The translations under genes and the position numbers were made by a program. From Icerya purchasi (lineage: Eukaryota > Arthropoda > Insecta > Hemiptera > Monophlebidae): a DNA stretch of 64,000 nt. The notes under the pieces are model-generated. The model worked only from the letters and a program-made list of their open reading frames with translations, made no database searches and was not told the DNA's origin. Shown here piece after piece: positions 1-64,000 of the stretch. The stretch spans positions 502,283,352 to 502,347,351 of the forward strand of contig CM077115.1 in assembly GCA_039619475.1 (NCBI GenBank). The letters run 5' to 3'. Numbering within the stretch: the first letter of the stretch is position 1; each line of letters begins with the position of its first letter.

Positions 1-200
1 GGGTACATGTCATTACAAGCTTTACAGAAAACAATCTTCCATCAGCATCGTTTTGGACAGATGACATTCGAACATTAATGCATTCCGCATCTGTCTTAAG
101 GCTACACTGATGAATTCAAGGCTTAAAATTCGGAGCCCGCACCGGTTGCATATTCGTTCGAGAGAGATGAAAAAGACACACAACTGGACATCTTTAAAGC

Positions 201-257
201 TTTTTTTTTTTTTTTTTTTTTTTTTTTCTTGTTTGGGTTTTTCCCTGGGCTTGTCAG
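201..257 (-). repeat. LINE 3' tail (oligo-A on - strand)
   Basis: A run of 27 T (201-227) is followed by a G/T-rich stretch containing gggcttgtcag. Read on the - strand this is a LINE 3' end, with ctgacaagccc before the A tail. The same kind of tail (GTTGAC..G.CCC before oligo-A) recurs at about 13,785, 21,285, 26,140 and 33,400 on + and at 9,947-10,001 on -. No coding sequence of the donor is retained next to it. Confidence 0.5.
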
Positions 258-984
258 CAACGGACGATTACCCATCAACATGTGTACATAGCAGCAATTA
301 GGAGTAACAAGGAATGGAATCTGATAAAGAATGCTATACCAAAGATGGAGAAACAATAACAATCAACGTCGAAAAATGCCAAACGTATGTATCCTGAAAA
401 GAAAAGAAATGACGAAGGTAAGAGCAAAAGGAGTTAGCTGTCCCATACCATGGTCACATCTGCAATTACAGAGCCCGCAGTACAAACGGACAAAGGAATC
501 TGGCTATAAATAATTAAGGAAGAAGAAACACGGGATGTTTAAAAAGCAGTTAGATCCATCAAGCACGAAACCTATATAGAACACAGCGCTTAGCGTCCGT
601 AAACAATTATCCGAAAGTTCAATGACTTTCTCCATCACTATAAAGCAAAGTTTATAGTTTTTAATTATGAAACATTAATCATATTTATGGCGACGACTGC
701 AGAAACAGCGCCTACCATTCTGTTAAAAGGAAATGAGCAGAATTTTCACTGAACACTATGGCCACACTGCAACAGCAGCGCCCGCAGTGCCGGCTAACAA
801 GGAGTTCACCTATCTACCGTTAGGGCCGCAAATGCGACAGCGAGCCCGCAAAATTAACTGCGAGCTGTGCCTGTTTGTGACTGTAACTGCAACATCAGTG
901 CGTGTTCTTCGTTTAGAGAGGAGTTCGTTGGGAATCACTGGACACGATAAGTTAGGAATGCCAAAATAGGAAATACTGAAGGGA
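258..984. other. Gap without recognisable gene
   Basis: Only short open frames occur. The stretch at 660-960 is somewhat richer in GC, with recurring gcaacagcgcc-like words, but no domain can be recognised. It may be 3' sequence of the LINE lying to its right. Confidence 0.4.
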
Positions 985-2650
985 TTAGATATTAATATAA
1001 TGAAGTACAGAGGATAGGAATTTTGCTACAATTGGTATGATCAACGTTGACTGTAATGAGAGAATAAAGGACACACAATATGGAGTTGGAACATCATGTG
1101 AGAGAAGCTCCGCGTATAGAGCTGCCCTTTCCGATGATAAAGAGGAGCATTCAAAGAATACATGATCAGAGTCACATACGACTGTGTTATCGATACACAG
1201 CTTTCAAATAGGAGAGGACACTATGGAGAAACGATACAATGAAGCAGGAAGTCGACTGTGACCAGATCGAAGACGACAAATAGCAGATATGATGAATCGG
1301 GGAAGGTGCGGAAAATGTAGATACCATGGTTGAGTAGGTGGATTAGGGTGAATGGAAAAATATTGTGAATTAGGACTGGAGAAGGATGATTTATAAAAAG
1401 ATTTCCAATTGGCCTTTTGGATACTTTTTGCTATATTTAATAATTCATGAGAAGGAATCCGTCCGACTGGCCGCCCAGAAGAAATAGCCGAACGAGCAAG
1501 ATAATCCGCCTTTTCGTTGCCCGCAATTCCGGCATGACCAGGAATCCAAAGAAAGTCGATGGTTAATGAGTGCAATCTGCAAAGACTGAAAATCAGTGAT
1601 CGGATGCGCAGAATAATAGGATCAGAGTAAGAAGGAACATATGCAGAGGATATACACTGAAGGGCGCTTTTGCAATCAGAAATTAGGAGGAACATTTTAC
1701 ATTGAGGAAAAGATGGAATGAGCTCAATGGCACGTAGTAATGCCAATGTCTCCGCATAATAAATTGAACAAAATGCAGGAATTTTGAACAGGCTGGAATG
1801 GTCAAGAGCAGGAATGTAGATAGATGCACCCACTCCGTGTGCCATTTTGGACCCATCCGTAAAAATTAGGGTATGGTTAGCAAAGAATGATGAAACTGCC
1901 TGGTTAAATTCATAAACTGTTGCATGAGCAGGGAGATATTTTACATAAGAAGGCAAAGAAAAAAGATTAGGAGAAGGAATAACATTTAATATCTCAAACT
2001 GGAAAAATGGAAGTTTATCGAAAGTTAGGATGAAGGGCGAAAACTTAATAAGACGCGAGGCAATGTGGCAGAGAATGGGAACCTTATTAGAGGAAAAACG
2101 CCAATCTTGCAAGAGAGAAGAATATGCAGGGACAAGATTGTTTGGGTAAATATGTAGACGTTTAATAAGGAACCGATACGCGAGATAGGATCTACGAATG
2201 GATAAAGGAGCCACATTAGCCTCTGCTAAAATCGCAGGAATAGGCGTGGATTTTAAGACTCCTAGACATAAGCGCAGGGCTGCATTCTGAACTAAATCTA
2301 ATTTAGCTAGGGGAGAACGAGCAGCAGTACCATACAGAAAACAACAGAAATCAAGTTTGGATCGAACAATGGATTTGTAGAGCATAAGAAGTATCATAGG
2401 ATCACCTCCCCAATGGGAAGAAGATAAAGACTTTAAGATATTCAAACGTTCTAGAGTAGACGAATGGAGGTAATTAATGTGCTCAGTAAAGGATAAACGG
2501 CTATTCAGAAAGATTCCTAAGTAGCGGAAGGAGGAAACAACAGGTATAGGTGTATTGTCGATATTTACGTTGATTGACTCAGGATTATAGGAACGAAATG
2601 TGAAAACAATGCATGAAGATTTTGGAGGAGAGATATATAGGCTAACATGT
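985..2650 (-). pseudogene. 5'-truncated LINE ORF2: RT C-terminus, RNase H, Cys/His tail
   Basis: This is the 3' part of a non-LTR retrotransposon polyprotein. Translation is open from about 2,650 down to 1,204. It begins inside the RT thumb, where YLGIFLNS is a typical post-catalytic block. An RNase H domain follows with all four expected acidic positions visible: D in FTDGSK, E in YYAETLA, D in ISDCKSA and D in NEKADYLA, plus the WIPGHAGIAGNE block. At 1,204 the frame breaks, and the Cys/His-rich C-terminal tail (CDSDHVFFEC) continues in another frame to a stop at 985. There is no N-terminal RT or endonuclease, so the copy is 5'-truncated and cannot move on its own. RNase H places it in the I/R1/Jockey part of LINEs; the exact clade is not settled. 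Confidence 0.8.
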
Positions 2651-2822
2651 ATACAATTTATTTAAAATTAAAATTTTAGCCTCGTAGAATTTTCCCCGTT
2701 ACCGAATTTTTACAATTCATCTATGCCTTGCAAACTGAATCAAACTACAATGATAGTTGAAATATTTTCTACTTTAAATCGACTGGTGTTTCTTCGGGAT
2801 AGGGAAATGAGCGCGCAGACTT
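2651..2822. other. Short AT-rich interval
   Basis: No domain, tail or repeat was recognised between two LINE fragments of opposite orientation. Confidence 0.3.
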
Positions 2823-4737
2823 GTGCTTGGAAACTTACTTCCTTTTAATATGTTTGACATTCGGCCTGTCATTGATCCTGCCGATTGCATTAGCTTTTTT
2901 GCTTCCCATATTTATAAATTTTTCATTCATAAATATTATACAGTAACTTCTTTTATCGATGTTTCTTCAGCCTTCGACAACGTTCATTTACCAACTCTGA
3001 GAAATGCAATGGCAGCAATTAACTTTCCGGTCAAATTCACTAACGATTAATCTTATATTGAATCGTATTATCCACATTTCCTCTTCGTTGTTTCAAGTTC
3101 CAAGAAGTGTTTTCCGTGGTATATATATCCCCCCAGGGTTCCTCTTTCAGTTTTACTCTTTTCAACATTTACACTATTGCTATGGCATCTTTTCCTTTAA
3201 ACTCCTTTGCCTTATTCTTTACTGATGATCTTCTTTCCTTTTTCCTCCTCTTAATTGCTGCTGCCAACGAAGCGCTTAATTCTTTTTCGATTGCGCTAGA
3301 GCATTCTCTGTCTTCTGTTCATCTTTCTATTTCACCTTCTAAATCTTTTTGCATGGTGTTTACTCTTCATCCCGATAATTCCGCTTCTGTTAATATATAC
3401 CTAAATCAAATGCCTCTTCCTCGTGTTAATTGCTTCTGCTATCTTGGTGTTTACCTTAATAGTCAACCTTTTCCGAGCATATTAATTATCTTTCTTGTTC
3501 CGCCATTAAAAGAATGAACTTAGTGAAATCCTTATCACCAATCAAATGAAGAAGGGATCTCCTCTTGCACTCATTTCCTTGTATAGGTTCATTATTCGCT
3601 CCAAATTTGATAATTGTTTATTTATCTATGGCCGGGCCTCGAAATCCGTTCTCTCCAAATTGGATAAGATACAGAATTTCTGCCTTTGTCTACGCCTCGG
3701 TGCTCTTAAATCCCCTCGTATTTCAGCAATGCTTGCTGAATCTAACACACCTCTTCTCTAAATTCCAAGATCTTACTTAGGCTCTCGTTTTATTTCTAAA
3801 CGTGTACATTTCATTGCCTCTTAACCCCTTTCCACATTTCCATCGTCAAAAACTGGCGCTTTGCTCCTAATACAATTTTCGTCTTAACGCCATTTTCTCT
3901 CCTCGTCTTGATTATTTTTTTGTTCCGTATAATTTCCAGTAATAATCTCCCTTACTTTTCTTTTAATTAGTTTGATCTCTCATACGCTCTCAAAGTATAT
4001 TTTTTTTCAAACTCCTGCAGTTTTCTAACCTCGGTGGTTATTAAACAGGAATTTCACATCAGTTCCCTTTTTCCTTCTCATGTACTCATCTTCAATGATA
4101 GCTCTAGGGGGCCTGGTTGTATCGGAGATTCTTTTATTCTCCCAGATTTTAATTTTTCCGAATCCTTCCGTTTTTCTGTTATATGTTTACAGTCGAGCTA
4201 GTGGCTATCCTACGTGCAATTATTTATATTTCCTCTAATCTTCACTTCTCCGACTATCTGATAATTCTGACTCTATGCGTGCCCTTCAGGCTATCAGTTT
4301 ACGTCTTCTCCCTCTTCCGACTTCATCATTTTTCTTATATGATCTTTCATTTACAATCTTTCCTTTCATCGCTCTATCCACGTTGATTTGCTGTTGGTTC
4401 CCGGTCACAGAGACATCGAGGGTAGCGAAATGGCGGATGCTTTAGTTCAGGTTGCTGCTCGTTCCCGCTTTTACTTTAAGAAAATTCCAAGTACTAATCT
4501 GTTATCTTTAAGTAAGAAATTTCATTTTAAATTTTGGTCAGATAAGTATCCTTCCTCCTTTACCAATAATCGTTCCTTCTCGCTTTCAATTTAACCTAAC
4601 CTTCCTTATAATTTTTGGTTTTCAGAATTCCCTTCTCTTCCACGTTCTATTATTGTCCCTATTATTCACCTACGCTTTAATCACACTTTACTGTCCTCTT
4701 CTCGCTATCGTTTCTCTTTGTTTTGTTTTTTTTAAAA
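2823..4737 (+). pseudogene. Decayed RNase H-bearing LINE ORF2
   Basis: Blocks of one LINE polyprotein can be followed in order through many frameshifts: RT motif A (FIDVSSAFDNVH, about 2,960), a degenerate SPQGSS motif B (about 3,130), motif C decayed to FTDDLLSF (about 3,220), the thumb block CYLGVYLNSQ (about 3,440), RSKFDNCLFIYGRA (about 3,600), an RNase H fragment TVELVAILRAI (about 4,185) and VPGHRDIEGSEMADAL (about 4,395). The order and spacing are those of the family at 985-2,650, so it is probably an older copy of a related element in the opposite orientation. Many stops and small deletions make it non-functional. Confidence 0.75.
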
Positions 4738-6290
4738 TAAGTTGTGGATTCTATAAGGCATACTGCCCGTCTGTGGGTGCTCAATACTATCATCGTTTAT
4801 TCAAAAGAAATATGTTATGATATTTCATTATAATTAGTTTTCATAATTATAAGAAGAGAGAAAATAAAAACAAAAAAGAACTACTTATCATCATAATAAC
4901 AATTTCATTCTACATATTCCACGAATACGAATGATCGATTCTCCGCCAACAACCGGTTCTCAATTTATTTAACTTAATGTCACTCATTAATGTTATCAAC
5001 CCCAACCATTGCTTAATCAATATTTTCCAAGTTCCTACCTCTTTTTGCATTATGTCTTCTGCGATTCGTTTAAAACTATCCTGCTTCTTGTCTTGTCGTC
5101 GTAGCTATTGATATACTTGTGGTGTCTTATATTTAAGCAACCGGTAGTAAAAGTAGCACATCCTTGGAGATATTTCGTTTCTCTCTTTCCACTAGCTGAT
5201 ATTCTTATTAACTGATCTTTACCGAGGGTAATTACCTTTAAGCATTTCCTTTGCTGACTACTAATCTTTTTGATTATCGTCCTTTTTGCTTCCTTCCAAA
5301 TTGATACCCAATACATGATTCTTAACAATACTATAACGTTATAATACACACGCAAACTATCGCATGGTATTGAAAGAGCCAATTTATAAAGTGCCGGTAT
5401 CATCTGAATGATTTTATTGGACAAATTTATAACATGCTTGTCCCAAGATTCTGTCGATGATTAATAATCCTAAATATTAAACTTCTTCCGTCGTTTCCAG
5501 TTGTGTACACCCACAGTTCGAAGTAGAAGTCAAGCAGTAATTGTTGTTATGTATTTTAATAGATTGTTTATATGTTTTCTATATCTATTGGACGTTCTTA
5601 TATACAAAGCCTTCGATTTTTTTACATTAATAGTTAGATGTTTATCATGCGCCCATTTACAATACTTTCCCCATCCTCTTCCAAGAGTTTTTCAGCCTCA
5701 TGGAAGTCACGGTTTTCGAGTGCTATACCATCCGCACAAGTAAAGACCATCGAGTTTTTAATGAATTTATGAAGGGAATTGGTATAAATCAAAAATAACA
5801 ACGGTGGTAAAATAGTTCCTTGTCTCCTGTTGATGCGATTTCTTCTCTACTTAATTCTTCGTCGATTTTTCGTTATCTAAATAACTTTCAAACCATTTAT
5901 TTTGCATACCCGTGATTCCCATTCCTTTCATATCTCGCAGTAATATTTGATGGTTTACCGCATCGAATGCTTTACTAATGTCCACAAAAATCATGATAAA
6001 TCGTTTACCGTTTGCCAACCGCTTATTTATCCTATTTGTTAGTACTTTTAATAAAGAGACGGTTGATTTTCTTTCTCTGGAACTAAATTGATTATTATGC
6101 AACAACTTGTTTCTCTCCAAATAATTTCTTAGATGAAATGTAAAGTATTGTTCCAAAATTTTTGCTAAAACCAAGATTATAGTAATTGGTCTACAATTGT
6201 CACAAGCACTCGCTAAGTCGGTTTTATATATATTTAAGTCTAAAAACACCAGTTTTTAGTCCATCAGGAATTATACCTTCTTTAATCTAA
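4721..6290 (-). pseudogene. CR1/Jockey-like LINE fragment, copy A
   Basis: Read on the - strand, the RT fingers/palm lie at 5,851-6,249 (FVDISKAFDAVNHQILL is motif A) and the thumb/C-terminus at 5,050-5,424 (IKKISSQQRKCLKVI). Motifs B and C between them are broken by frameshifts and stops. The 3' end is at about 4,721-4,737 (oligo-A on -), preceded by about 65 bases that recur at 23,868-23,935 in copy B, where they also end in oligo-A. That shared end fixes the 3' terminus of the family. There is no endonuclease, so the copy is 5'-truncated at about 6,290. Confidence 0.75.
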
Positions 6291-6866
6291 CAGTTAATTA
6301 TTTTTGTAAGTAGTGGGGTAAATACAGCTACGTTATTTTTAAAATCCGACTACTTGTTTGTTTGTAACTTTTTGTATGTAAAACGACGTGAGTGTCCGCT
6401 CTAAATTATCGCTATTCAATACTTGTGTATTACTCACTTAAGCACAATGCTGTATTTTAGTTGGGAGAAGTGTTCGATATATTTATTTTCCGCATGCCTG
6501 GCACTTGAAAAATGTTTCAAGACGACCTCTCAATTGAAGATTTGTTTGAAAGAGTAAACACTTAAAACACAATGATATTATAATTTAAAAATGTAAATAT
6601 AATAAATATAAAAACACCGGCTAGTTTCGGATATTACAATCCATTTTTATGGTTTGTATAAACAATTAAATTAAAACAACAATAATAAATCCGTCAACAA
6701 TAAAAATATGCAGTCATCATTAACGAAATTTGAAACATAATAAAATAAATCACAGTACTCGTATATCAATGAACTTATTATTAATCAATTTAAAATATAA
6801 TAAATTTAAAATAAAAACAGTCAATAAATGAAAATTATATTAAAATTAAGATTGCACGATGTAATA
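6291..6866. other. AT-rich gap
   Basis: Very AT-rich sequence with no domain or clear repeat seen. It may be partly 3' sequence of the Penelope-like element, which ends its frame at 6,867. Confidence 0.3.
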
Positions 6867-7740
6867 TTAAACATTAAATAATGGATTATTATACGGCAAG
6901 TTATTATTAATAATGTTATCCCTGTACTTGTGAATGAAATAATCCTCAGCAAAGCCTAAACATTTATTGTCTTTAATCATTTTTAAAATTGTTAAGTCCT
7001 CATCTATGTAATTACCAATTGTATGTTTTTCTGAAATTAAATGCTTGGCGAAAGTTGACTTATCAATATAGCCATACTGTAATGCATATATGTGCTCTCT
7101 ATATCAACAGCGAAAGAATTTTTTGCTTGACCTATGTACACCTTTTAACATGTTCTGCAAGTTAACATGTATGCACCTGGATTTTCAAATTTATTATTCA
7201 AATTAGATAGACTATCGACGTTAATTAATTGACTGTATCAGTTATTGTTAGTGTGGTATGATGTATTGAAGTTATTGTACTTTAATATAATTTTGTTACT
7301 TTATATATGGAAGGATGCATGTACGTAAACTTAACCCATTTATAATCTTGTTTTGTACTTTGAAATTAAAAATTTTTCTTAACTTTACTATATAAAGAAA
7401 TTACATTATTTTCATTGTAATTGTTTTTTATGGTTTATTCTATTTAATGGTGTTTTGTGTAAACGGTAAAGATAAGATAATAAAGATAACTGTTTATGAA
7501 TTTTTGTGTGGTTAGGATACTGATTAATGTTTGTATTAGTTTGAGTATTTTTCCTACAAATGTTATATTGTAGCGTATTGTTAGAAATAGAAATGGTTAA
7601 ATCTAGATAATGAATATTACTGTTACCTTTGTAAACCATTGTTAAAAGAGTTTAAAAAATTTAGAAAATTGTAGTAGTTATTATTGTCGTTATCAAAAAT
7701 ACGTAAAATGTCATCTACATATCTAGTCTTTATTGTTACA
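6867..7740 (-). pseudogene. Penelope-like retroelement: RT end plus GIY-YIG endonuclease
   Basis: On the - strand the sequence starts at the RT catalytic motif C (RYVDDILRIF, about 7,700). It runs through the block INxxDL-like HYLDLTIS and YNICRKNTQT to the HKQLSLLSYLYRLHKTPLN segment (7,412-7,639), both typical of Penelope-like RTs. Further on (about 7,150) is GAYMLTCRTC followed by KVYIGQA, the GIY-YIG core with its preceding Cys pair. After it come RAHIYALQYGYIDKS, FAKHLISEKH and a C-terminal EDYFIHKYRDN ending in a stop at 6,867. Frameshifts and an in-frame stop break the chain, and the N-terminal RT half is missing. The RT plus GIY-YIG order is diagnostic of Penelope-like elements. Confidence 0.82.
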
Positions 7741-8509
7741 GTAGCTCGGCTGGGCGTAGACCCAAACTGCCATATACGGTTTTGTTCTTTTTTTTTCATA
7801 CTTTTTTTTTTTTAATAGTTTTATTAGGGCTTGCTGATGGTCGCCAGTCTGTCACGTTTCCAACTAAATACGGCTAGATCAGAGATAAACCATAATACTA
7901 CCGTCTACCTATTAGATGATATTTATTTGCTAATTTCCCTTTTTCCTTAACTTCGTCACCAATTAATTCGATTTTTTTTTTTACCAATGCCGCTCAGGCA
8001 TGAGATAGAATCAAAAGGTTGCCAAACTTACCCACTTACTTCACACACACCACAATGACGTGCTCGGAACTAGGATTTATTATTAGTATTTTTTTTTATA
8101 AAAGATTTACGTAAAAACACATGGAGCGGAAATGTAGCTGTACATAAACGTATATATTATACATAGTTTAAATGTTACACACCACACAAATAAATTCGGG
8201 ACACTGATTCCGGATACGCACAAACGAACGCACTCACTCGAATTATTCACGACACAAATTAATAAAAAATATTCTTTGGCCTGAACTGGAGTCCTGCGCC
8301 GGTTCCTCTGAGCCCGTTCCTCGGTCGACTCCGGTGAACTTTATGTTCTTCAAAAGCTGGCTACCGCTGGCTTCTTTGGCTGTCCGCGGTTTTGCCTTAG
8401 CTTCCTTCCCGCACCCGACTGTCTGTAACTGCTACGATTTTTTTTATTTATCTACTTTTCGGATTTTCTTTTGTTTCGATTAGATACTGATTGACTAGTT
8501 TATGACTGT
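7741..8509. other. Gap with T-rich runs, no gene recognised
   Basis: Contains several short T runs and a GC-richer patch around 8,280-8,430. No open frame with recognisable motifs was seen. Confidence 0.3.
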
Positions 8510-9946
8510 TTATTTTTTTTTTTTTTTGTTTTTTTTTGGGTCCTCACTTCAGATAATACCGATGAGGCAAATGTATTATGCATTAGAGTAGTACAAATTT
8601 TATTCAATAAAGTTTTTGGTGTCAGATCATCCTTAACATTGATTGCGGTTAATTAATACAAGTGTATATGTTGCTTACGGACATTAATTACTGTAACGGT
8701 AAAATTGTTAAATAATTGAAAATTTTTAGTTACTAAGTCTTCTGCTGAACACTGAAAATGGAGATCACTGCTATTACATCCAGCTAAGATATGAGTAATG
8801 GTATTGGGAAAGTTACATTTAATATAATTTGGCGAATCAGCAATTTGAAATCAGTGTAGATAGTCTTTAAAATTTCCGTGGCCAGTGAGAAATTGTACGT
8901 TAAAAAAATTTGGTATGTAATTTATATTGTTCATTCTATTTAAAAGTGTAAATTATAACACTGTTACAATTACCCTACATGGTCTGATATTGCGTTAGGT
9001 AATAGTCATGTAATAATCTTTTAAACTGCCTTACGTTAAAGGTTTTATTCTCATAAGTAAATTTACCATTGTCGTAATAGGCATTATTGAAGTTAAGCAT
9101 TTTTAATGCAAAATAAATTTATGTGTTTATTAATTTCAAACTGCAATGGCATAATTCCGGCTGTAACCACTGACGTTAAATAACTTATTGTTTTATGCGA
9201 TTTAATTAATTTAATGGCTAGTACTCTTTGATAACTTGTTAACATTTTTGAAATCTTTCAAGTTTAATCATATCCGCGTAGATTATACTACTATATAGTA
9301 GGTTTGGTAAAATGACTGACTTATATAAAATAATCCTTTTAGTATAATTTACTTTGCAATTATTATTATAAAGTTTATTAAAGATAAACACAAATTTAGT
9401 TAACTTATTTTTAATACTATTAAAGTGATTATAAAATTTAAAGTTATTATCAATTAAGATACCTAAGTATTTAGTATTTGATACTTTATTTATATTTAAC
9501 TCATGCTGTGCTAAATTTAATTGTCTATTACGAATTCTAGAATTAAATAGCACGTAGTTTATTTTTGATACGTTAATTTTTAATCCATATTCATTTAGAA
9601 ATTTTGCAATAGAACTATATATATATATGTATATATATATTATATATTTTATTACTTAGAGTGTGTTCAGACTTATCTCTTATAACAACTGCAAAATCAT
9701 CCACGAACGTTGTTAGTTTACAGTGTAGTTAATATGATAAAGTCTAGAAAAAACTATATTCCACAAATACGGTCCCAGTACAGATCTTTGTAACACTTCC
9801 GTCACAATAGGATATTTCTGGGTACACGATCCGATATTAATAAAAGTAAATCTGTTATGAAAGTAGTGATTTAATATAGTTAATAAGTTATCGTTTAAGC
9901 CCAAGTCGGATAATTACTATCAAAAGCTTTAGTTATGTCTAAGGTT
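8510..9946 (-). pseudogene. R1-clade LINE ORF2, C-terminal half of RT and tail
   Basis: This is the downstream part of the R1-like element. The - strand shows motif A (LDITKAFDS, about 9,930), motif B decayed to LQRSVLGPYLWN (about 9,780), the thumb block NTKYLGILIDNN (about 9,460), RTSYQRVLAIKLI (about 9,220) and the R1-typical C-terminal block VQFLTGHGNF (about 8,890) followed by a Cys/His segment ending THILAGC (about 8,790). Poly-T at about 8,512-8,540 on + marks the oligo-A 3' end. Several stops and frameshifts make it inactive. A second, + strand member of the same clade lies at 25,565-26,820. Confidence 0.78.
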
Positions 9947-10001
9947 TTTTTCTTTTAACCCCCCCTTTGGGCATGTCAACAAAGGATCTTCACCCCGAAA
10001 C
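9947..10001 (-). mobile_element. 55-bp 5'-truncated LINE tail insertion with 10-bp TSD
   Basis: A 55-bp segment of another LINE's 3' tail (tttgttgacatgccc... ending in oligo-A on -) sits inside the R1-like RT, just after motif A. It is flanked by the direct repeat gtctaaggtt at 9,937-9,946 and 10,002-10,011. This is a very short target-primed insertion. Confidence 0.75.
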
Positions 10002-10011
10002 GTCTAAGGTT

Positions 10012-11935
10012 AATACGCATACGTTGTACGATTTTTGTTTATATCATTTAATAGTTTGTAAAACATTGAAGATAGTTAACTCCGCCGACATGTTTTCAAG
10101 AGCTCCATATTGATCGTTATTAATTACGTTATTTCTGCGATTGAATTCTTTTAAATTTATTTAATATACATTTCTCATAGATCTTGATTAAATTTGAGAG
10201 CAGAGTTATATACGAAGAAGAATCAGTTAGCGATTTATTTATTTTAGGTAATATTACAGTCTTAGATATTTTCCAGTGATTCGGAAAATAGTTATGCTTA
10301 AACAACAGGTTAATAAATGTCGGTATAACATGAAGAAATCGATCGTTAAAAAATTTAAAAAATCCGTTAAAAATATTATTTAAACCCGTTGAAATTTTAT
10401 TTTTAAGGTTTTTAATAATGAAGGATATTTCAGTGTTACTCACTGTTACGTTATCTGAGATACTAGTACTTGTATAAGTTGGTGTAAAAGCGTTTGACCT
10501 TAAATACAATTTAGTAGTCAACAAATTCATTTTTTCTTCATCAGAACAAGCGCATTCATCTAATGTCGGTATTTGATTTGGTTTATTTTTATTTAATAAA
10601 ATCTTATATTTTAACCCGAATGCTGTCTTTTCATAAACTAAATTTTTCCAGGCTTGTAGTTTCGTCTGTTTGATTTTATGTTTGTATTCTATAAAAATTT
10701 CTTTATAAGTAGTATAATGCTTTACTTTTAATACAGAATTTTTACAATTACGAAATTTCTTATAATATTTACTGACTAATTTTTTTTTTGTATTACAAAT
10801 CACTAGTCCACCAATAAACTGTTGTTTTTCTTTTAATGGTTTTAGAATGTGCTAATACTGTAGTAACATAAATTTGAAATTGTGATAACCAGTTATTATT
10901 GAAGTGCATTACACAGTTAAATCTATAAGAGAGGCAAAGTTAGTGATGTTTAAGTTCAATTTATTATAATTTATTGTGGTAATCATATCTGTTGTAGTAT
11001 TCTTTTCAAGATTTACCGTGAAATAAATGTAAAAATGATCGCTTGCATTTAATTCTTTACTAACTTTCCAATTTAATATGGAATCAAATATGTTATTATT
11101 TACTAAAGTTAAGTCGATATTGTGCTTATTTGCTTCTTCCTTTTAAATTTATAGTCATCTTTAATGTTTAATAATCGTAAGTCGAAAGCTTGTATTAACT
11201 TTAAAAGGTTTTTGCCTCTTAAATGATTTACTTTATCCCATAGAATATTACGAGAATTTAAATTTCCTAAAAGTATTCATTGTTTGATGTTATTAGTATG
11301 TAGGTATATATATTTAAAAATTGAAAATACAATGTTGATACTTTGTTTGGTGGAATGTAGGTTAAGATAAACGTTATATCATATATTTTAATGACTACAA
11401 TGTTGTATAACGCATACATGTAAACAGTTTATACTGGTAAGCCAGTTCGATAAATTATCATTAGTTTATAATGTATTAATATTTTATAATTAGGAGGTAC
11501 GTAGATTACATTTATCGAAAATAAAAGCTATATCTATATTTTTGGTTACTATAGTAGAAAGTAGTATATTCCTTGCTACTTTGCTGTGATTTTCATTATA
11601 CTGTATAACTTTTATCATATTAGAAACGTATATTTATTAGAATAATTTAGTTTAGATATCGGGGTGATATCATCTTCGTCCGTTTTAGAGTGGTTAGTTA
11701 ATTTATTTCTAAGTTCGTAGACTTCGTTTTTATCTCGCGTGTTTTTAAATCGTCGTAATTATCCGAAAGTATTTTCAATATTCCACTTATATCATCGGTG
11801 AAACTTCTGACGGTAGGTAAAGAATCTTTTTGTCCACTTATCATATCCATAAGTAGGGTGAAAGTAGGAAAGCTGATTGGATATCGTTTTTCGGCGGTGA
11901 AATTGGGTTCAATTAGGTCTTCAATTAAAAACTTG
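10012..11935 (-). pseudogene. R1-clade LINE ORF2, endonuclease and N-terminal RT
   Basis: The segment 10,129-10,803 is open. It shows the pre-RT and finger region of a non-LTR RT, including NHWKISKTVILPKINKS and a degenerate YITLLSNLIKIYEKCI, the block normally reading YRPISLL...IFEKLI. From 10,804 to about 11,700 broken frames have the composition and placement expected of the apurinic-type endonuclease, but I could not confirm its catalytic residues. It is continuous with the RT half at 8,510-9,946 apart from the small tail insertion, and upstream it meets the gag-like ORF1. Confidence 0.65.
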
Positions 11936-11940
11936 GCTAC

Positions 11941-13193
11941 TTAATTTTCTTCGGTAATTGCAGTTTTAATTTTTTTGACTAGTTTTTTCGGTTTAGATAG
12001 TCCGCTTACTCTGTCATTTTCGGACACGGGAAGTGCCATTGATGGTGTATTGTGTAAGTCGTTCTCAATGCTGTTAGTATGGTAGCTGATTTCCGAAATT
12101 GAGGATGAAGGAAGATTTCTCTTTTTCGATGGTATTGTTTTATGAACTAACTTACAATTAGTAGAAGTATCCTCGATTTGCATCACAGTTTCAGTAGTTT
12201 TTGTATATGATCGATGTTTTCGTCTTTTTTTAAATAAACATTGCGTAATTTTCCATGCATTCCTCTACATCGGCGTACTTATCCTTTGTCGCATTTAGGC
12301 AATATTTGCTTGCGTGTCCCTTCTCGTGGCACACAAAACATGAAATTGTGTCTAATGACAAGAATGTACATTTTATGAGGTCTCTTCGTATGTCATTAGT
12401 GTTTCAGGAATTTTTTAAATTTCTTCGGTGGAGATAAAAATCTGCCTTTTGGAATTTAATAGAGATGTTCATAACCTGATATTTCACTAATTCCGTATTT
12501 TATAAAGATAATTGCTGAACTTCATTTAATATCGTAGTTGTTTTTTAGTATAGTTTCAATAGTTGAATGCGGAATTGATGGACGTATATTTGAAGATTCT
12601 CTTTTTTGGATTAATTAATCGTCTAAGTTGTATTTCATTGTTGTTTACTTTTACAATGTTATATTGTTCTATTACCAAATCGACCAAAAATTTACAAGCT
12701 AAGAATATTGCATACCTGTCTCTCCTTGACATATACGTGAAATATAGCGTAAGTTTTTTGGTTATACTATTTCTCCAAATTTTTAATATATAATTTTTTG
12801 GGTTTTCTCCCTTAGGTGTGCTAAAAACTATAGCTTGTTCTTTAGATGAGAAGCTAGTTTGAGTTTGAACGGCTTGTGCATAATTTACGTTACTTTTTGT
12901 TGTTATTGGTGTATTATTAGACACATAGAGGGAGAAATTAGATCGCTATTACATACTTCAGTTAGCTGACTGGTGTTGATTGTTTTCCTTACGGCATTGT
13001 TTGCTAGTATTGGTGATGCAGTTTCAACTGCCTTTAACGAAAACGGTGTAGGTTTGTTTGTCGACGATGCGGTGAAGCTAGTTGCGTTATATTTTTTTGT
13101 TGATGATGTGATTCGTAATGTATTCGGAAGAGTGGCTTGCTAGCTTGGTACTTGGGATGGCGCCGAAGCTGTTGCAGAACGATCAAGTGGCAT
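11941..13193 (-). pseudogene. R1-clade LINE ORF1 (gag-like) with CCHC knuckle
   Basis: This is the RNA-binding ORF1 of the LINE. A Ser/Thr/Ala-rich N-terminus starts with ATG at 13,193 (PLDRSATASAPSQVP). The open segment 12,556-12,924 contains KNYILKIWRNS...RDRYAIFLACKF. Downstream at about 12,330 is a canonical C-x2-C-x4-H-x4-C zinc knuckle, CFVCHEKGHASKYC. A Lys/Ser-rich C-terminus (11,941-12,186) follows. Premature stops and frame changes separate the blocks, so the ORF is dead. Order and strand match the ORF2 that follows. Confidence 0.75.
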
Positions 13194-13559
13194 AATGGCA
13201 GTGCCGTCCGTACACCTAATTGTTTATATTATAAGAATCTCCGATATATATCACTCGCGCGTTGAATTTTTCGTTGTACGCGATGCGATTTCGATAACGA
13301 TTTTAACGGAACACGACTATACACGACCTTTTTCGAATGGTACGATCAGACCGATTGAGTTTATGACTGATTTTCTTCTGCCTTCATCAGGAACTTGATC
13401 GTAACCGTGATTTGACTAGATGTATATTATTACGTAAGCACTCTACCATGACGACGTGACGCGTTTCGCACGTGCCACCGTTAATTAGTGAACAACGAGA
13501 ATAATCGCCGGCCAAAACTTGGCTTCCTTCGGTCTCTTATCATGCCAACCGGAAACTCT
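13194..13559. other. Probable 5' region of the R1-clade LINE
   Basis: The sequence is richer in CpG than its surroundings and lies directly upstream of ORF1. No other feature was seen. Confidence 0.3.
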
Positions 13560-13812
13560 CTTGTCGCATACTTCGAGAATTCCCCTCAGCTTCTAAGATA
13601 TCTTCTCTTTATTTGCTACTCCTAAGGTTAGGGCTTCCTGCTCCTTATTATGCTTCCTATATCCTGTCTTGTCTCTCTCAGTCTGTTATCCTTGCCATCG
13701 GTTCCTTTACTTCAGCTATTTCCGATCGAATTAAGTTCTAATTAGTTGACTCTTCTCCCTATTATTTCTGAGTGGAGGTCCCTGGTTGACGAGAATAAAA
13801 AAAAAATCCGAA
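13560..13812 (+). repeat. 3' end of an RNase H-bearing LINE
   Basis: About 250 bases ending in GGTCCCTGGTTGACGAG plus A-rich DNA. The segment aligns by eye with 25,925-26,172 (shared words ttgctactcctaaggtt/ttgcttaagcttgg and tgcttcctatatcctgtc) and with 33,262-33,420. It is a 5'-truncated tail copy with no complete domain. Confidence 0.6.
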
Positions 13813-14337
13813 ATAAAATTATTATTTTTACCCTCACAACTGACGCGATGTGCGAAATGGTTGATTAATAGATAATAAAGATTGATATTTTTTACATAAT
13901 TAAAAATATTGTTATGCTAAAGATTTATAAATGTAAATTCGTTACTTTGAATCACTTACGTTAACTGCACTGCAGAATTTTTACTAGTAGAAACTAAATT
14001 TTACAATAAAATTAAAAATATAAACATTTTTAAAACATTATTTATAAGATTTTAACAAATATAAATAAATGTAAATCATATAACGCATTTTAATGTAACA
14101 AAAAAAAGAAATTAAAAACTCACTCTTTCCAATATTTATATAAATACGTTTTGCTTAAAAATTTAAAATAAAATTGAAGCGAAATCTTTTAAGATAAACA
14201 ATTATTCGATGTTAGAAGTTTGATTTGTTTGTTTTTTTTAAATAATAGCAATAAAACAAAAAAAAACAACAGCTCTTACACGTAAAAATGAAGGAAAAAA
14301 CACAAACTCTTAATGTTTGTGATAAATTCCAAATCAT
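13813..14337. other. AT-rich gap
   Basis: Strongly AT-rich with short oligo-A runs. No gene, tail or inverted repeat was recognised. Confidence 0.3.
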
Positions 14338-14764
14338 TTATATGCTATTAACTTGAATTCTCGGAAAATAAGAGGAAATTGTGTTACAAAAAAATCCAGC
14401 AGTAGCGCATATTTTGTCTTTGATGTGTGTGCGCGTATGGAGTGTGCCTGAATTGGTAGTGGTAGTGGAACATTCAACAAAAGAGACTACACCGTTTTCA
14501 CTCGCTGCCCTGGAGCCAGTAGTCGGAGTAATTATCATTGGAGCAATTGCCAGAGCAGTGAGCAGTGTTTTTTTAATCACTGCTCCGAATCACAACTGTT
14601 CATTTGTCGGAACAGCGACAAAAAACAACGTTGTGATTTTTAGGCCATCACTAGCGCAGACCTGGTTGTCCCGGTCGACCATAACGTGTTTAATGCTTCG
14701 CTGTATATATATACGCGGCCCGTCGATCTTAACAAAATTCTTGTCTAACACAATTTCTGTATAG
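14338..14764. other. Unassigned GC-richer open island
   Basis: Between very AT-rich flanks lies a stretch with more balanced composition that is open on both strands: 14,381-14,764 on + (127 codons) and 14,338-14,580 on - (80 codons). The - frame starts MIKKTLLTALAIAP, which resembles a signal peptide, but its conserved domain content is nil. I cannot choose a strand or assign a product. It may be a fragment of an element or a single host exon. Confidence 0.2.
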
Positions 14765-15079
14765 TGGAATAACGATTGAATTTTTTAAAATGTAAATCGA
14801 AAAAGTCAACCAACCTGAAGAGTCTAATCGAATAAACTTCGGGTCCACGTACCGCGACAGTCTGGGTTGTCATAGGCGGTACACGATGTGTAATCTCTTA
14901 TGATATGCGTATACAAAAAGATATTAAACAATTGGACAGCATAGTGTATCGTGCTGAACTGGTAATTATATTTTCCGTGAGGCGGATAAGTCAGATACCA
15001 AAAATATATCATCAAAACGTATTGTTTATAGAAGATTTCGATTAATTTTTAATTCAATACTTTAAGCAAAAAAAGAGTA

Positions 15080-15340
15080 AATAAAAGGAAGTCCCACATA
15101 TCGTTGGTAGAATATCATGAATTGTCGAATTAAGCTGTTCATAATGAATTCTTAAGGAGGTGCAATGGATTTGAAGAGAATCTCAATGTTCATTTCTCCA
15201 CTGCCTTCTAGATAATTCTTTGCTATAAACTTAAATTTCCGGTAGCATAAATCTGGAAGCAATTTAAATCTGTGGTAGGATAAGTCTCGAATTCGTAACT
15301 TCTAGTTTGGTTGCCAAGCACCTTAACTAATAGCTAGATT
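15080..15340 (+). repeat. Dispersed non-coding repeat, copy 1
   Basis: Diverged words shared in the same order with 40,380-40,640: atgaattgtcgaa/gtgaattgtgaa, agataattctttgctata/agataattctctggtata and tttggttgccaagc/tttggtagccaat. No coding potential was seen. Confidence 0.4.
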
Positions 15341-15513
15341 AAATAAAAAACACTAAGCGCGGTAAATTTTAGTAAAAAAAAAATTAAATAAAATCGATTA
15401 GTGTCAGATTTATTAGTCTATACCAGGGTGTACCGGTAAGTATTTTATAAATTTTATTTATTTTTCTATTAAAATTTTTCGTGTTATATACGAGTAGTTA
15501 TTTTAGGTAATCC

Positions 15514-16262
15514 TTGAGTATTGACAATTTTTTTTTTTTTTTTACAGAGAAGATTCCACAGGAATGGAAATGCGCGTTAATACACTCGCTTCATAAGAAG
15601 CATGATAAGTCAGAAGTTAACAATTATAGAGGACTATCTCTATTATCGGTAGTATATAAAATCCTTGCAAAGGTGTTATTAAATCGAATAGAAAGTAAAA
15701 TAGAAACGGAACTAGGAGAATACCAAGCAGGCTTCCGAAAAAATCGACCGTACGCAGAACAAATACTTAAATTAAAATTAAAAATAAGGGATAAGATGAT
15801 AAGAAACAAACTATATGTTGTAGCATTTGTAGACTTTAAAAAGCGTACGACTCTGTCGATCGAGAATGTTTAGTAGAGATATTAAAAGAATTTGGTACAG
15901 ATAATAAATCAACACAATTAATACAACGAACACTATTAAGCACTAAAGTCAAGATAAAATTTATGGGACAAATCTACGAAGTTTTTGAGACAAAAACGGG
16001 TGTACGGCAAGGAGATGGACTGTCGCCAATTCTTTTCAATTGTGTCTTAGAAGAGATTATAAGAAAGTGAGAAAAATTACTGAAAACAGAAAATATAAGT
16101 AAAAAAATACGACTGGGATATAGTAAGGAAAATTTAGCCATTGGTTGTTTAAGCTTTTGCAGATGACTTAGCAATTTTCTCACAGGATGTTAGCAGGGCG
16201 GTAAAGCAGATTGACCTTTTCAAAAAAGTGGCAGAAAAAAATGGTTTACTGCTTATCGTATA
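15514..16262 (+). pseudogene. RTE-like reverse transcriptase fragment
   Basis: RT of a non-LTR element. The first 110 codons show IPQEWKCALIHSLHKK, NYRGLSLLSVVYKILAKVL and GEYQAGFRKNRPYAEQIL, which are the finger blocks. Motif A (AFVDFKK, then YDSVDRE) is cut by a frameshift at about 15,840. Motif B GVRQGDGLSPILFNCVLEEI is at about 15,998 and motif C SFADDLAIFS at about 16,152. No endonuclease or C-terminus is attached. An AT-rich 5' flank with a T run precedes it, and the Harbinger remnant follows directly. Confidence 0.78.
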
Positions 16263-17085
16263 TCACTTATATTTCACGAATTTTAAAGCAAGTGCTGGGA
16301 TTATTAAAGAGAAAATTGATGTCAATAGCTATTCCTCCTGCGACAGAAAATATTTTTAAACGTACAGAGAAAGAATTTTGACAAAAATGAAATATACCAA
16401 ATTGTGTGGGTTGCATTGATGAAAAGCATGTACCCATTAAAGCATCATAAAATAGTGGTTCTCTATTTTTTAATTATAAAACATATTTTTTCCATGTACT
16501 GTTGGCTATCTTCTTCTTTATAGTGCCATACTCAGCTTCTGAGCGTCGGTGACTACCTATTCATACATCTCAGCTGTACCGATACAGGTAGTGTATTAGG
16601 CAATTGTTATATGCAACGCAGGCGTACACACGCAAGACTACACTCGGAACTGATTAGTAATCGTTTTACTTATCGATATACAAGTGCAGTCCCGTGTGGG
16701 TCTGCTGTGTACTGACCTAGCGCGCATATGATGTTGTACGTGGTGGTTTGCCATTGCCTTCCACGTGACTATTAGCGATTATTTTTATTTATTTATTTAA
16801 TTCTTGTAATAAGTTCGTCGTCGCTCGAGATCGAACCCGTGATCTCCATAACGGAAGTCAAGCGCTCTAGCAAACTATTGGCTATAGTAGATGCTAATTA
16901 TAAATTGATTGCTATTGAGGTTGGATCTTATGGCAAAGAAAGTGATAGCAGTATTTTTCTAATGCCACCTTTTGTAGTTGATGATGAAGTATTCGCTTTC
17001 AGTACCTACTTAATGAAACCGTACCCTAGTAGAAGTTTAAAAATGGATCAACAAAAAGAAATTTACAATTACCATTTATGTTGAT
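16263..17085 (+). pseudogene. Harbinger (PIF) transposase remnant, split by a SINE
   Basis: Fragment of a PIF/Harbinger DDE transposase (HARBI1-like). Upstream of the SINE: IPNCVGCIDEKHVPIKAS, a stop, then NSGSLFFNYKTYFF, matching the first catalytic Asp block GCIDGKHV. Downstream: LLAIVDANYKLIAIEVGSYG and ESDSSIFL, where the D of VDANY is the second catalytic position. The two halves join in frame if 16,510-16,877 and one target duplication are ignored. The third acidic residue and the N-terminal DNA-binding region are absent, so it is inactive. Confidence 0.8.
16510..16877 (-). mobile_element. tRNA-derived SINE inserted in Harbinger transposase
   Basis: The insert is about 368 bp, flanked by the direct repeat ttggctat (16,502-16,509 and 16,878-16,885). 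On the - strand it starts with a tRNA-like head: an A-box-like stretch tttgctagagcgcttgac, then a B box ggttcgatctc (16,827-16,838). A central block reading ggaaggcaatggcaaaccac follows. It ends in the short A/G-rich tail aaagaagaag instead of a long oligo-A. Head, B box, body and TSD together make a SINE call secure; the family name is not recognised. Confidence 0.85.
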
Positions 17086-17108
17086 TGTCCCAGGGATAAG
17101 AGACGCCT

Positions 17109-18620
17109 GTGTCGACCCGATTCCGACATAACTATTTTCCTAAAGAATTCACCACTACCGTTTACACAATTAAATTCTTGGGTCTTGTGTTTGATGAAAA
17201 ATTCTCGCGATCACATTGCATTCACCATCTTAAGAATAAATGCATGATATCCTTGAATATACTAAAATGTTTGTTAAATCCGAAATACAACATAGATCCT
17301 AACCTCCTGCTAACTGTGTGCAAATCTCTCACTTTAATTAATTTGCCCTGTGGGTGCCAAGTTTATTCCTCATCAAAGAAAGTACTCCTTAAGTTGCTTG
17401 ACACAATCCATCATACTGCCATACGCATTATCTTGGGGACGTATAGGACGTCGCCATCGTTGGAAATCTGTTCACTAGCGGGTATCCCACCCTTAACGGT
17501 TATCCGAAACTCCTATGAATTCAGAGATCTATTTTACTGGTACCAAGCTAAGTTACACTGCAGCGATAATTTAGAAATCCCACTACCGTCTTTTCCAAAC
17601 GATCCCCTCCTCAGTGTACTATCCCTCCTTAAAGAAAAGGGAATTAACTGGAACTCCTTGCACATCAGTATGTTGAACTCCCCTGGGAGGATACTCTGAT
17701 TAATGCGGACTTATCCCTGCTGAGCGATCGCTCGGACTAGGACATCACACTGCCGTCCCAGAAATGTAACTTTTTCCCAGCTACAGTCAGCTGTACACAG
17801 ATGGTGCCAAAGCAAACCCCCTCACGGGGTCCTCACCGGTGGCTTGCACCTACGAGGTGGAGGGAGATGTTCATGCGGTTCGGTTCCGCGACTTCTGTTC
17901 AGTGTTGGAGGGGGAATTGTATGATATTTTCTTTTGCTCGAGGGAATGTCTGCAGTCTTAGCCTCAACGCTGAAATGAATTTCTAATCACCAATTCCTTG
18001 CAATCGATTAAGACATTCCAGCTACTAAAAACATTACACTCACTGTCTCGAGAAATAAAGCACATCCTTAACGTGCTTTTTCGTGCTGGCTCACAGGTAA
18101 CGTTCTTGTGGGTTCCAGGTCATGCCGGCGTGCTGGGAAACGAGCGTGTGAATTTGGCTGCTAAGACAGCAACATACAGCCCAATGTCCGAAGGTGCCTC
18201 TCTTCCTCAGCTGGCGCCACCCTTTTTTCAGCAACATAAGGCAGAGACATGGGAAACTATGTGGTCAGCTCACACATCATAGCTGCGATCCATCAAGGTG
18301 AGCCCTAAGCCTTGGTGGCCACTAATATCCATGTCCCGCAGAGAGTTTGCAGCATTCACTAGACTCCGCATAGGCCGCACTGCAATATTCCACAACTATT
18401 TGCTAGAAGGAACATCTCCGCCATCTGCCTGTCTCATGTGCAATTCCCCCATTTCAGCAACTGCTGAACATATTCTGGAACATTTCCTGCCTGCAGGCAA
18501 CTCCAACTTACCGTCAGTTGCGTTGTCAAACGAACCAATATAGGTGTCCAGGATATGCTGCACTGGCACCAAATACATTGCTAATATCAAGCGATTATTA
18601 AATGAGTTAATATGAAGCAC
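17109..18620 (+). pseudogene. RNase H-bearing LINE ORF2, C-terminal half
   Basis: Starts in the RT thumb (IKFLGLVFDEKFSRSHCIHHL). It continues with ILGTYRTSPSLEICSLAGIPPL and the RNase H domain, in which EGELYDI and ITNSLQSI are seen; the expected Asp of ITDS is Asn here. FLWVPGHAGVLGNERVN follows, then a Cys/His tail CLMCNSPISATAEHIL. Frameshifts occur at about 17,700 and 17,980. It is a sister family member to 21,780-23,745, which has the same blocks. Confidence 0.78.
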
Positions 18621-18960
18621 GCAATAATAGATGGCATTTTTAATAATCTAGATAAGTTAATTAACACTATTGAGTCATTGAGAAGAGAAATTAATTGTTT
18701 TACTAACAATTTTAACGAACTGAAGCAAAAAAGTTGAATTTAACATTAAAGATATACTTGTTGATGTGGTTGCTGATAAAAAAACAATTATATGCTTCTA
18801 AATTAAAAACAAAGTTTAATAAAAAATATATAAAACCTAAAAATAAATATGAAACTCCAGTATTAGAAGATAGTAGTAATTCAGTCTGCAGAGACTGGAA
18901 CTCTGAATTACGGAAAATAAATACCAGCAAAATCGGCGTGGATGTCGATAACGAGCAGTA
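18614..18960 (+). other. Unassigned, possibly coding remnant with coiled coil
   Basis: A + strand frame from 18,614 reads MKHAIIDGIFNNLDKLINTIES and is rich in Leu/Ile/Asn heptad-like spacing. After a frame change, Lys-rich sequence continues to 18,967. No family was recognised. It could be an element ORF1 piece. Confidence 0.2.
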
Positions 18961-19919
18961 TGATTAGCCTTACCGCAAGCTAAACATACATCTTCTTAGC
19001 CTAATTTCGAAAATTTTTCTCGACCATACGGTCGGTTTTTCGGCGAGTAACGATTAATGTTAAAATTACGATCGCGACTGCTATTCCCGCGTCTGTACGG
19101 TGTTTCCGATCTATTTCCAGAATAAGAGCGTGAACGTCCTCTAACGTTTAAATTATCCAGTTTTACTTACTTTATTTTAATAGACAGTTGAACGTTCGAG
19201 TTCTCATACTCCTGGAGGTTTTGTTTATGCGCTGCTTCCAGTACTAGCGCCGATTCTAACGTTTTATCTAAAGTCGCGTCAGGTTACATGACCAACATTT
19301 TTTCAACTTACGTGATTATTACGAACGCCACGAATAAATTGCACCTGGAAAATTGAATCGGTCTGACATTTGCAATTGACGTTCGGACAAACCCAGTCGC
19401 ATTTTCGTGCTATTACTTTTAAAGCCGAAATGTACGATGTTGACGCTTCGGTCTTGTACTCGCGATAAAAATTTGTGACGCTCTGTATGTTATCGGATCG
19501 AAATGATTTTCAAGAATGTTAACGAGTTCATCGTATGATTTTTCAGAAGGCTTTGCGGATAAAGCAGATAACTATTTAAATTGTTTTCGTTTTAAACAAC
19601 CTAATAAGACGACACTAGGTTTGCTTTTCTCTGTTTCCGCATTTGTACTGCTACTAGCATCTTTATTTAATCCAATGCCACACATCGATAAAAAATGTTC
19701 TAAGTGCTCTTTATAAGAAGAGAAATTTTCCTCTTCAGAATCGAGCAGTTCTAATGTAATATTGTGACTTACCACTGCCGGTGGTAATATTTGTGATGGT
19801 GTAAGTACGACATCCGCTTCTGTATTAGACGATGGAAGGCGTTGTAGTATATTTTGAATGGCTTCACTCTGTGTACGTAGAGATGCCATCAGCTGCATTA
19901 ACATTTCTTCCCCGGCCAT
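18950..19919 (-). pseudogene. Ty3-like LTR retrotransposon gag fragment
   Basis: The ORF starts at ATG 19,919 (MAGEEMLMQLMASLRTQSEA) and is open for 115 codons, with the capsid-like stretch YKEHLEHFLSM. In other frames there follow SEKSYDELVNILENHFDP (about 19,530), typical of Ty3/Gypsy gag, a basic Arg/Ser region with RGRSRSYSGNRS and a CCHC start CLACGKANH (about 18,975). Protease and polymerase are not seen; the + strand neighbour interrupts the element. No LTR pair was found within the window. Confidence 0.7.
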
Positions 19920-20261
19920 GGCTCTCTTTTTGAACTAATCACTTGTACGAACGAAACGAACGAATGTAACGTACTTATTTCAGACGTTAACGAAAAATAG
20001 AGTTGTTGGATACATTCTCTTTGTACAATATTTGCATTATAATAAATATAACAACTTATTGAATTAAAATAAAAAAACGAAATAAGGTTACTGCGTATTT
20101 CGATTTTTGTATAATATTTAGATGTAATATTAATTTAAGTCGATTTATCCTCGTCGCCAATCAGGGTCGTATGTAGAACAAAATTTCGGGAAGAGTTACG
20201 AAAATATTTTTATAAATATATATGTTAATTACAACGTAATTCTTAGACTACCCCTCATTCG
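19920..20261. other. AT-rich gap upstream of gag
   Basis: May include leader or LTR of the gag fragment, but no second copy exists here to confirm this. Confidence 0.25.
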
Positions 20262-20460
20262 AAAAAATGTCCCAATTTTATGTAACGCTAAATGTCCCAA
20301 AAAAATGTCCCAGAAAAATGTCCCAATTTTATGTAACGTTTGTTATATTTTGTAGGATTTTTGTTATTGTTATTTAAAAAATGTCACAATTTTATGCAAT
20401 GAAATATGTAACGAAAAATGTAACGAAAAAATGTCTTAATTTTATATAACGGAAGGTAAA
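20262..20460 (+). repeat. Irregular repeats of atgtcccaattttatgtaacg
   Basis: Words atgtccca, attttatgtaacg and aaaatgtaacg recur at least seven times with slippage. Not coding. Confidence 0.6.
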
Positions 20461-20631
20461 TGTTAGAATAGGATTTTTGTGGTTATGTTATTTTTTGTGT
20501 GCGTTGATGCCAGTAAGAATTACGTTGTAAATTTTGATCATTTTATACAAAGTATAGAAGAGAAAGAGACAGAAATGAAAGCAAGAGGGATCAAGGGGCA
20601 CAGCCCCTTGCGAGTCCAAAATGACCGAGTT

Positions 20632-20655
20632 ATATATATATATATATATATATGT

Positions 20656-20686
<31 letters not shown>
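20632..20686 (+). repeat. Compound microsatellite (TA)n(TG)n
   Basis: A run of TA dinucleotides is followed, after a few bases, by a run of TG dinucleotides. Confidence 0.9.
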
Positions 20687-21239
20687 TATCATGAAATATA
20701 TTTATTTATAAATAGTACACTAAAGCCTTGTAGTCGATTATTGTATATGCAATATTTGAACACTACAATAAAAACAAATAAAAAATAGTCGTTTCCATAG
20801 AATTCATAAACATATCAATTTTCTTTACTTTTGTCAAAAATTCAAAAATAATAAATTTATTCCGAATTTCGGTCCATCTAATTCAAGCAGTTATTATTTC
20901 GCAGACATTTCGGGAGGGTTTGACTCCCCCCCAATACAGCCCTGTCACCAATAACCGTGGGGAAGATTATTAATAATGTATATTTCATAATTACATTTAG
21001 AAATGTACCATTAATGATATATTGGAAAATTCGGAATCCAGCATAACATTATGTAATAACAACCTACAAAATATATGTAAACAATCATAGCATATAAACA
21101 AAATGAATCAGTATGTCCATTGATGATCTGTTACTCGTTTATAATTTATTAACGTCAGCGGCAGATCCAGAGAGACATTGGGGGACAGGGGGGGGGATTA
21201 TATAATTACATAATATCTTATATGGTAGATAGTAAAGAT

Positions 21240-21316
21240 CTAAGTTTCGTCGTCTTTTTTCCTCTGTTCATGGACCAATGTCCTTGTAGACGAACCCAAA
21301 AAAAAAAAAAAAAAAT
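21240..21316 (+). repeat. LINE 3' tail copy
   Basis: Ends ccaatgtccttgtagacg, then aaccc and a run of A. It is the same tail as at 33,370-33,420 (ccaatgtccatgttgacg). It is cut short upstream, so it is a severely 5'-truncated copy. Confidence 0.65.
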
Positions 21317-21779
21317 TTGAAAAATACCTCGTTTCATAAAGAAAATTAAACAGTGACCTCTTTAGAAATTAAAAAATGTTTTAAAAATACGTCAATATTA
21401 CAGTTTAATTTAAATTTTGTTTTATTTTTAGGTGAAAAATAAAAAAATGATAAAATTGTGGTTAAAATGGTAATTTAGAATTTGAATAGTGAATTACTAG
21501 AAAAAATAAAATGATGGTATTTTTTATTAGACTTTTATTCTTTTTTTATTTTTATTAGTAATTTGATCCGAATTGTTTGTCCGGGAGTAAGCAAAGTAGA
21601 TATATATGTATATATTTCTCATTAAACTACTTTTAATTAAAATTGCAAAATAAAAATTAAAAATAAATAAAAAAGACAAAAGACCGATGGTAGTTGCGTT
21701 TTAAAATACAGAATAAATACGTAGCATTAATACTTTTACTAGGAAACATTCAGGCTCGCGGCCGAACACGTAAATCCAC

Positions 21780-23745
21780 TTCAGCTCATCTTATTAGCCT
21801 TCAAAGGAAAATTCTTTATGCTCGAAGTAATGGTCAATGTCTGTATACAATATTTTTTGTCGTTGAGAAAGCGTTCGACCGTGTATGGCGGTACGGCTTG
21901 CTACTTAAACTGAAAAATGCCGGAATAAATGGCAAAGTGGGCAATTTCATCCTACATTTCTTATCTAATAAAGCAATGCAAGTGAAAGTAGGTTCTGTGA
22001 TGTTATTTCCTGTTCCTATGGAGAATGGAATCCCACAGAGACCGCTCTGAGTTAATAACATTTCCTGCTGTATTACGCCGCCAGTAACAGCCCGATTATT
22101 TATTGATGATCTGAATATATCAATCTCATCCAATCTCCTATCCAATGCCCAGTCTATCCTCCAGACGACAATTGATAAGCTGTATAGCTGGGCTGTACAC
22201 AATGGGCTTAATTTCTCCTATTCCAAAACTTCATGTGTTAACTTCCACAGGAGTCGTCTGCATAGAGATAACGAAGAAACTCGCCTTCATCTCAATAATT
22301 CTCCTCTTCCGTTCTCTAGTTAAATTTCTAGGTCTAGTTTTTAATTCCTCTCTGTCCATCCTCATATTTCCAAGCTTAAAAATAAATGCAAAAAGAACCT
22401 CTCCATTATAAAATACTTGTCCAGTCCTAAATTCAATGTTGATCCCAAGCTGCTTAGCACCATTTAAAAAGCCCTTATCCTTTCCAGATTAACTTATGGG
22501 TATCATTCTCGGCTAGTCAGTCGTTACTCAGTTCATTTGATCCAATACATCATACATCCATTCGATCAATTTTTGGTCTCCACCCCGTACTTCTCCATCA
22601 GCAAGTGCTTGTTTCCTTAGTGACATACCCCACTTCCCTTGATCCGTTTTTCTATTACCGCGCGCGATTTAATCCACTGGTACCTTCATCAGTACGAAAT
22701 TAATTATTTTCCAAACTTTACTAATATTCCGCTTCTATCTTTCCCTAGTGACCCAATTACTAGATTATTAAAACAAATTATCGATAGTGGCGTGCAATTG
22801 CCAAATCCTGACACCCCTTATTATAAACTTCGTCCTTGGGAAGACATCCCCGCAAGCATAGACACATTTCTCTTAGAGGCAATAACTCGCAGACCGATTG
22901 CGAACATAGCTCACCGCGTCGCTGAAAAAATCAATAGTCATCCCAACTATTTGCACATATACACTGATGCTTCAAAAGCAGGCCCGCATATTTCCCCATC
23001 TCCCATCGCGTGCGCATATGACATCGCTAGTGAAATAACTTCGTTGCGTCTAAATGATTACTGCTCGGTACAGGAAGCAGAATTGTACACCATATACAGT
23101 AGCCTCGTAGCTTGCTTGCAAACAAGATGTATGGACAGAAGCATGCTTTTAATAACTGACTCTTTGGCTTCTCTAAAATCGATTTCCTCGCAGAATAACA
23201 TGGATATCTAGGCCCTGAGAGTCAATTATACGTTGAAGCTACTCCATCAACCAAGAAATCAGGTAACGCTCTTGTGGGTGCCGAGCCATATGGGAATTCA
23301 AGACAACGAGCGAGTTGGCACGGCGTCCAAGTCAGCTCTGCTCGCACCCATGTCGTTTGCCGCGCCACCAATCTACAAAATGAAAGTTTATTTCCGTGAC
23401 AGTATGATGGCTGAGTGGATCGGCCAGTGGTAAAGAGAACCATCCTTTTTAAAAATCATAAAATTTACAGTCGATCCCTATGGTTTCCTTCTCTTTTCCT
23501 TACGCGTCAGGAATGTGCTGTGTTAAATCGGTTGCGAGTTGGACATACGGCGGTCTCACACAATTATATACTTGAAGGTACCCCCCTTCTCCTACCTACG
23601 TGTCCTATTTGTTCCGGCTCTTACAACAATGTGCAACGTTCGCCTGCTCCGCTTTTGCCGGTGTTCCACTTTCAACTATACCGTCAAATGACCCAACGCG
23701 CATACAAATGCTACTCATTTTTCTTAGAACCAACAGCTTAATAAG
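21780..23745 (+). pseudogene. RNase H-bearing LINE ORF2
   Basis: Contains RT motif A (VEKAFDRVWRYGLL, about 21,870), motif B (MENGIPQRPL, about 22,025), motif C as FIDDLNIS (about 22,100), the thumb VKFLGLVFNSS (about 22,320) and an RNase H with YTDASKAG, VQEAELYTIYSSL and LITDSLASL (22,950-23,190). After a frameshift come LLWVPSHMGIQDNERVG (about 23,270) and a Cys/His tail CPICSGSYNN (about 23,610). All four RNase H acidic blocks are recognisable although the frame is broken about six times. Confidence 0.82.
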
Positions 23746-23849
23746 TAAATTATGAAGTAGCCTTTTCACCCTGGTCCGTACGCTGTAATGACCATTGCAG
23801 TTAAAAATAGTGCATGATCGCTACCAGGAAAAAAAAATTAACCAGTTAG

Positions 23850-25410
23850 ATTTTTTTTTTTAATAAGTTGCGGGTCTCACAAGGCATACTGTCCGTCTAT
23901 GGGTGCCCAACACTATTATCGTTTATTCATAAATATGATTACAAAACTTCTTAATACCTACTTATCCCCTTATATACAGTATACTTAACATACGATTACA
24001 TTTGGTGATCATTCATCTTATATCTATACATATGATCGATTTTCCACCATTTGCCTATATACCATTAAAAATTAACTTATTTTTCTTCATTTATGTTTTC
24101 AACCAGCCACTGCTTAATTATTAGTTTCCAAAGTCTCTTATCTTTGTGTTCATTAAATCTTCTGAAATTCGCACCGGCAATTTAATTAAAACTACCTCAT
24201 CCGTGTTGTCTATCTGGCTATTCATACCTTTTGGTCGGGTATAGTACACCTCCCTACGGTTCCTAGTTATTCTACCTCTTTTCGTCGACGATAATGGAGT
24301 AATTAGTCTTATACTCCTAAAATAACATCTTTGGGGACATTTCGTTTTTCTCTCTCCACCAGCTACTGTTACTGCTATTCTGATCTTTTTTGGGGATTAT
24401 TATCTTTAAGCATCTCTTTTGTTGATTATTAATTCTTTTGATTATTGTACTTTTTGCTTCCCCCCAATTTGTTATTCCATATAATATTTGTGACAAGACT
24501 ATAGCGTTTATAGTATGCACGAGTACGATCATAATTGATTGAGCTAACCCTATATAATGCAGGCATCGTTTGGTTCACTTTGTTAGATAAATTTATAATA
24601 TGCTTGTCCCAGGATAATGTTTTGTCGAAAGTTAGTCCAAGGTATTTAACCGCATACTTCGTTTGCAGCGAAGTAGAACTACAATTCAAGGTAGGAGTCA
24701 AACAGTTGTGTAAGCAACTATTACTATACATTATAATATAGGATTTGTGTATTCTATATCTGCTGGAAGTTCTTATATATAATACCTTTGATTTTTTTAT
24801 ATTAATCGTTAGTTGTTTGTCAAGTGTCCACCTATTTATGATATCAACATCCTCTTGCAACAGTTTTTCGGCCACCTGAATGTCATCGTGTTCAATTACG
24901 AGTGCTATGCCATCTGCACTGGTGTATACAGCCGAATGTTTAACATATTTGTGAAGAGAGTTGGTGTAAATCAGAAACAACAACGGAGCTAATATAGTTC
25001 CTTGCTCTACACCTCTTAAAGAAATTTCCTCACTACTTACGAGTTCTTCATCGATTTTCACAACTCTCGCTCTATTACATAACTTTCAAACCATTTATTT
25101 TGTTTGCCTATAATACCAATATCTTCCATATCCCGCAACGATTCACTGCATCAAATGCTTTACTGATGCCTATAAAATTTACGAGAAACTGTTTCCTAAT
25201 TATCAGTCCTTTACTAATTCTGCTTGTTAATGCTCTTAGCAAGGAGACTGTTGATTTTCCTTCTGTAAAACCGAATTGGTTACTATGTAGTATTTCATTT
25301 CCTTCCAGGTAATTTCTTAAGTGAGACGCAATAAATTGTTCCACAATTTTTCTTCACCATTTTTGTGTATAGGTCGGATTATACCAGTTTTAAGTCCTGG
25401 TACTATCCAT
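23850..25410 (-). pseudogene. CR1/Jockey-like LINE fragment, copy B
   Basis: Second copy of the family at 4,721-6,290. On the - strand, 25,108-25,344 holds the fingers and motif A (IGISKAFDAVN). The segment 24,429-25,061 holds a degenerate motif B (GVEQGTILAPLLFLIYTNSL), motif C decayed to SADGIALVI (the YADD position), the thumb KYLGLTFDKTLSWDKHI and the C-terminal LGGSKKYNNQK. The 3' end is oligo-A (T run at 23,850-23,866), preceded by the tail shared with copy A. It lacks the endonuclease. Confidence 0.8.
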
Positions 25411-25564
25411 TGGTAACACGATTAAATCTATGAGTAACAACATATATACACATTTTTTAAAGTATAAATTAAGTTTTTTTGTTGTAAAAAATTTTTTCAT
25501 TAAGCACTTGATTCTTTTGGGTGGGGCCTATTTCCCCCGACCGTGGATCCGCCATTGATTAATA

Positions 25565-25924
25565 TTGGATAGATATAATGTACTTTATCGAATTGGAAAA
25601 TGTAATTCCCTTATTAATCAGCTTAATGCATTAGTTATTTCCTTAAATCTTATATTTGAGGTAAGTAAATCGCAAATTATGATTGTATTGCATTATACAA
25701 TTAGGTTTAATCAACTTTTATATAATAATATCAACATTTACAATTGCACATTTATTTATTCCAGGTGTATAAAATATCTTGGTGTAATTATTGATAATAA
25801 ATTAAGTTATTCTCATCACATACAGTGTATTAATGATAATGTCAACAAATACTATTATATTTTTAAATCTTTAGGCGGAAAATTGTGGGGTATAACAGAA
25901 AAATCTAAACTAATGTTGTATGTT
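25565..25924 (+). pseudogene. R1-clade LINE RT thumb fragment (5' part)
   Basis: Reads IFEVSKSQIMIV, then IKYLGVIIDNKLSYSHHIQ, then ITEKSKLMLYV. It is the first half of an R1-like RT C-terminus whose continuation starts at 26,179. The two parts are separated by an inserted LINE tail. Confidence 0.7.
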
Positions 25925-26172
25925 TTTCCAGTGTTCATCTCCCTCCGTGGAGCGTTCTACCTTATATTCTTATTTGCTTAAGCTTGGACTTCCTACCCCT
26001 TATTGTGCTTCCTATATCCTGTCCTTTCCTTCCCCAATAATTATTCCTGCTATTTGTTCCTTTTTAGATAAAATTTCTGATCGGATAAAAGTATAACCGA
26101 CTTCTTTCCTTACCTTTTGTTTCTCGGTAAAAATCCTTAGTTGACAAGCCCAAAAAAAAAAGAAAAAAAAAA
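25925..26172 (+). mobile_element. LINE 3'-end insertion inside R1-clade RT
   Basis: About 248 bp matching the 3' end found at 13,560-13,812, ending in ccttagttgacaagccc and an A-rich run interrupted by G. It interrupts the R1-like RT between the thumb and C-terminal blocks. Exact target duplication not resolved. Confidence 0.6.
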
Positions 26173-26820
26173 GCTCTAGTGCAGTCGCTGTATTCGTATT
26201 GTTACGTATATTACCGTAAATTGAATAGAAAACTTGTATATTTGATAAATTCGAATTGTAGAAAATTTTTAATTGATTTAACGTCGTCTTATATCACTGT
26301 ACCCAACATTTCGATTCAGGTTATTGCTCATGTATTACCGATTGATTTATATATGTTAAACAAAGGTATTTGTTTTTTTACTAATAAAATATACCAGAAT
26401 GGTTACATTAATAAAGTAAAACTTATTGAAATTAACAACATTATTTATACAAAATACCAATTAAGATATGAGAAAGCTAATGCTAAAGTAATTACTAAAT
26501 TTTTCCCTACCCGCATTTTCGAGTTTATAAACTGTAACGTAAACTATTTCATGACGGAAATTCTAACTGGTCATGACTCAAATGCATATTATTTACATAA
26601 ATTAAAAATAATAGAGTCTAATATATGTCGCAATTGTAATAAACATGTTACTGAAAATGTTGATTATATAATTTATTCTTGTGATAAGTATTCAAATCTT
26701 AGAATTAAATACAATATTGCCACTTCTTTACAACTCAATCAATTAATTTGATCGAAACAATTTTCTTTTTCAACTTTGAAGAAATATTTAAAATTAAACA
26801 TTTAGGTATATAAATAATCT
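26173..26820 (+). pseudogene. R1-clade LINE RT C-terminus with Cys/His motif
   Basis: Open for 190 codons. It starts at the block normally preceding LTGHG, then reads NYFMTEILTGHDSNAYYLHKL and a C-x2-C...H...C segment, CRNCNKHVTENVDYIIYSC. This is the R1-clade C-terminal arrangement also seen, more decayed, at about 8,890 on the - strand. No RNase H follows, which fits the clade. Confidence 0.78.
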
Positions 26821-26829
26821 CACTGCCGG

Positions 26830-28297
26830 TAACCATAAGGTTTTTAGCAGGTTACTATACTTTTTTAAAAATATTATTTAGCTTTTTTCTTGTTAGAGAG
26901 TATTTTACTTACCTATATAACTCACTAATGACGTATAAAGAGATCAAGAACATAGCAGGCAACAGGAAGGAAAGCTACAACGACAATAGCAAGGCCCTTA
27001 AATACATGGATGCATGATATAACTCACTACAAATGTAATTGTACCTCTGTATTTATATAATAGTCTAAGAATTTATATTTGTTTTTTTATTTTGTAATGA
27101 TGCAATTTTTTTTTCAAATAAACTCTTTATATTAAAATATATATATATATTGTATATACATATATGTATATATTATATATATACATATACAGGATTTTGC
27201 ATGTTTATTGGAAACTAAATCCGAATTCAAGCATTAGTCATCGATAACGATACGAAAATTTTACGAAGATTACTTAATCGGCTTCTCTACCTATTTTCTT
27301 TCATTTTACGAGTAATTTTTGTGCGATGTCGGTTTGAATGGGGGAAAAATTATAAAACAATTTCAAATTTCAAATTCCTTAAATATGTGAAAATAAATTA
27401 CAAATTATTAAAACGAATCGTTTTTGTGACTAAAGAACAGGAACAAAAAATACTTCATGCGATTTCAAGTACGGTAACAATATCAGAATTTAAAAATTCT
27501 TAATAATAAAGGAAAATGTATATGCAGAGAACGAATCGATTTTTCATAACGACGGACTGGAACAGCTGCAGCACGTTTTCCGGATCGATTTTCTACCATG
27601 TAGAACTGTGATTCGGTATATTTATATATATAAAATAGAGAGCCTCTTCTAATTACCGGTATCTTAAAGTTACGGAATTCATACAAACTATTCAGCACAT
27701 ACATATAATTAGGCAGTCGTCACGCGCTAGTCGCGCGTACACTTAAAGATAATCATACAACCTTTAACTTAATGGAAACCAATCATCTAATCGTAATACC
27801 AAAATTTCTACATTTAAGTATCATCACCACACATAAGCCAACAATAATAAGAATATAAATGATATCTGAGAGACTGAAATTCAATGAAATATTCTCGAGA
27901 ATCAATTTACAATTCGATTATCATTGCAAAATGGCACCTAAAGCTTAAAATTCGCATCAATATTTTTATATATACGCATTTCGTACTGATCTACCTCTAA
28001 TAGGGAAAAATCGTCTCAGATTTGACGTGTTTGCTTCTGATTTCGAAGACGAAAACGATTCCAAGTAAAGTTTTGTCAGATTACTTAGGAGACGGTGATG
28101 AACGACTTTTTAGAAAAATTTTACTCGCAGCAAAAATGACCTGGTACACATACAAAGATACACCTAGATTCAAATAAATTCTCTGTAGAATACACATTTT
28201 ACATTACAGAAAAAAAAAACATATAAATCCTTTATAAACTGCAGTGTATGAACAGTTTGTTTCTGTCTCATTTTATTAGCAACAATGTCGGGGACTA
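26830..28297. other. AT-rich gap with AT microsatellite
   Basis: Contains a TA-rich, locally palindromic microsatellite at 27,127-27,195. The rest shows short open frames without motifs. A non-autonomous element may be present but no ends were found. Confidence 0.3.
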
Positions 28298-28319
28298 TAG
28301 AGAGAGAGAGAGAGAGAGA
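28298..28319 (+). repeat. (GA)n microsatellite
   Basis: Eleven AG/GA dinucleotides. Confidence 0.9.
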
Positions 28320-28371
28320 TATTGTATATAATTCCATCAACCGTTTTTTAGAATTAACACTTTAAGCCCCA

Positions 28372-28570
28372 TGTCACCATATATGGAGACAGCGTCTGTT
28401 ACTAAAATCGCCTAATGATTTTGTTACAAAAGTAGCAAAAATGACAATTTGTAACATTTTTGTCAGAGCTTATACACGATATATTAATCACTATGGAAAT
28501 TATATTTTTGTTTATTAGACGTCCGTTCTCTTAAAAAATTACTTAAATTGTGTCTCCATATATGGAGACA
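28372..28570. repeat. Left subterminal palindromes of the piggyBac element
   Basis: Copies at 28,372-28,391 (one mismatch) and 28,551-28,570 (perfect 20-bp palindrome). Confidence 0.8.
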
Positions 28571-28769
28571 CATGCCCGTTAAATCCCAAATGAAAATGAT
28601 TATGAAGATAGCATGAAAAGTAAACAATAACTAGTTAATATATTTAACGCATATTTTTTTATGTAATCATTATTTACAGATATTTACAATATAATTAACA
28701 ATAAAAATTAACGATATCTATTTGAATTATTTATGAACCGTATTGAAACATGGCAAACACATCGCGGGT

Positions 28770-28955
28770 TTATTTTATGCATTCTTGGCATCTCGTAAAT
28801 ACTTTTTTTGCTAACTTGTTAGCTTCATCCCTCGTTTTATCATTACCTCTATCATTTTTATAACAAACGGTACAGTTTGAACGTTTACCTTTTTCCAGTT
28901 TGTGTTTAACTTTACATGGTTTTTCAATATCTGTTACATGGTCCAGGATATAGGA
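28770..28955 (-). pseudogene. piggyBac transposase C-terminal Cys-rich domain
   Basis: Reads HKLEKGKRSNCTVCYKN, then TRDEANKLAKKVFTRCQECIK and a stop at 28,770. The CxxC...CxxC layout at the extreme C-terminus matches the zinc-binding domain of piggyBac transposases. The catalytic core is deleted. Confidence 0.75.
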
Positions 28956-29446
28956 GGCACGTTAAGGTTCCCACACGTGTAAAATCGGTTAGAATAAACT
29001 TGCGGGAGTGGGTGTAGTCTCATTTTGCAGTACCTATAGCACTTAAGTTTAAAACTAGTCCAAACCGCAATACTGTACGTTTTTTCGTTTTCGAGTTACG
29101 TGAATTAATCGTGAGTGAAATTGTGAATGTTGCCACGGACTATAAGGCGCGCTCAGTTATTTTCGTTTTTTAAACCACAAAAACATTGCACCATTTTTTA
29201 TATACAATTGATGCATTCACAACAGCAGTATATAGGGGGAAAATGAAAAATGTGATTTAAAGAATATATGCACCACAATAAAGGAAGGCACTACAACAGG
29301 ATAAAAGAAGAACAGTACACAAACGTTTTACGCAACACAATAATAAAACCCTTGTTTATGATACATCAGTTCCAGGAACACGTGACCTGCTACAAACGAA
29401 AATTGTTTACTACTTCATCTACTGATAACGTATTTTACTAGCTGTC

Positions 29447-29557
29447 TTATGTCAACCATATATGAGGACAAATGATTTTGCTTTACTTATGACCGTCTCC
29501 ACATATGGAGACACTATACTACCCAATCAACCCTGGCTGTCTCCATATATGGAGACA
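29447..29557. repeat. Right subterminal palindromes of the piggyBac element
   Basis: Copies at about 29,451-29,470 (degenerate), 29,494-29,513 (near perfect) and 29,538-29,557 (perfect). Presumed protein-binding sites. Confidence 0.8.
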
Positions 29558-29609
29558 TTGCCACTTTTGTAAAGTTTCTTAAAAATGGCTTGGGGTTTAA
29601 AGTGTTAAA

Positions 29610-30357
29610 TGACACATGTTTAATTTTCAGAGTCAAAATGGGTATGAATATAGGGTATCGATTGTATATTAATATGCCTTTTGATTTACCTTATCTTTCA
29701 CTTATGTTTGCAGATATAACGTACCGAAAAACAGTATTACAAAAAAAAAAAAAAAACGTAATTCAAATAATCATACTAAAATTAATTAAACTATTACTAG
29801 TGAAGTAAGTAAAGGCGTGAAATAAAGCATAAATTTTATTAGATTCTATTAGGAAGAAAATATTAAAATATTTATTTTTTACCGAACGGTACTTTCATTA
29901 TATTTAACAATAAATTATGTTGTAACGTAGAATGGGGGAAAAAAAGACATGAGGGTTTACCGCAAGAAAAGTATAAGAAGCGAACTTAACAAAACAATTA
30001 TAAGTAAATATTGAACTTCCAAAATTGTATTATAAGATGAAATATACATTGAAATGAATATGTTCAATTTTTTAGTACGTAATACGATTAATCTTAAATG
30101 GTTTACAAATAATGGAGCTCGGTTAAAAATAGCTATATATTTATTACGAATAATTATTTCAAAATTTGAAAAAACATCACAAGTGTATTTATTTAAAAAA
30201 AATAAAAATAACGTCTCCGAAAAAATTAAAAATGTAAAATATATCTGTCTGGTATAATTTAAAAAAAAACAAACAAAATATAATACATATATGCAAAAAG
30301 AAAAAAATAATTTACACATTTTTGTATTATGCTTTTTGTTTTTAACCAATTAATCTT
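29610..30357. other. AT-rich gap
   Basis: Open frames on both strands are Lys/Asn/Phe-rich translations of AT-rich DNA. No motif was recognised. Confidence 0.3.
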
Positions 30358-30773
30358 TTTAAAGCTATTATTACTTTCAACTAATACGAAACATTCATTA
30401 CTTTTTGGCACTACTTTTTTCTTCATCCGTTTTTTAAAGTATTGTCTCACAACGTTTTTTTTTTTTACATTCCGGTCCATTTTATGGTTGTTGCTTTTTT
30501 TAATCGATTTAATTATCTTTTCATTACTAATATTAATGTTGATACTTGAATTTTCAAAATAGGAGGCAACCCAATGGAATGTGATGCGCAATATAAAGTC
30601 TACCGGAAGATTTCATAGCCTTTAATCGAGTAAAAAAAGCAACAACCATAAAATGGACCGAAATGTAAAAAAGAAAAAAAAACCTTACAATACTTTAAAA
30701 AACAGACGAAGATTAAAGTAGTGCCAAAAAAGGATGAATGTTTAGCATTAGTTAAAAGTAATAATAGCTTTAC
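30358..30773. repeat. Inverted duplication, arms of about 140 bp
   Basis: 30,358-30,504 and 30,634-30,773 are inverted copies (aaagctattattacttt against aaaagtaataatagcttt at the outer ends). They differ by substitutions and homopolymer changes around a roughly 130-bp spacer. Both copies encode, when read outwards from the spacer, the same short Lys-rich peptide ending near ESNNSF/KSNNSF. Origin unknown. Confidence 0.7.
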
Positions 30774-31530
30774 GCATCTGCCTGCACGTGGTACCTCTGC
30801 TACACCTGGTTACTTGATGGAAGTCTATGGTGGAAATCCCGGAGCGAAACCGGGTTGGCAAACAAAAAGATGTAAGGGAGGTTTGTCAAGTATAAAGCAA
30901 GTATTTTGATTTCACAGACTGGATAGGAATAGAGACAGGTTATACCTCTATCCTATGGACGGCACTGTTGGTACTAAGACAATGCTAGTGGGTGTAAAAG
31001 GGAAATTAAAGTGCAAGAGCGTTGGTTCCCAGTGGAACGGCTAGCTATTCGGCGTCTGTTCCCCATGTTAGGAGTGGTTTTAAAATGAGAAGGGACTCTG
31101 AACCAAAACGATTAATGAAGGTAAATGTAGGTCCATAGCGTTATATGGCGCAGAAACTTGGACCAGAAACAAGCGAAATGTAGATAAACTGCAAGCTTTT
31201 AAAATGTGGTGCCGGCGAAGGATGGAAAAAATAAGTTGGATGGACAAAGTAAAAAATCAAGATATATTAAATAGAATATCTGAAAAGAAGTCGTTACTTG
31301 ACTGGGTACGTAAGACACGGCTAAACTGTATGGGTCATGTCTTACGGCATGACGGATTACTTCGAGTTGTACTGGAAGGCAAAATACCTGATAGATGAGG
31401 ACGCGGAAGGCCACGAAATTCGTTTGTCGTGACGTTACTAAAAGATACACGGATTTACAGAGGGCTGTGGAAAGCCGGGAATACTGGAGAAGGATCATCA
31501 TGGACAGAAACCAGTTTTAAGACTGAACCA
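30774..31530 (+). pseudogene. RTE-like LINE C-terminal fragment
   Basis: The segment 31,135-31,530 reads ALYGAETWTRNKRNVDKLQA, then FKMWCRRRMEKISWMDKV and LNCMGHVLRHDGLLR, and after a stop GRGRPRNSF. This is the C-terminal region that follows the RT in RTE-like insect LINEs. A frame change and a stop kill it. The upstream part (30,774-31,130) is non-coding or unrecognised. Confidence 0.72.
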
Positions 31531-31619
31531 TGCAGATAGATTCTAAACCATGCAGAAGGCAAGAAAAAAACATCGCATTATTTTTCTCAAGTTAAAAACA
31601 TGATAACTACAAATACAGT

Positions 31620-31998
31620 TATTAGTACCGGCAACTTCGCAGTAGCAGCGAATGTTTTTCTGAGGCTGTACAAGTTGCATGGCTTCTTCGGTCGTTATCA
31701 AGCGAACGTGGAATGTTCGTACTATGCTGCAAGCGGGAAAACTTAAATTTATTAAAAGAGAAATACAGAAAAATAAGCCGGATATTATTGGACAAGCGTA
31801 AACACGTTTGAAGGATGGAGGCTAATTTAACAGGAGAATACAAAATAATACATAGTAGCAGTTTAAAAAGTCAAGGTGGTGTGGCAACGATACTAAACAA
31901 ATCATTGGCGCAAGCATTGTTAGGTGTTAAAACAATAGAAAGTAGATTTAATATGATTATAATCCGTGCTATTCTGTTACAGTTGAAGAATATAAAAT
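31620..31998 (+). pseudogene. RTE-like LINE endonuclease fragment
   Basis: Frames contain KSQGGVATILNKSLAQALLG followed by ESRFNMIIIRA, the middle of an apurinic-type endonuclease. Catalytic His and Asp blocks are not preserved here. Confidence 0.55.
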
Positions 31999-32075
31999 AA
32001 AACCACACACTAACGAACATAATGATATATTATAATTTAAAAATATGTCATTAGGTTTGTTAGTGTGTGGTTTTT
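31999..32075. repeat. 77-bp hairpin repeat
   Basis: Arms 31,999-32,024 and 32,049-32,075 are inverted copies of about 26 bp with two mismatches around an AT-rich 24-base loop. It may be a tiny foldback/MITE or a structured RNA. It falls in the RTE-like endonuclease fragment. Confidence 0.7.
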
Positions 32076-32199
32076 CATTTTACATTAAGAAACAGATTTA
32101 TTTTAGCAGGATTTTTTCCGCATCCGGTGTATCGGGTAATTAAACAAGTCTATATTCAAACATCCAGTAGTGGTGGGATTTAAAGTGCTGAAAACTTGA

Positions 32200-32560
32200 A
32201 AAATTAGAAATTCAAGGAAGATCTGCCGTGATATATAAAAAAGTAAAAATCATAACTAGAAAACAGAACGGAATTAAAACAGCGACATTAATAGGCAAGA
32301 ACGATAAGGAAATTATTAACCCGTTAGAGAAAAAGTTAACTTAGCAAGATTATGTTGGAAACTTGTTTAAAGATGAACCAATAAAATGGACACCTCCAGT
32401 GACATGTACTCAGTTCGATGAGCAATTAGATAATAGTATAATGAGAGATGAATTTGACATAGGCATCGGGTATACTGATAACATTTCGGTGGAACTAATA
32501 AAAATGGGCGGAGAAAGAATTCATGACAGGTTTTTCGAACTAGTTTCAAATATATATATA
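32200..32560 (+). pseudogene. RTE-like LINE fragment before the RT
   Basis: The open part 32,363-32,560 reads EFDIGIGYTDNISVELIKMGG, then RIHDRFFELVSNI. This resembles the linker that precedes RT fingers in RTE-like LINEs (KAPGxDxIxAELIKxGG). It ends in a short TA run, where an RNase H-bearing LINE tail begins. Confidence 0.55.
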
Positions 32561-32566
32561 TATATA

Positions 32567-33420
32567 TTTGTTCAATCTTTTATGCTGAATCTTCTGCTAT
32601 TCTGCGTGTCCTTCTTTTTATGAAAACTTCACCGGCTTCTCGCAATCTCCTTATCTTGTCGGATGCTCAAAGCGTGTTGCAGACTATCACATCTCTTCTC
32701 CCTTCTCACTCAACCGACTGCATCATTCTCCTTATTCGTTCCTTAATTCACGATCTTTTCCTTTCCCACTTTATCCAAACCGATTTCCTTTGGATTCCTG
32801 GCCATTCCGGAATCGAGAGAAATGAGTTAATTGACACTCATTCGCTCGATTATCTTTCTCTTCTGGTAGGTTTCTTCCTGCCTTCTCAGCTTCTAATATT
32901 ACCCTTCTGTCTGCAGCTGCTCATTCCATATTATGGTTTAACTCCCTACGTGTCTCCTCATTCTCCAACCCGAACTCCAACTTTCCCTTCCACGCTTTCC
33001 ATGGTTTATTAACTTTCCTTCTATGCGCCGTTCCAATTTCTCTGCGATTTGCCGCTTGCATTTTGGGCATAGTTTGCTCCCTTCCTCGTTGTTCCGTCAT
33101 TCTCTCGTGCCTTCTCCTTATTGTCCATTGCACCCTTCCGGCGATCAATGTATTTCTGATCCCGATCATATAATGTTTTCGGTTGTTCGTAATTATCAAC
33201 TGAACAAGCTTCTTTTTATTCCTTCCTCTTACAAACCGGTATTCCGGCTCCATACTGTGCTTCATTCATTCTCTCCCTCCTTCTCCTTCGGTTATTCTAG
33301 CTCTTGATTCCTTTTTGTCGACTATCTCTGATCGTGTAAAGATCTGATTCTCTCTTTCCTCTTTGTTCCGCTGTTCTTGGGCCAATGTCCATGTTGACGG
33401 ACCCATTAAAAAAAAAAAAA
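32567..33420 (+). pseudogene. RNase H-bearing LINE, truncated 3' part and tail
   Basis: Starts inside RNase H: LILSDAQSVLQTITS, then TDFLWIPGHSGIERNELIDTH. The first acidic block is missing, so the copy is 5'-truncated. Frameshifted SAICRLHFGHSLLPSSLFRHS (about 33,040) matches the same block at 985-2,650 (AICRLRSGHSRLPASLYRFS), so these two copies are close relatives. The 3' end is ccaatgtccatgttgacg plus oligo-A at 33,408-33,420. Confidence 0.78.
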
Positions 33421-34319
33421 ATATATCGAGAATTTTCGTGGCCAAAGGAACATTGTAGTTCGGTTTTTAGTCTTGCTTTCCGTTGCTCGTCTGCTTCAGA
33501 TGAACGGACTTTCCAGTCTTGCTTCCTGTTACAAACAGTTTTGCCCATGTATTAATACCCGTTTAAATGTGCACTCGGAAATTAATAAAAAAATTCTGGA
33601 ATTACATTTATGTAAAGATTCCTTCTCTCTTTGGGAAACATGTTTATCCAACAAAAATTAGTCTTCACGTTTCACGTTTAGCTAAAGATTATCGATCTTT
33701 CTGTCGTGATCTAACAAAAAGTTTCGTTCAACTGAACAGCACACACAGCCATAATTTTCTAGGGGCCGAATTATTCATACAAACTACACATTTAAGAGAA
33801 CATCTTCTTCACTCATATCTTCCGACCTCTCCGTCTCGTGCAATTTATTAAAATTAATTTGATACCATATCATTAATGAACGGTAGTTGAGTAAGAATTT
33901 CAAATTTTAGTATAAATAATATTCCCGGTAGAGCGAATATTAAAAAATTCTGTTGCAGGATTTTTCATTTCTTTGTAAAAACTAATAAAAAACACTACTG
34001 TTTTCTTTAAATCTCCGCGCTGGGTACAGCAGGTAGGCTGGGAGCGCAACTGGTATGTTTAGATTCTGTTAAGGAGGTTTAGTGATTTCGTTAACACCAA
34101 AAAGAGGAATAACAGAACGCGATATATTTACTTACGCTAGAAATTAATAAAGTGTTATCTAAAGTTTATCATTTGCCATAGTTATCATTTTATTTAAATT
34201 TTTACGTTTAATTTATATTTATTATGGTAATCATTTTATTTAAAATTTTATAAAAATAAATGTTCGTATTCCTGTATCGCTGGTTGCATCATTCATATTT
34301 CAGTCATACGTTAAAACCT
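33421..34319. other. Gap with unassigned open frames
   Basis: The + strand frames 33,473-33,661 and 33,567-33,851 have no motif I recognise. Confidence 0.25.
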
Positions 34320-34484
34320 TCGTTGGGACAACACGAATATAACCTGAAAATTTTAGCGTGATCCGTCCAGCGGCACAGGAATGCATACGGACAAACAATT
34401 ATACAAACAAACGAACATTCATTTGTTCACACAACGGGCATACTAGCCCAGTGGGACCCACGAACTTATTTTAAAATTAAAAAA

Positions 34485-34520
<36 letters not shown>
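34320..34520 (+). repeat. Dispersed repeat end with oligo-A and TA run
   Basis: Contains gcgtgatccgtccagcgg and gcatacggacaaacaa, words typical of widespread insect non-coding repeats, followed by an A run (34,479-34,501) and a short (TA)n. Confidence 0.4.
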
Positions 34521-34967
34521 TTATAATACCTTTTATTTCTTTTATATCTTTAACTAGGGTTTATTTATTTTATTTAATTTTATAACACAAAAGCAGTAGC
34601 AGTTTACAAATATCACGCTTGTTTTTTAATTATACCGAGCGAACATCTAACCTCTAGAATAGATTATGAGACTGTAGATCACGATATATAATTGTAAACA
34701 TCTCTTACAAACTATATGTCAATTTTGTTATAAGTTTTTTTTCTGTTTTTTTTTTTTTTTTTTTTTATTAAAAGTTTTAACAGAACATGTACAGCAGTTT
34801 TATTTGAAAAGTTTCAAAGTAACAAAATTGATATACTACTTTTTAATTCTTGATTCTTACTAAGAATACTAGTAATCATTGATGAACGAGTATTATCATG
34901 AGTTTGGAAGTATACGAATTTTTACAGTTCAATTTTAAGTACATATAATCGTACTTTTATGTACTAT

Positions 34968-34998
<31 letters not shown>

Positions 34999-36608
34999 AT
35001 GTTTGCTTAAGCATATGCGCATGTACAACGTATGTTGCAAGAAAATATGCTTTTAATTTCCGCTTTATATACTTCGTGCAAAAATCAACGGATGAACAGC
35101 AGGTTAAAAGGGATATTGAAAGTTGGGAAACGAAATACATCAAAGTACAGTAAAGTAAGGGCTGAAGTAATGTAAAGGATCCATCTAAGAAGGGAAAATG
35201 TTAACAAGATGTGTAGGACAGGATGGGTAAACAAAAAATAAGACGTATAGCATAAAAAATAACATATTCCGGCCATTTTCAGCTTTGACTAAGATTAATT
35301 GACAGCTGCTTTTGCAGCTGAAATTCAGACACTTTCAGGGCAATTTCAGCCGTAGTCGTGGCGAAAATAAATGCTCAACTTCGCACATATACCATGTTCG
35401 TGGCGACAAAGTAACTGATAGAACTACTTTGTTTAAACGCCCTTTATCAGCAAAAATTGAATATTACCTCTTCACGACGGCAAACATTTGCTGACAACGC
35501 ATCTTTTGCTGTTTCCGATGCAGGTAAATTATACAGACTAAATGAAACTACGTCACGGCGAAAAAATCGCGATATGCTCAAGGTTGTTAAAATGTCTTCA
35601 TATTTTTGAAGAACGAATGCATCAGATAATGCGACACACTACATCGGCTAATTCTCTGTCGTTGCAGCAAGCACACCATCGACAATCATCGTCTGCTACA
35701 GTGGCACTGCGCGTGCCTGATAAATCTGTGCTGGTAAATTTCAAAAACAAACACAGTCTCCCCTATAAAAAACACAGTAATAGCGGTAAACTTTTTAGTT
35801 TTTGGGTCATACGATTTCGGTTTATAAAGACAGCGAAAATCATTTTTCAAAAAGCTACAAAATAGAAATTAAACGAAACCAGATTAAATTCCTAGTAAAA
35901 TATACATTATCCATTTTAATTTTGGACCCCGATACTCAAAGGGAATATTTCATAGTAAATTTAATTTAGTCGGGGCAATGAGAAGACAACTGTGCGCGAA
36001 AAATCACATCCTAATCCGTTTTAAATCTAAAATCTTTTGCACTACATTTATTTTTAAATTAATTTTTAAAAATTAAGCGGAATTACCTACTGCGCCAGTC
36101 GTTGCTAAATTATAACATGAAGCAGATGATGAATGTTTTTGTATTTTAATTTTTCAATTGTTTTAAGCTCTTTAATGCGCCTAGTTTAATCGCATAAAGA
36201 AACTGTCAAATGCATTGCTTACTTCACTTGGCTGCAAACGCATTCGGCTAAATTATTGTACGTGGAATTTCGAAAATAGCCTTCAAAGTTTTGTTTTTTT
36301 CTTTTCTCCGCTATTAAAATTTAAACAATTGTCACCGATCAGACGACCTGCGTTGTTAAAATTAAGACTTGCTTCGAATGTTAATAAATTATAAGTACTT
36401 TTTCTTCAGCAAACTGCTTGTAAATTGCCAATAATAAGTAAATAAATGAATGTCTAAAAATTGCAATTATTAACTGTTACAATTTGTTAAAACCGAATTT
36501 TATTCACTATATTCGCATATGTATAATTATTTATAAATAAAAATAAATTAGATTCGCTAACAATATCTAAAAAACTTTATGAACATTTAAAAAATTACAT
36601 GAAATGTA
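34521..36608. other. AT-rich stretch, no gene assigned
   Basis: Holds a T run at about 34,746-34,767, (TA)n at about 34,969-34,992 and a 107-codon + strand open frame at 35,542-35,865 without recognisable domain. No element ends were seen. Confidence 0.3.
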
Positions 36609-36707
36609 TTTAAATTTTCTGCTCCGACCGGTTTCGTCAGTTGTTTGACATAGAGTCCTTGAGTATGTCAAACAATTGACAAAACCGATCGGACGAAAAA
36701 ATTTAAA
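36609..36707. repeat. 99-bp hairpin repeat
   Basis: Arms 36,609-36,652 and 36,664-36,707 are inverted copies of about 44 bp (ccgaccggttt against aaaccgatcgg) with a few mismatches and an 11-base loop. Confidence 0.7.
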
Positions 36708-37157
36708 TGAATTATTAATATTTTTTAGATCTAAAATCTTTACTCTCTTTTCAATTAATCTTTGAAGAGCACTCTGATGTTTAATTTATTGGATGAAAAG
36801 TAAATTAAACGACCGAAATATAATCGCAACAACCGGATGTATAAAATAACAATTTTCACATATGTAGATAATGTCCGTTGTTGGTTAAATCTGTATAATT
36901 AATTTCACGTTACATATTATTAGATGTTAAAGTGAGTTTATTAAACAGAACAGGAAATTACTTTTCGAGTTGTGTTACATTTATTTCTGTATAAGAATGA
37001 TAAAGGGCATGCCCTACAAAAAAAAAAAAAATAGAAAAAGAAGCGTAATTGTTTGCGCTTTGGATTTAAAAGTTTTTTTTAAAATTTAATATGCTGGCTT
37101 GGTATCGTGGCGTTTTAGTATTTATGAATAATATTAATTTTTCTAATTTGAAATATA

Positions 37158-38275
37158 CAGGGTGATTATAATTCAAGTTTCAAAACACTATAAAAGAAGA
37201 AGCACCGATCAGAATTACGTAAAATTTGAACGGAATATCATTGAAGAAGAGGGAAAGCGGATGGCATAAGAAAAAAGATAGTTCCATTTCTTTTTTTGGC
37301 CCGGCATCTAATTTTAGCGACAAATTGCGCTACCAGTGTCGCTTCATTCTGCAAATGTAGTGCGGGTTTACGGCATCATTTATCATAGGGCAATATTTTT
37401 TCGGGGAAACTTCGGTCCTGTTACCTGTACCGTCACTGGTAAGCTCTATGAGTGCCTTTTACGCAACCACGTCATTCCAGCTCTTCAACAGCGTGGATGT
37501 GTGGATGGGATCATTTTTATGCAAGATGGCGCTCTTCTGCACACTCCAGTAAAGCAGCTGCTGAAGCGGCATTTCGAAAATGATAGAATTATCAGCCGTC
37601 ATTTCCCTACAGCTTGCCCGTCCCGATCACTTGATCTTATCCGTATGACTTCTGGCTGTGTAACTATATCTGAAAGATGTTGTGTTCAGTGCTCCAATTG
37701 CAAACTTAGCTGAACTGAAGGCACGCATTGCGTAACACATTCTGAACGTGACCTCGGAGACACTCCCGATTAGTTGTCGAACATGCTGTTTCTCGATTTC
37801 AACTAGTTTGCCGAAAACGATGGACAGCATATTTGCGCCAGTCTCACGAAATTTAAAAACCGATTTGATTGATGGTTTTTATGCAGTTTTTGGCCTCAGG
37901 ACAATTAAAACCGATTTTTCCCATCCGATGTGATATGACCTTGCCGTGGTAGATGGGCTTACATAACTAACAGTATCACACCTGTACAACTATGCACACT
38001 GAACAGTACAATTAATTTAAACAAACAACGTAGCCGTTGTTTTACGATTCATTTGCCATTTGTAGTCGAACCGTTTTAAATTATGATGCTTATCTGTTGC
38101 TAAAATTAGATGCCGGGCCAAAAAAAAAAAAAAAAAAAATTTGGAACTATTTTTTTCGTAGGGCATCCGCTTTCCCCCTTCATCGATAATATTCCGTTCA
38201 AATTTGACGTCATTCTGATCAGTGGTTCTTTTTTTATAGCGTTTTGAAACTTGAACTTTAATTATAATCACCCTG
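37158..38275. mobile_element. Internally deleted mariner/Tc1-type transposon
   Basis: The ends cagggtgattataatt...aattataatcaccctg are inverted and flanked by TA (37,156-37,157 and 38,276-38,277). The inverted similarity runs about 130 bp inwards (gaacggaatatca, gggaaagcggatg). Length is 1,118 bp and an eroded transposase lies inside, so it is a non-autonomous relic. Confidence 0.85.
37370..37905 (+). pseudogene. mariner-type transposase remnant
   Basis: Reads YHRAIFFRGNFGPVT, VIPALQQRGCVDGIIFMQDG (where the D of MQDGA is the second catalytic position of the DDE/D triad) and RIISRHFPTACPSRSLDLI (the WPxRSPDL block with third-residue context). A frameshift follows, and AELKARI/ILNVTSET-like blocks appear in another frame to about 37,830. 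The first catalytic Asp and the N-terminal DNA-binding domain are lost. Confidence 0.8.
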
Positions 38276-38279
38276 TATA

Positions 38280-39300
38280 TTTAAACTAGCTGACCCGGCG
38301 AGCTCTGTACCGCCGCCTTAGAATCAATAAATGTTGCGTTAACTTATTAGCTGAATTAAATACAGTTTTTTTTTTATTAAGAACTACTACTCAAAATGAA
38401 TTAAGTTCAATAAACGTACAACAATCGAAATGAAAAGAGTATTTTAATTACATTGAAAAGAGTATTTTAATTACAGGTGGCAGCAAGGTATTGTTGTTCC
38501 TCTTAATAACAAAAATCGCAATATAAATTTACTTTTAAAAAAAATTAAAGTAAATTACTTTGGAAACATGTGCTTTTGCGGGCTATATCATCATCAGCCA
38601 ACAACACAGAGTACACACTCAATTTATATACTTTACTAAATAGAGTGTGTATACTGTGTTAGCTGATGATGGGATATACACGAAAAAACAACGTGGTGTT
38701 TCTAACGTAATTTAATTTCTTAAAGTAAATTTATACCGATTTTTAGGATTTCATACACATGTATAATGTACGGAATAATCCGAATAAGATGGTTCAGAAA
38801 CGACAAAAATATTCAATTATACAATAGAGCTCGGAAACGGTTTGACTTATCAGAATATTGGATCATAAATTACAATTAAAACTTCTATCTATGACAATTT
38901 ACAATTTTAAGCTTATTACCCGGGGCGGCGAAAAACCGTCTAGAATATATAATATGGAATTTAGAACAACCTGAAAAATCACCCTTAAAACATTCATAAC
39001 TCACCACCGGATATAACCCTTTAAAAGCGAAATTCAAAATATAAAACAAAATACAGAAGCTCTTTCATAAAATGCGAAAATTACGGTTAAAAAATTATTT
39101 AAACCCCCTTTTTGGGCCAAAAACAGCAAAAAAAAAAAAGAATTTTCTTCATAAATTTTGTATTCTGCCATACGGAGCGGAGACAAATCCAACAAATCGA
39201 AGATCATAAAAATCGGTCCAGCCGTCCTTGAGTTATAAATGGTGTATCCGACTTTGTTTTAGATTTTTTAGTAATTATTTTTGGGAGGCATTGCGCCGAA
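38280..39300 (+). repeat. Dispersed non-coding repeat
   Basis: Begins ctagctgacccggcgagc and further on has aaaatcggtccagccgtcc followed by ttgagttata. Both are word types I know from abundant insect repeats. No coding was seen. It contains the large hairpin at 38,521-38,735. Confidence 0.4.
38521..38735. repeat. MITE-like hairpin, arms of about 95-100 bp
   Basis: 38,521-38,620 and 38,643-38,735 are imperfect inverted copies (atataaatttactttta...gtacacactc against gagtgtgtatac...taaagtaaatttata) around a 22-base loop. No TSD resolved. Confidence 0.65.
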
Positions 39301-39389
39301 ATGACAGTATAGAAAACACGCCACTGATGGTCCCCGTTATAGATTAATCGATTTCGTTTATTCAGAAGCAACAATTTAAATTAGAGAAA

Positions 39390-39425
<36 letters not shown>

Positions 39426-40379
39426 GATTATGATTATGATTAATATGATTAATATGATTAATCGTTGTAACTTAATTATGTAAACTTTCGTATTCGCGTG
39501 GGATTGATTTATTTTCGCAGTTATTGAAAGTTGAATGTAATTTCGATAATTTCTAACTATCGGAAAGTTGTGTTATTACGTACTTCGTTTTCATGTCCTA
39601 AATGAAAGTTGAAAAATATCTCTGTCTATCTGCGCTAATCCCAAAAACTACTGTATGGATTTCGATGCAGTTTCCGGAGTTAGGTTTTAGTCTATAATTC
39701 ACCGCATTATGATAAAAGGGAGATTAATGGTTTTAGCGGCCATATTTTCGTAGAGAAAACCGGTATTTCCAAGATAAAAAAAAAAGGCAAAATACGTTTT
39801 ATTTAGTAATTAATATCTAACAGTTAATTAAATTATTCGCTACATAAGAAAAGTAAAGAGAAATATTTAAGCAACTTTTTAATATGTAATATTCAAGCCG
39901 GCCGAGTTTCGTTTAGGTAAACTGATTAATTAAGAAAAAATAAAATAAAAATTATTTACATTTAAAGCTCGAGGAAGCGAACAGGTAGTTGAGCAGTTTA
40001 TAGAATAATTGAAAAAAAATCTAAACGAAAAAAAAAAAGAATAAAAAACAGTCGATTGCAATGACGAAAGCATTGGTGGACCTCCGGAAGTGATACTCAG
40101 TTCTAATAAATATTTCGGCAAAGCAGAGACAAAAAAATAAAATAAAAGTAAAAATGATTTAAATTTAAAGTCAAATGAAGTAGATGAATGAAAACTACGA
40201 ATGGTATGAAGAAACTGGAATGGCGATAAAAAAGTTGAAAAGCGGATGATTTAAAGCGATCGCCCGCATTAATACGCAGCTGCGAGTGTATCTCATAAGT
40301 ATTTCAGAAAAAAAGCATAAAAATCTACAGTCAAAGAGCGGAAAACAGCTTTATACAAGAGGCATAAACAAAAAAATAA
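39301..40379. other. AT-rich gap with (ATT)n microsatellite
   Basis: A trinucleotide run att/gat is present at 39,397-39,465. The rest has no recognisable gene. Confidence 0.35.
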
Positions 40380-40640
40380 AGGAAATATATATAGAATCTT
40401 GACAAGGGGTATCGTGAATTGTGAAGTTAAACTTTCTGTAATGGTACTGATGAATCTGATGAGAATACTGGCGCCAGTTCCTTTCTTCTGGCAGCCTTTA
40501 CTTTACCCAGATAATTCTCTGGTATAATCAACGTTCAACTTCATTCGTAACGAGACAAGTTTTGATAACCCGTGACACTTCTGATTTGGTAGCCAATCTC
40601 ACCTTAACAACCTTAACGTAGACATGGCATAGTATCGAAT
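40380..40640 (+). repeat. Dispersed non-coding repeat, copy 2
   Basis: Diverged counterpart of 15,080-15,340 with the same order of words. Confidence 0.4.
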
Positions 40641-40740
40641 TACGGGTATAAAAGAATTTATGCATAAAAAAAAAAGGTTACATTACAAATAATTCTTTAT
40701 CGATATTTTTACTCAGTAACTACGTTTTGTATTATTAATC

Positions 40741-40885
40741 AAAATCAAAATCAAATCAAAAATACGTTTATTATTATTATTACTACAATAGTCCATCTAT
40801 GCGCATATTTGCGCGAGCGATGGGTATTAAAATAAAAAAAAACATTAAAACTTTCTTCAAGCTGCAAAAAAAAAAAAAAAAAAAA
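40741..40885 (+). repeat. Probable LINE 3' end with oligo-A
   Basis: Contains aaaatacgtttattattatt and ends in a run of A at 40,866-40,887. It lies just outside the - strand LINE whose tail starts at about 40,964. Confidence 0.4.
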
Positions 40886-41035
40886 AATGCCGAATGCGTA
40901 CTATTAATTTATTTAATACAATAACTTATACAAATATAAAACGAATTAAAATTTGATGAACCTTTTTTTTTTTTTTTTTTTATTACTTTTCTCTCTCTTC
41001 TTTCTTTATGTTTCCTTATCTTTTTATAGTTATAG

Positions 41036-42826
41036 TTATGATGATAGGTAGGATACAAGAATTTTACGGCGTTTTTTGTAGTTTTTTAAGTCTATTTTTA
41101 AGGATGAGGGTAAAGAATTAAAAAGTTTGGGACCCATATATATTGACTGATTCCGGATATGGTATTTGTTAATATTTGGTAGTGCTGCTAATTCTTCCCC
41201 CGCTGATCTTGTAATACCCTGTGTAACGGAGATGTTAAATTTTTTTCTATTCTTAAGGACAAACATAAGGAGCTGCAGTTCGTAAAGTTTTGAAAGATGT
41301 ATAATATTATAGTCTACAACTGTGTCTTGACTTCTATCAATGAACCTTATAACATTTTTCTGTAGTTGTGTCAGATGTTTCAAATGGTAGTCTGCAGCTT
41401 TGCCCCAGTGCATGATTCCATAACTCAGCACCGGTTTGTATAGGGCCATATATAGTTTACGGAGGTGTATGGTATTTAAAAATTTGCTCAGATAATAAAA
41501 TATATAATTTAATTTTCTAATTTTCGATGCAAGGTAAGTTGGATGTTTATCCCAGTACAATTTACAGTCTAATTGAACACCTAAATATTTTACATCATGA
41601 ACTCTATCCACCGGAACGTCATTTTCCCAGAAAATTTTGAAATCATTCCATTTAAATTGCGGTATGTGGCTATAAATAATATAATTAGTTTTACTCAAAT
41701 TAATAAACAGTTTATTAAGGCGTAACCAGTTTTTGATTTTGTGCAAGTCACCTTGTAAAAGATTCTGGAGAGTAGCTTGTTGGCGGGAGTTTACCATAAG
41801 CACAGTGTCATCTGCGTAACAAAATATTTTCCCATGTACATTCAAATTACACAAGTCATTAATATAAACTAGAAACAGGAGGGGTCCCAGTATACTTCCT
41901 TGAGGTACTCCGTGAAATTGTTTTACATAGTCACTTTTTATGTTGTTAATTTTAGTGCAATACAATCTATCCGTTAAGTATGATTTAAGCCACTCATGGA
42001 TAATACCCCGAAAGCCGCAGTTGTACAATTTACACAACAAAATGTTATGGTTAACTACGTCAAACGCTTTTTTTAAATCTAGATATACTGCTGCAACCGA
42101 AACGCCCATTTCTAGATTGGATGCAATGAGTGAAATGTGATCGAAAAGCTCGTCATCAGTGAAAAGTTCAGGAAGGAAACCATACTGATTTTTACTGAAA
42201 AAATTAATATTTAACAAATAATTTAACAATCTACGCTTAATACATTTTTCAAATATTTTAGATATGGTGGAAAGAATACATATTGGCCTATAATTGGAAA
42301 TATTAGTACAGTTGCCACTTTTAAAAACGGGCGTAATTATACCAAATTTTAAGACTGCTGGAAATTTCCCAACTTGTACGGATGTATTAAATAAATAGGT
42401 TAAATGTTTTACGTAAAAGTGTAAATTATCTTTTATTAACAAAATCGAGATTCCATCATATCCGAAAGAGGACTTATTAGGCATTGACATTATTCCAAGC
42501 CTAACTTCATCCAAAGAAAAATCAATAAACCCAAAGGAGAGAAGGGCTATGTTTTCATTCGCTGGTGTGTAATTGGAAGTATCCGCGTTATCAATCATAT
42601 TGTTAACTACATTGCTGTAATAATTATTGAAGTAATCAGCAATCAGTTTTTCGTTACCGCACACATTCATTTGAAGGCCATTAATTGATATGTTACGTAA
42701 TGCTCGTGAATTGTTTCCTAGGGTTTTTTCAATAACCGCCCAATACTTTTTTTGATTATTCTCGCAGCTCGTTAGTAATTTGGTATAATAATTCACTTTT
42801 GCTTTCCTCAATAATCTTTGCAACAT
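41036..42826 (-). CDS. LINE reverse transcriptase (ORF2, second part)
   Basis: Open for 596 codons. RT landmarks in order: ISNYRPICILSTISKIFEKCIK (fingers), VYLDLKKAFDVVNHNIL (motif A, with Asp), FHGVPQGSILGPLLFLVYIND (motif B), IFCYADDTVLMV (catalytic YADD), INLSKTNYI (motif D) and VKYLGVQLDCKLYWDKH (thumb). The C-terminal region ending in KLFNSLPSSLK is the block common in CR1/Jockey-type elements. The true ORF2 is longer: the endonuclease lies upstream in another frame, joined through the contracted homopolymer at about 42,900. The ATG of this open stretch is therefore internal. All catalytic Asp residues are present. Confidence 0.85.
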   Translation of the reverse strand: MLQRLLRKAKVNYYTKLLTSCENNQKKYWAVIEKTLGNNSRALRNISINGLQMNVCGNEKLIADYFNNYYSNVVNNMIDNADTSNYTPANENIALLSFGFIDFSLDEVRLGIMSMPNKSSFGYDGISILLIKDNLHFYVKHLTYLFNTSVQVGKFPAVLKFGIITPVFKSGNCTNISNYRPICILSTISKIFEKCIKRRLLNYLLNINFFSKNQYGFLPELFTDDELFDHISLIASNLEMGVSVAAVYLDLKKAFDVVNHNILLCKLYNCGFRGIIHEWLKSYLTDRLYCTKINNIKSDYVKQFHGVPQGSILGPLLFLVYINDLCNLNVHGKIFCYADDTVLMVNSRQQATLQNLLQGDLHKIKNWLRLNKLFINLSKTNYIIYSHIPQFKWNDFKIFWENDVPVDRVHDVKYLGVQLDCKLYWDKHPTYLASKIRKLNYIFYYLSKFLNTIHLRKLYMALYKPVLSYGIMHWGKAADYHLKHLTQLQKNVIRFIDRSQDTVVDYNIIHLSKLYELQLLMFVLKNRKKFNISVTQGITRSAGEELAALPNINKYHIRNQSIYMGPKLFNSLPSSLKIDLKNYKKRRKILVSYLSS

Positions 42827-42878
42827 TCTGGAGGTTTCTTTAAACTGCGATTGTAAACAAGCATCAGTAGGATAACGC

Positions 42879-43646
42879 TTAGTCAGTTTGTATACTCGAT
42901 TTTTTTGCGAGAGAAAGCTTAGCTAACTCATCTGTAATCCAGGGTGACCTTTTATGGATTTTTCTAGTCTGCAATATACATTTAGACTGTTCTACACCGT
43001 TTTTTATTATAGTTATAAACTCTTCAAATTTCTCGTCAATTGTTAATTGCGAACTATATATTTTTTCACAGTCGATAGTCGCAAGATATTGTTTGAACTT
43101 AATTTTATCGAAACGATAAACACAGTTGGGTTTAATTGTCTTATGGTTGGAATAAAATTTAATTGATGCGTCTATAGCGCAATGATCGGAAAAATTTATT
43201 TTGAGAATTTTGTGTGTTAAATTTGATTTAAACAGGATATCATTAAAATCTCTAACAAAAAGATGATCTAAACACGATGAATAGCCGGAACGTTCTTGCA
43301 TAAAAGTCGGTGTATTAACAACGCTAGTGAAACCCCAGGAGTATAGTAAATTCAAATAATCGGAAGATCTTCTAACGTTATCCAAGAGATTTATGTTAAT
43401 ATCACCCGATAAGATTGAGGTTGATGAGGATAAATTTATTACGCTCTGTAAATCAGATAAAAAATCATCCTGATTATGATTACAGAAACGATAGATACCG
43501 AAAATAGTTACGTGAATATTGTCTTCGAAAAATATTTTCGCTCCGACTATATTGGCGGAGAGAATGGAAATGTCAATTTTTTGGAATAAGATGCTATTTT
43601 TAATGTACATTATAACACCGCCTGATCTTTTATTACTTCTGCATTG
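42879..43646 (-). pseudogene. LINE endonuclease, C-terminal part
   Basis: Apurinic-type endonuclease region of the LINE. NKRSGGVIMYIKNS is the third conserved block, LSGDININLL the Asp/Asn-containing block, SCLDHLFVRD the DHI-like block and INFSDHCAIDASIKF the final SDH block with catalytic Asp-His. The frame runs back to 43,655, but everything beyond 43,646 is palindromic element sequence. The N-terminal portion lies 19 kb away at 62,979-63,168. The stop at 42,879 results from the one-base contraction at about 42,900. Confidence 0.85.
43641..43646 (+). repeat. 6-bp target-site duplication, left copy
   Basis: gcattg directly before the element's first bases agtagtcatt. It is repeated at 62,979-62,984 and belongs to the LINE endonuclease codons. 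Confidence 0.9.
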
Positions 43647-43980
43647 AGTAGTCATTAAAAGCGGGGACTGGAAGGTCCGCTAATCCGAACCCCAATTCCT
43701 GTCCCGGAGTCGAAAATTCACCCCAGACCGGTAATCCGAACACGAAATTCACCCCAATTCATGTCCAGGTGTTCAAAATTCACCCAAGTTTCCCCCGATT
43801 CTTCCGAGTTTCCCCCGGACGGTTCCCGCTCGTTTCCGATAAACCGAACGTCCAAACTGTGTCCCGAGGTCAATAAACTGTCCAAAGAGTTATTCGGGGG
43901 CGCAAGTAACCCCAATTAGTGTCCAGGTGCTGAAAGTTCCCCCAAGTTCCCCAAATTTCTCCGAAATTCCCCTGTACGCG
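43647..43980 (+). repeat. Terminal GC-richer repeat block, left
   Basis: Short modules recur: ccccaattcctgtcccgg / ccccaattcatgtccagg / ccccaattagtgtccagg, and cccgctcgtttccgataaac twice. The composition is much richer in G+C than the rest of the arm. The mirror copy is at 62,645-62,978. Confidence 0.8.
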
Positions 43981-44700
43981 TCCCGCTCGTTTCCGATAAA
44001 CCGATCCGATTATTAATTAACATAAGTATATTAATTAATGTTCGAAAGTAACCCAAGTCTCCGCTGGCCCCTCCCGTCGCTCCGTAACCGCAATTTTTTT
44101 CAAAATTCAGGACCTAAGTAAGAAAATTCCAAAATTTAACCCCAATATATTATTTAAAGCGTAAATCTAACCTATAACTCCAGTTCACACCTCTCACATG
44201 TATATTTCGATCCCGCACACGCTCCGGTCGCCGTCGCGAAAGCGCACGCGCCGATCCCACGCATATTCCGATATACGCCGCGATATCACACACACACACA
44301 CACACGAACGCTCCGTCTCCAAAATTCCCTCGTATGCGTCATGCTCGTTTCTGATAAACAGAACCGATTATTAATTAGCATAAGTATATTAATTAATGTC
44401 CGAAAGTAACCCAAGTCTCCGCTGACCCCACCCGCCCGCTCCGTTACCGCAATTTTTTTCAAAATTCAGGTTATAAGTAAGAAAATTCCAAAATTTAACC
44501 CCAATATATTATTTAAAGCGTAAATCTAACCCAACACCTCCGTTACACCTCACACACGTATATTTCGTTCTCGCGCACGCTCCGGTCGCCGTCGCGAAAG
44601 CGCACGCGCCGATCCCCCACATATTCCGATGTCCACAGCGATATCCCGCGCACACACGCGCTCCGTTCCCGATACCGCGATTATTTCTTTAATATGTCAA
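43981..44700 (+). repeat. Subterminal tandem duplication, unit about 358 bp, left
   Basis: Two units start near 43,982 and 44,340. For example ctccggtcgccgtcgcgaaa is at 44,222 and 44,580, and caatttttttcaaaattcagg occurs in both. A short third piece (gcgaaagcgcacacgcagat) occurs at about 44,829. Mirrored at 61,925-62,644. Confidence 0.85.
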
Positions 44701-47164
44701 AGTCTAAGTATACATAATATAAAATTAGTCGAAGCATAATTTTTTATTTTCCTGATTCACCGATCTTACTACCATATTCCAAGATGCACGTCCCGATCCC
44801 ACACATATATCTAACAGCGTTATTCTCCGCGAAAGCGCACACGCAGATCCCCCGCACGTGTTGTCCGTTTATACTATCGCGATTACTTTTTTTTAATTAT
44901 TATTTTTTTCACATAATAACCCAATCACTGCTCTGTTGTCTAAACCTAACCGGTTATCCAAAACATTTATAAATTAACAAATCAATTATTTCTATAGTCT
45001 AAAATATCCTTAGTCTCCTTTACCCCTTCCATCCTCTTTTCCGATCGATTCCGTTGTTTTAATATCGAATATATCACATTCTATTTACTTTTACTACGAG
45101 CATTAAACCCCCGATCGACGTTCCCAACGCATCCGTCATCTCATATTGAGAGGTAATTATTTTTTTCTGTGACCGCTATGAATGCTCACCGTCCATTCCC
45201 GCACAACCATCTGCTGTCGTTAGTTCCCATACCGTTCATAATAACTTTTATGCAACTCCAAGTATTATGGAATTATTCCAATTATATATTTACTTCACTT
45301 CCGATCATTTCTTCTGACCGTTCATAATATTTTTATTTTTCTCCGATTCTAAAAATAAATCCTACAATGTCTTCAATGCGATGAATGCGCACACATCTTC
45401 TACAGTTAGTTTCCATATCGATCTTAATAATTTTTCGAGCCTAAATATTATAGAAATAGCCGAAGTATATTTTTTTCGTTTCTGATCATTTCTTCCGACC
45501 GTTCATAATATTTTTATTTTTCTCCGGTTCTAAAAATAAATCCTACAATGTCTTCAAAGCGATGAATGTGCACATACATGCCGTCGTTAGTTCCCATACC
45601 GATCATAATAACTTTTTTCAACTCCAAGTATTATGGAATTATTCTAACTATATTTTTTTTCGCTTCCGATCGTTTCTCCCGAACGTTCATAATTTTTTTC
45701 AAGACATATGTATGTATTCAAAAATGAAATCGAGTATAATTTTATTTAACACGGTTTCATAATTTACCTCTCCCACCCCTATCCATTCTACACAAATTAC
45801 AATTCTTTCATAATATATGTTCTAGACCCAGTCAATCAATCAACTCTCGCAGAAGTGTAGATGTTGCCTCCAACACCCATTTTACTATCAATTATTGTAT
45901 ATTATTGTTAGATTATTTTTCCAAAAAGTCTTTTGAAATTTTTTTCCGTTCGTACATTTTTTTTTTGATTTTATTTGCACGACATCCATTTCCATGCATT
46001 CACGTTTCGCTAGCAATTATAATATGTTTTATTTATTTTTCAACTCCTCCCAGACTTACATACACGCCATATTGTCACACTCACAGATAGGTTCCTTATT
46101 AATCGTGAACATTTTTTTTTTCTGTATTAGCCGCGGGAGCATATCACATCAGACCCACACATATACCACACACACACACAGGCATTATATTTAATTTTTA
46201 ATTATCGATCTTTAATTATTTTTACTGGTATTATTTTTCCGACACATTCACCCCGTCATACATACTTTACATCTTTTAACATTTTGATAGAGAAAATCTC
46301 AGGACACTAAATAATTTTTATCAACATCGTAACTAATTTTAATATTATACACATCTCAGTATAATTATTAAACGAAGGAACTATTATTTTCATTGACGAT
46401 ATTGTTGCTATAAACATTAATCGTCCTTTTCCAGGTATAGTCAACCTCTTCGTGTATTCGTCTCGTCTTTCTATCAACCTTTGACCGCTCAATACTCCCC
46501 CGCTATTTACCGTTATTCGTTAGAAGAATATTTTTTTAGACTCGTTCAAATACACACACATGCACATAAAAAAATAGACATCAACGTCATCGAACACAGA
46601 TCTCGACATTTCCAAGAAATTTAATCGCTGCTCCACAGTCTAAGATTTCCCCGCACGCCTCACCAGTCGTTTGTAACATTATTGAAGCGCCTGTCATGTA
46701 CCGTTATTTACGACCTTTTACAACATACAAATTCACGACATGTATACACCTTTTCTAGAAAGCATGGTGAAAATGGACAATCTCTCCCGATGAAAACCAG
46801 CTTGATTGATGTACCGTTATCTTATTCATTTTGCAGAAGATTAATTTAAGGCGTCCATGCACCTTTTCTACTAATAAATAAGCAAATGTAACCTTTAAAC
46901 CTTTCTACCTTTTTGCAATCAATTTACTGATTGTACATACTTTTTATATTTTTTTTCCACATACTCCTTGATCGTCACAACCACCACAAAAGCGCACCAT
47001 CCATTCGCACACACTCATCTGCTATCGTTAGATCTCATATCATTCATAATAATTTTTTCGATTCTATTAGTTTAAGAATATTTCATTTTTTTTTTTTGTT
47101 GTTTTTTTTTCTAACTCTAACATTTTTTTTTTTTCGAAATCTTTCGTATTATATTTTTTCTCCA
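44701..47164 (+). repeat. Left arm non-coding region with degenerate modules
   Basis: A module of roughly 185 bp recurs at about 45,200, 45,400 and 45,580 and in part at 47,020 (gtcgttagttcccatacc, cgttcataata, aagtattatggaattatt, tcatttcttccgaccg). No credible gene was found. The mirror image is 59,461-61,924. Confidence 0.65.
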
Positions 47165-47606
47165 ATATGTATGCTCACTATCGTAGCGTAAATGTGTGTC
47201 GCTTATAACCTTACATGCATGTTGCCATACCGTTGTATTAGATCGTGCGACAATGTTATTGAGTCTGCTGAAACAGGATCTTCCTCTTCATATCTTTTGT
47301 AGAAAACGGTTTACATGTACACACCTACACTCAAACACACATATCTTCATCTCCCCTTGACAGCGTCTTTCAAACACCTCTACAACCAAAGGAATGTGGT
47401 TTTTCTGGTACAACCCTCCCTTTTCAAAGGCATGCATTGAGGTAGATTGTTGAACGGATCTGATCGTGCAGGCAGTATTAGTTTTATGTTAAACGTGTTC
47501 ATTTTGTAGAATCTGTGTTCTTCACGCATTATTAAAAATTTACTGTAACGGTAAAAGTAATAATTTTCTATTTTTTAGTAGAAAGTTAAAAAAACAGTAA
47601 TCAAAC
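47165..47606 (+). promoter_or_regulatory. Upstream cassette of the 339-aa gene, left arm
   Basis: About 440 bp that closely resembles the cassette before the second gene (49,318-49,872): tatgctcactatcgtagcg, acatgcatgttgccatacc, cccttttcaaaggcatgc, gaacggatctgatcgtgcag and gtgttcttcacgc occur in the same order in both. It ends with ttttctattttttag about 30 bases before ATG, a plausible 3' splice site. Shared placement before both genes suggests promoter plus untranslated leader. Confidence 0.6.
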
Positions 47607-48626
47607 ATGAATAACAATACCGAATCGATTGATATTAAAGCCGACGAATTTATTCAGAATTCCTTTTCGAGTGATAGCGACTTGCATACGTATACTTCAC
47701 CTCCAACACCGCAAAATGATGATGGTTATACATCAGAACAATCAACATCCCTTGTATGTAAAATCGTTGGTCCTGTATTATTATCAGAACAAGTGGATAT
47801 AGCGGAATATTTTGTAGATATCAGCGTCCATATAGATTGTGATTATGAGTTTCGAGTAACTGAACTAGCAATGATTGATATGTCGGGAGGGAAATGTTTG
47901 CATACGCTGTATAAGCCAAGCAGAGCATGGCATGCATCAAAAATGCCACATTTACAATGTTCTTCAGTGAGTTATTACTTGAAGAACCCTTCATTATTTC
48001 CATGTCGTGAAGAAATATTCATCGCGCGCGATATATTCACGATATTGTCCCAAAAACCGAGGGCTCGCGTATATGTTTTAATAGTATATGCTAAACTTAC
48101 ACTAATGGAACTTAACAAAAAGTCTGAATTGTTGCGTAATTTAGACTACGAAATCGTTAATATGGATCAAGTCTTTCGATTATCTAGTATTGAGAATCTA
48201 CATGAAGAGTATTTTGGTATAAGCAATTTGATAACTTGTAAACACCATAATGAGAATGATAGTTTTCATTGTGCGGTGAAAAACGTTATGGTGATGAATG
48301 CATGGTACGATCATGTCATCCGTCCGCTGAAGCTTATGAATAATCTCAATATAAATGATTTAAGTCAGTTGTTCATTACAACCACCAAAGAAATGATAAT
48401 TACGTTATTTCCAAGTTGTGTTGGGGGCATTTATACATTTTTACCAGATAGACTAAAACAGGATGATACGATAAAATCACTTCTACCATGTTTTGAACAT
48501 GAGAATGATGAAGAATATTATTATGAAGAATATTATTTCGATGACGATATATTTCTGCATAGTACTCGAAATTGTATGAAAGTAAAAGATTGTATCGACT
48601 GCCAACGTACAATTCGCGCAGATTAA
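47607..48626 (+). CDS. 339-aa protein, possible degenerate exonuclease fold, left arm
   Basis: A conserved domain was not identified with certainty. Residues 1-20 are related to the N-terminus of the 282-aa product (MNNNTES, then FIQN). Residues 21-48 are Ser/Thr/Pro/Asp-rich. The core at 75-235 has EFRVTELAMIDMSGGKCLHT, which resembles the first acidic motif of DEDD exonucleases (Glu86, Asp91), a VYVLIVYAKL strand (155-164) and a C-x2-H...HCAVKNV stretch (211-227). An acidic tail ENDEEYYYEEYYFDDD (300-315) and clustered Cys (323, 329, 332) close the protein. No signal peptide or membrane segment was seen. The ATG is chosen because the shared N-terminal peptide starts there. Both copies are intact, which implies selection or recent conversion. 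The exonuclease-like reading is only an inference. Confidence 0.75.
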   Translation: MNNNTESIDIKADEFIQNSFSSDSDLHTYTSPPTPQNDDGYTSEQSTSLVCKIVGPVLLSEQVDIAEYFVDISVHIDCDYEFRVTELAMIDMSGGKCLHTLYKPSRAWHASKMPHLQCSSVSYYLKNPSLFPCREEIFIARDIFTILSQKPRARVYVLIVYAKLTLMELNKKSELLRNLDYEIVNMDQVFRLSSIENLHEEYFGISNLITCKHHNENDSFHCAVKNVMVMNAWYDHVIRPLKLMNNLNINDLSQLFITTTKEMIITLFPSCVGGIYTFLPDRLKQDDTIKSLLPCFEHENDEEYYYEEYYFDDDIFLHSTRNCMKVKDCIDCQRTIRAD

Positions 48627-49317
48627 AAATTCATTAATTCGATCGTTTTTAACAATTTTGTATATTTTTTCTGTATATTTTTGTGTGTATTTGTACATAT
48701 ATATTTTTTTCAGATCGTTCGTTTTTATGTTTTCTTTAAAATTTTTTAAATATATTTTTATACACATGTAAATACTGTTTTGTATATATTTTGTATATAT
48801 TTTTTCCCTCAATATCTATTCATTCTCATATTGTATATATTTTTGCTAATTATTTTTTCATCTTTTTCCGACCCTTTCCGATTTCTCTTTATTTAATTTA
48901 TTTAGCGATCTATCCTTCTCTCCCCCTCTTAACTTAAAGTACTGGTAATGACGAAATTTTCAAAAATCTGAACCAGTCGAGTATAATGTATATATAATTA
49001 TTTAATTTTCGAATATATTTCCACATAATTTGTTCATATCTGTTTAGATTAAAAAATTAGATTTTTGTCTGTAATACACCATTTTTTTATTTTTTTTTTG
49101 TGTGTAATAAGCGAATTTAACTGTTATACTTTTTCACGTACATCACGTATTTCCGCAGCTGTGAGAGTTTTCATCTGTTTGTAAGATACAACCTCTGACT
49201 CTAAATGTTCTCTAAATATTTTTTTTTTGAGCCTAAATATTATAGAAATAGCCGAAGTATATTTTTTTCGTTTCTGACCATTTCTTCCGACCGTTCATAA
49301 TTTTGTATTTTTTCTAC

Positions 49318-49872
49318 AATATGTATGCTCACTATCGTAGCGTAAACGTGCGTCGCTCATAACCTTACATGCATGTTGCCATACCGTTGTATTAGATCGT
49401 GAGACAATGTTATAGAGTCTGTTGAAACAGGTTCTTCCCTTTCATATCTTTTGTAGAAACAGACTCACATGCACACACCTACACACCTACACACACATAC
49501 ACACACATATAACCCAAAGAACACCTGCAAACTTCGTTCAGACACACCTGCATCCAACTTTCACCAAAGGAATGTGGTTTTTTCTGATGCAACCCTCCCT
49601 TTTCAAAGGCATGCTTCGAGCTCGAATGTCGAACGGATCTGATCGTGCAGGCAGTATTAGTGTTATGTTAAACGTGTGGAATTTGTTGAAGCTGTGTTCT
49701 TCACGCGTTATTAAAATATTCTCAAGAACGATAAAGTCTGTAATTTCCTACGTCTTTTCTCTTTTTCGTTCGCTCTTTATTTTCTGTCTTTTTTCTCTCT
49801 TATTGCACGTTATTCTTTTCGCTCTTATTTTCTCTCATTTTTTTAGTATAAATATTACAATAATAATCGAAT
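49318..49872 (+). promoter_or_regulatory. Upstream cassette of the 282-aa gene, left arm
   Basis: Counterpart of 47,165-47,606 with the same ordered words, plus a longer pyrimidine-rich stretch (49,750-49,845) ending in tttttttag, then tataaatatta and the ATG. The pyrimidine tract plus AG suggests a 3' splice site; the tataaata could instead be a TATA box. A 152-codon frame across the cassette (49,422-49,880) is not kept in the first cassette and is not called a gene. Confidence 0.6.
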
Positions 49873-50721
49873 ATGAATAACAATACCGAATCGAATGTCG
49901 ATAATGTCGCGGATTTCATTCAAAATTTTTTTGTAAATGATAATGATAATGCAATGTTTCCGGACGATTTTCCAAATATACATATGCCGCCACCACCACC
50001 ACAAGCAGAAGAAACATCATTACAAGGGCCTTCGCTACATTCATTCTCAGATTTCATTCCATTGGCTACATCAACACCTTTAGCATCACCGGTAATGTCA
50101 CAAGATTTGCAAACTCCGTCGTTAACACAAGTACCTTTGGTACATGATGAAAAAGAATATAGCACAACAATGTTGGAATTACCCAAAGAAATATTTAACC
50201 GAAAAGCAGTCGTCTATGTTAAAGAACCTAACGATCCAGAAAATAAAAATAGTTTCATGTATGCGGTTTTAGCAAAATTTACATCAAAACCGTCATCGAT
50301 GTGGCAGTACAATATTCTACAGAAAGTATACGATTTCAGCTTTATTCACTTACCGATCCAATCGCTGGCTGATATTGAAACGTTTGAAAGAATAAACGCT
50401 GTATCAATCAACTTATACAAGCTGATAGAAACCGACTATACAGATCAAAGTACATTCAACTACAAAATAAAAGTCGTGTACGCCTTCCGAAAAAATCACA
50501 GTTTGTTAAATCATAAACATCACACAAACATATTATATTGGGGATCTAATGGAAATTATCAATTCGCATGGATAAAAAAATTCAGTCGATTGTTGCGGAT
50601 CCAGTCGCCGAAAGCGAAATTTGTATGCTGGTCATGTCTCGATCCCATGAATACCGATTACGAACATAATAATACTCACAGATGTGACGCAGTCAGTTGG
50701 CGTAATATGCACTATATGTAA
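49873..50721 (+). CDS. 282-aa Maverick polymerase-associated N-domain protein, left arm
   Basis: Residues 1-20 are related to the 339-aa product. Residues 30-95 are a low-complexity Pro/Ser/Thr linker. From 115 to 272 it follows the region that precedes the DNA polymerase B domain in arthropod Maverick-type proteins: NSFMYAVLAKF (126-136), the YDFSFIHLPIQSLADIETFE stretch (153-172), INAVSINLYKL (174-184), a HHTNILYW (216-223) and YQFAWIKKFSRLLR (229-242) block, and a zinc-finger-like CWSCLDPMN...H...H.C (Cys252, Cys255, His265, His269, Cys271). The family normally continues into a polymerase; here the protein stops 11 residues after the last Cys, with a poly-A signal (aataaa) a few bases beyond the stop. 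The role may be binding of the element's ends or of the replication machinery, which is inference. Identical copies occur in both arms. Confidence 0.85.
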   Translation: MNNNTESNVDNVADFIQNFFVNDNDNAMFPDDFPNIHMPPPPPQAEETSLQGPSLHSFSDFIPLATSTPLASPVMSQDLQTPSLTQVPLVHDEKEYSTTMLELPKEIFNRKAVVYVKEPNDPENKNSFMYAVLAKFTSKPSSMWQYNILQKVYDFSFIHLPIQSLADIETFERINAVSINLYKLIETDYTDQSTFNYKIKVVYAFRKNHSLLNHKHHTNILYWGSNGNYQFAWIKKFSRLLRIQSPKAKFVCWSCLDPMNTDYEHNNTHRCDAVSWRNMHYM

Positions 50722-51560
50722 TTAAATAAAGACGTATTTTTCGTATTCATAGATGTATGTTTATTTTTCAAAAAATCTTTTTACATTGTTTCATACAAAT
50801 TAATGTAATCTATATAATATAATAAATATTTTCATATGTATACATTTTTGTTTTTATTTTCCATAAACTTAAAATTCCAATTTTACTATTGTTGTTAATA
50901 TATATCAAACTCCAGTTTGTATTAAATCCTCTCGCTCTTTATGTTGAACAGACGAATCAATATTATTTAACTGTTCAGTTAAGTATGCAGAGTCGTTTTA
51001 TCTTGCCTAACTTTAAAGATGTATGATAGATTCTTTTTTCATTTGACAGTGTAAACGTTTTCTTCTTTTAAAATTTTCTTATGCTTTATCACTATTACAA
51101 CATTTTTCATCATTTTCTAACTAATTGTAAACATTTTTCCACTATTTTGTAACATGTTCTTATGTTTTAGGACTTTTTGCCCTATTTTTTTCACCAATTT
51201 ATACTATTTCGAAGCATTTCATATGACTGAACGCTACTTAAGAAGTTTTTCGATAATTATCACCATTCCTCGCAATATTCATATGTTTTAACGCTTTTTA
51301 CACTATTTTTCACAAATTCATGATATTTCACTTCATTTCTAATGTTTGAACGACTCATATGCAGTTTTTCGACAATTTTTCACCGTTCATCACTATATTT
51401 TTTTATGTTGTATCACCTTTTATGATGTCTTCATCAAATTTTACCTTCATTCAACAATATTTTCGTTATTGTACCCTTTCGAACTAATGTTTTACCCTAA
51501 AAGCGAGTGTATATCTAATTTGTTATAATTAAGAAAGAATGTAATGTATATTACAAATTT
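50722..51560 (+). repeat. Left arm 3' region with degenerate repeats
   Basis: Downstream of the 282-aa gene. From 51,050 the words catatgttt, tttttcgacaatttttcacc and actatttttcac recur in an irregular pattern of about 110-130 bp. No gene was seen. Confidence 0.5.
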
Positions 51561-52560
51561 CCTTTCCTGGGAGTATGATTGTGTGTGCAGAATAATAAAC
51601 TCTGGTAAGAAGCAGACTGTATCCACCATCAAGCAGGGTGTGTAAAGCGTGGTAATTAACTCTGGCATTGCACACATTGCAAGGTAGTTATGATATGTTT
51701 GAGCATAAATTAGTTGTTGGATATCATTCATGTTAGTCATTAAATGTTCGCACTGAGAGATGCAAGGGGGGCGTCATCATATGAACCATTACGATTTTTA
51801 TAATTATAATATACACTAAGCATGTATGTATTACAACGACCACATCAACTCTGTTAAGGACGGTAATGTTTGGAGGTAGATAGTGAACCGTTACATTAGA
51901 AGAGGAACATGGGTACATACATGGAAACATCATTAGCGATATTACATCACATGTATGTCATCAAATTTAACTAAAATATTGCGTCCATAGTAAAAAATGC
52001 GAGGATTTTTCCTAAGAGGTTAAATTTTATGTCTAAGATGGCGAATATAATAAAATTGATGCGATTTTAGCTGAAGATGGGGTATTTTACACTAAAATCG
52101 TTGTTTTACACCTAAAGTGAGATTATTTGGGGAGTTAAACGGTCTTTTTTCATATAAAATTTTATGTTTTTTCTAAATGTGGCTATTTTTTGTCCTAAAT
52201 GGAGTAATTTCTGTGTGAATGGCACTTCTTAGACTGGCATATATACTTCTTGATGTGATATTCCATTCATTGTGAAGCTATGCTTTGAAAGGGTTTGTGT
52301 CTGGTTGTGGGAAGTTTCCAAACTTTTCTGATGCATCGATTATAGTATAATAGTTGTTGTGTGTTAGTGAGTTGATGGTGTTTGGATGGGAATAATAAAT
52401 AGGGGTAAGAGGTGGAGTGTACCACATCAAGCAAGGAGAGTACTGTTTGATAATTAACTCTATCATTTAAACACATTGCAAGTCAGTTATAATATGTTAA
52501 GTCAAAATTAGTTGTTGTATCTCGTTCAGGATTTTACATTAAACGATCACACTGAGAGAC
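51561..52560 (+). repeat. Two direct copies of a 190-bp module, left arm
   Basis: 51,600-51,790 and 52,400-52,590 share ggtaaga, atcaagca, ggtaattaactct/gataattaactct, cacattgcaag, aattagttgttg, cactgagaga and gtcatcat in the same order, about 798 bp apart. The stretch between them (51,960-52,220) has several taaaattttatg-like words. The mirror copies are at about 54,036-55,026. Confidence 0.7.
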
Positions 52561-52967
52561 GTGATGGACTCGTCATCATCAAGATCCATGCGATCATTAC
52601 ATTATTTTTCACTAATTTGTAATCACCATTTTTTTTTTTATGTTTTGAACGACTCTTATAATGTTTTTTGATAATTTTCATGGTACAAGGTTCATAATGT
52701 AAAGTAATTTTAATTATTTCAACAGTCTTTACACACAAATAAAGCAATATATCTTAAGCACACTCAACATAATACAAATTTTTACAAACAGAAGTAAACA
52801 ATGGATTTACTTAGAAATTTTAATAAAACTTAAGAATCATATTATATATGAAATTGCTCGTTTTTTCAATCAATGATCCAAACTAGCAGGTTTAGAATTA
52901 TATCAGACCTCTAGTAAAAACCCCAAATTATTTAATGTGTATATCTTTGCTACTTTTTACCTCATAT

Positions 52968-53640
52968 ATGTGAATATACATAGATATATATGAATATATG
53001 TAGATATATATGTATATATGTAGATATATATGTATATATGTAGATATATATGTACATATGTAGATATATATGCATATATGTAGATATATATATGTATGTA
53101 GATATTTATGGATATATGTATATATGTAGATATATATGAATATATGTAGATATATATGTATATATGTAGATATATATGTATATATGTACATATATATATG
53201 TATATATGTAGATATATATGCATATATGTAGATATATATATGTATGTAGATATTTATGGATATATGTATATATGTAGATATATATGAATATATGTAGATA
53301 TATATGTATATATGTAGATATATATGTATATATGTAGATATATATGTATATATGTAGATATGTATGTATATATGTAGATATATATGTATATATGTAGATA
53401 TATATGTATATATGTAGATATATATGTATATATGTAGATATATATGTATATATGTAGATATATATGTGTATATGTAGATATATATGTATATATGTAGATA
53501 TATATGTATATATGTAGATATATATGTATATATGTAGATATATATGTATATATGTAGATATATATGCATATATGTAGATATATATATGTATGTAGATATT
53601 TATGGATATATGTATATATCTGGATACATATGAATGTGTA
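52968..53640 (+). repeat. Central AT satellite, 20-bp unit
   Basis: About 33 tandem units of the type tatatatgtatatatgtaga. A variant block with gtatgtagatatttatgg occurs three times (about 53,093, 53,243 and 53,590), so there is higher-order structure. The sequence runs in one direction through the palindrome centre, so this spacer is not itself an inverted repeat at large scale. Long Tyr/Ile/His open frames on the - strand are by-products of the repeat. Confidence 0.95.
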
Positions 53641-54065
53641 GATACGTACATTCACACATATAAGGTAAAAAGTAGGAAAGATATACACATTAAATAATTT
53701 GGGGTTTTTACTCGAGGTCTGATATAATTCTAAACCTGCTAGTTTGGATCATTGATTGAAAAAACAAGCAATTTCATATATAATATGATTCTTAAGTTTT
53801 ATTAAAATTTCTAAGTAAATCCATTGTTTACTTCTGTTTGTAAAAATTTGTATTATGTTGAGTGTGCTTAAGATATATTGCTTTATTTGTGTGTAAAGAC
53901 TGTTGAAATAATTAAAATTACTTTACATTATGAACCTTGTACCATGAAAATTATCAAAAAACATTATAAGAGTCGTTCAAAACATAAAAAAAAAAAATGG
54001 TGATTACAAATTAGTGAAAAATAATGTAATGATCGCATGGATCTTGATGATGACGAGTCCATCAC

Positions 54066-55904
54066 GTCTCTCAGTGTGATCGTTTAATGTAAAATCCTGA
54101 ACGAGATACAACAACTAATTTTGACTTAACATATTATAACTGACTTGCAATGTGTTTAAATGATAGAGTTAATTATCAAACAGTACTCTCCTTGCTTGAT
54201 GTGGTACACTCCACCTCTTACCCCTATTTATTATTCCCATCCAAACACCATCAACTCACTAACACACAACAACTATTATACTATAATCGATGCATCAGAA
54301 AAGTTTGGAAACTTCCCACAACCAGACACAAACCCTTTCAAAGCATAGCTTCACAATGAATGGAATATCACATCAAGAAGTATATATGCCAGTCTAAGAA
54401 GTGCCATTCACACAGAAATTACTCCATTTAGGACAAAAAATAGCCACATTTAGAAAAAACATAAAATTTTATATGAAAAAAGACCGTTTAACTCCCCAAA
54501 TAATCTCACTTTAGGTGTAAAACAACGATTTTAGTGTAAAATACCCCATCTTCAGCTAAAATCGCATCAATTTTATTATATTCGCCATCTTAGACATAAA
54601 ATTTAACCTCTTAGGAAAAATCCTCGCATTTTTTACTATGGACGCAATATTTTAGTTAAATTTGATGACATACATGTGATGTAATATCGCTAATGATGTT
54701 TCCATGTATGTACCCATGTTCCTCTTCTAATGTAACGGTTCACTATCTACCTCCAAACATTACCGTCCTTAACAGAGTTGATGTGGTCGTTGTAATACAT
54801 ACATGCTTAGTGTATATTATAATTATAAAAATCGTAATGGTTCATATGATGACGCCCCCCTTGCATCTCTCAGTGCGAACATTTAATGACTAACATGAAT
54901 GATATCCAACAACTAATTTATGCTCAAACATATCATAACTACCTTGCAATGTGTGCAATGCCAGAGTTAATTACCACGCTTTACACACCCTGCTTGATGG
55001 TGGATACAGTCTGCTTCTTACCAGAGTTTATTATTCTGCACACACAATCATACTCCCAGGAAAGGAAATTTGTAATATACATTACATTCTTTCTTAATTA
55101 TAACAAATTAGATATACACTCGCTTTTAGGGTAAAACATTAGTTCGAAAGGGTACAATAACGAAAATATTGTTGAATGAAGGTAAAATTTGATGAAGACA
55201 TCATAAAAGGTGATACAACATAAAAAAATATAGTGATGAACGGTGAAAAATTGTCGAAAAACTGCATATGAGTCGTTCAAACATTAGAAATGAAGTGAAA
55301 TATCATGAATTTGTGAAAAATAGTGTAAAAAGCGTTAAAACATATGAATATTGCGAGGAATGGTGATAATTATCGAAAAACTTCTTAAGTAGCGTTCAGT
55401 CATATGAAATGCTTCGAAATAGTATAAATTGGTGAAAAAAATAGGGCAAAAAGTCCTAAAACATAAGAACATGTTACAAAATAGTGGAAAAATGTTTACA
55501 ATTAGTTAGAAAATGATGAAAAATGTTGTAATAGTGATAAAGCATAAGAAAATTTTAAAAGAAGAAAACGTTTACACTGTCAAATGAAAAAAGAATCTAT
55601 CATACATCTTTAAAGTTAGGCAAGATAAAAAGACTCTGCATACTTAACTGAACAGTTAAATAATATTGATTCGTCTGTTCAACATAAAGAGCGAGAGGAT
55701 TTAATACAAACTGGAGTTTGATATATATTAACAACAATAGTAAAATTGGAATTTTAAGTTTATGGAAAATAAAAACAAAAATGTATACATATGAAAATAT
55801 TTATTATATTATATAGATTACATTAATTTGTATGAAACAATGTAAAAAGATTTTTTGAAAAATAAACATACATCTATGAATACGAAAAATACGTCTTTAT
55901 TTAA
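54066..55904 (-). repeat. Right arm 3' region and modules
   Basis: Mirror of 50,722-52,560: the same two 190-bp modules and the degenerate repeats next to the 282-aa gene. Short open frames here are duplicates of those in the left arm without motifs. Confidence 0.65.
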
Positions 55905-56753
55905 TTACATATAGTGCATATTACGCCAACTGACTGCGTCACATCTGTGAGTATTATTATGTTCGTAATCGGTATTCATGGGATCGAGACATGACCAGCA
56001 TACAAATTTCGCTTTCGGCGACTGGATCCGCAACAATCGACTGAATTTTTTTATCCATGCGAATTGATAATTTCCATTAGATCCCCAATATAATATGTTT
56101 GTGTGATGTTTATGATTTAACAAACTGTGATTTTTTCGGAAGGCGTACACGACTTTTATTTTGTAGTTGAATGTACTTTGATCTGTATAGTCGGTTTCTA
56201 TCAGCTTGTATAAGTTGATTGATACAGCGTTTATTCTTTCAAACGTTTCAATATCAGCCAGCGATTGGATCGGTAAGTGAATAAAGCTGAAATCGTATAC
56301 TTTCTGTAGAATATTGTACTGCCACATCGATGACGGTTTTGATGTAAATTTTGCTAAAACCGCATACATGAAACTATTTTTATTTTCTGGATCGTTAGGT
56401 TCTTTAACATAGACGACTGCTTTTCGGTTAAATATTTCTTTGGGTAATTCCAACATTGTTGTGCTATATTCTTTTTCATCATGTACCAAAGGTACTTGTG
56501 TTAACGACGGAGTTTGCAAATCTTGTGACATTACCGGTGATGCTAAAGGTGTTGATGTAGCCAATGGAATGAAATCTGAGAATGAATGTAGCGAAGGCCC
56601 TTGTAATGATGTTTCTTCTGCTTGTGGTGGTGGTGGCGGCATATGTATATTTGGAAAATCGTCCGGAAACATTGCATTATCATTATCATTTACAAAAAAA
56701 TTTTGAATGAAATCCGCGACATTATCGACATTCGATTCGGTATTGTTATTCAT
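55905..56753 (-). CDS. 282-aa Maverick polymerase-associated N-domain protein, right arm
   Basis: Translation is identical to 49,873-50,721, including the AWIKKFSRLL block and the Cys/His cluster at residues 252-271. It reads towards the palindrome centre, so the two copies converge. Convergence across a palindrome means that read-through RNA from either arm can fold on itself or pair with the other. Confidence 0.85.
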   Translation of the reverse strand: MNNNTESNVDNVADFIQNFFVNDNDNAMFPDDFPNIHMPPPPPQAEETSLQGPSLHSFSDFIPLATSTPLASPVMSQDLQTPSLTQVPLVHDEKEYSTTMLELPKEIFNRKAVVYVKEPNDPENKNSFMYAVLAKFTSKPSSMWQYNILQKVYDFSFIHLPIQSLADIETFERINAVSINLYKLIETDYTDQSTFNYKIKVVYAFRKNHSLLNHKHHTNILYWGSNGNYQFAWIKKFSRLLRIQSPKAKFVCWSCLDPMNTDYEHNNTHRCDAVSWRNMHYM

Positions 56754-57308
56754 ATTCGATTATTATTGTAATATTTATACTAAAAAAATGAGAGAAAATA
56801 AGAGCGAAAAGAATAACGTGCAATAAGAGAGAAAAAAGACAGAAAATAAAGAGCGAACGAAAAAGAGAAAAGACGTAGGAAATTACAGACTTTATCGTTC
56901 TTGAGAATATTTTAATAACGCGTGAAGAACACAGCTTCAACAAATTCCACACGTTTAACATAACACTAATACTGCCTGCACGATCAGATCCGTTCGACAT
57001 TCGAGCTCGAAGCATGCCTTTGAAAAGGGAGGGTTGCATCAGAAAAAACCACATTCCTTTGGTGAAAGTTGGATGCAGGTGTGTCTGAACGAAGTTTGCA
57101 GGTGTTCTTTGGGTTATATGTGTGTGTATGTGTGTGTAGGTGTGTAGGTGTGTGCATGTGAGTCTGTTTCTACAAAAGATATGAAAGGGAAGAACCTGTT
57201 TCAACAGACTCTATAACATTGTCTCACGATCTAATACAACGGTATGGCAACATGCATGTAAGGTTATGAGCGACGCACGTTTACGCTACGATAGTGAGCA
57301 TACATATT
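56754..57308 (-). promoter_or_regulatory. Upstream cassette of the 282-aa gene, right arm
   Basis: Inverted copy of 49,318-49,872 with the same pyrimidine tract and AG before the ATG. Confidence 0.6.
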
Positions 57309-57998
57309 GTAGAAAAAATACAAAATTATGAACGGTCGGAAGAAATGGTCAGAAACGAAAAAAATATACTTCGGCTATTTCTATAATATTTAGGCTAAAA
57401 AAAAAAATATTTAGAGAACATTTAGAGTCAGAGGTTGTATCTTACAAACAGATGAAAACTCTCACAGCTGCGGAAATACGTGATGTACGTGAAAAAGTAT
57501 AACAGTTAAATTCGCTTATTACACACAAAAAAAAATAAAAAAATGGTGTATTACAGACAAAAATCTAATTTTTTAATCTAAACAGATATGAACAAATTAT
57601 GTGGAAATATATTCGAAAATTAAATAATTATATATACATTATACTCGACTGGTTCAGATTTTTGAAAATTTCGTCATTACCAGTACTTTAAGTTAAGAGG
57701 GGGAGAGAAGGATAGATCGCTAAATAAATTAAATAAAGAGAAATCGGAAAGGGTCGGAAAAAGATGAAAAAATAATTAGCAAAAATATATACAATATGAG
57801 AATGAATAGATATTGAGGGAAAAAATATATACAAAATATATACAAAACAGTATTTACATGTGTATAAAAATATATTTAAAAAATTTTAAAGAAAACATAA
57901 AAACGAACGATCTGAAAAAAATATATATGTACAAATACACACAAAAATATACAGAAAAAATATACAAAATTGTTAAAAACGATCGAATTAATGAATTT

Positions 57999-59018
57999 TT
58001 AATCTGCGCGAATTGTACGTTGGCAGTCGATACAATCTTTTACTTTCATACAATTTCGAGTACTATGCAGAAATATATCGTCATCGAAATAATATTCTTC
58101 ATAATAATATTCTTCATCATTCTCATGTTCAAAACATGGTAGAAGTGATTTTATCGTATCATCCTGTTTTAGTCTATCTGGTAAAAATGTATAAATGCCC
58201 CCAACACAACTTGGAAATAACGTAATTATCATTTCTTTGGTGGTTGTAATGAACAACTGACTTAAATCATTTATATTGAGATTATTCATAAGCTTCAGCG
58301 GACGGATGACATGATCGTACCATGCATTCATCACCATAACGTTTTTCACCGCACAATGAAAACTATCATTCTCATTATGGTGTTTACAAGTTATCAAATT
58401 GCTTATACCAAAATACTCTTCATGTAGATTCTCAATACTAGATAATCGAAAGACTTGATCCATATTAACGATTTCGTAGTCTAAATTACGCAACAATTCA
58501 GACTTTTTGTTAAGTTCCATTAGTGTAAGTTTAGCATATACTATTAAAACATATACGCGAGCCCTCGGTTTTTGGGACAATATCGTGAATATATCGCGCG
58601 CGATGAATATTTCTTCACGACATGGAAATAATGAAGGGTTCTTCAAGTAATAACTCACTGAAGAACATTGTAAATGTGGCATTTTTGATGCATGCCATGC
58701 TCTGCTTGGCTTATACAGCGTATGCAAACATTTCCCTCCCGACATATCAATCATTGCTAGTTCAGTTACTCGAAACTCATAATCACAATCTATATGGACG
58801 CTGATATCTACAAAATATTCCGCTATATCCACTTGTTCTGATAATAATACAGGACCAACGATTTTACATACAAGGGATGTTGATTGTTCTGATGTATAAC
58901 CATCATCATTTTGCGGTGTTGGAGGTGAAGTATACGTATGCAAGTCGCTATCACTCGAAAAGGAATTCTGAATAAATTCGTCGGCTTTAATATCAATCGA
59001 TTCGGTATTGTTATTCAT
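57999..59018 (-). CDS. 339-aa protein, possible degenerate exonuclease fold, right arm
   Basis: Translation is identical to 47,607-48,626, with the same Glu86/Asp91 block, CKHH...HCAVKNV stretch and acidic tail. A one-base homopolymer difference between the arms lies outside the coding sequence, so neither copy is broken. Confidence 0.75.
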   Translation of the reverse strand: MNNNTESIDIKADEFIQNSFSSDSDLHTYTSPPTPQNDDGYTSEQSTSLVCKIVGPVLLSEQVDIAEYFVDISVHIDCDYEFRVTELAMIDMSGGKCLHTLYKPSRAWHASKMPHLQCSSVSYYLKNPSLFPCREEIFIARDIFTILSQKPRARVYVLIVYAKLTLMELNKKSELLRNLDYEIVNMDQVFRLSSIENLHEEYFGISNLITCKHHNENDSFHCAVKNVMVMNAWYDHVIRPLKLMNNLNINDLSQLFITTTKEMIITLFPSCVGGIYTFLPDRLKQDDTIKSLLPCFEHENDEEYYYEEYYFDDDIFLHSTRNCMKVKDCIDCQRTIRAD

Positions 59019-59460
59019 GTTTGATTACTGTTTTTTTAACTTTCTACTAAAAAATAGAAAATTATTACTTTTACCGTTACAGTAAATTTTTAATAATGCG
59101 TGAAGAACACAGATTCTACAAAATGAACACGTTTAACATAAAACTAATACTGCCTGCACGATCAGATCCGTTCAACAATCTACCTCAATGCATGCCTTTG
59201 AAAAGGGAGGGTTGTACCAGAAAAACCACATTCCTTTGGTTGTAGAGGTGTTTGAAAGACGCTGTCAAGGGGAGATGAAGATATGTGTGTTTGAGTGTAG
59301 GTGTGTACATGTAAACCGTTTTCTACAAAAGATATGAAGAGGAAGATCCTGTTTCAGCAGACTCAATAACATTGTCGCACGATCTAATACAACGGTATGG
59401 CAACATGCATGTAAGGTTATAAGCGACACACATTTACGCTACGATAGTGAGCATACATAT
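59019..59460 (-). promoter_or_regulatory. Upstream cassette of the 339-aa gene, right arm
   Basis: Inverted copy of 47,165-47,606. Confidence 0.6.
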
Positions 59461-61924
59461 TGGAGAAAAAATATAATACGAAAGATTTCGAAAAAAAAAA
59501 AATGTTAGAGTTAGAAAAAAAAACAACAAAAAAAAAAAATGAAATATTCTTAAACTAATAGAATCGAAAAAATTATTATGAATGATATGAGATCTAACGA
59601 TAGCAGATGAGTGTGTGCGAATGGATGGTGCGCTTTTGTGGTGGTTGTGACGATCAAGGAGTATGTGGAAAAAAAATATAAAAAGTATGTACAATCAGTA
59701 AATTGATTGCAAAAAGGTAGAAAGGTTTAAAGGTTACATTTGCTTATTTATTAGTAGAAAAGGTGCATGGACGCCTTAAATTAATCTTCTGCAAAATGAA
59801 TAAGATAACGGTACATCAATCAAGCTGGTTTTCATCGGGAGAGATTGTCCATTTTCACCATGCTTTCTAGAAAAGGTGTATACATGTCGTGAATTTGTAT
59901 GTTGTAAAAGGTCGTAAATAACGGTACATGACAGGCGCTTCAATAATGTTACAAACGACTGGTGAGGCGTGCGGGGAAATCTTAGACTGTGGAGCAGCGA
60001 TTAAATTTCTTGGAAATGTCGAGATCTGTGTTCGATGACGTTGATGTCTATTTTTTTATGTGCATGTGTGTGTATTTGAACGAGTCTAAAAAAATATTCT
60101 TCTAACGAATAACGGTAAATAGCGGGGGAGTATTGAGCGGTCAAAGGTTGATAGAAAGACGAGACGAATACACGAAGAGGTTGACTATACCTGGAAAAGG
60201 ACGATTAATGTTTATAGCAACAATATCGTCAATGAAAATAATAGTTCCTTCGTTTAATAATTATACTGAGATGTGTATAATATTAAAATTAGTTACGATG
60301 TTGATAAAAATTATTTAGTGTCCTGAGATTTTCTCTATCAAAATGTTAAAAGATGTAAAGTATGTATGACGGGGTGAATGTGTCGGAAAAATAATACCAG
60401 TAAAAATAATTAAAGATCGATAATTAAAAATTAAATATAATGCCTGTGTGTGTGTGTGGTATATGTGTGGGTCTGATGTGATATGCTCCCGCGGCTAATA
60501 CAGAAAAAAAAAATGTTCACGATTAATAAGGAACCTATCTGTGAGTGTGACAATATGGCGTGTATGTAAGTCTGGGAGGAGTTGAAAAATAAATAAAACA
60601 TATTATAATTGCTAGCGAAACGTGAATGCATGGAAATGGATGTCGTGCAAATAAAATCAAAAAAAAAATGTACGAACGGAAAAAAATTTCAAAAGACTTT
60701 TTGGAAAAATAATCTAACAATAATATACAATAATTGATAGTAAAATGGGTGTTGGAGGCAACATCTACACTTCTGCGAGAGTTGATTGATTGACTGGGTC
60801 TAGAACATATATTATGAAAGAATTGTAATTTGTGTAGAATGGATAGGGGTGGGAGAGGTAAATTATGAAACCGTGTTAAATAAAATTATACTCGATTTCA
60901 TTTTTGAATACATACATATGTCTTGAAAAAAATTATGAACGTTCGGGAGAAACGATCGGAAGCGAAAAAAAATATAGTTAGAATAATTCCATAATACTTG
61001 GAGTTGAAAAAAGTTATTATGATCGGTATGGGAACTAACGACGGCATGTATGTGCACATTCATCGCTTTGAAGACATTGTAGGATTTATTTTTAGAACCG
61101 GAGAAAAATAAAAATATTATGAACGGTCGGAAGAAATGATCAGAAACGAAAAAAATATACTTCGGCTATTTCTATAATATTTAGGCTCGAAAAATTATTA
61201 AGATCGATATGGAAACTAACTGTAGAAGATGTGTGCGCATTCATCGCATTGAAGACATTGTAGGATTTATTTTTAGAATCGGAGAAAAATAAAAATATTA
61301 TGAACGGTCAGAAGAAATGATCGGAAGTGAAGTAAATATATAATTGGAATAATTCCATAATACTTGGAGTTGCATAAAAGTTATTATGAACGGTATGGGA
61401 ACTAACGACAGCAGATGGTTGTGCGGGAATGGACGGTGAGCATTCATAGCGGTCACAGAAAAAAATAATTACCTCTCAATATGAGATGACGGATGCGTTG
61501 GGAACGTCGATCGGGGGTTTAATGCTCGTAGTAAAAGTAAATAGAATGTGATATATTCGATATTAAAACAACGGAATCGATCGGAAAAGAGGATGGAAGG
61601 GGTAAAGGAGACTAAGGATATTTTAGACTATAGAAATAATTGATTTGTTAATTTATAAATGTTTTGGATAACCGGTTAGGTTTAGACAACAGAGCAGTGA
61701 TTGGGTTATTATGTGAAAAAAATAATAATTAAAAAAAAGTAATCGCGATAGTATAAACGGACAACACGTGCGGGGGATCTGCGTGTGCGCTTTCGCGGAG
61801 AATAACGCTGTTAGATATATGTGTGGGATCGGGACGTGCATCTTGGAATATGGTAGTAAGATCGGTGAATCAGGAAAATAAAAAATTATGCTTCGACTAA
61901 TTTTATATTATGTATACTTAGACT
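59461..61924 (-). repeat. Right arm non-coding region with degenerate modules
   Basis: Mirror of 44,701-47,164, with the same modules in inverted orientation. Confidence 0.65.
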
Positions 61925-62978
61925 TTGACATATTAAAGAAATAATCGCGGTATCGGGAACGGAGCGCGTGTGTGCGCGGGATATCGCTGTGGACATCGGA
62001 ATATGTGGGGGATCGGCGCGTGCGCTTTCGCGACGGCGACCGGAGCGTGCGCGAGAACGAAATATACGTGTGTGAGGTGTAACGGAGGTGTTGGGTTAGA
62101 TTTACGCTTTAAATAATATATTGGGGTTAAATTTTGGAATTTTCTTACTTATAACCTGAATTTTGAAAAAAATTGCGGTAACGGAGCGGGCGGGTGGGGT
62201 CAGCGGAGACTTGGGTTACTTTCGGGCATTAATTAATATACTTATGCTAATTAATAATCGGTTCTGTTTATCAGAAACGAGCATGACGCATACGAGGGAA
62301 TTTTGGAGACGGAGCGTTCGTGTGTGTGTGTGTGTGTGATATCGCGGCGTATATCGGAATATGCGTGGGATCGGCGCGTGCGCTTTCGCGACGGCGACCG
62401 GAGCGTGTGCGGGATCGAAATATACATGTGAGAGGTGTGAACTGGAGTTATAGGTTAGATTTACGCTTTAAATAATATATTGGGGTTAAATTTTGGAATT
62501 TTCTTACTTAGGTCCTGAATTTTGAAAAAAATTGCGGTTACGGAGCGACGGGAGGGGCCAGCGGAGACTTGGGTTACTTTCGAACATTAATTAATATACT
62601 TATGTTAATTAATAATCGGATCGGTTTATCGGAAACGAGCGGGACGCGTACAGGGGAATTTCGGAGAAATTTGGGGAACTTGGGGGAACTTTCAGCACCT
62701 GGACACTAATTGGGGTTACTTGCGCCCCCGAATAACTCTTTGGACAGTTTATTGACCTCGGGACACAGTTTGGACGTTCGGTTTATCGGAAACGAGCGGG
62801 AACCGTCCGGGGGAAACTCGGAAGAATCGGGGGAAACTTGGGTGAATTTTGAACACCTGGACATGAATTGGGGTGAATTTCGTGTTCGGATTACCGGTCT
62901 GGGGTGAATTTTCGACTCCGGGACAGGAATTGGGGTTCGGATTAGCGGACCTTCCAGTCCCCGCTTTTAATGACTACT
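61925..62978 (-). repeat. Terminal and subterminal repeat block, right
   Basis: Inverted copy of 43,647-44,700 with the same two 358-bp units and terminal modules. Confidence 0.9.
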
Positions 62979-62984
62979 GCATTG
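62979..62984 (+). repeat. 6-bp target-site duplication, right copy
   Basis: gcattg directly after the element's last bases aatgactact, matching 43,641-43,646. Confidence 0.9.
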
Positions 62985-63168
62985 TCCTATGGATGTATAA
63001 TCTGGAATACAATAATGATTTAATTCCCCTTCGTATAACCAGGTTTCTGTGAGAATTATTATGTCGTACTGCGTGTCACAATTAGATAAAAAAATTCAAA
63101 ATTCATCAAAATTTTGGGCGGACACTATTAATATTAAGTGTGAATAATTTAATTTCTGAATACATCAT
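62979..63168 (-). pseudogene. LINE endonuclease, N-terminal part
   Basis: Starts at ATG 63,168 (MYSEIKLFTLNINSVRPKI after the initial Met). After a one-base loss in an eight-base homopolymer it continues as YDIIILTETWL, the catalytic Glu block, and CIPDYTSIGQC. The last codons end exactly in the 6-bp duplication that also starts the other half at 43,646. The two halves thus belonged to one frame. Confidence 0.85.
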
Positions 63169-63195
63169 TAAAAGGTGCTATGAATAATATTGTAT

Positions 63196-63850
63196 TTAAG
63201 CGGATTTGAAATAATTACGTGCTATTATAAAATTAGTAACTTGAAACCCACGGATAAAACAAGAACCACCATTATTAAATAATGAAATTTCATTTAAGGT
63301 AAAATTAGGTAACATATAGTCCCACACGTGCATTAATAATAACAATAGAAAAAATGAAATATTTAAGACAAGAATGTCAACCAAGTGCAACATACCCAAA
63401 ACGGAATCTAAAGGACCCGAAGAATTATACGTAACTGAAATTTCCAAAATGAAAATAGAAATAAAATTCATTGTAAGATGGTAGTTAGAAAGTAAACAAG
63501 AACCACCAATATTAAAAAATAGAATTTCATTTAAAATAAAATTAGGTGACATATAGTCCCACACGTGCATTAGAAATGACGACAGAAAAGATGAGCTGTT
63601 TACGATAAGAATAACAACCAAGTGCAACATACCCAAAATGGAATCTAAAGGACCCGAAGAATTATACGTTAATAAAGTTTTAAAAATAGGAATAAAATCC
63701 AATATACGATGGTAGTCTAGAAATGTGGTATTAGTAATACTAGTAATTAGTAGTAATGGAAAAGAGATATTATATAAAAAAGAAATAAGAAGAAAATGTT
63801 TTCTCCACACATGCGTTAGCGATATCGAAAAAAATAGTATTAATGTTTAA
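63196..63850 (-). repeat. Tandem monomers at the LINE 5' end (period about 240 bp)
   Basis: The word atatagtccc recurs at 63,314 and 63,551 (237 apart). A third, diverged unit is seen at 63,804-63,840 (ccacacatgcgttag). They lie directly upstream of ORF2, as 5'-UTR promoter monomers do in some LINEs. Because 237 is a multiple of three, one 204-codon hydrophobic frame (63,196-63,810, -) stays open through two units and repeats TYNSSGPLDS, LGMLHLV, HVWDYM and NGGSC at 79-residue spacing. Whether it is translated cannot be told from the sequence. Confidence 0.6.
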
Positions 63851-64000
63851 AATAAAAAAAAAAAAAATAAATTTTATTAGAATATTTTTTCAGAAATTTG
63901 AATTACAAGAAAATTACTAAAGAATCCGGCAGCAAGACAATCTCTCGGTGTGTTATTGGAAATATTATTTACACTCAAATTTTAAATTCTCACTGACTAT

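What the first reader, a model, noticed from the sequence alone, without database searches (positions are those of the whole stretch)
43647..62978. A 19.3-kb near-perfect palindrome that behaves as one mobile element
Arms of about 9.33 kb are inverted copies up to the very termini, and the whole unit is flanked by one 6-bp duplication inside a LINE. Ordinary DNA transposons have short inverted ends; here inverted identity covers about 96% of the element. This suggests an inverted dimer, for example from replication through a hairpin-like end, or from a replication intermediate integrated as one piece.
Basis: partly seen in the sequence, partly recalled or inferred. Interest (0 to 1): 0.95.

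Follow-up and report, generated by a model that had tools for sequence, protein, structure and literature searches.

The report
Fold-back palindromic Polinton transposon family
An insect genome (probably that of the cottony cushion scale) carries a family of virus-like jumping elements, Polintons, in which many copies are near-perfect mirror palindromes inserted as single units, a form that likely arises when a copying DNA strand folds back and copies one end of the element over the other.

Summary
The palindrome is real: 19,332 bp, arms of 9,316 bp with 8 differences, a 0.7-kb satellite centre, and one 6-bp target duplication (GCATTG). Joining the flanks restores a 292-codon LINE frame. It is not a one-off. 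In the same 1.1-Gb genome, 17 of 17 paired copies examined (11 by both halves, 6 by spot check) are palindromes, each with its own perfect 6-bp duplication. In the 11 copies compared by halves each arm's nearest relative is its own partner: 0.02-0.36% apart, against 2% or more to any other copy. One relative encodes Polinton integrase, packaging ATPase, protease and capsid. The window's two proteins are homologous to Polinton proteins. Ordinary-looking Polintons coexist with inverted pairs of the polymerase end and of the integrase end. Four palindromes whose ancestral order can be read show arm, collinear loop, inverted arm, with 2-8 bp of microhomology at the jump. Most likely mechanism: fold-back (snap-back) copying during replication, re-homogenisation of the arms, then integrase-type insertion as one piece. 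The formation junction of the window copy itself is not resolved, and chromosomal arm-to-arm conversion is not excluded as a helper.

The parts
43641..43646 (.). left copy of the 6-bp target-site duplication GCATTG
   Evidence: second copy at 62979-62984
62979..62984 (.). right copy of the 6-bp target-site duplication GCATTG
43647..52962 (+). left arm of the palindrome (9,316 bp)
   Evidence: 8 differences to the right arm
53663..62978 (-). right arm of the palindrome, inverted copy of the left arm
52963..53662 (.). asymmetric centre (loop), mostly a 20-bp satellite ATATATATGTATATATGTAG at 52964-53619
   Evidence: as single-stranded DNA folds 10 sd better than 20 shuffles; a like satellite (20- or 22-bp unit) lies in the inner part of at least one half of 9 of 9 other W- and T2-type copies fetched, and not in C2:18.4M
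43647..43666 (+). terminal 20-mer, 5'-AG end
62959..62978 (-). terminal 20-mer, inverted
43647..45697 (+). outer part of the arm shared with the other subfamily (T2, copy C1:431.7M: 91% over 2.05 kb) and, for the outer 0.65-1.06 kb, with the gene-bearing Polinton C2:18.4M (91-93%)
47607..48626 (+). ORF1, 339 aa; homologue of a Polinton protein (L027:8610-9527)
   Evidence: longest ORF in 300 shuffles 189 aa; BLASTP 5e-24, 24% over 246 aa
57999..59018 (-). ORF1, second copy in right arm
49873..50721 (+). ORF2, 282 aa; homologue of the N-terminal region of the Polinton polymerase-like protein
   Evidence: BLASTP 7e-11, 29% over 168 aa
55905..56753 (-). ORF2, second copy in right arm
47149..47537 (+). 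leader cassette upstream of ORF1, duplicated upstream of ORF2 at 49303-49716 (82%)
49303..49716 (+). leader cassette upstream of ORF2
41036..43646 (-). target: LINE frames, reverse transcriptase (628 aa) and endonuclease-like, interrupted by the element
   Evidence: RVT_1 1.7e-34; Exo_endo_phos 0.0013, below cut-off
62985..63095 (-). target: the part of the same LINE frame on the far side of the insertion

Best explanation
The window holds one 19,332-bp palindromic, non-autonomous copy of a Polinton/Maverick-derived family, inserted as a single unit with a 6-bp target duplication, and its palindromic form likely arose when a replicating strand folded back on itself and copied one end of the element over the other. 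Shown: the palindrome, its single target duplication and the restored LINE frame; 16 more palindromic copies, each with its own duplication; ordinary-looking Polintons and inverted pairs of either end side by side in the genome; four palindromes whose centre reads arm, loop collinear with the Polinton gene order, then inverted arm, with 2, 2, 3 and 8 bp of microhomology at the jump. Inferred: during protein-primed, strand-displacement replication a free 3' end snaps back at a short inverted match and copies outward to the terminus. This gives a linear molecule with the same end twice, hence a replication origin and integrase site at both ends. Such a molecule can be replicated and integrated by enzymes supplied in trans. 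The displaced strand of a palindrome is a hairpin (stem = arms, loop = centre), so mismatches between the arms would be repaired or copied out in each cycle, which would explain why the two arms of each copy match each other far better than any other copy.
For: Unit insertion: TSD and restored LINE frame; 10 of 10 copies fetched by halves with perfect, distinct 6-bp TSDs and inverted arms; 6 of 6 spot-checked copies likewise, inner 569-800 bp 100% identical between arms. Arms regenerated per copy: own arm nearest in 22 of 22, 0.02-0.36% substitutions within versus at least 2.06% between copies. Polinton family: relative C2:18.4M has rve integrase, Pox_A32-type ATPase, PLA2-like, Peptidase_C5 and DJR capsid (E 2e-72) and shares the window's outer 0.65-1.06 kb; window ORF1 and ORF2 are homologous to Polinton ORFs. 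Both ends used: among 72 scored polymerase and 119 scored integrase hits, 31 groups with one of each on one strand, 12 inverted polymerase pairs reading P+..P-, 8 inverted integrase pairs reading I-..I+. Arms confirmed at sequence level, over the part fetched, in four polymerase-end pairs (C2:168.0M 3 mismatches in 3,349; C1:540.6M 0 in 2,479 and C1:284.1M 1 in 1,341; C1:427.2M 0 in about 2,056). Fold-back signature: loops of 549, about 1,120, about 146 and 6,440 bp, collinear with the Polinton order, microhomology 8, 2, 3, 2 bp; 2 bp or more is expected at 19% of random sites, so 4 of 4 is about 0.0013. The same signature marks fold-back inverted duplications in human DNA (PMC3907307, passages seen).
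Against: The window copy's own formation junction cannot be read, because no single-copy precursor of its inner arm was found. Three of the four readable junctions have only 2-3 bp of microhomology, and the reference order comes from C2:18.4M, itself a palindromic copy. Two copies (C1:426.6M, C1:230.5M) have clustered arm differences (28 and 7 substitutions), so homogenisation is patchy and some exchange between copies occurs. One opposite-strand polymerase neighbour pair reads P-..P+. The polymerase label rests on three ordered motifs (motif meaning recalled), with no polymerase profile or PDB hit. Protein priming, hairpin intermediates and trans-supply are inferred.
Confidence: 0.62

Rival explanations
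1. Palindromes formed once per lineage and were then inherited; the arms of each inserted copy are kept identical mainly by arm-to-arm gene conversion on the chromosome, as in long sex-chromosome palindromes (recalled).
For: Patchy clusters of arm differences in C1:426.6M and C1:230.5M; 4 of the window's 8 arm differences lie in the innermost 335 bp (p about 1e-4), as if conversion fades towards the loop.
Against: Arm identity is 99.64-99.98% in all 11 copies compared, whatever their site. Two copies keep a LINE insertion in one arm only while the outer arm has 1 difference in 5.25 and 5.85 kb, so conversion has not erased it. It does not explain how palindromes of either end arose.
Confidence: 0.2
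2. Palindromes arise by template switching or recombination between two element molecules in opposite orientation (intermolecular end exchange) rather than by a strand folding back on itself.
For: The same products are expected; the clustered end differences in two copies suggest exchange between copies; some centres are nested or complex (L054, L057).
Against: Loops are collinear with one arm in the four readable cases and short (10-549 bp) in four palindromes, as expected for an intrastrand fold; in 9 of 11 copies the compared arms differ by at most 4 substitutions, with no trace of a second parent.
Confidence: 0.14
3. Assembly artefact: a foldback read or collapsed repeat made the palindrome.
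For: Palindromes are hard to assemble; no reads were available here.
Against: Single 6-bp TSD with restored LINE frame; 17 of 17 sites with different perfect TSDs; arms differ by single bases; the published assembly that matches in size used HiFi reads at mean depth 31 (PMC11183206, passages).
Confidence: 0.02
4. Chromosomal inverted duplication of an inserted element after insertion, not mobile as a unit.
For: Fold-back inverted duplications occur in chromosomes (PMC3907307, passages).
Against: The inversion stops exactly at both element termini and is bracketed by one TSD in 17 of 17 copies.
Confidence: 0.02

Closest known systems
Polinton/Maverick (polintovirus) elements
   Same: 6-bp target duplications and 5'-AG ends (as family marks: recalled), 15-20 kb size (PMC4028283, PMC4642659, passages), and in the relative C2:18.4M integrase, ATPase, protease and double-jelly-roll capsid
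   Different: The one ordinary copy measured has a 1.65-kb TIR, one polymerase and one integrase. Here the inverted repeats take up to 96% of the element, and in the window copy no polymerase, integrase or capsid domain was found.
Polinton-like viruses and PgVV with long terminal inverted repeats (PMC4642659, passages seen)
   Same: linear genomes of about 20 kb with long TIRs
   Different: there the TIR-bearing genomes keep capsid and ATPase genes and count as complete; here one end has replaced the other
Fold-back inverted duplications of human chromosomes (PMC3907307, passages seen)
   Same: unduplicated spacer between the arms and 2-8 bp of inverted microhomology at the junction
   Different: those are one-off chromosomal rearrangements; these are mobile and multiply
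Symmetric (end-duplicated) adenovirus genomes and palindromic Streptomyces linear replicons (recalled; no paper seen)
   Same: protein-capped linear replicons in which one end replaces the other and still replicates
   Different: known from cultures or damage; not, to my knowledge, as integrated, transposing families
Teratorn (PMC6431247, passages seen)
   Different: herpesvirus/piggyBac type, 18-bp TIRs, other genes

Membership tests
Polinton/Maverick (family level) | RVE-type integrase | tested here: met
   PF00665 E 2.6e-12 in C2:18.4M, which shares the window's outer 0.65-1.06 kb at 91-93%; not found in the window copy
[quoted passage not shown]
   open frames of up to 1,290 aa; motifs DANNLYG, KLLNNSSFGK, YTDTDS in order in one (motif meaning recalled); no polymerase profile or PDB hit; window ORF2 matches only its N-terminal region
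Polinton/Maverick (family level) | double-jelly-roll capsid, packaging ATPase, cysteine protease | tested here: met
   PF21738 2.3e-72, PF04665 5.9e-11, PF00770 9.9e-5 in C2:18.4M
Polinton/Maverick (family level) | 6-bp target-site duplication (recalled as a family mark) | tested here: met
   17 of 17 palindromic copies and 1 ordinary copy
Polinton/Maverick | the window copy itself encodes polymerase and integrase (autonomous) | tested here: not met
   66 stop-free pieces of at least 50 aa from the arm: four chance-level Pfam matches (best E 0.02), none of a Polinton gene; it is filed as a non-autonomous derivative
Polinton/Maverick | terminal inverted repeats of hundreds of bp to a few kb (recalled) | tested here: not met
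   window arms 9,316 bp, 96.4% of the element; one ordinary relative has 1.65 kb
Foldback (FB-type) transposons | long TIRs made of short tandem repeats, with 9-bp target duplication (recalled) | tested here: not met
   TSD is 6 bp; arms are gene-bearing, not made of short tandem repeats throughout
Fold-back inverted duplication (mechanism) | single-copy spacer collinear with one arm and inverted microhomology at the junction | tested here: met
   4 of 4 junctions with readable ancestral order; not testable for the window copy; two other centres are nested and were not resolved (L054, L057)

The most novel reading that the evidence does not exclude
Palindromic Polintons are a replicon class of their own: fold-back events keep creating end-duplicated genomes from either end of an ordinary Polinton. 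Once palindromic, the element replicates through a giant hairpin in which one arm templates the other at every transposition, so the two arms are reset to identity at each insertion, like the LTRs of a retroelement, and serve as a clock of insertion age. Non-autonomous lineages such as the window's live entirely in this palindromic state.
Probability: 0.45. Interest if true: 0.9.

Novelty: new variant of a known kind. Interest (0 to 1): 0.82.

Why it matters
How Polintons replicate has, to my knowledge, been inferred mostly from their genes. A genome with many end-duplicated copies is a natural record of replication accidents: it points to a linear intermediate with free ends, suggests that either end alone suffices for replication and integration, and gives readable fold-back junctions. 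It also offers a large natural set of long palindromes in one animal genome for studying palindrome stability, and possibly an LTR-like clock for dating Polinton insertions. It would make the question of hairpin versus panhandle replication of protein-primed elements directly testable.

Tried and rejected
Protein searches with ORF1 and ORF2 in the large protein collection found nothing (with a widened length range, ORF2 only). No relatives in viral contigs or, for ORF2, prokaryote contigs. No PHROGs hit and no PDB hit beyond chance level. AlphaFold models of both ORFs without an alignment were useless (pLDDT 35 and 31), so no fold search was made. A first reading of the C2:18.4M junction as a 12-bp microhomology (my note) was wrong: most of it is arm identity, and comparison with an unbroken gene leaves 2 bp. 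Likewise a 5-bp overlap at C2:253.5M shrank to 2 bp strict. Purifying selection on the palindromes' ORFs is not established: ORF2 pN/pS 0.25-0.49 in three pairs on few changes; the T2 ORF gives 0.27-2.95 or undefined, no consistent signal. For two of three ordinary-layout copies no terminal repeat was found in the 3.1-4.0 kb flanks fetched, so their non-palindromic form rests on gene counts alone. Print: nine searches listed no paper whose title or shown abstract start is about palindromic Polintons; the library holds only openly licensed papers.
Full report
OBSERVATION. The 19,332-bp unit 43647-62978 aligns end to end with its own reverse complement. Outside the centre the arms (43647-52962 and 53663-62978) differ at 8 places, 4 of them in the innermost 335 bp. 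The centre is mostly a 20-bp satellite that folds far better than shuffled sequence (z -10 against 20 shuffles). GCATTG flanks both ends; removing the element and one GCATTG joins the flanks into a 292-codon frame, next to a reverse-transcriptase frame (RVT_1), so the target is a LINE. The element therefore inserted once, as a whole. Each arm carries ORF1 (339 aa) and ORF2 (282 aa); in 300 dinucleotide shuffles of the arm the longest ORF was 189 aa. Alone, neither had a significant relative in the libraries searched.

THE GENOME. The window lies in a 1,103,370,081-bp assembly of 41 contigs, two of them 602 and 497 Mb. This is very close to the published Icerya purchasi assembly (1,103.38 Mb, two pseudochromosomes, HiFi/hifiasm, mean HiFi depth 31; PMC11183206, abstract and passages seen). 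The species name is an inference from size and chromosome number.

COPIES. The first 120 bp of the element gave 40 scored places of 916 candidates: 17 inverted pairs (window included) and 6 unpaired ends. Halves of 10 further pairs were fetched. In 10 of 10 the two ends are inverted repeats from the very termini, each copy with a different, perfect 6-bp duplication (CAATAA, GTAGTT, TGATAA, CGAGTC, TAATAG, TTCATG, TAAGAC, TACGGT, GTGAAA, AGTGTC). The inverted alignment is 8.1-9.7 kb long in 7 of the 10 (some satellite included; 9.7 kb is the length fetched); 5.25 and 5.85 kb in two copies where one arm carries a LINE insertion (RVT_1 and endonuclease; 3,811 bp identical between the two; their middles were not fetched whole); and 6.26 kb in C2:18.4M. 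The other 6 pairs, 17 to 34 kb apart, were checked at the ends and at 800 bp about 5 kb inside: 6 of 6 palindromic there, six more perfect duplications (GACGCA, TATTGA, CGCGTA, GAGAGG, GACCTA, GATTTA). That is 17 of 17. The sample is biased to ends most like the window's. Not examined: the 6 unpaired ends, and 5 further inverted pairs found with the C2:18.4M end (40 full-length places of 920 candidates).

ARMS ARE RESET COPY BY COPY. In the alignment of up to 7.8 kb of both arms of 11 copies, the nearest relative of each arm is its own partner in 22 of 22 cases. Counting substitutions only, partners differ by 0.02-0.09% in ten copies and 0.36% in C1:426.6M, while the closest other copy differs by 2.06% or more. 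In C1:426.6M and C1:230.5M the differences are clustered (outermost 330 bp; also 6.1-7.3 kb in the former), with alleles partly shared with other copies and partly private, so homogenisation works in tracts and ends are sometimes exchanged.

WHAT FAMILY. C2:18.4M shares the window's outer 0.65-1.06 kb at 91-93%. It encodes an RVE integrase with a weak chromodomain match, a Pox_A32-type ATPase, a PLA2-like protein, an adenovirus-type protease and a double-jelly-roll capsid. Integrase, ATPase, PLA2-like protein and protease lie inside the 6.26-kb arm and so occur twice; the capsid and a polymerase-like frame lie in the 6.44-kb middle, the latter cut at the arm boundary. Window ORF1 matches one of its proteins (5e-24, 24% over 246 aa); window ORF2 matches the N-terminal region of a related polymerase-like protein, L054 (7e-11). 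A second palindromic subfamily (T2, seven of the copies fetched by halves) shares 2 kb of end with the window (91%, tested on C1:431.7M) and carries a 322-332-aa ORF, 48% identical to another protein of C2:18.4M. The window element is thus a non-autonomous Polinton derivative. The polymerase label rests on three motifs in order (motif meaning recalled); profile libraries showed only an endonuclease-VII-like patch and one chance-level match, and the PDB nothing.

ORDINARY-LOOKING AND PALINDROMIC POLINTONS SIDE BY SIDE. The polymerase piece and the integrase of C2:18.4M were searched in the genome (72 scored of 2,204 candidates; 119 of 1,681). Grouped within 18 kb they form 126 groups. 31 have one of each on the same strand in the order of C2:18.4M, the ordinary layout. 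12 inverted polymerase pairs read P+..P- (10 alone, 1 with an extra copy, 1 with an integrase in the middle). 8 inverted integrase pairs read I-..I+ (5 alone, 2 in one tandem, and C2:18.4M). 64 are lone integrases and 6 lone polymerases. 6 are other mixtures, one with a polymerase pair reading P-..P+ 13 kb apart, probably two elements; inside the tandem two integrases also face I+..I-. As only the best candidates are scored, lone hits and ordinary layouts are not proof that no partner exists. Eight of the ten clean polymerase pairs have identical bit scores in both members. Arm identity was read at sequence level, over the part fetched, in four polymerase-end pairs (3 mismatches in 3,349, 0 in 2,479, 1 in 1,341, 0 in about 2,056) and near the centre of two integrase-end pairs (99.0% and 98.0%, loop included in the latter). 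One ordinary copy, C2:6063896-6080590, has terminal repeats of 1.65 kb (97.8%) and the duplication CAAATC on both sides, with one polymerase and one integrase hit.

HOW THEY FORM. C2:18.4M is collinear with the ordinary layout from its integrase end to its polymerase gene (integrase-polymerase spacing 9.1 kb, against 4.8-16.5 kb, mostly 7.8-10 kb, in the 31 groups), so it serves as reference although it is itself a palindrome. Four junctions could be read against it or against an unbroken relative of the polymerase gene. In each, one arm runs on collinearly into the spacer, and the other arm begins at a jump to the opposite strand. Spacers are 549 bp (C1:284.1M), about 1,120 bp (C2:253.5M), about 146 bp (C2:107.1M) and 6,440 bp (C2:18.4M); strict microhomologies are 8 (the self-complementary TGCATGCA, present at both parental sites), 2, 3 and 2 bp. 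Random inverted junctions in the same sequence have 2 bp or more in 19% and 8 bp or more in 0.02% of cases. A further palindrome, C1:427.2M, has a 10-nt loop; C1:540.6M (L057, 197-bp spacer) and C2:168.0M (L054) have nested, unresolved centres. Breakpoints and the duplicated end differ between palindromes, so they most likely formed several times independently. The same signature (unduplicated spacer, 2-8 bp inverted microhomology) is the published mark of fold-back inverted duplications (PMC3907307, passages seen).

MECHANISM, with status. Shown: inverted pairs of either end, collinear loops with short microhomology, single-unit insertion, per-copy arm identity. Inferred from the known biology of Polintons (protein-primed polymerase and integrase; PMC4028283 and PMC6431247, passages seen): a strand freed during strand-displacement replication snaps back at a short inverted match and copies its own arm outward, making a linear genome with the same end twice; both ends serve priming and integration, so the palindrome can spread using enzymes from intact relatives; hairpin stems let one arm correct the other in each cycle. 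The window lineage would be an old product of this route that now multiplies as a palindrome. Chromosomal arm-to-arm conversion may help and is not excluded. An exchange between two molecules could give similar products but explains the short collinear loops less simply.

NOVELTY. Long terminal repeats are known in Polinton-like viruses (PMC4642659, passages), and end-duplicated genomes are known, from memory, in adenoviruses and Streptomyces linear replicons. A transposon population in which palindromes of either end coexist with ordinary Polintons and themselves transpose did not appear in the listings of the nine searches named under Tried and rejected.

Noticed in passing
window 47149-47661 and 49303-49927: ORF1 and ORF2 share a duplicated leader (about 400 bp, 82%) and their first roughly 25 residues (MNNNTES...), then differ, as if one expression cassette had been placed in front of two different Polinton gene fragments.
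   Followed up: partly
L023:5710-9929 and L026:1-3702: LINE insertion (RVT_1, endonuclease) in one arm of C2:45.5M and of C2:497.0M, 100% identical over the 3,811 bp compared: a very recently active LINE in two of these palindromes.
   Followed up: partly
G000:C2:466225461-466253667: Two integrase-end inverted pairs with identical scores lie side by side, 2.9 kb between the starts of the neighbouring integrases.
   Followed up: no
G000:C1 115.15-115.25 Mb; C2 443.60-443.78 Mb; C1 567.49-567.85 Mb: Clusters of several Polinton polymerase and integrase hits within 0.1-0.4 Mb.
   Followed up: no
L054:10-3306: The polymerase-like ORF contains an endonuclease-VII-like patch around residues 341-383.
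   Followed up: no
window 44001-47000 and 60001-63000: Strong GC skew of the outer arm (about -0.35 on the left, +0.31 to +0.37 on the right), mirror-imaged like the arms.
   Followed up: no
window 51571-51789 and 52369-52589: Two diverged direct repeats (74%) near the inner end of the arm, with broken reading frames on the minus strand.
   Followed up: no
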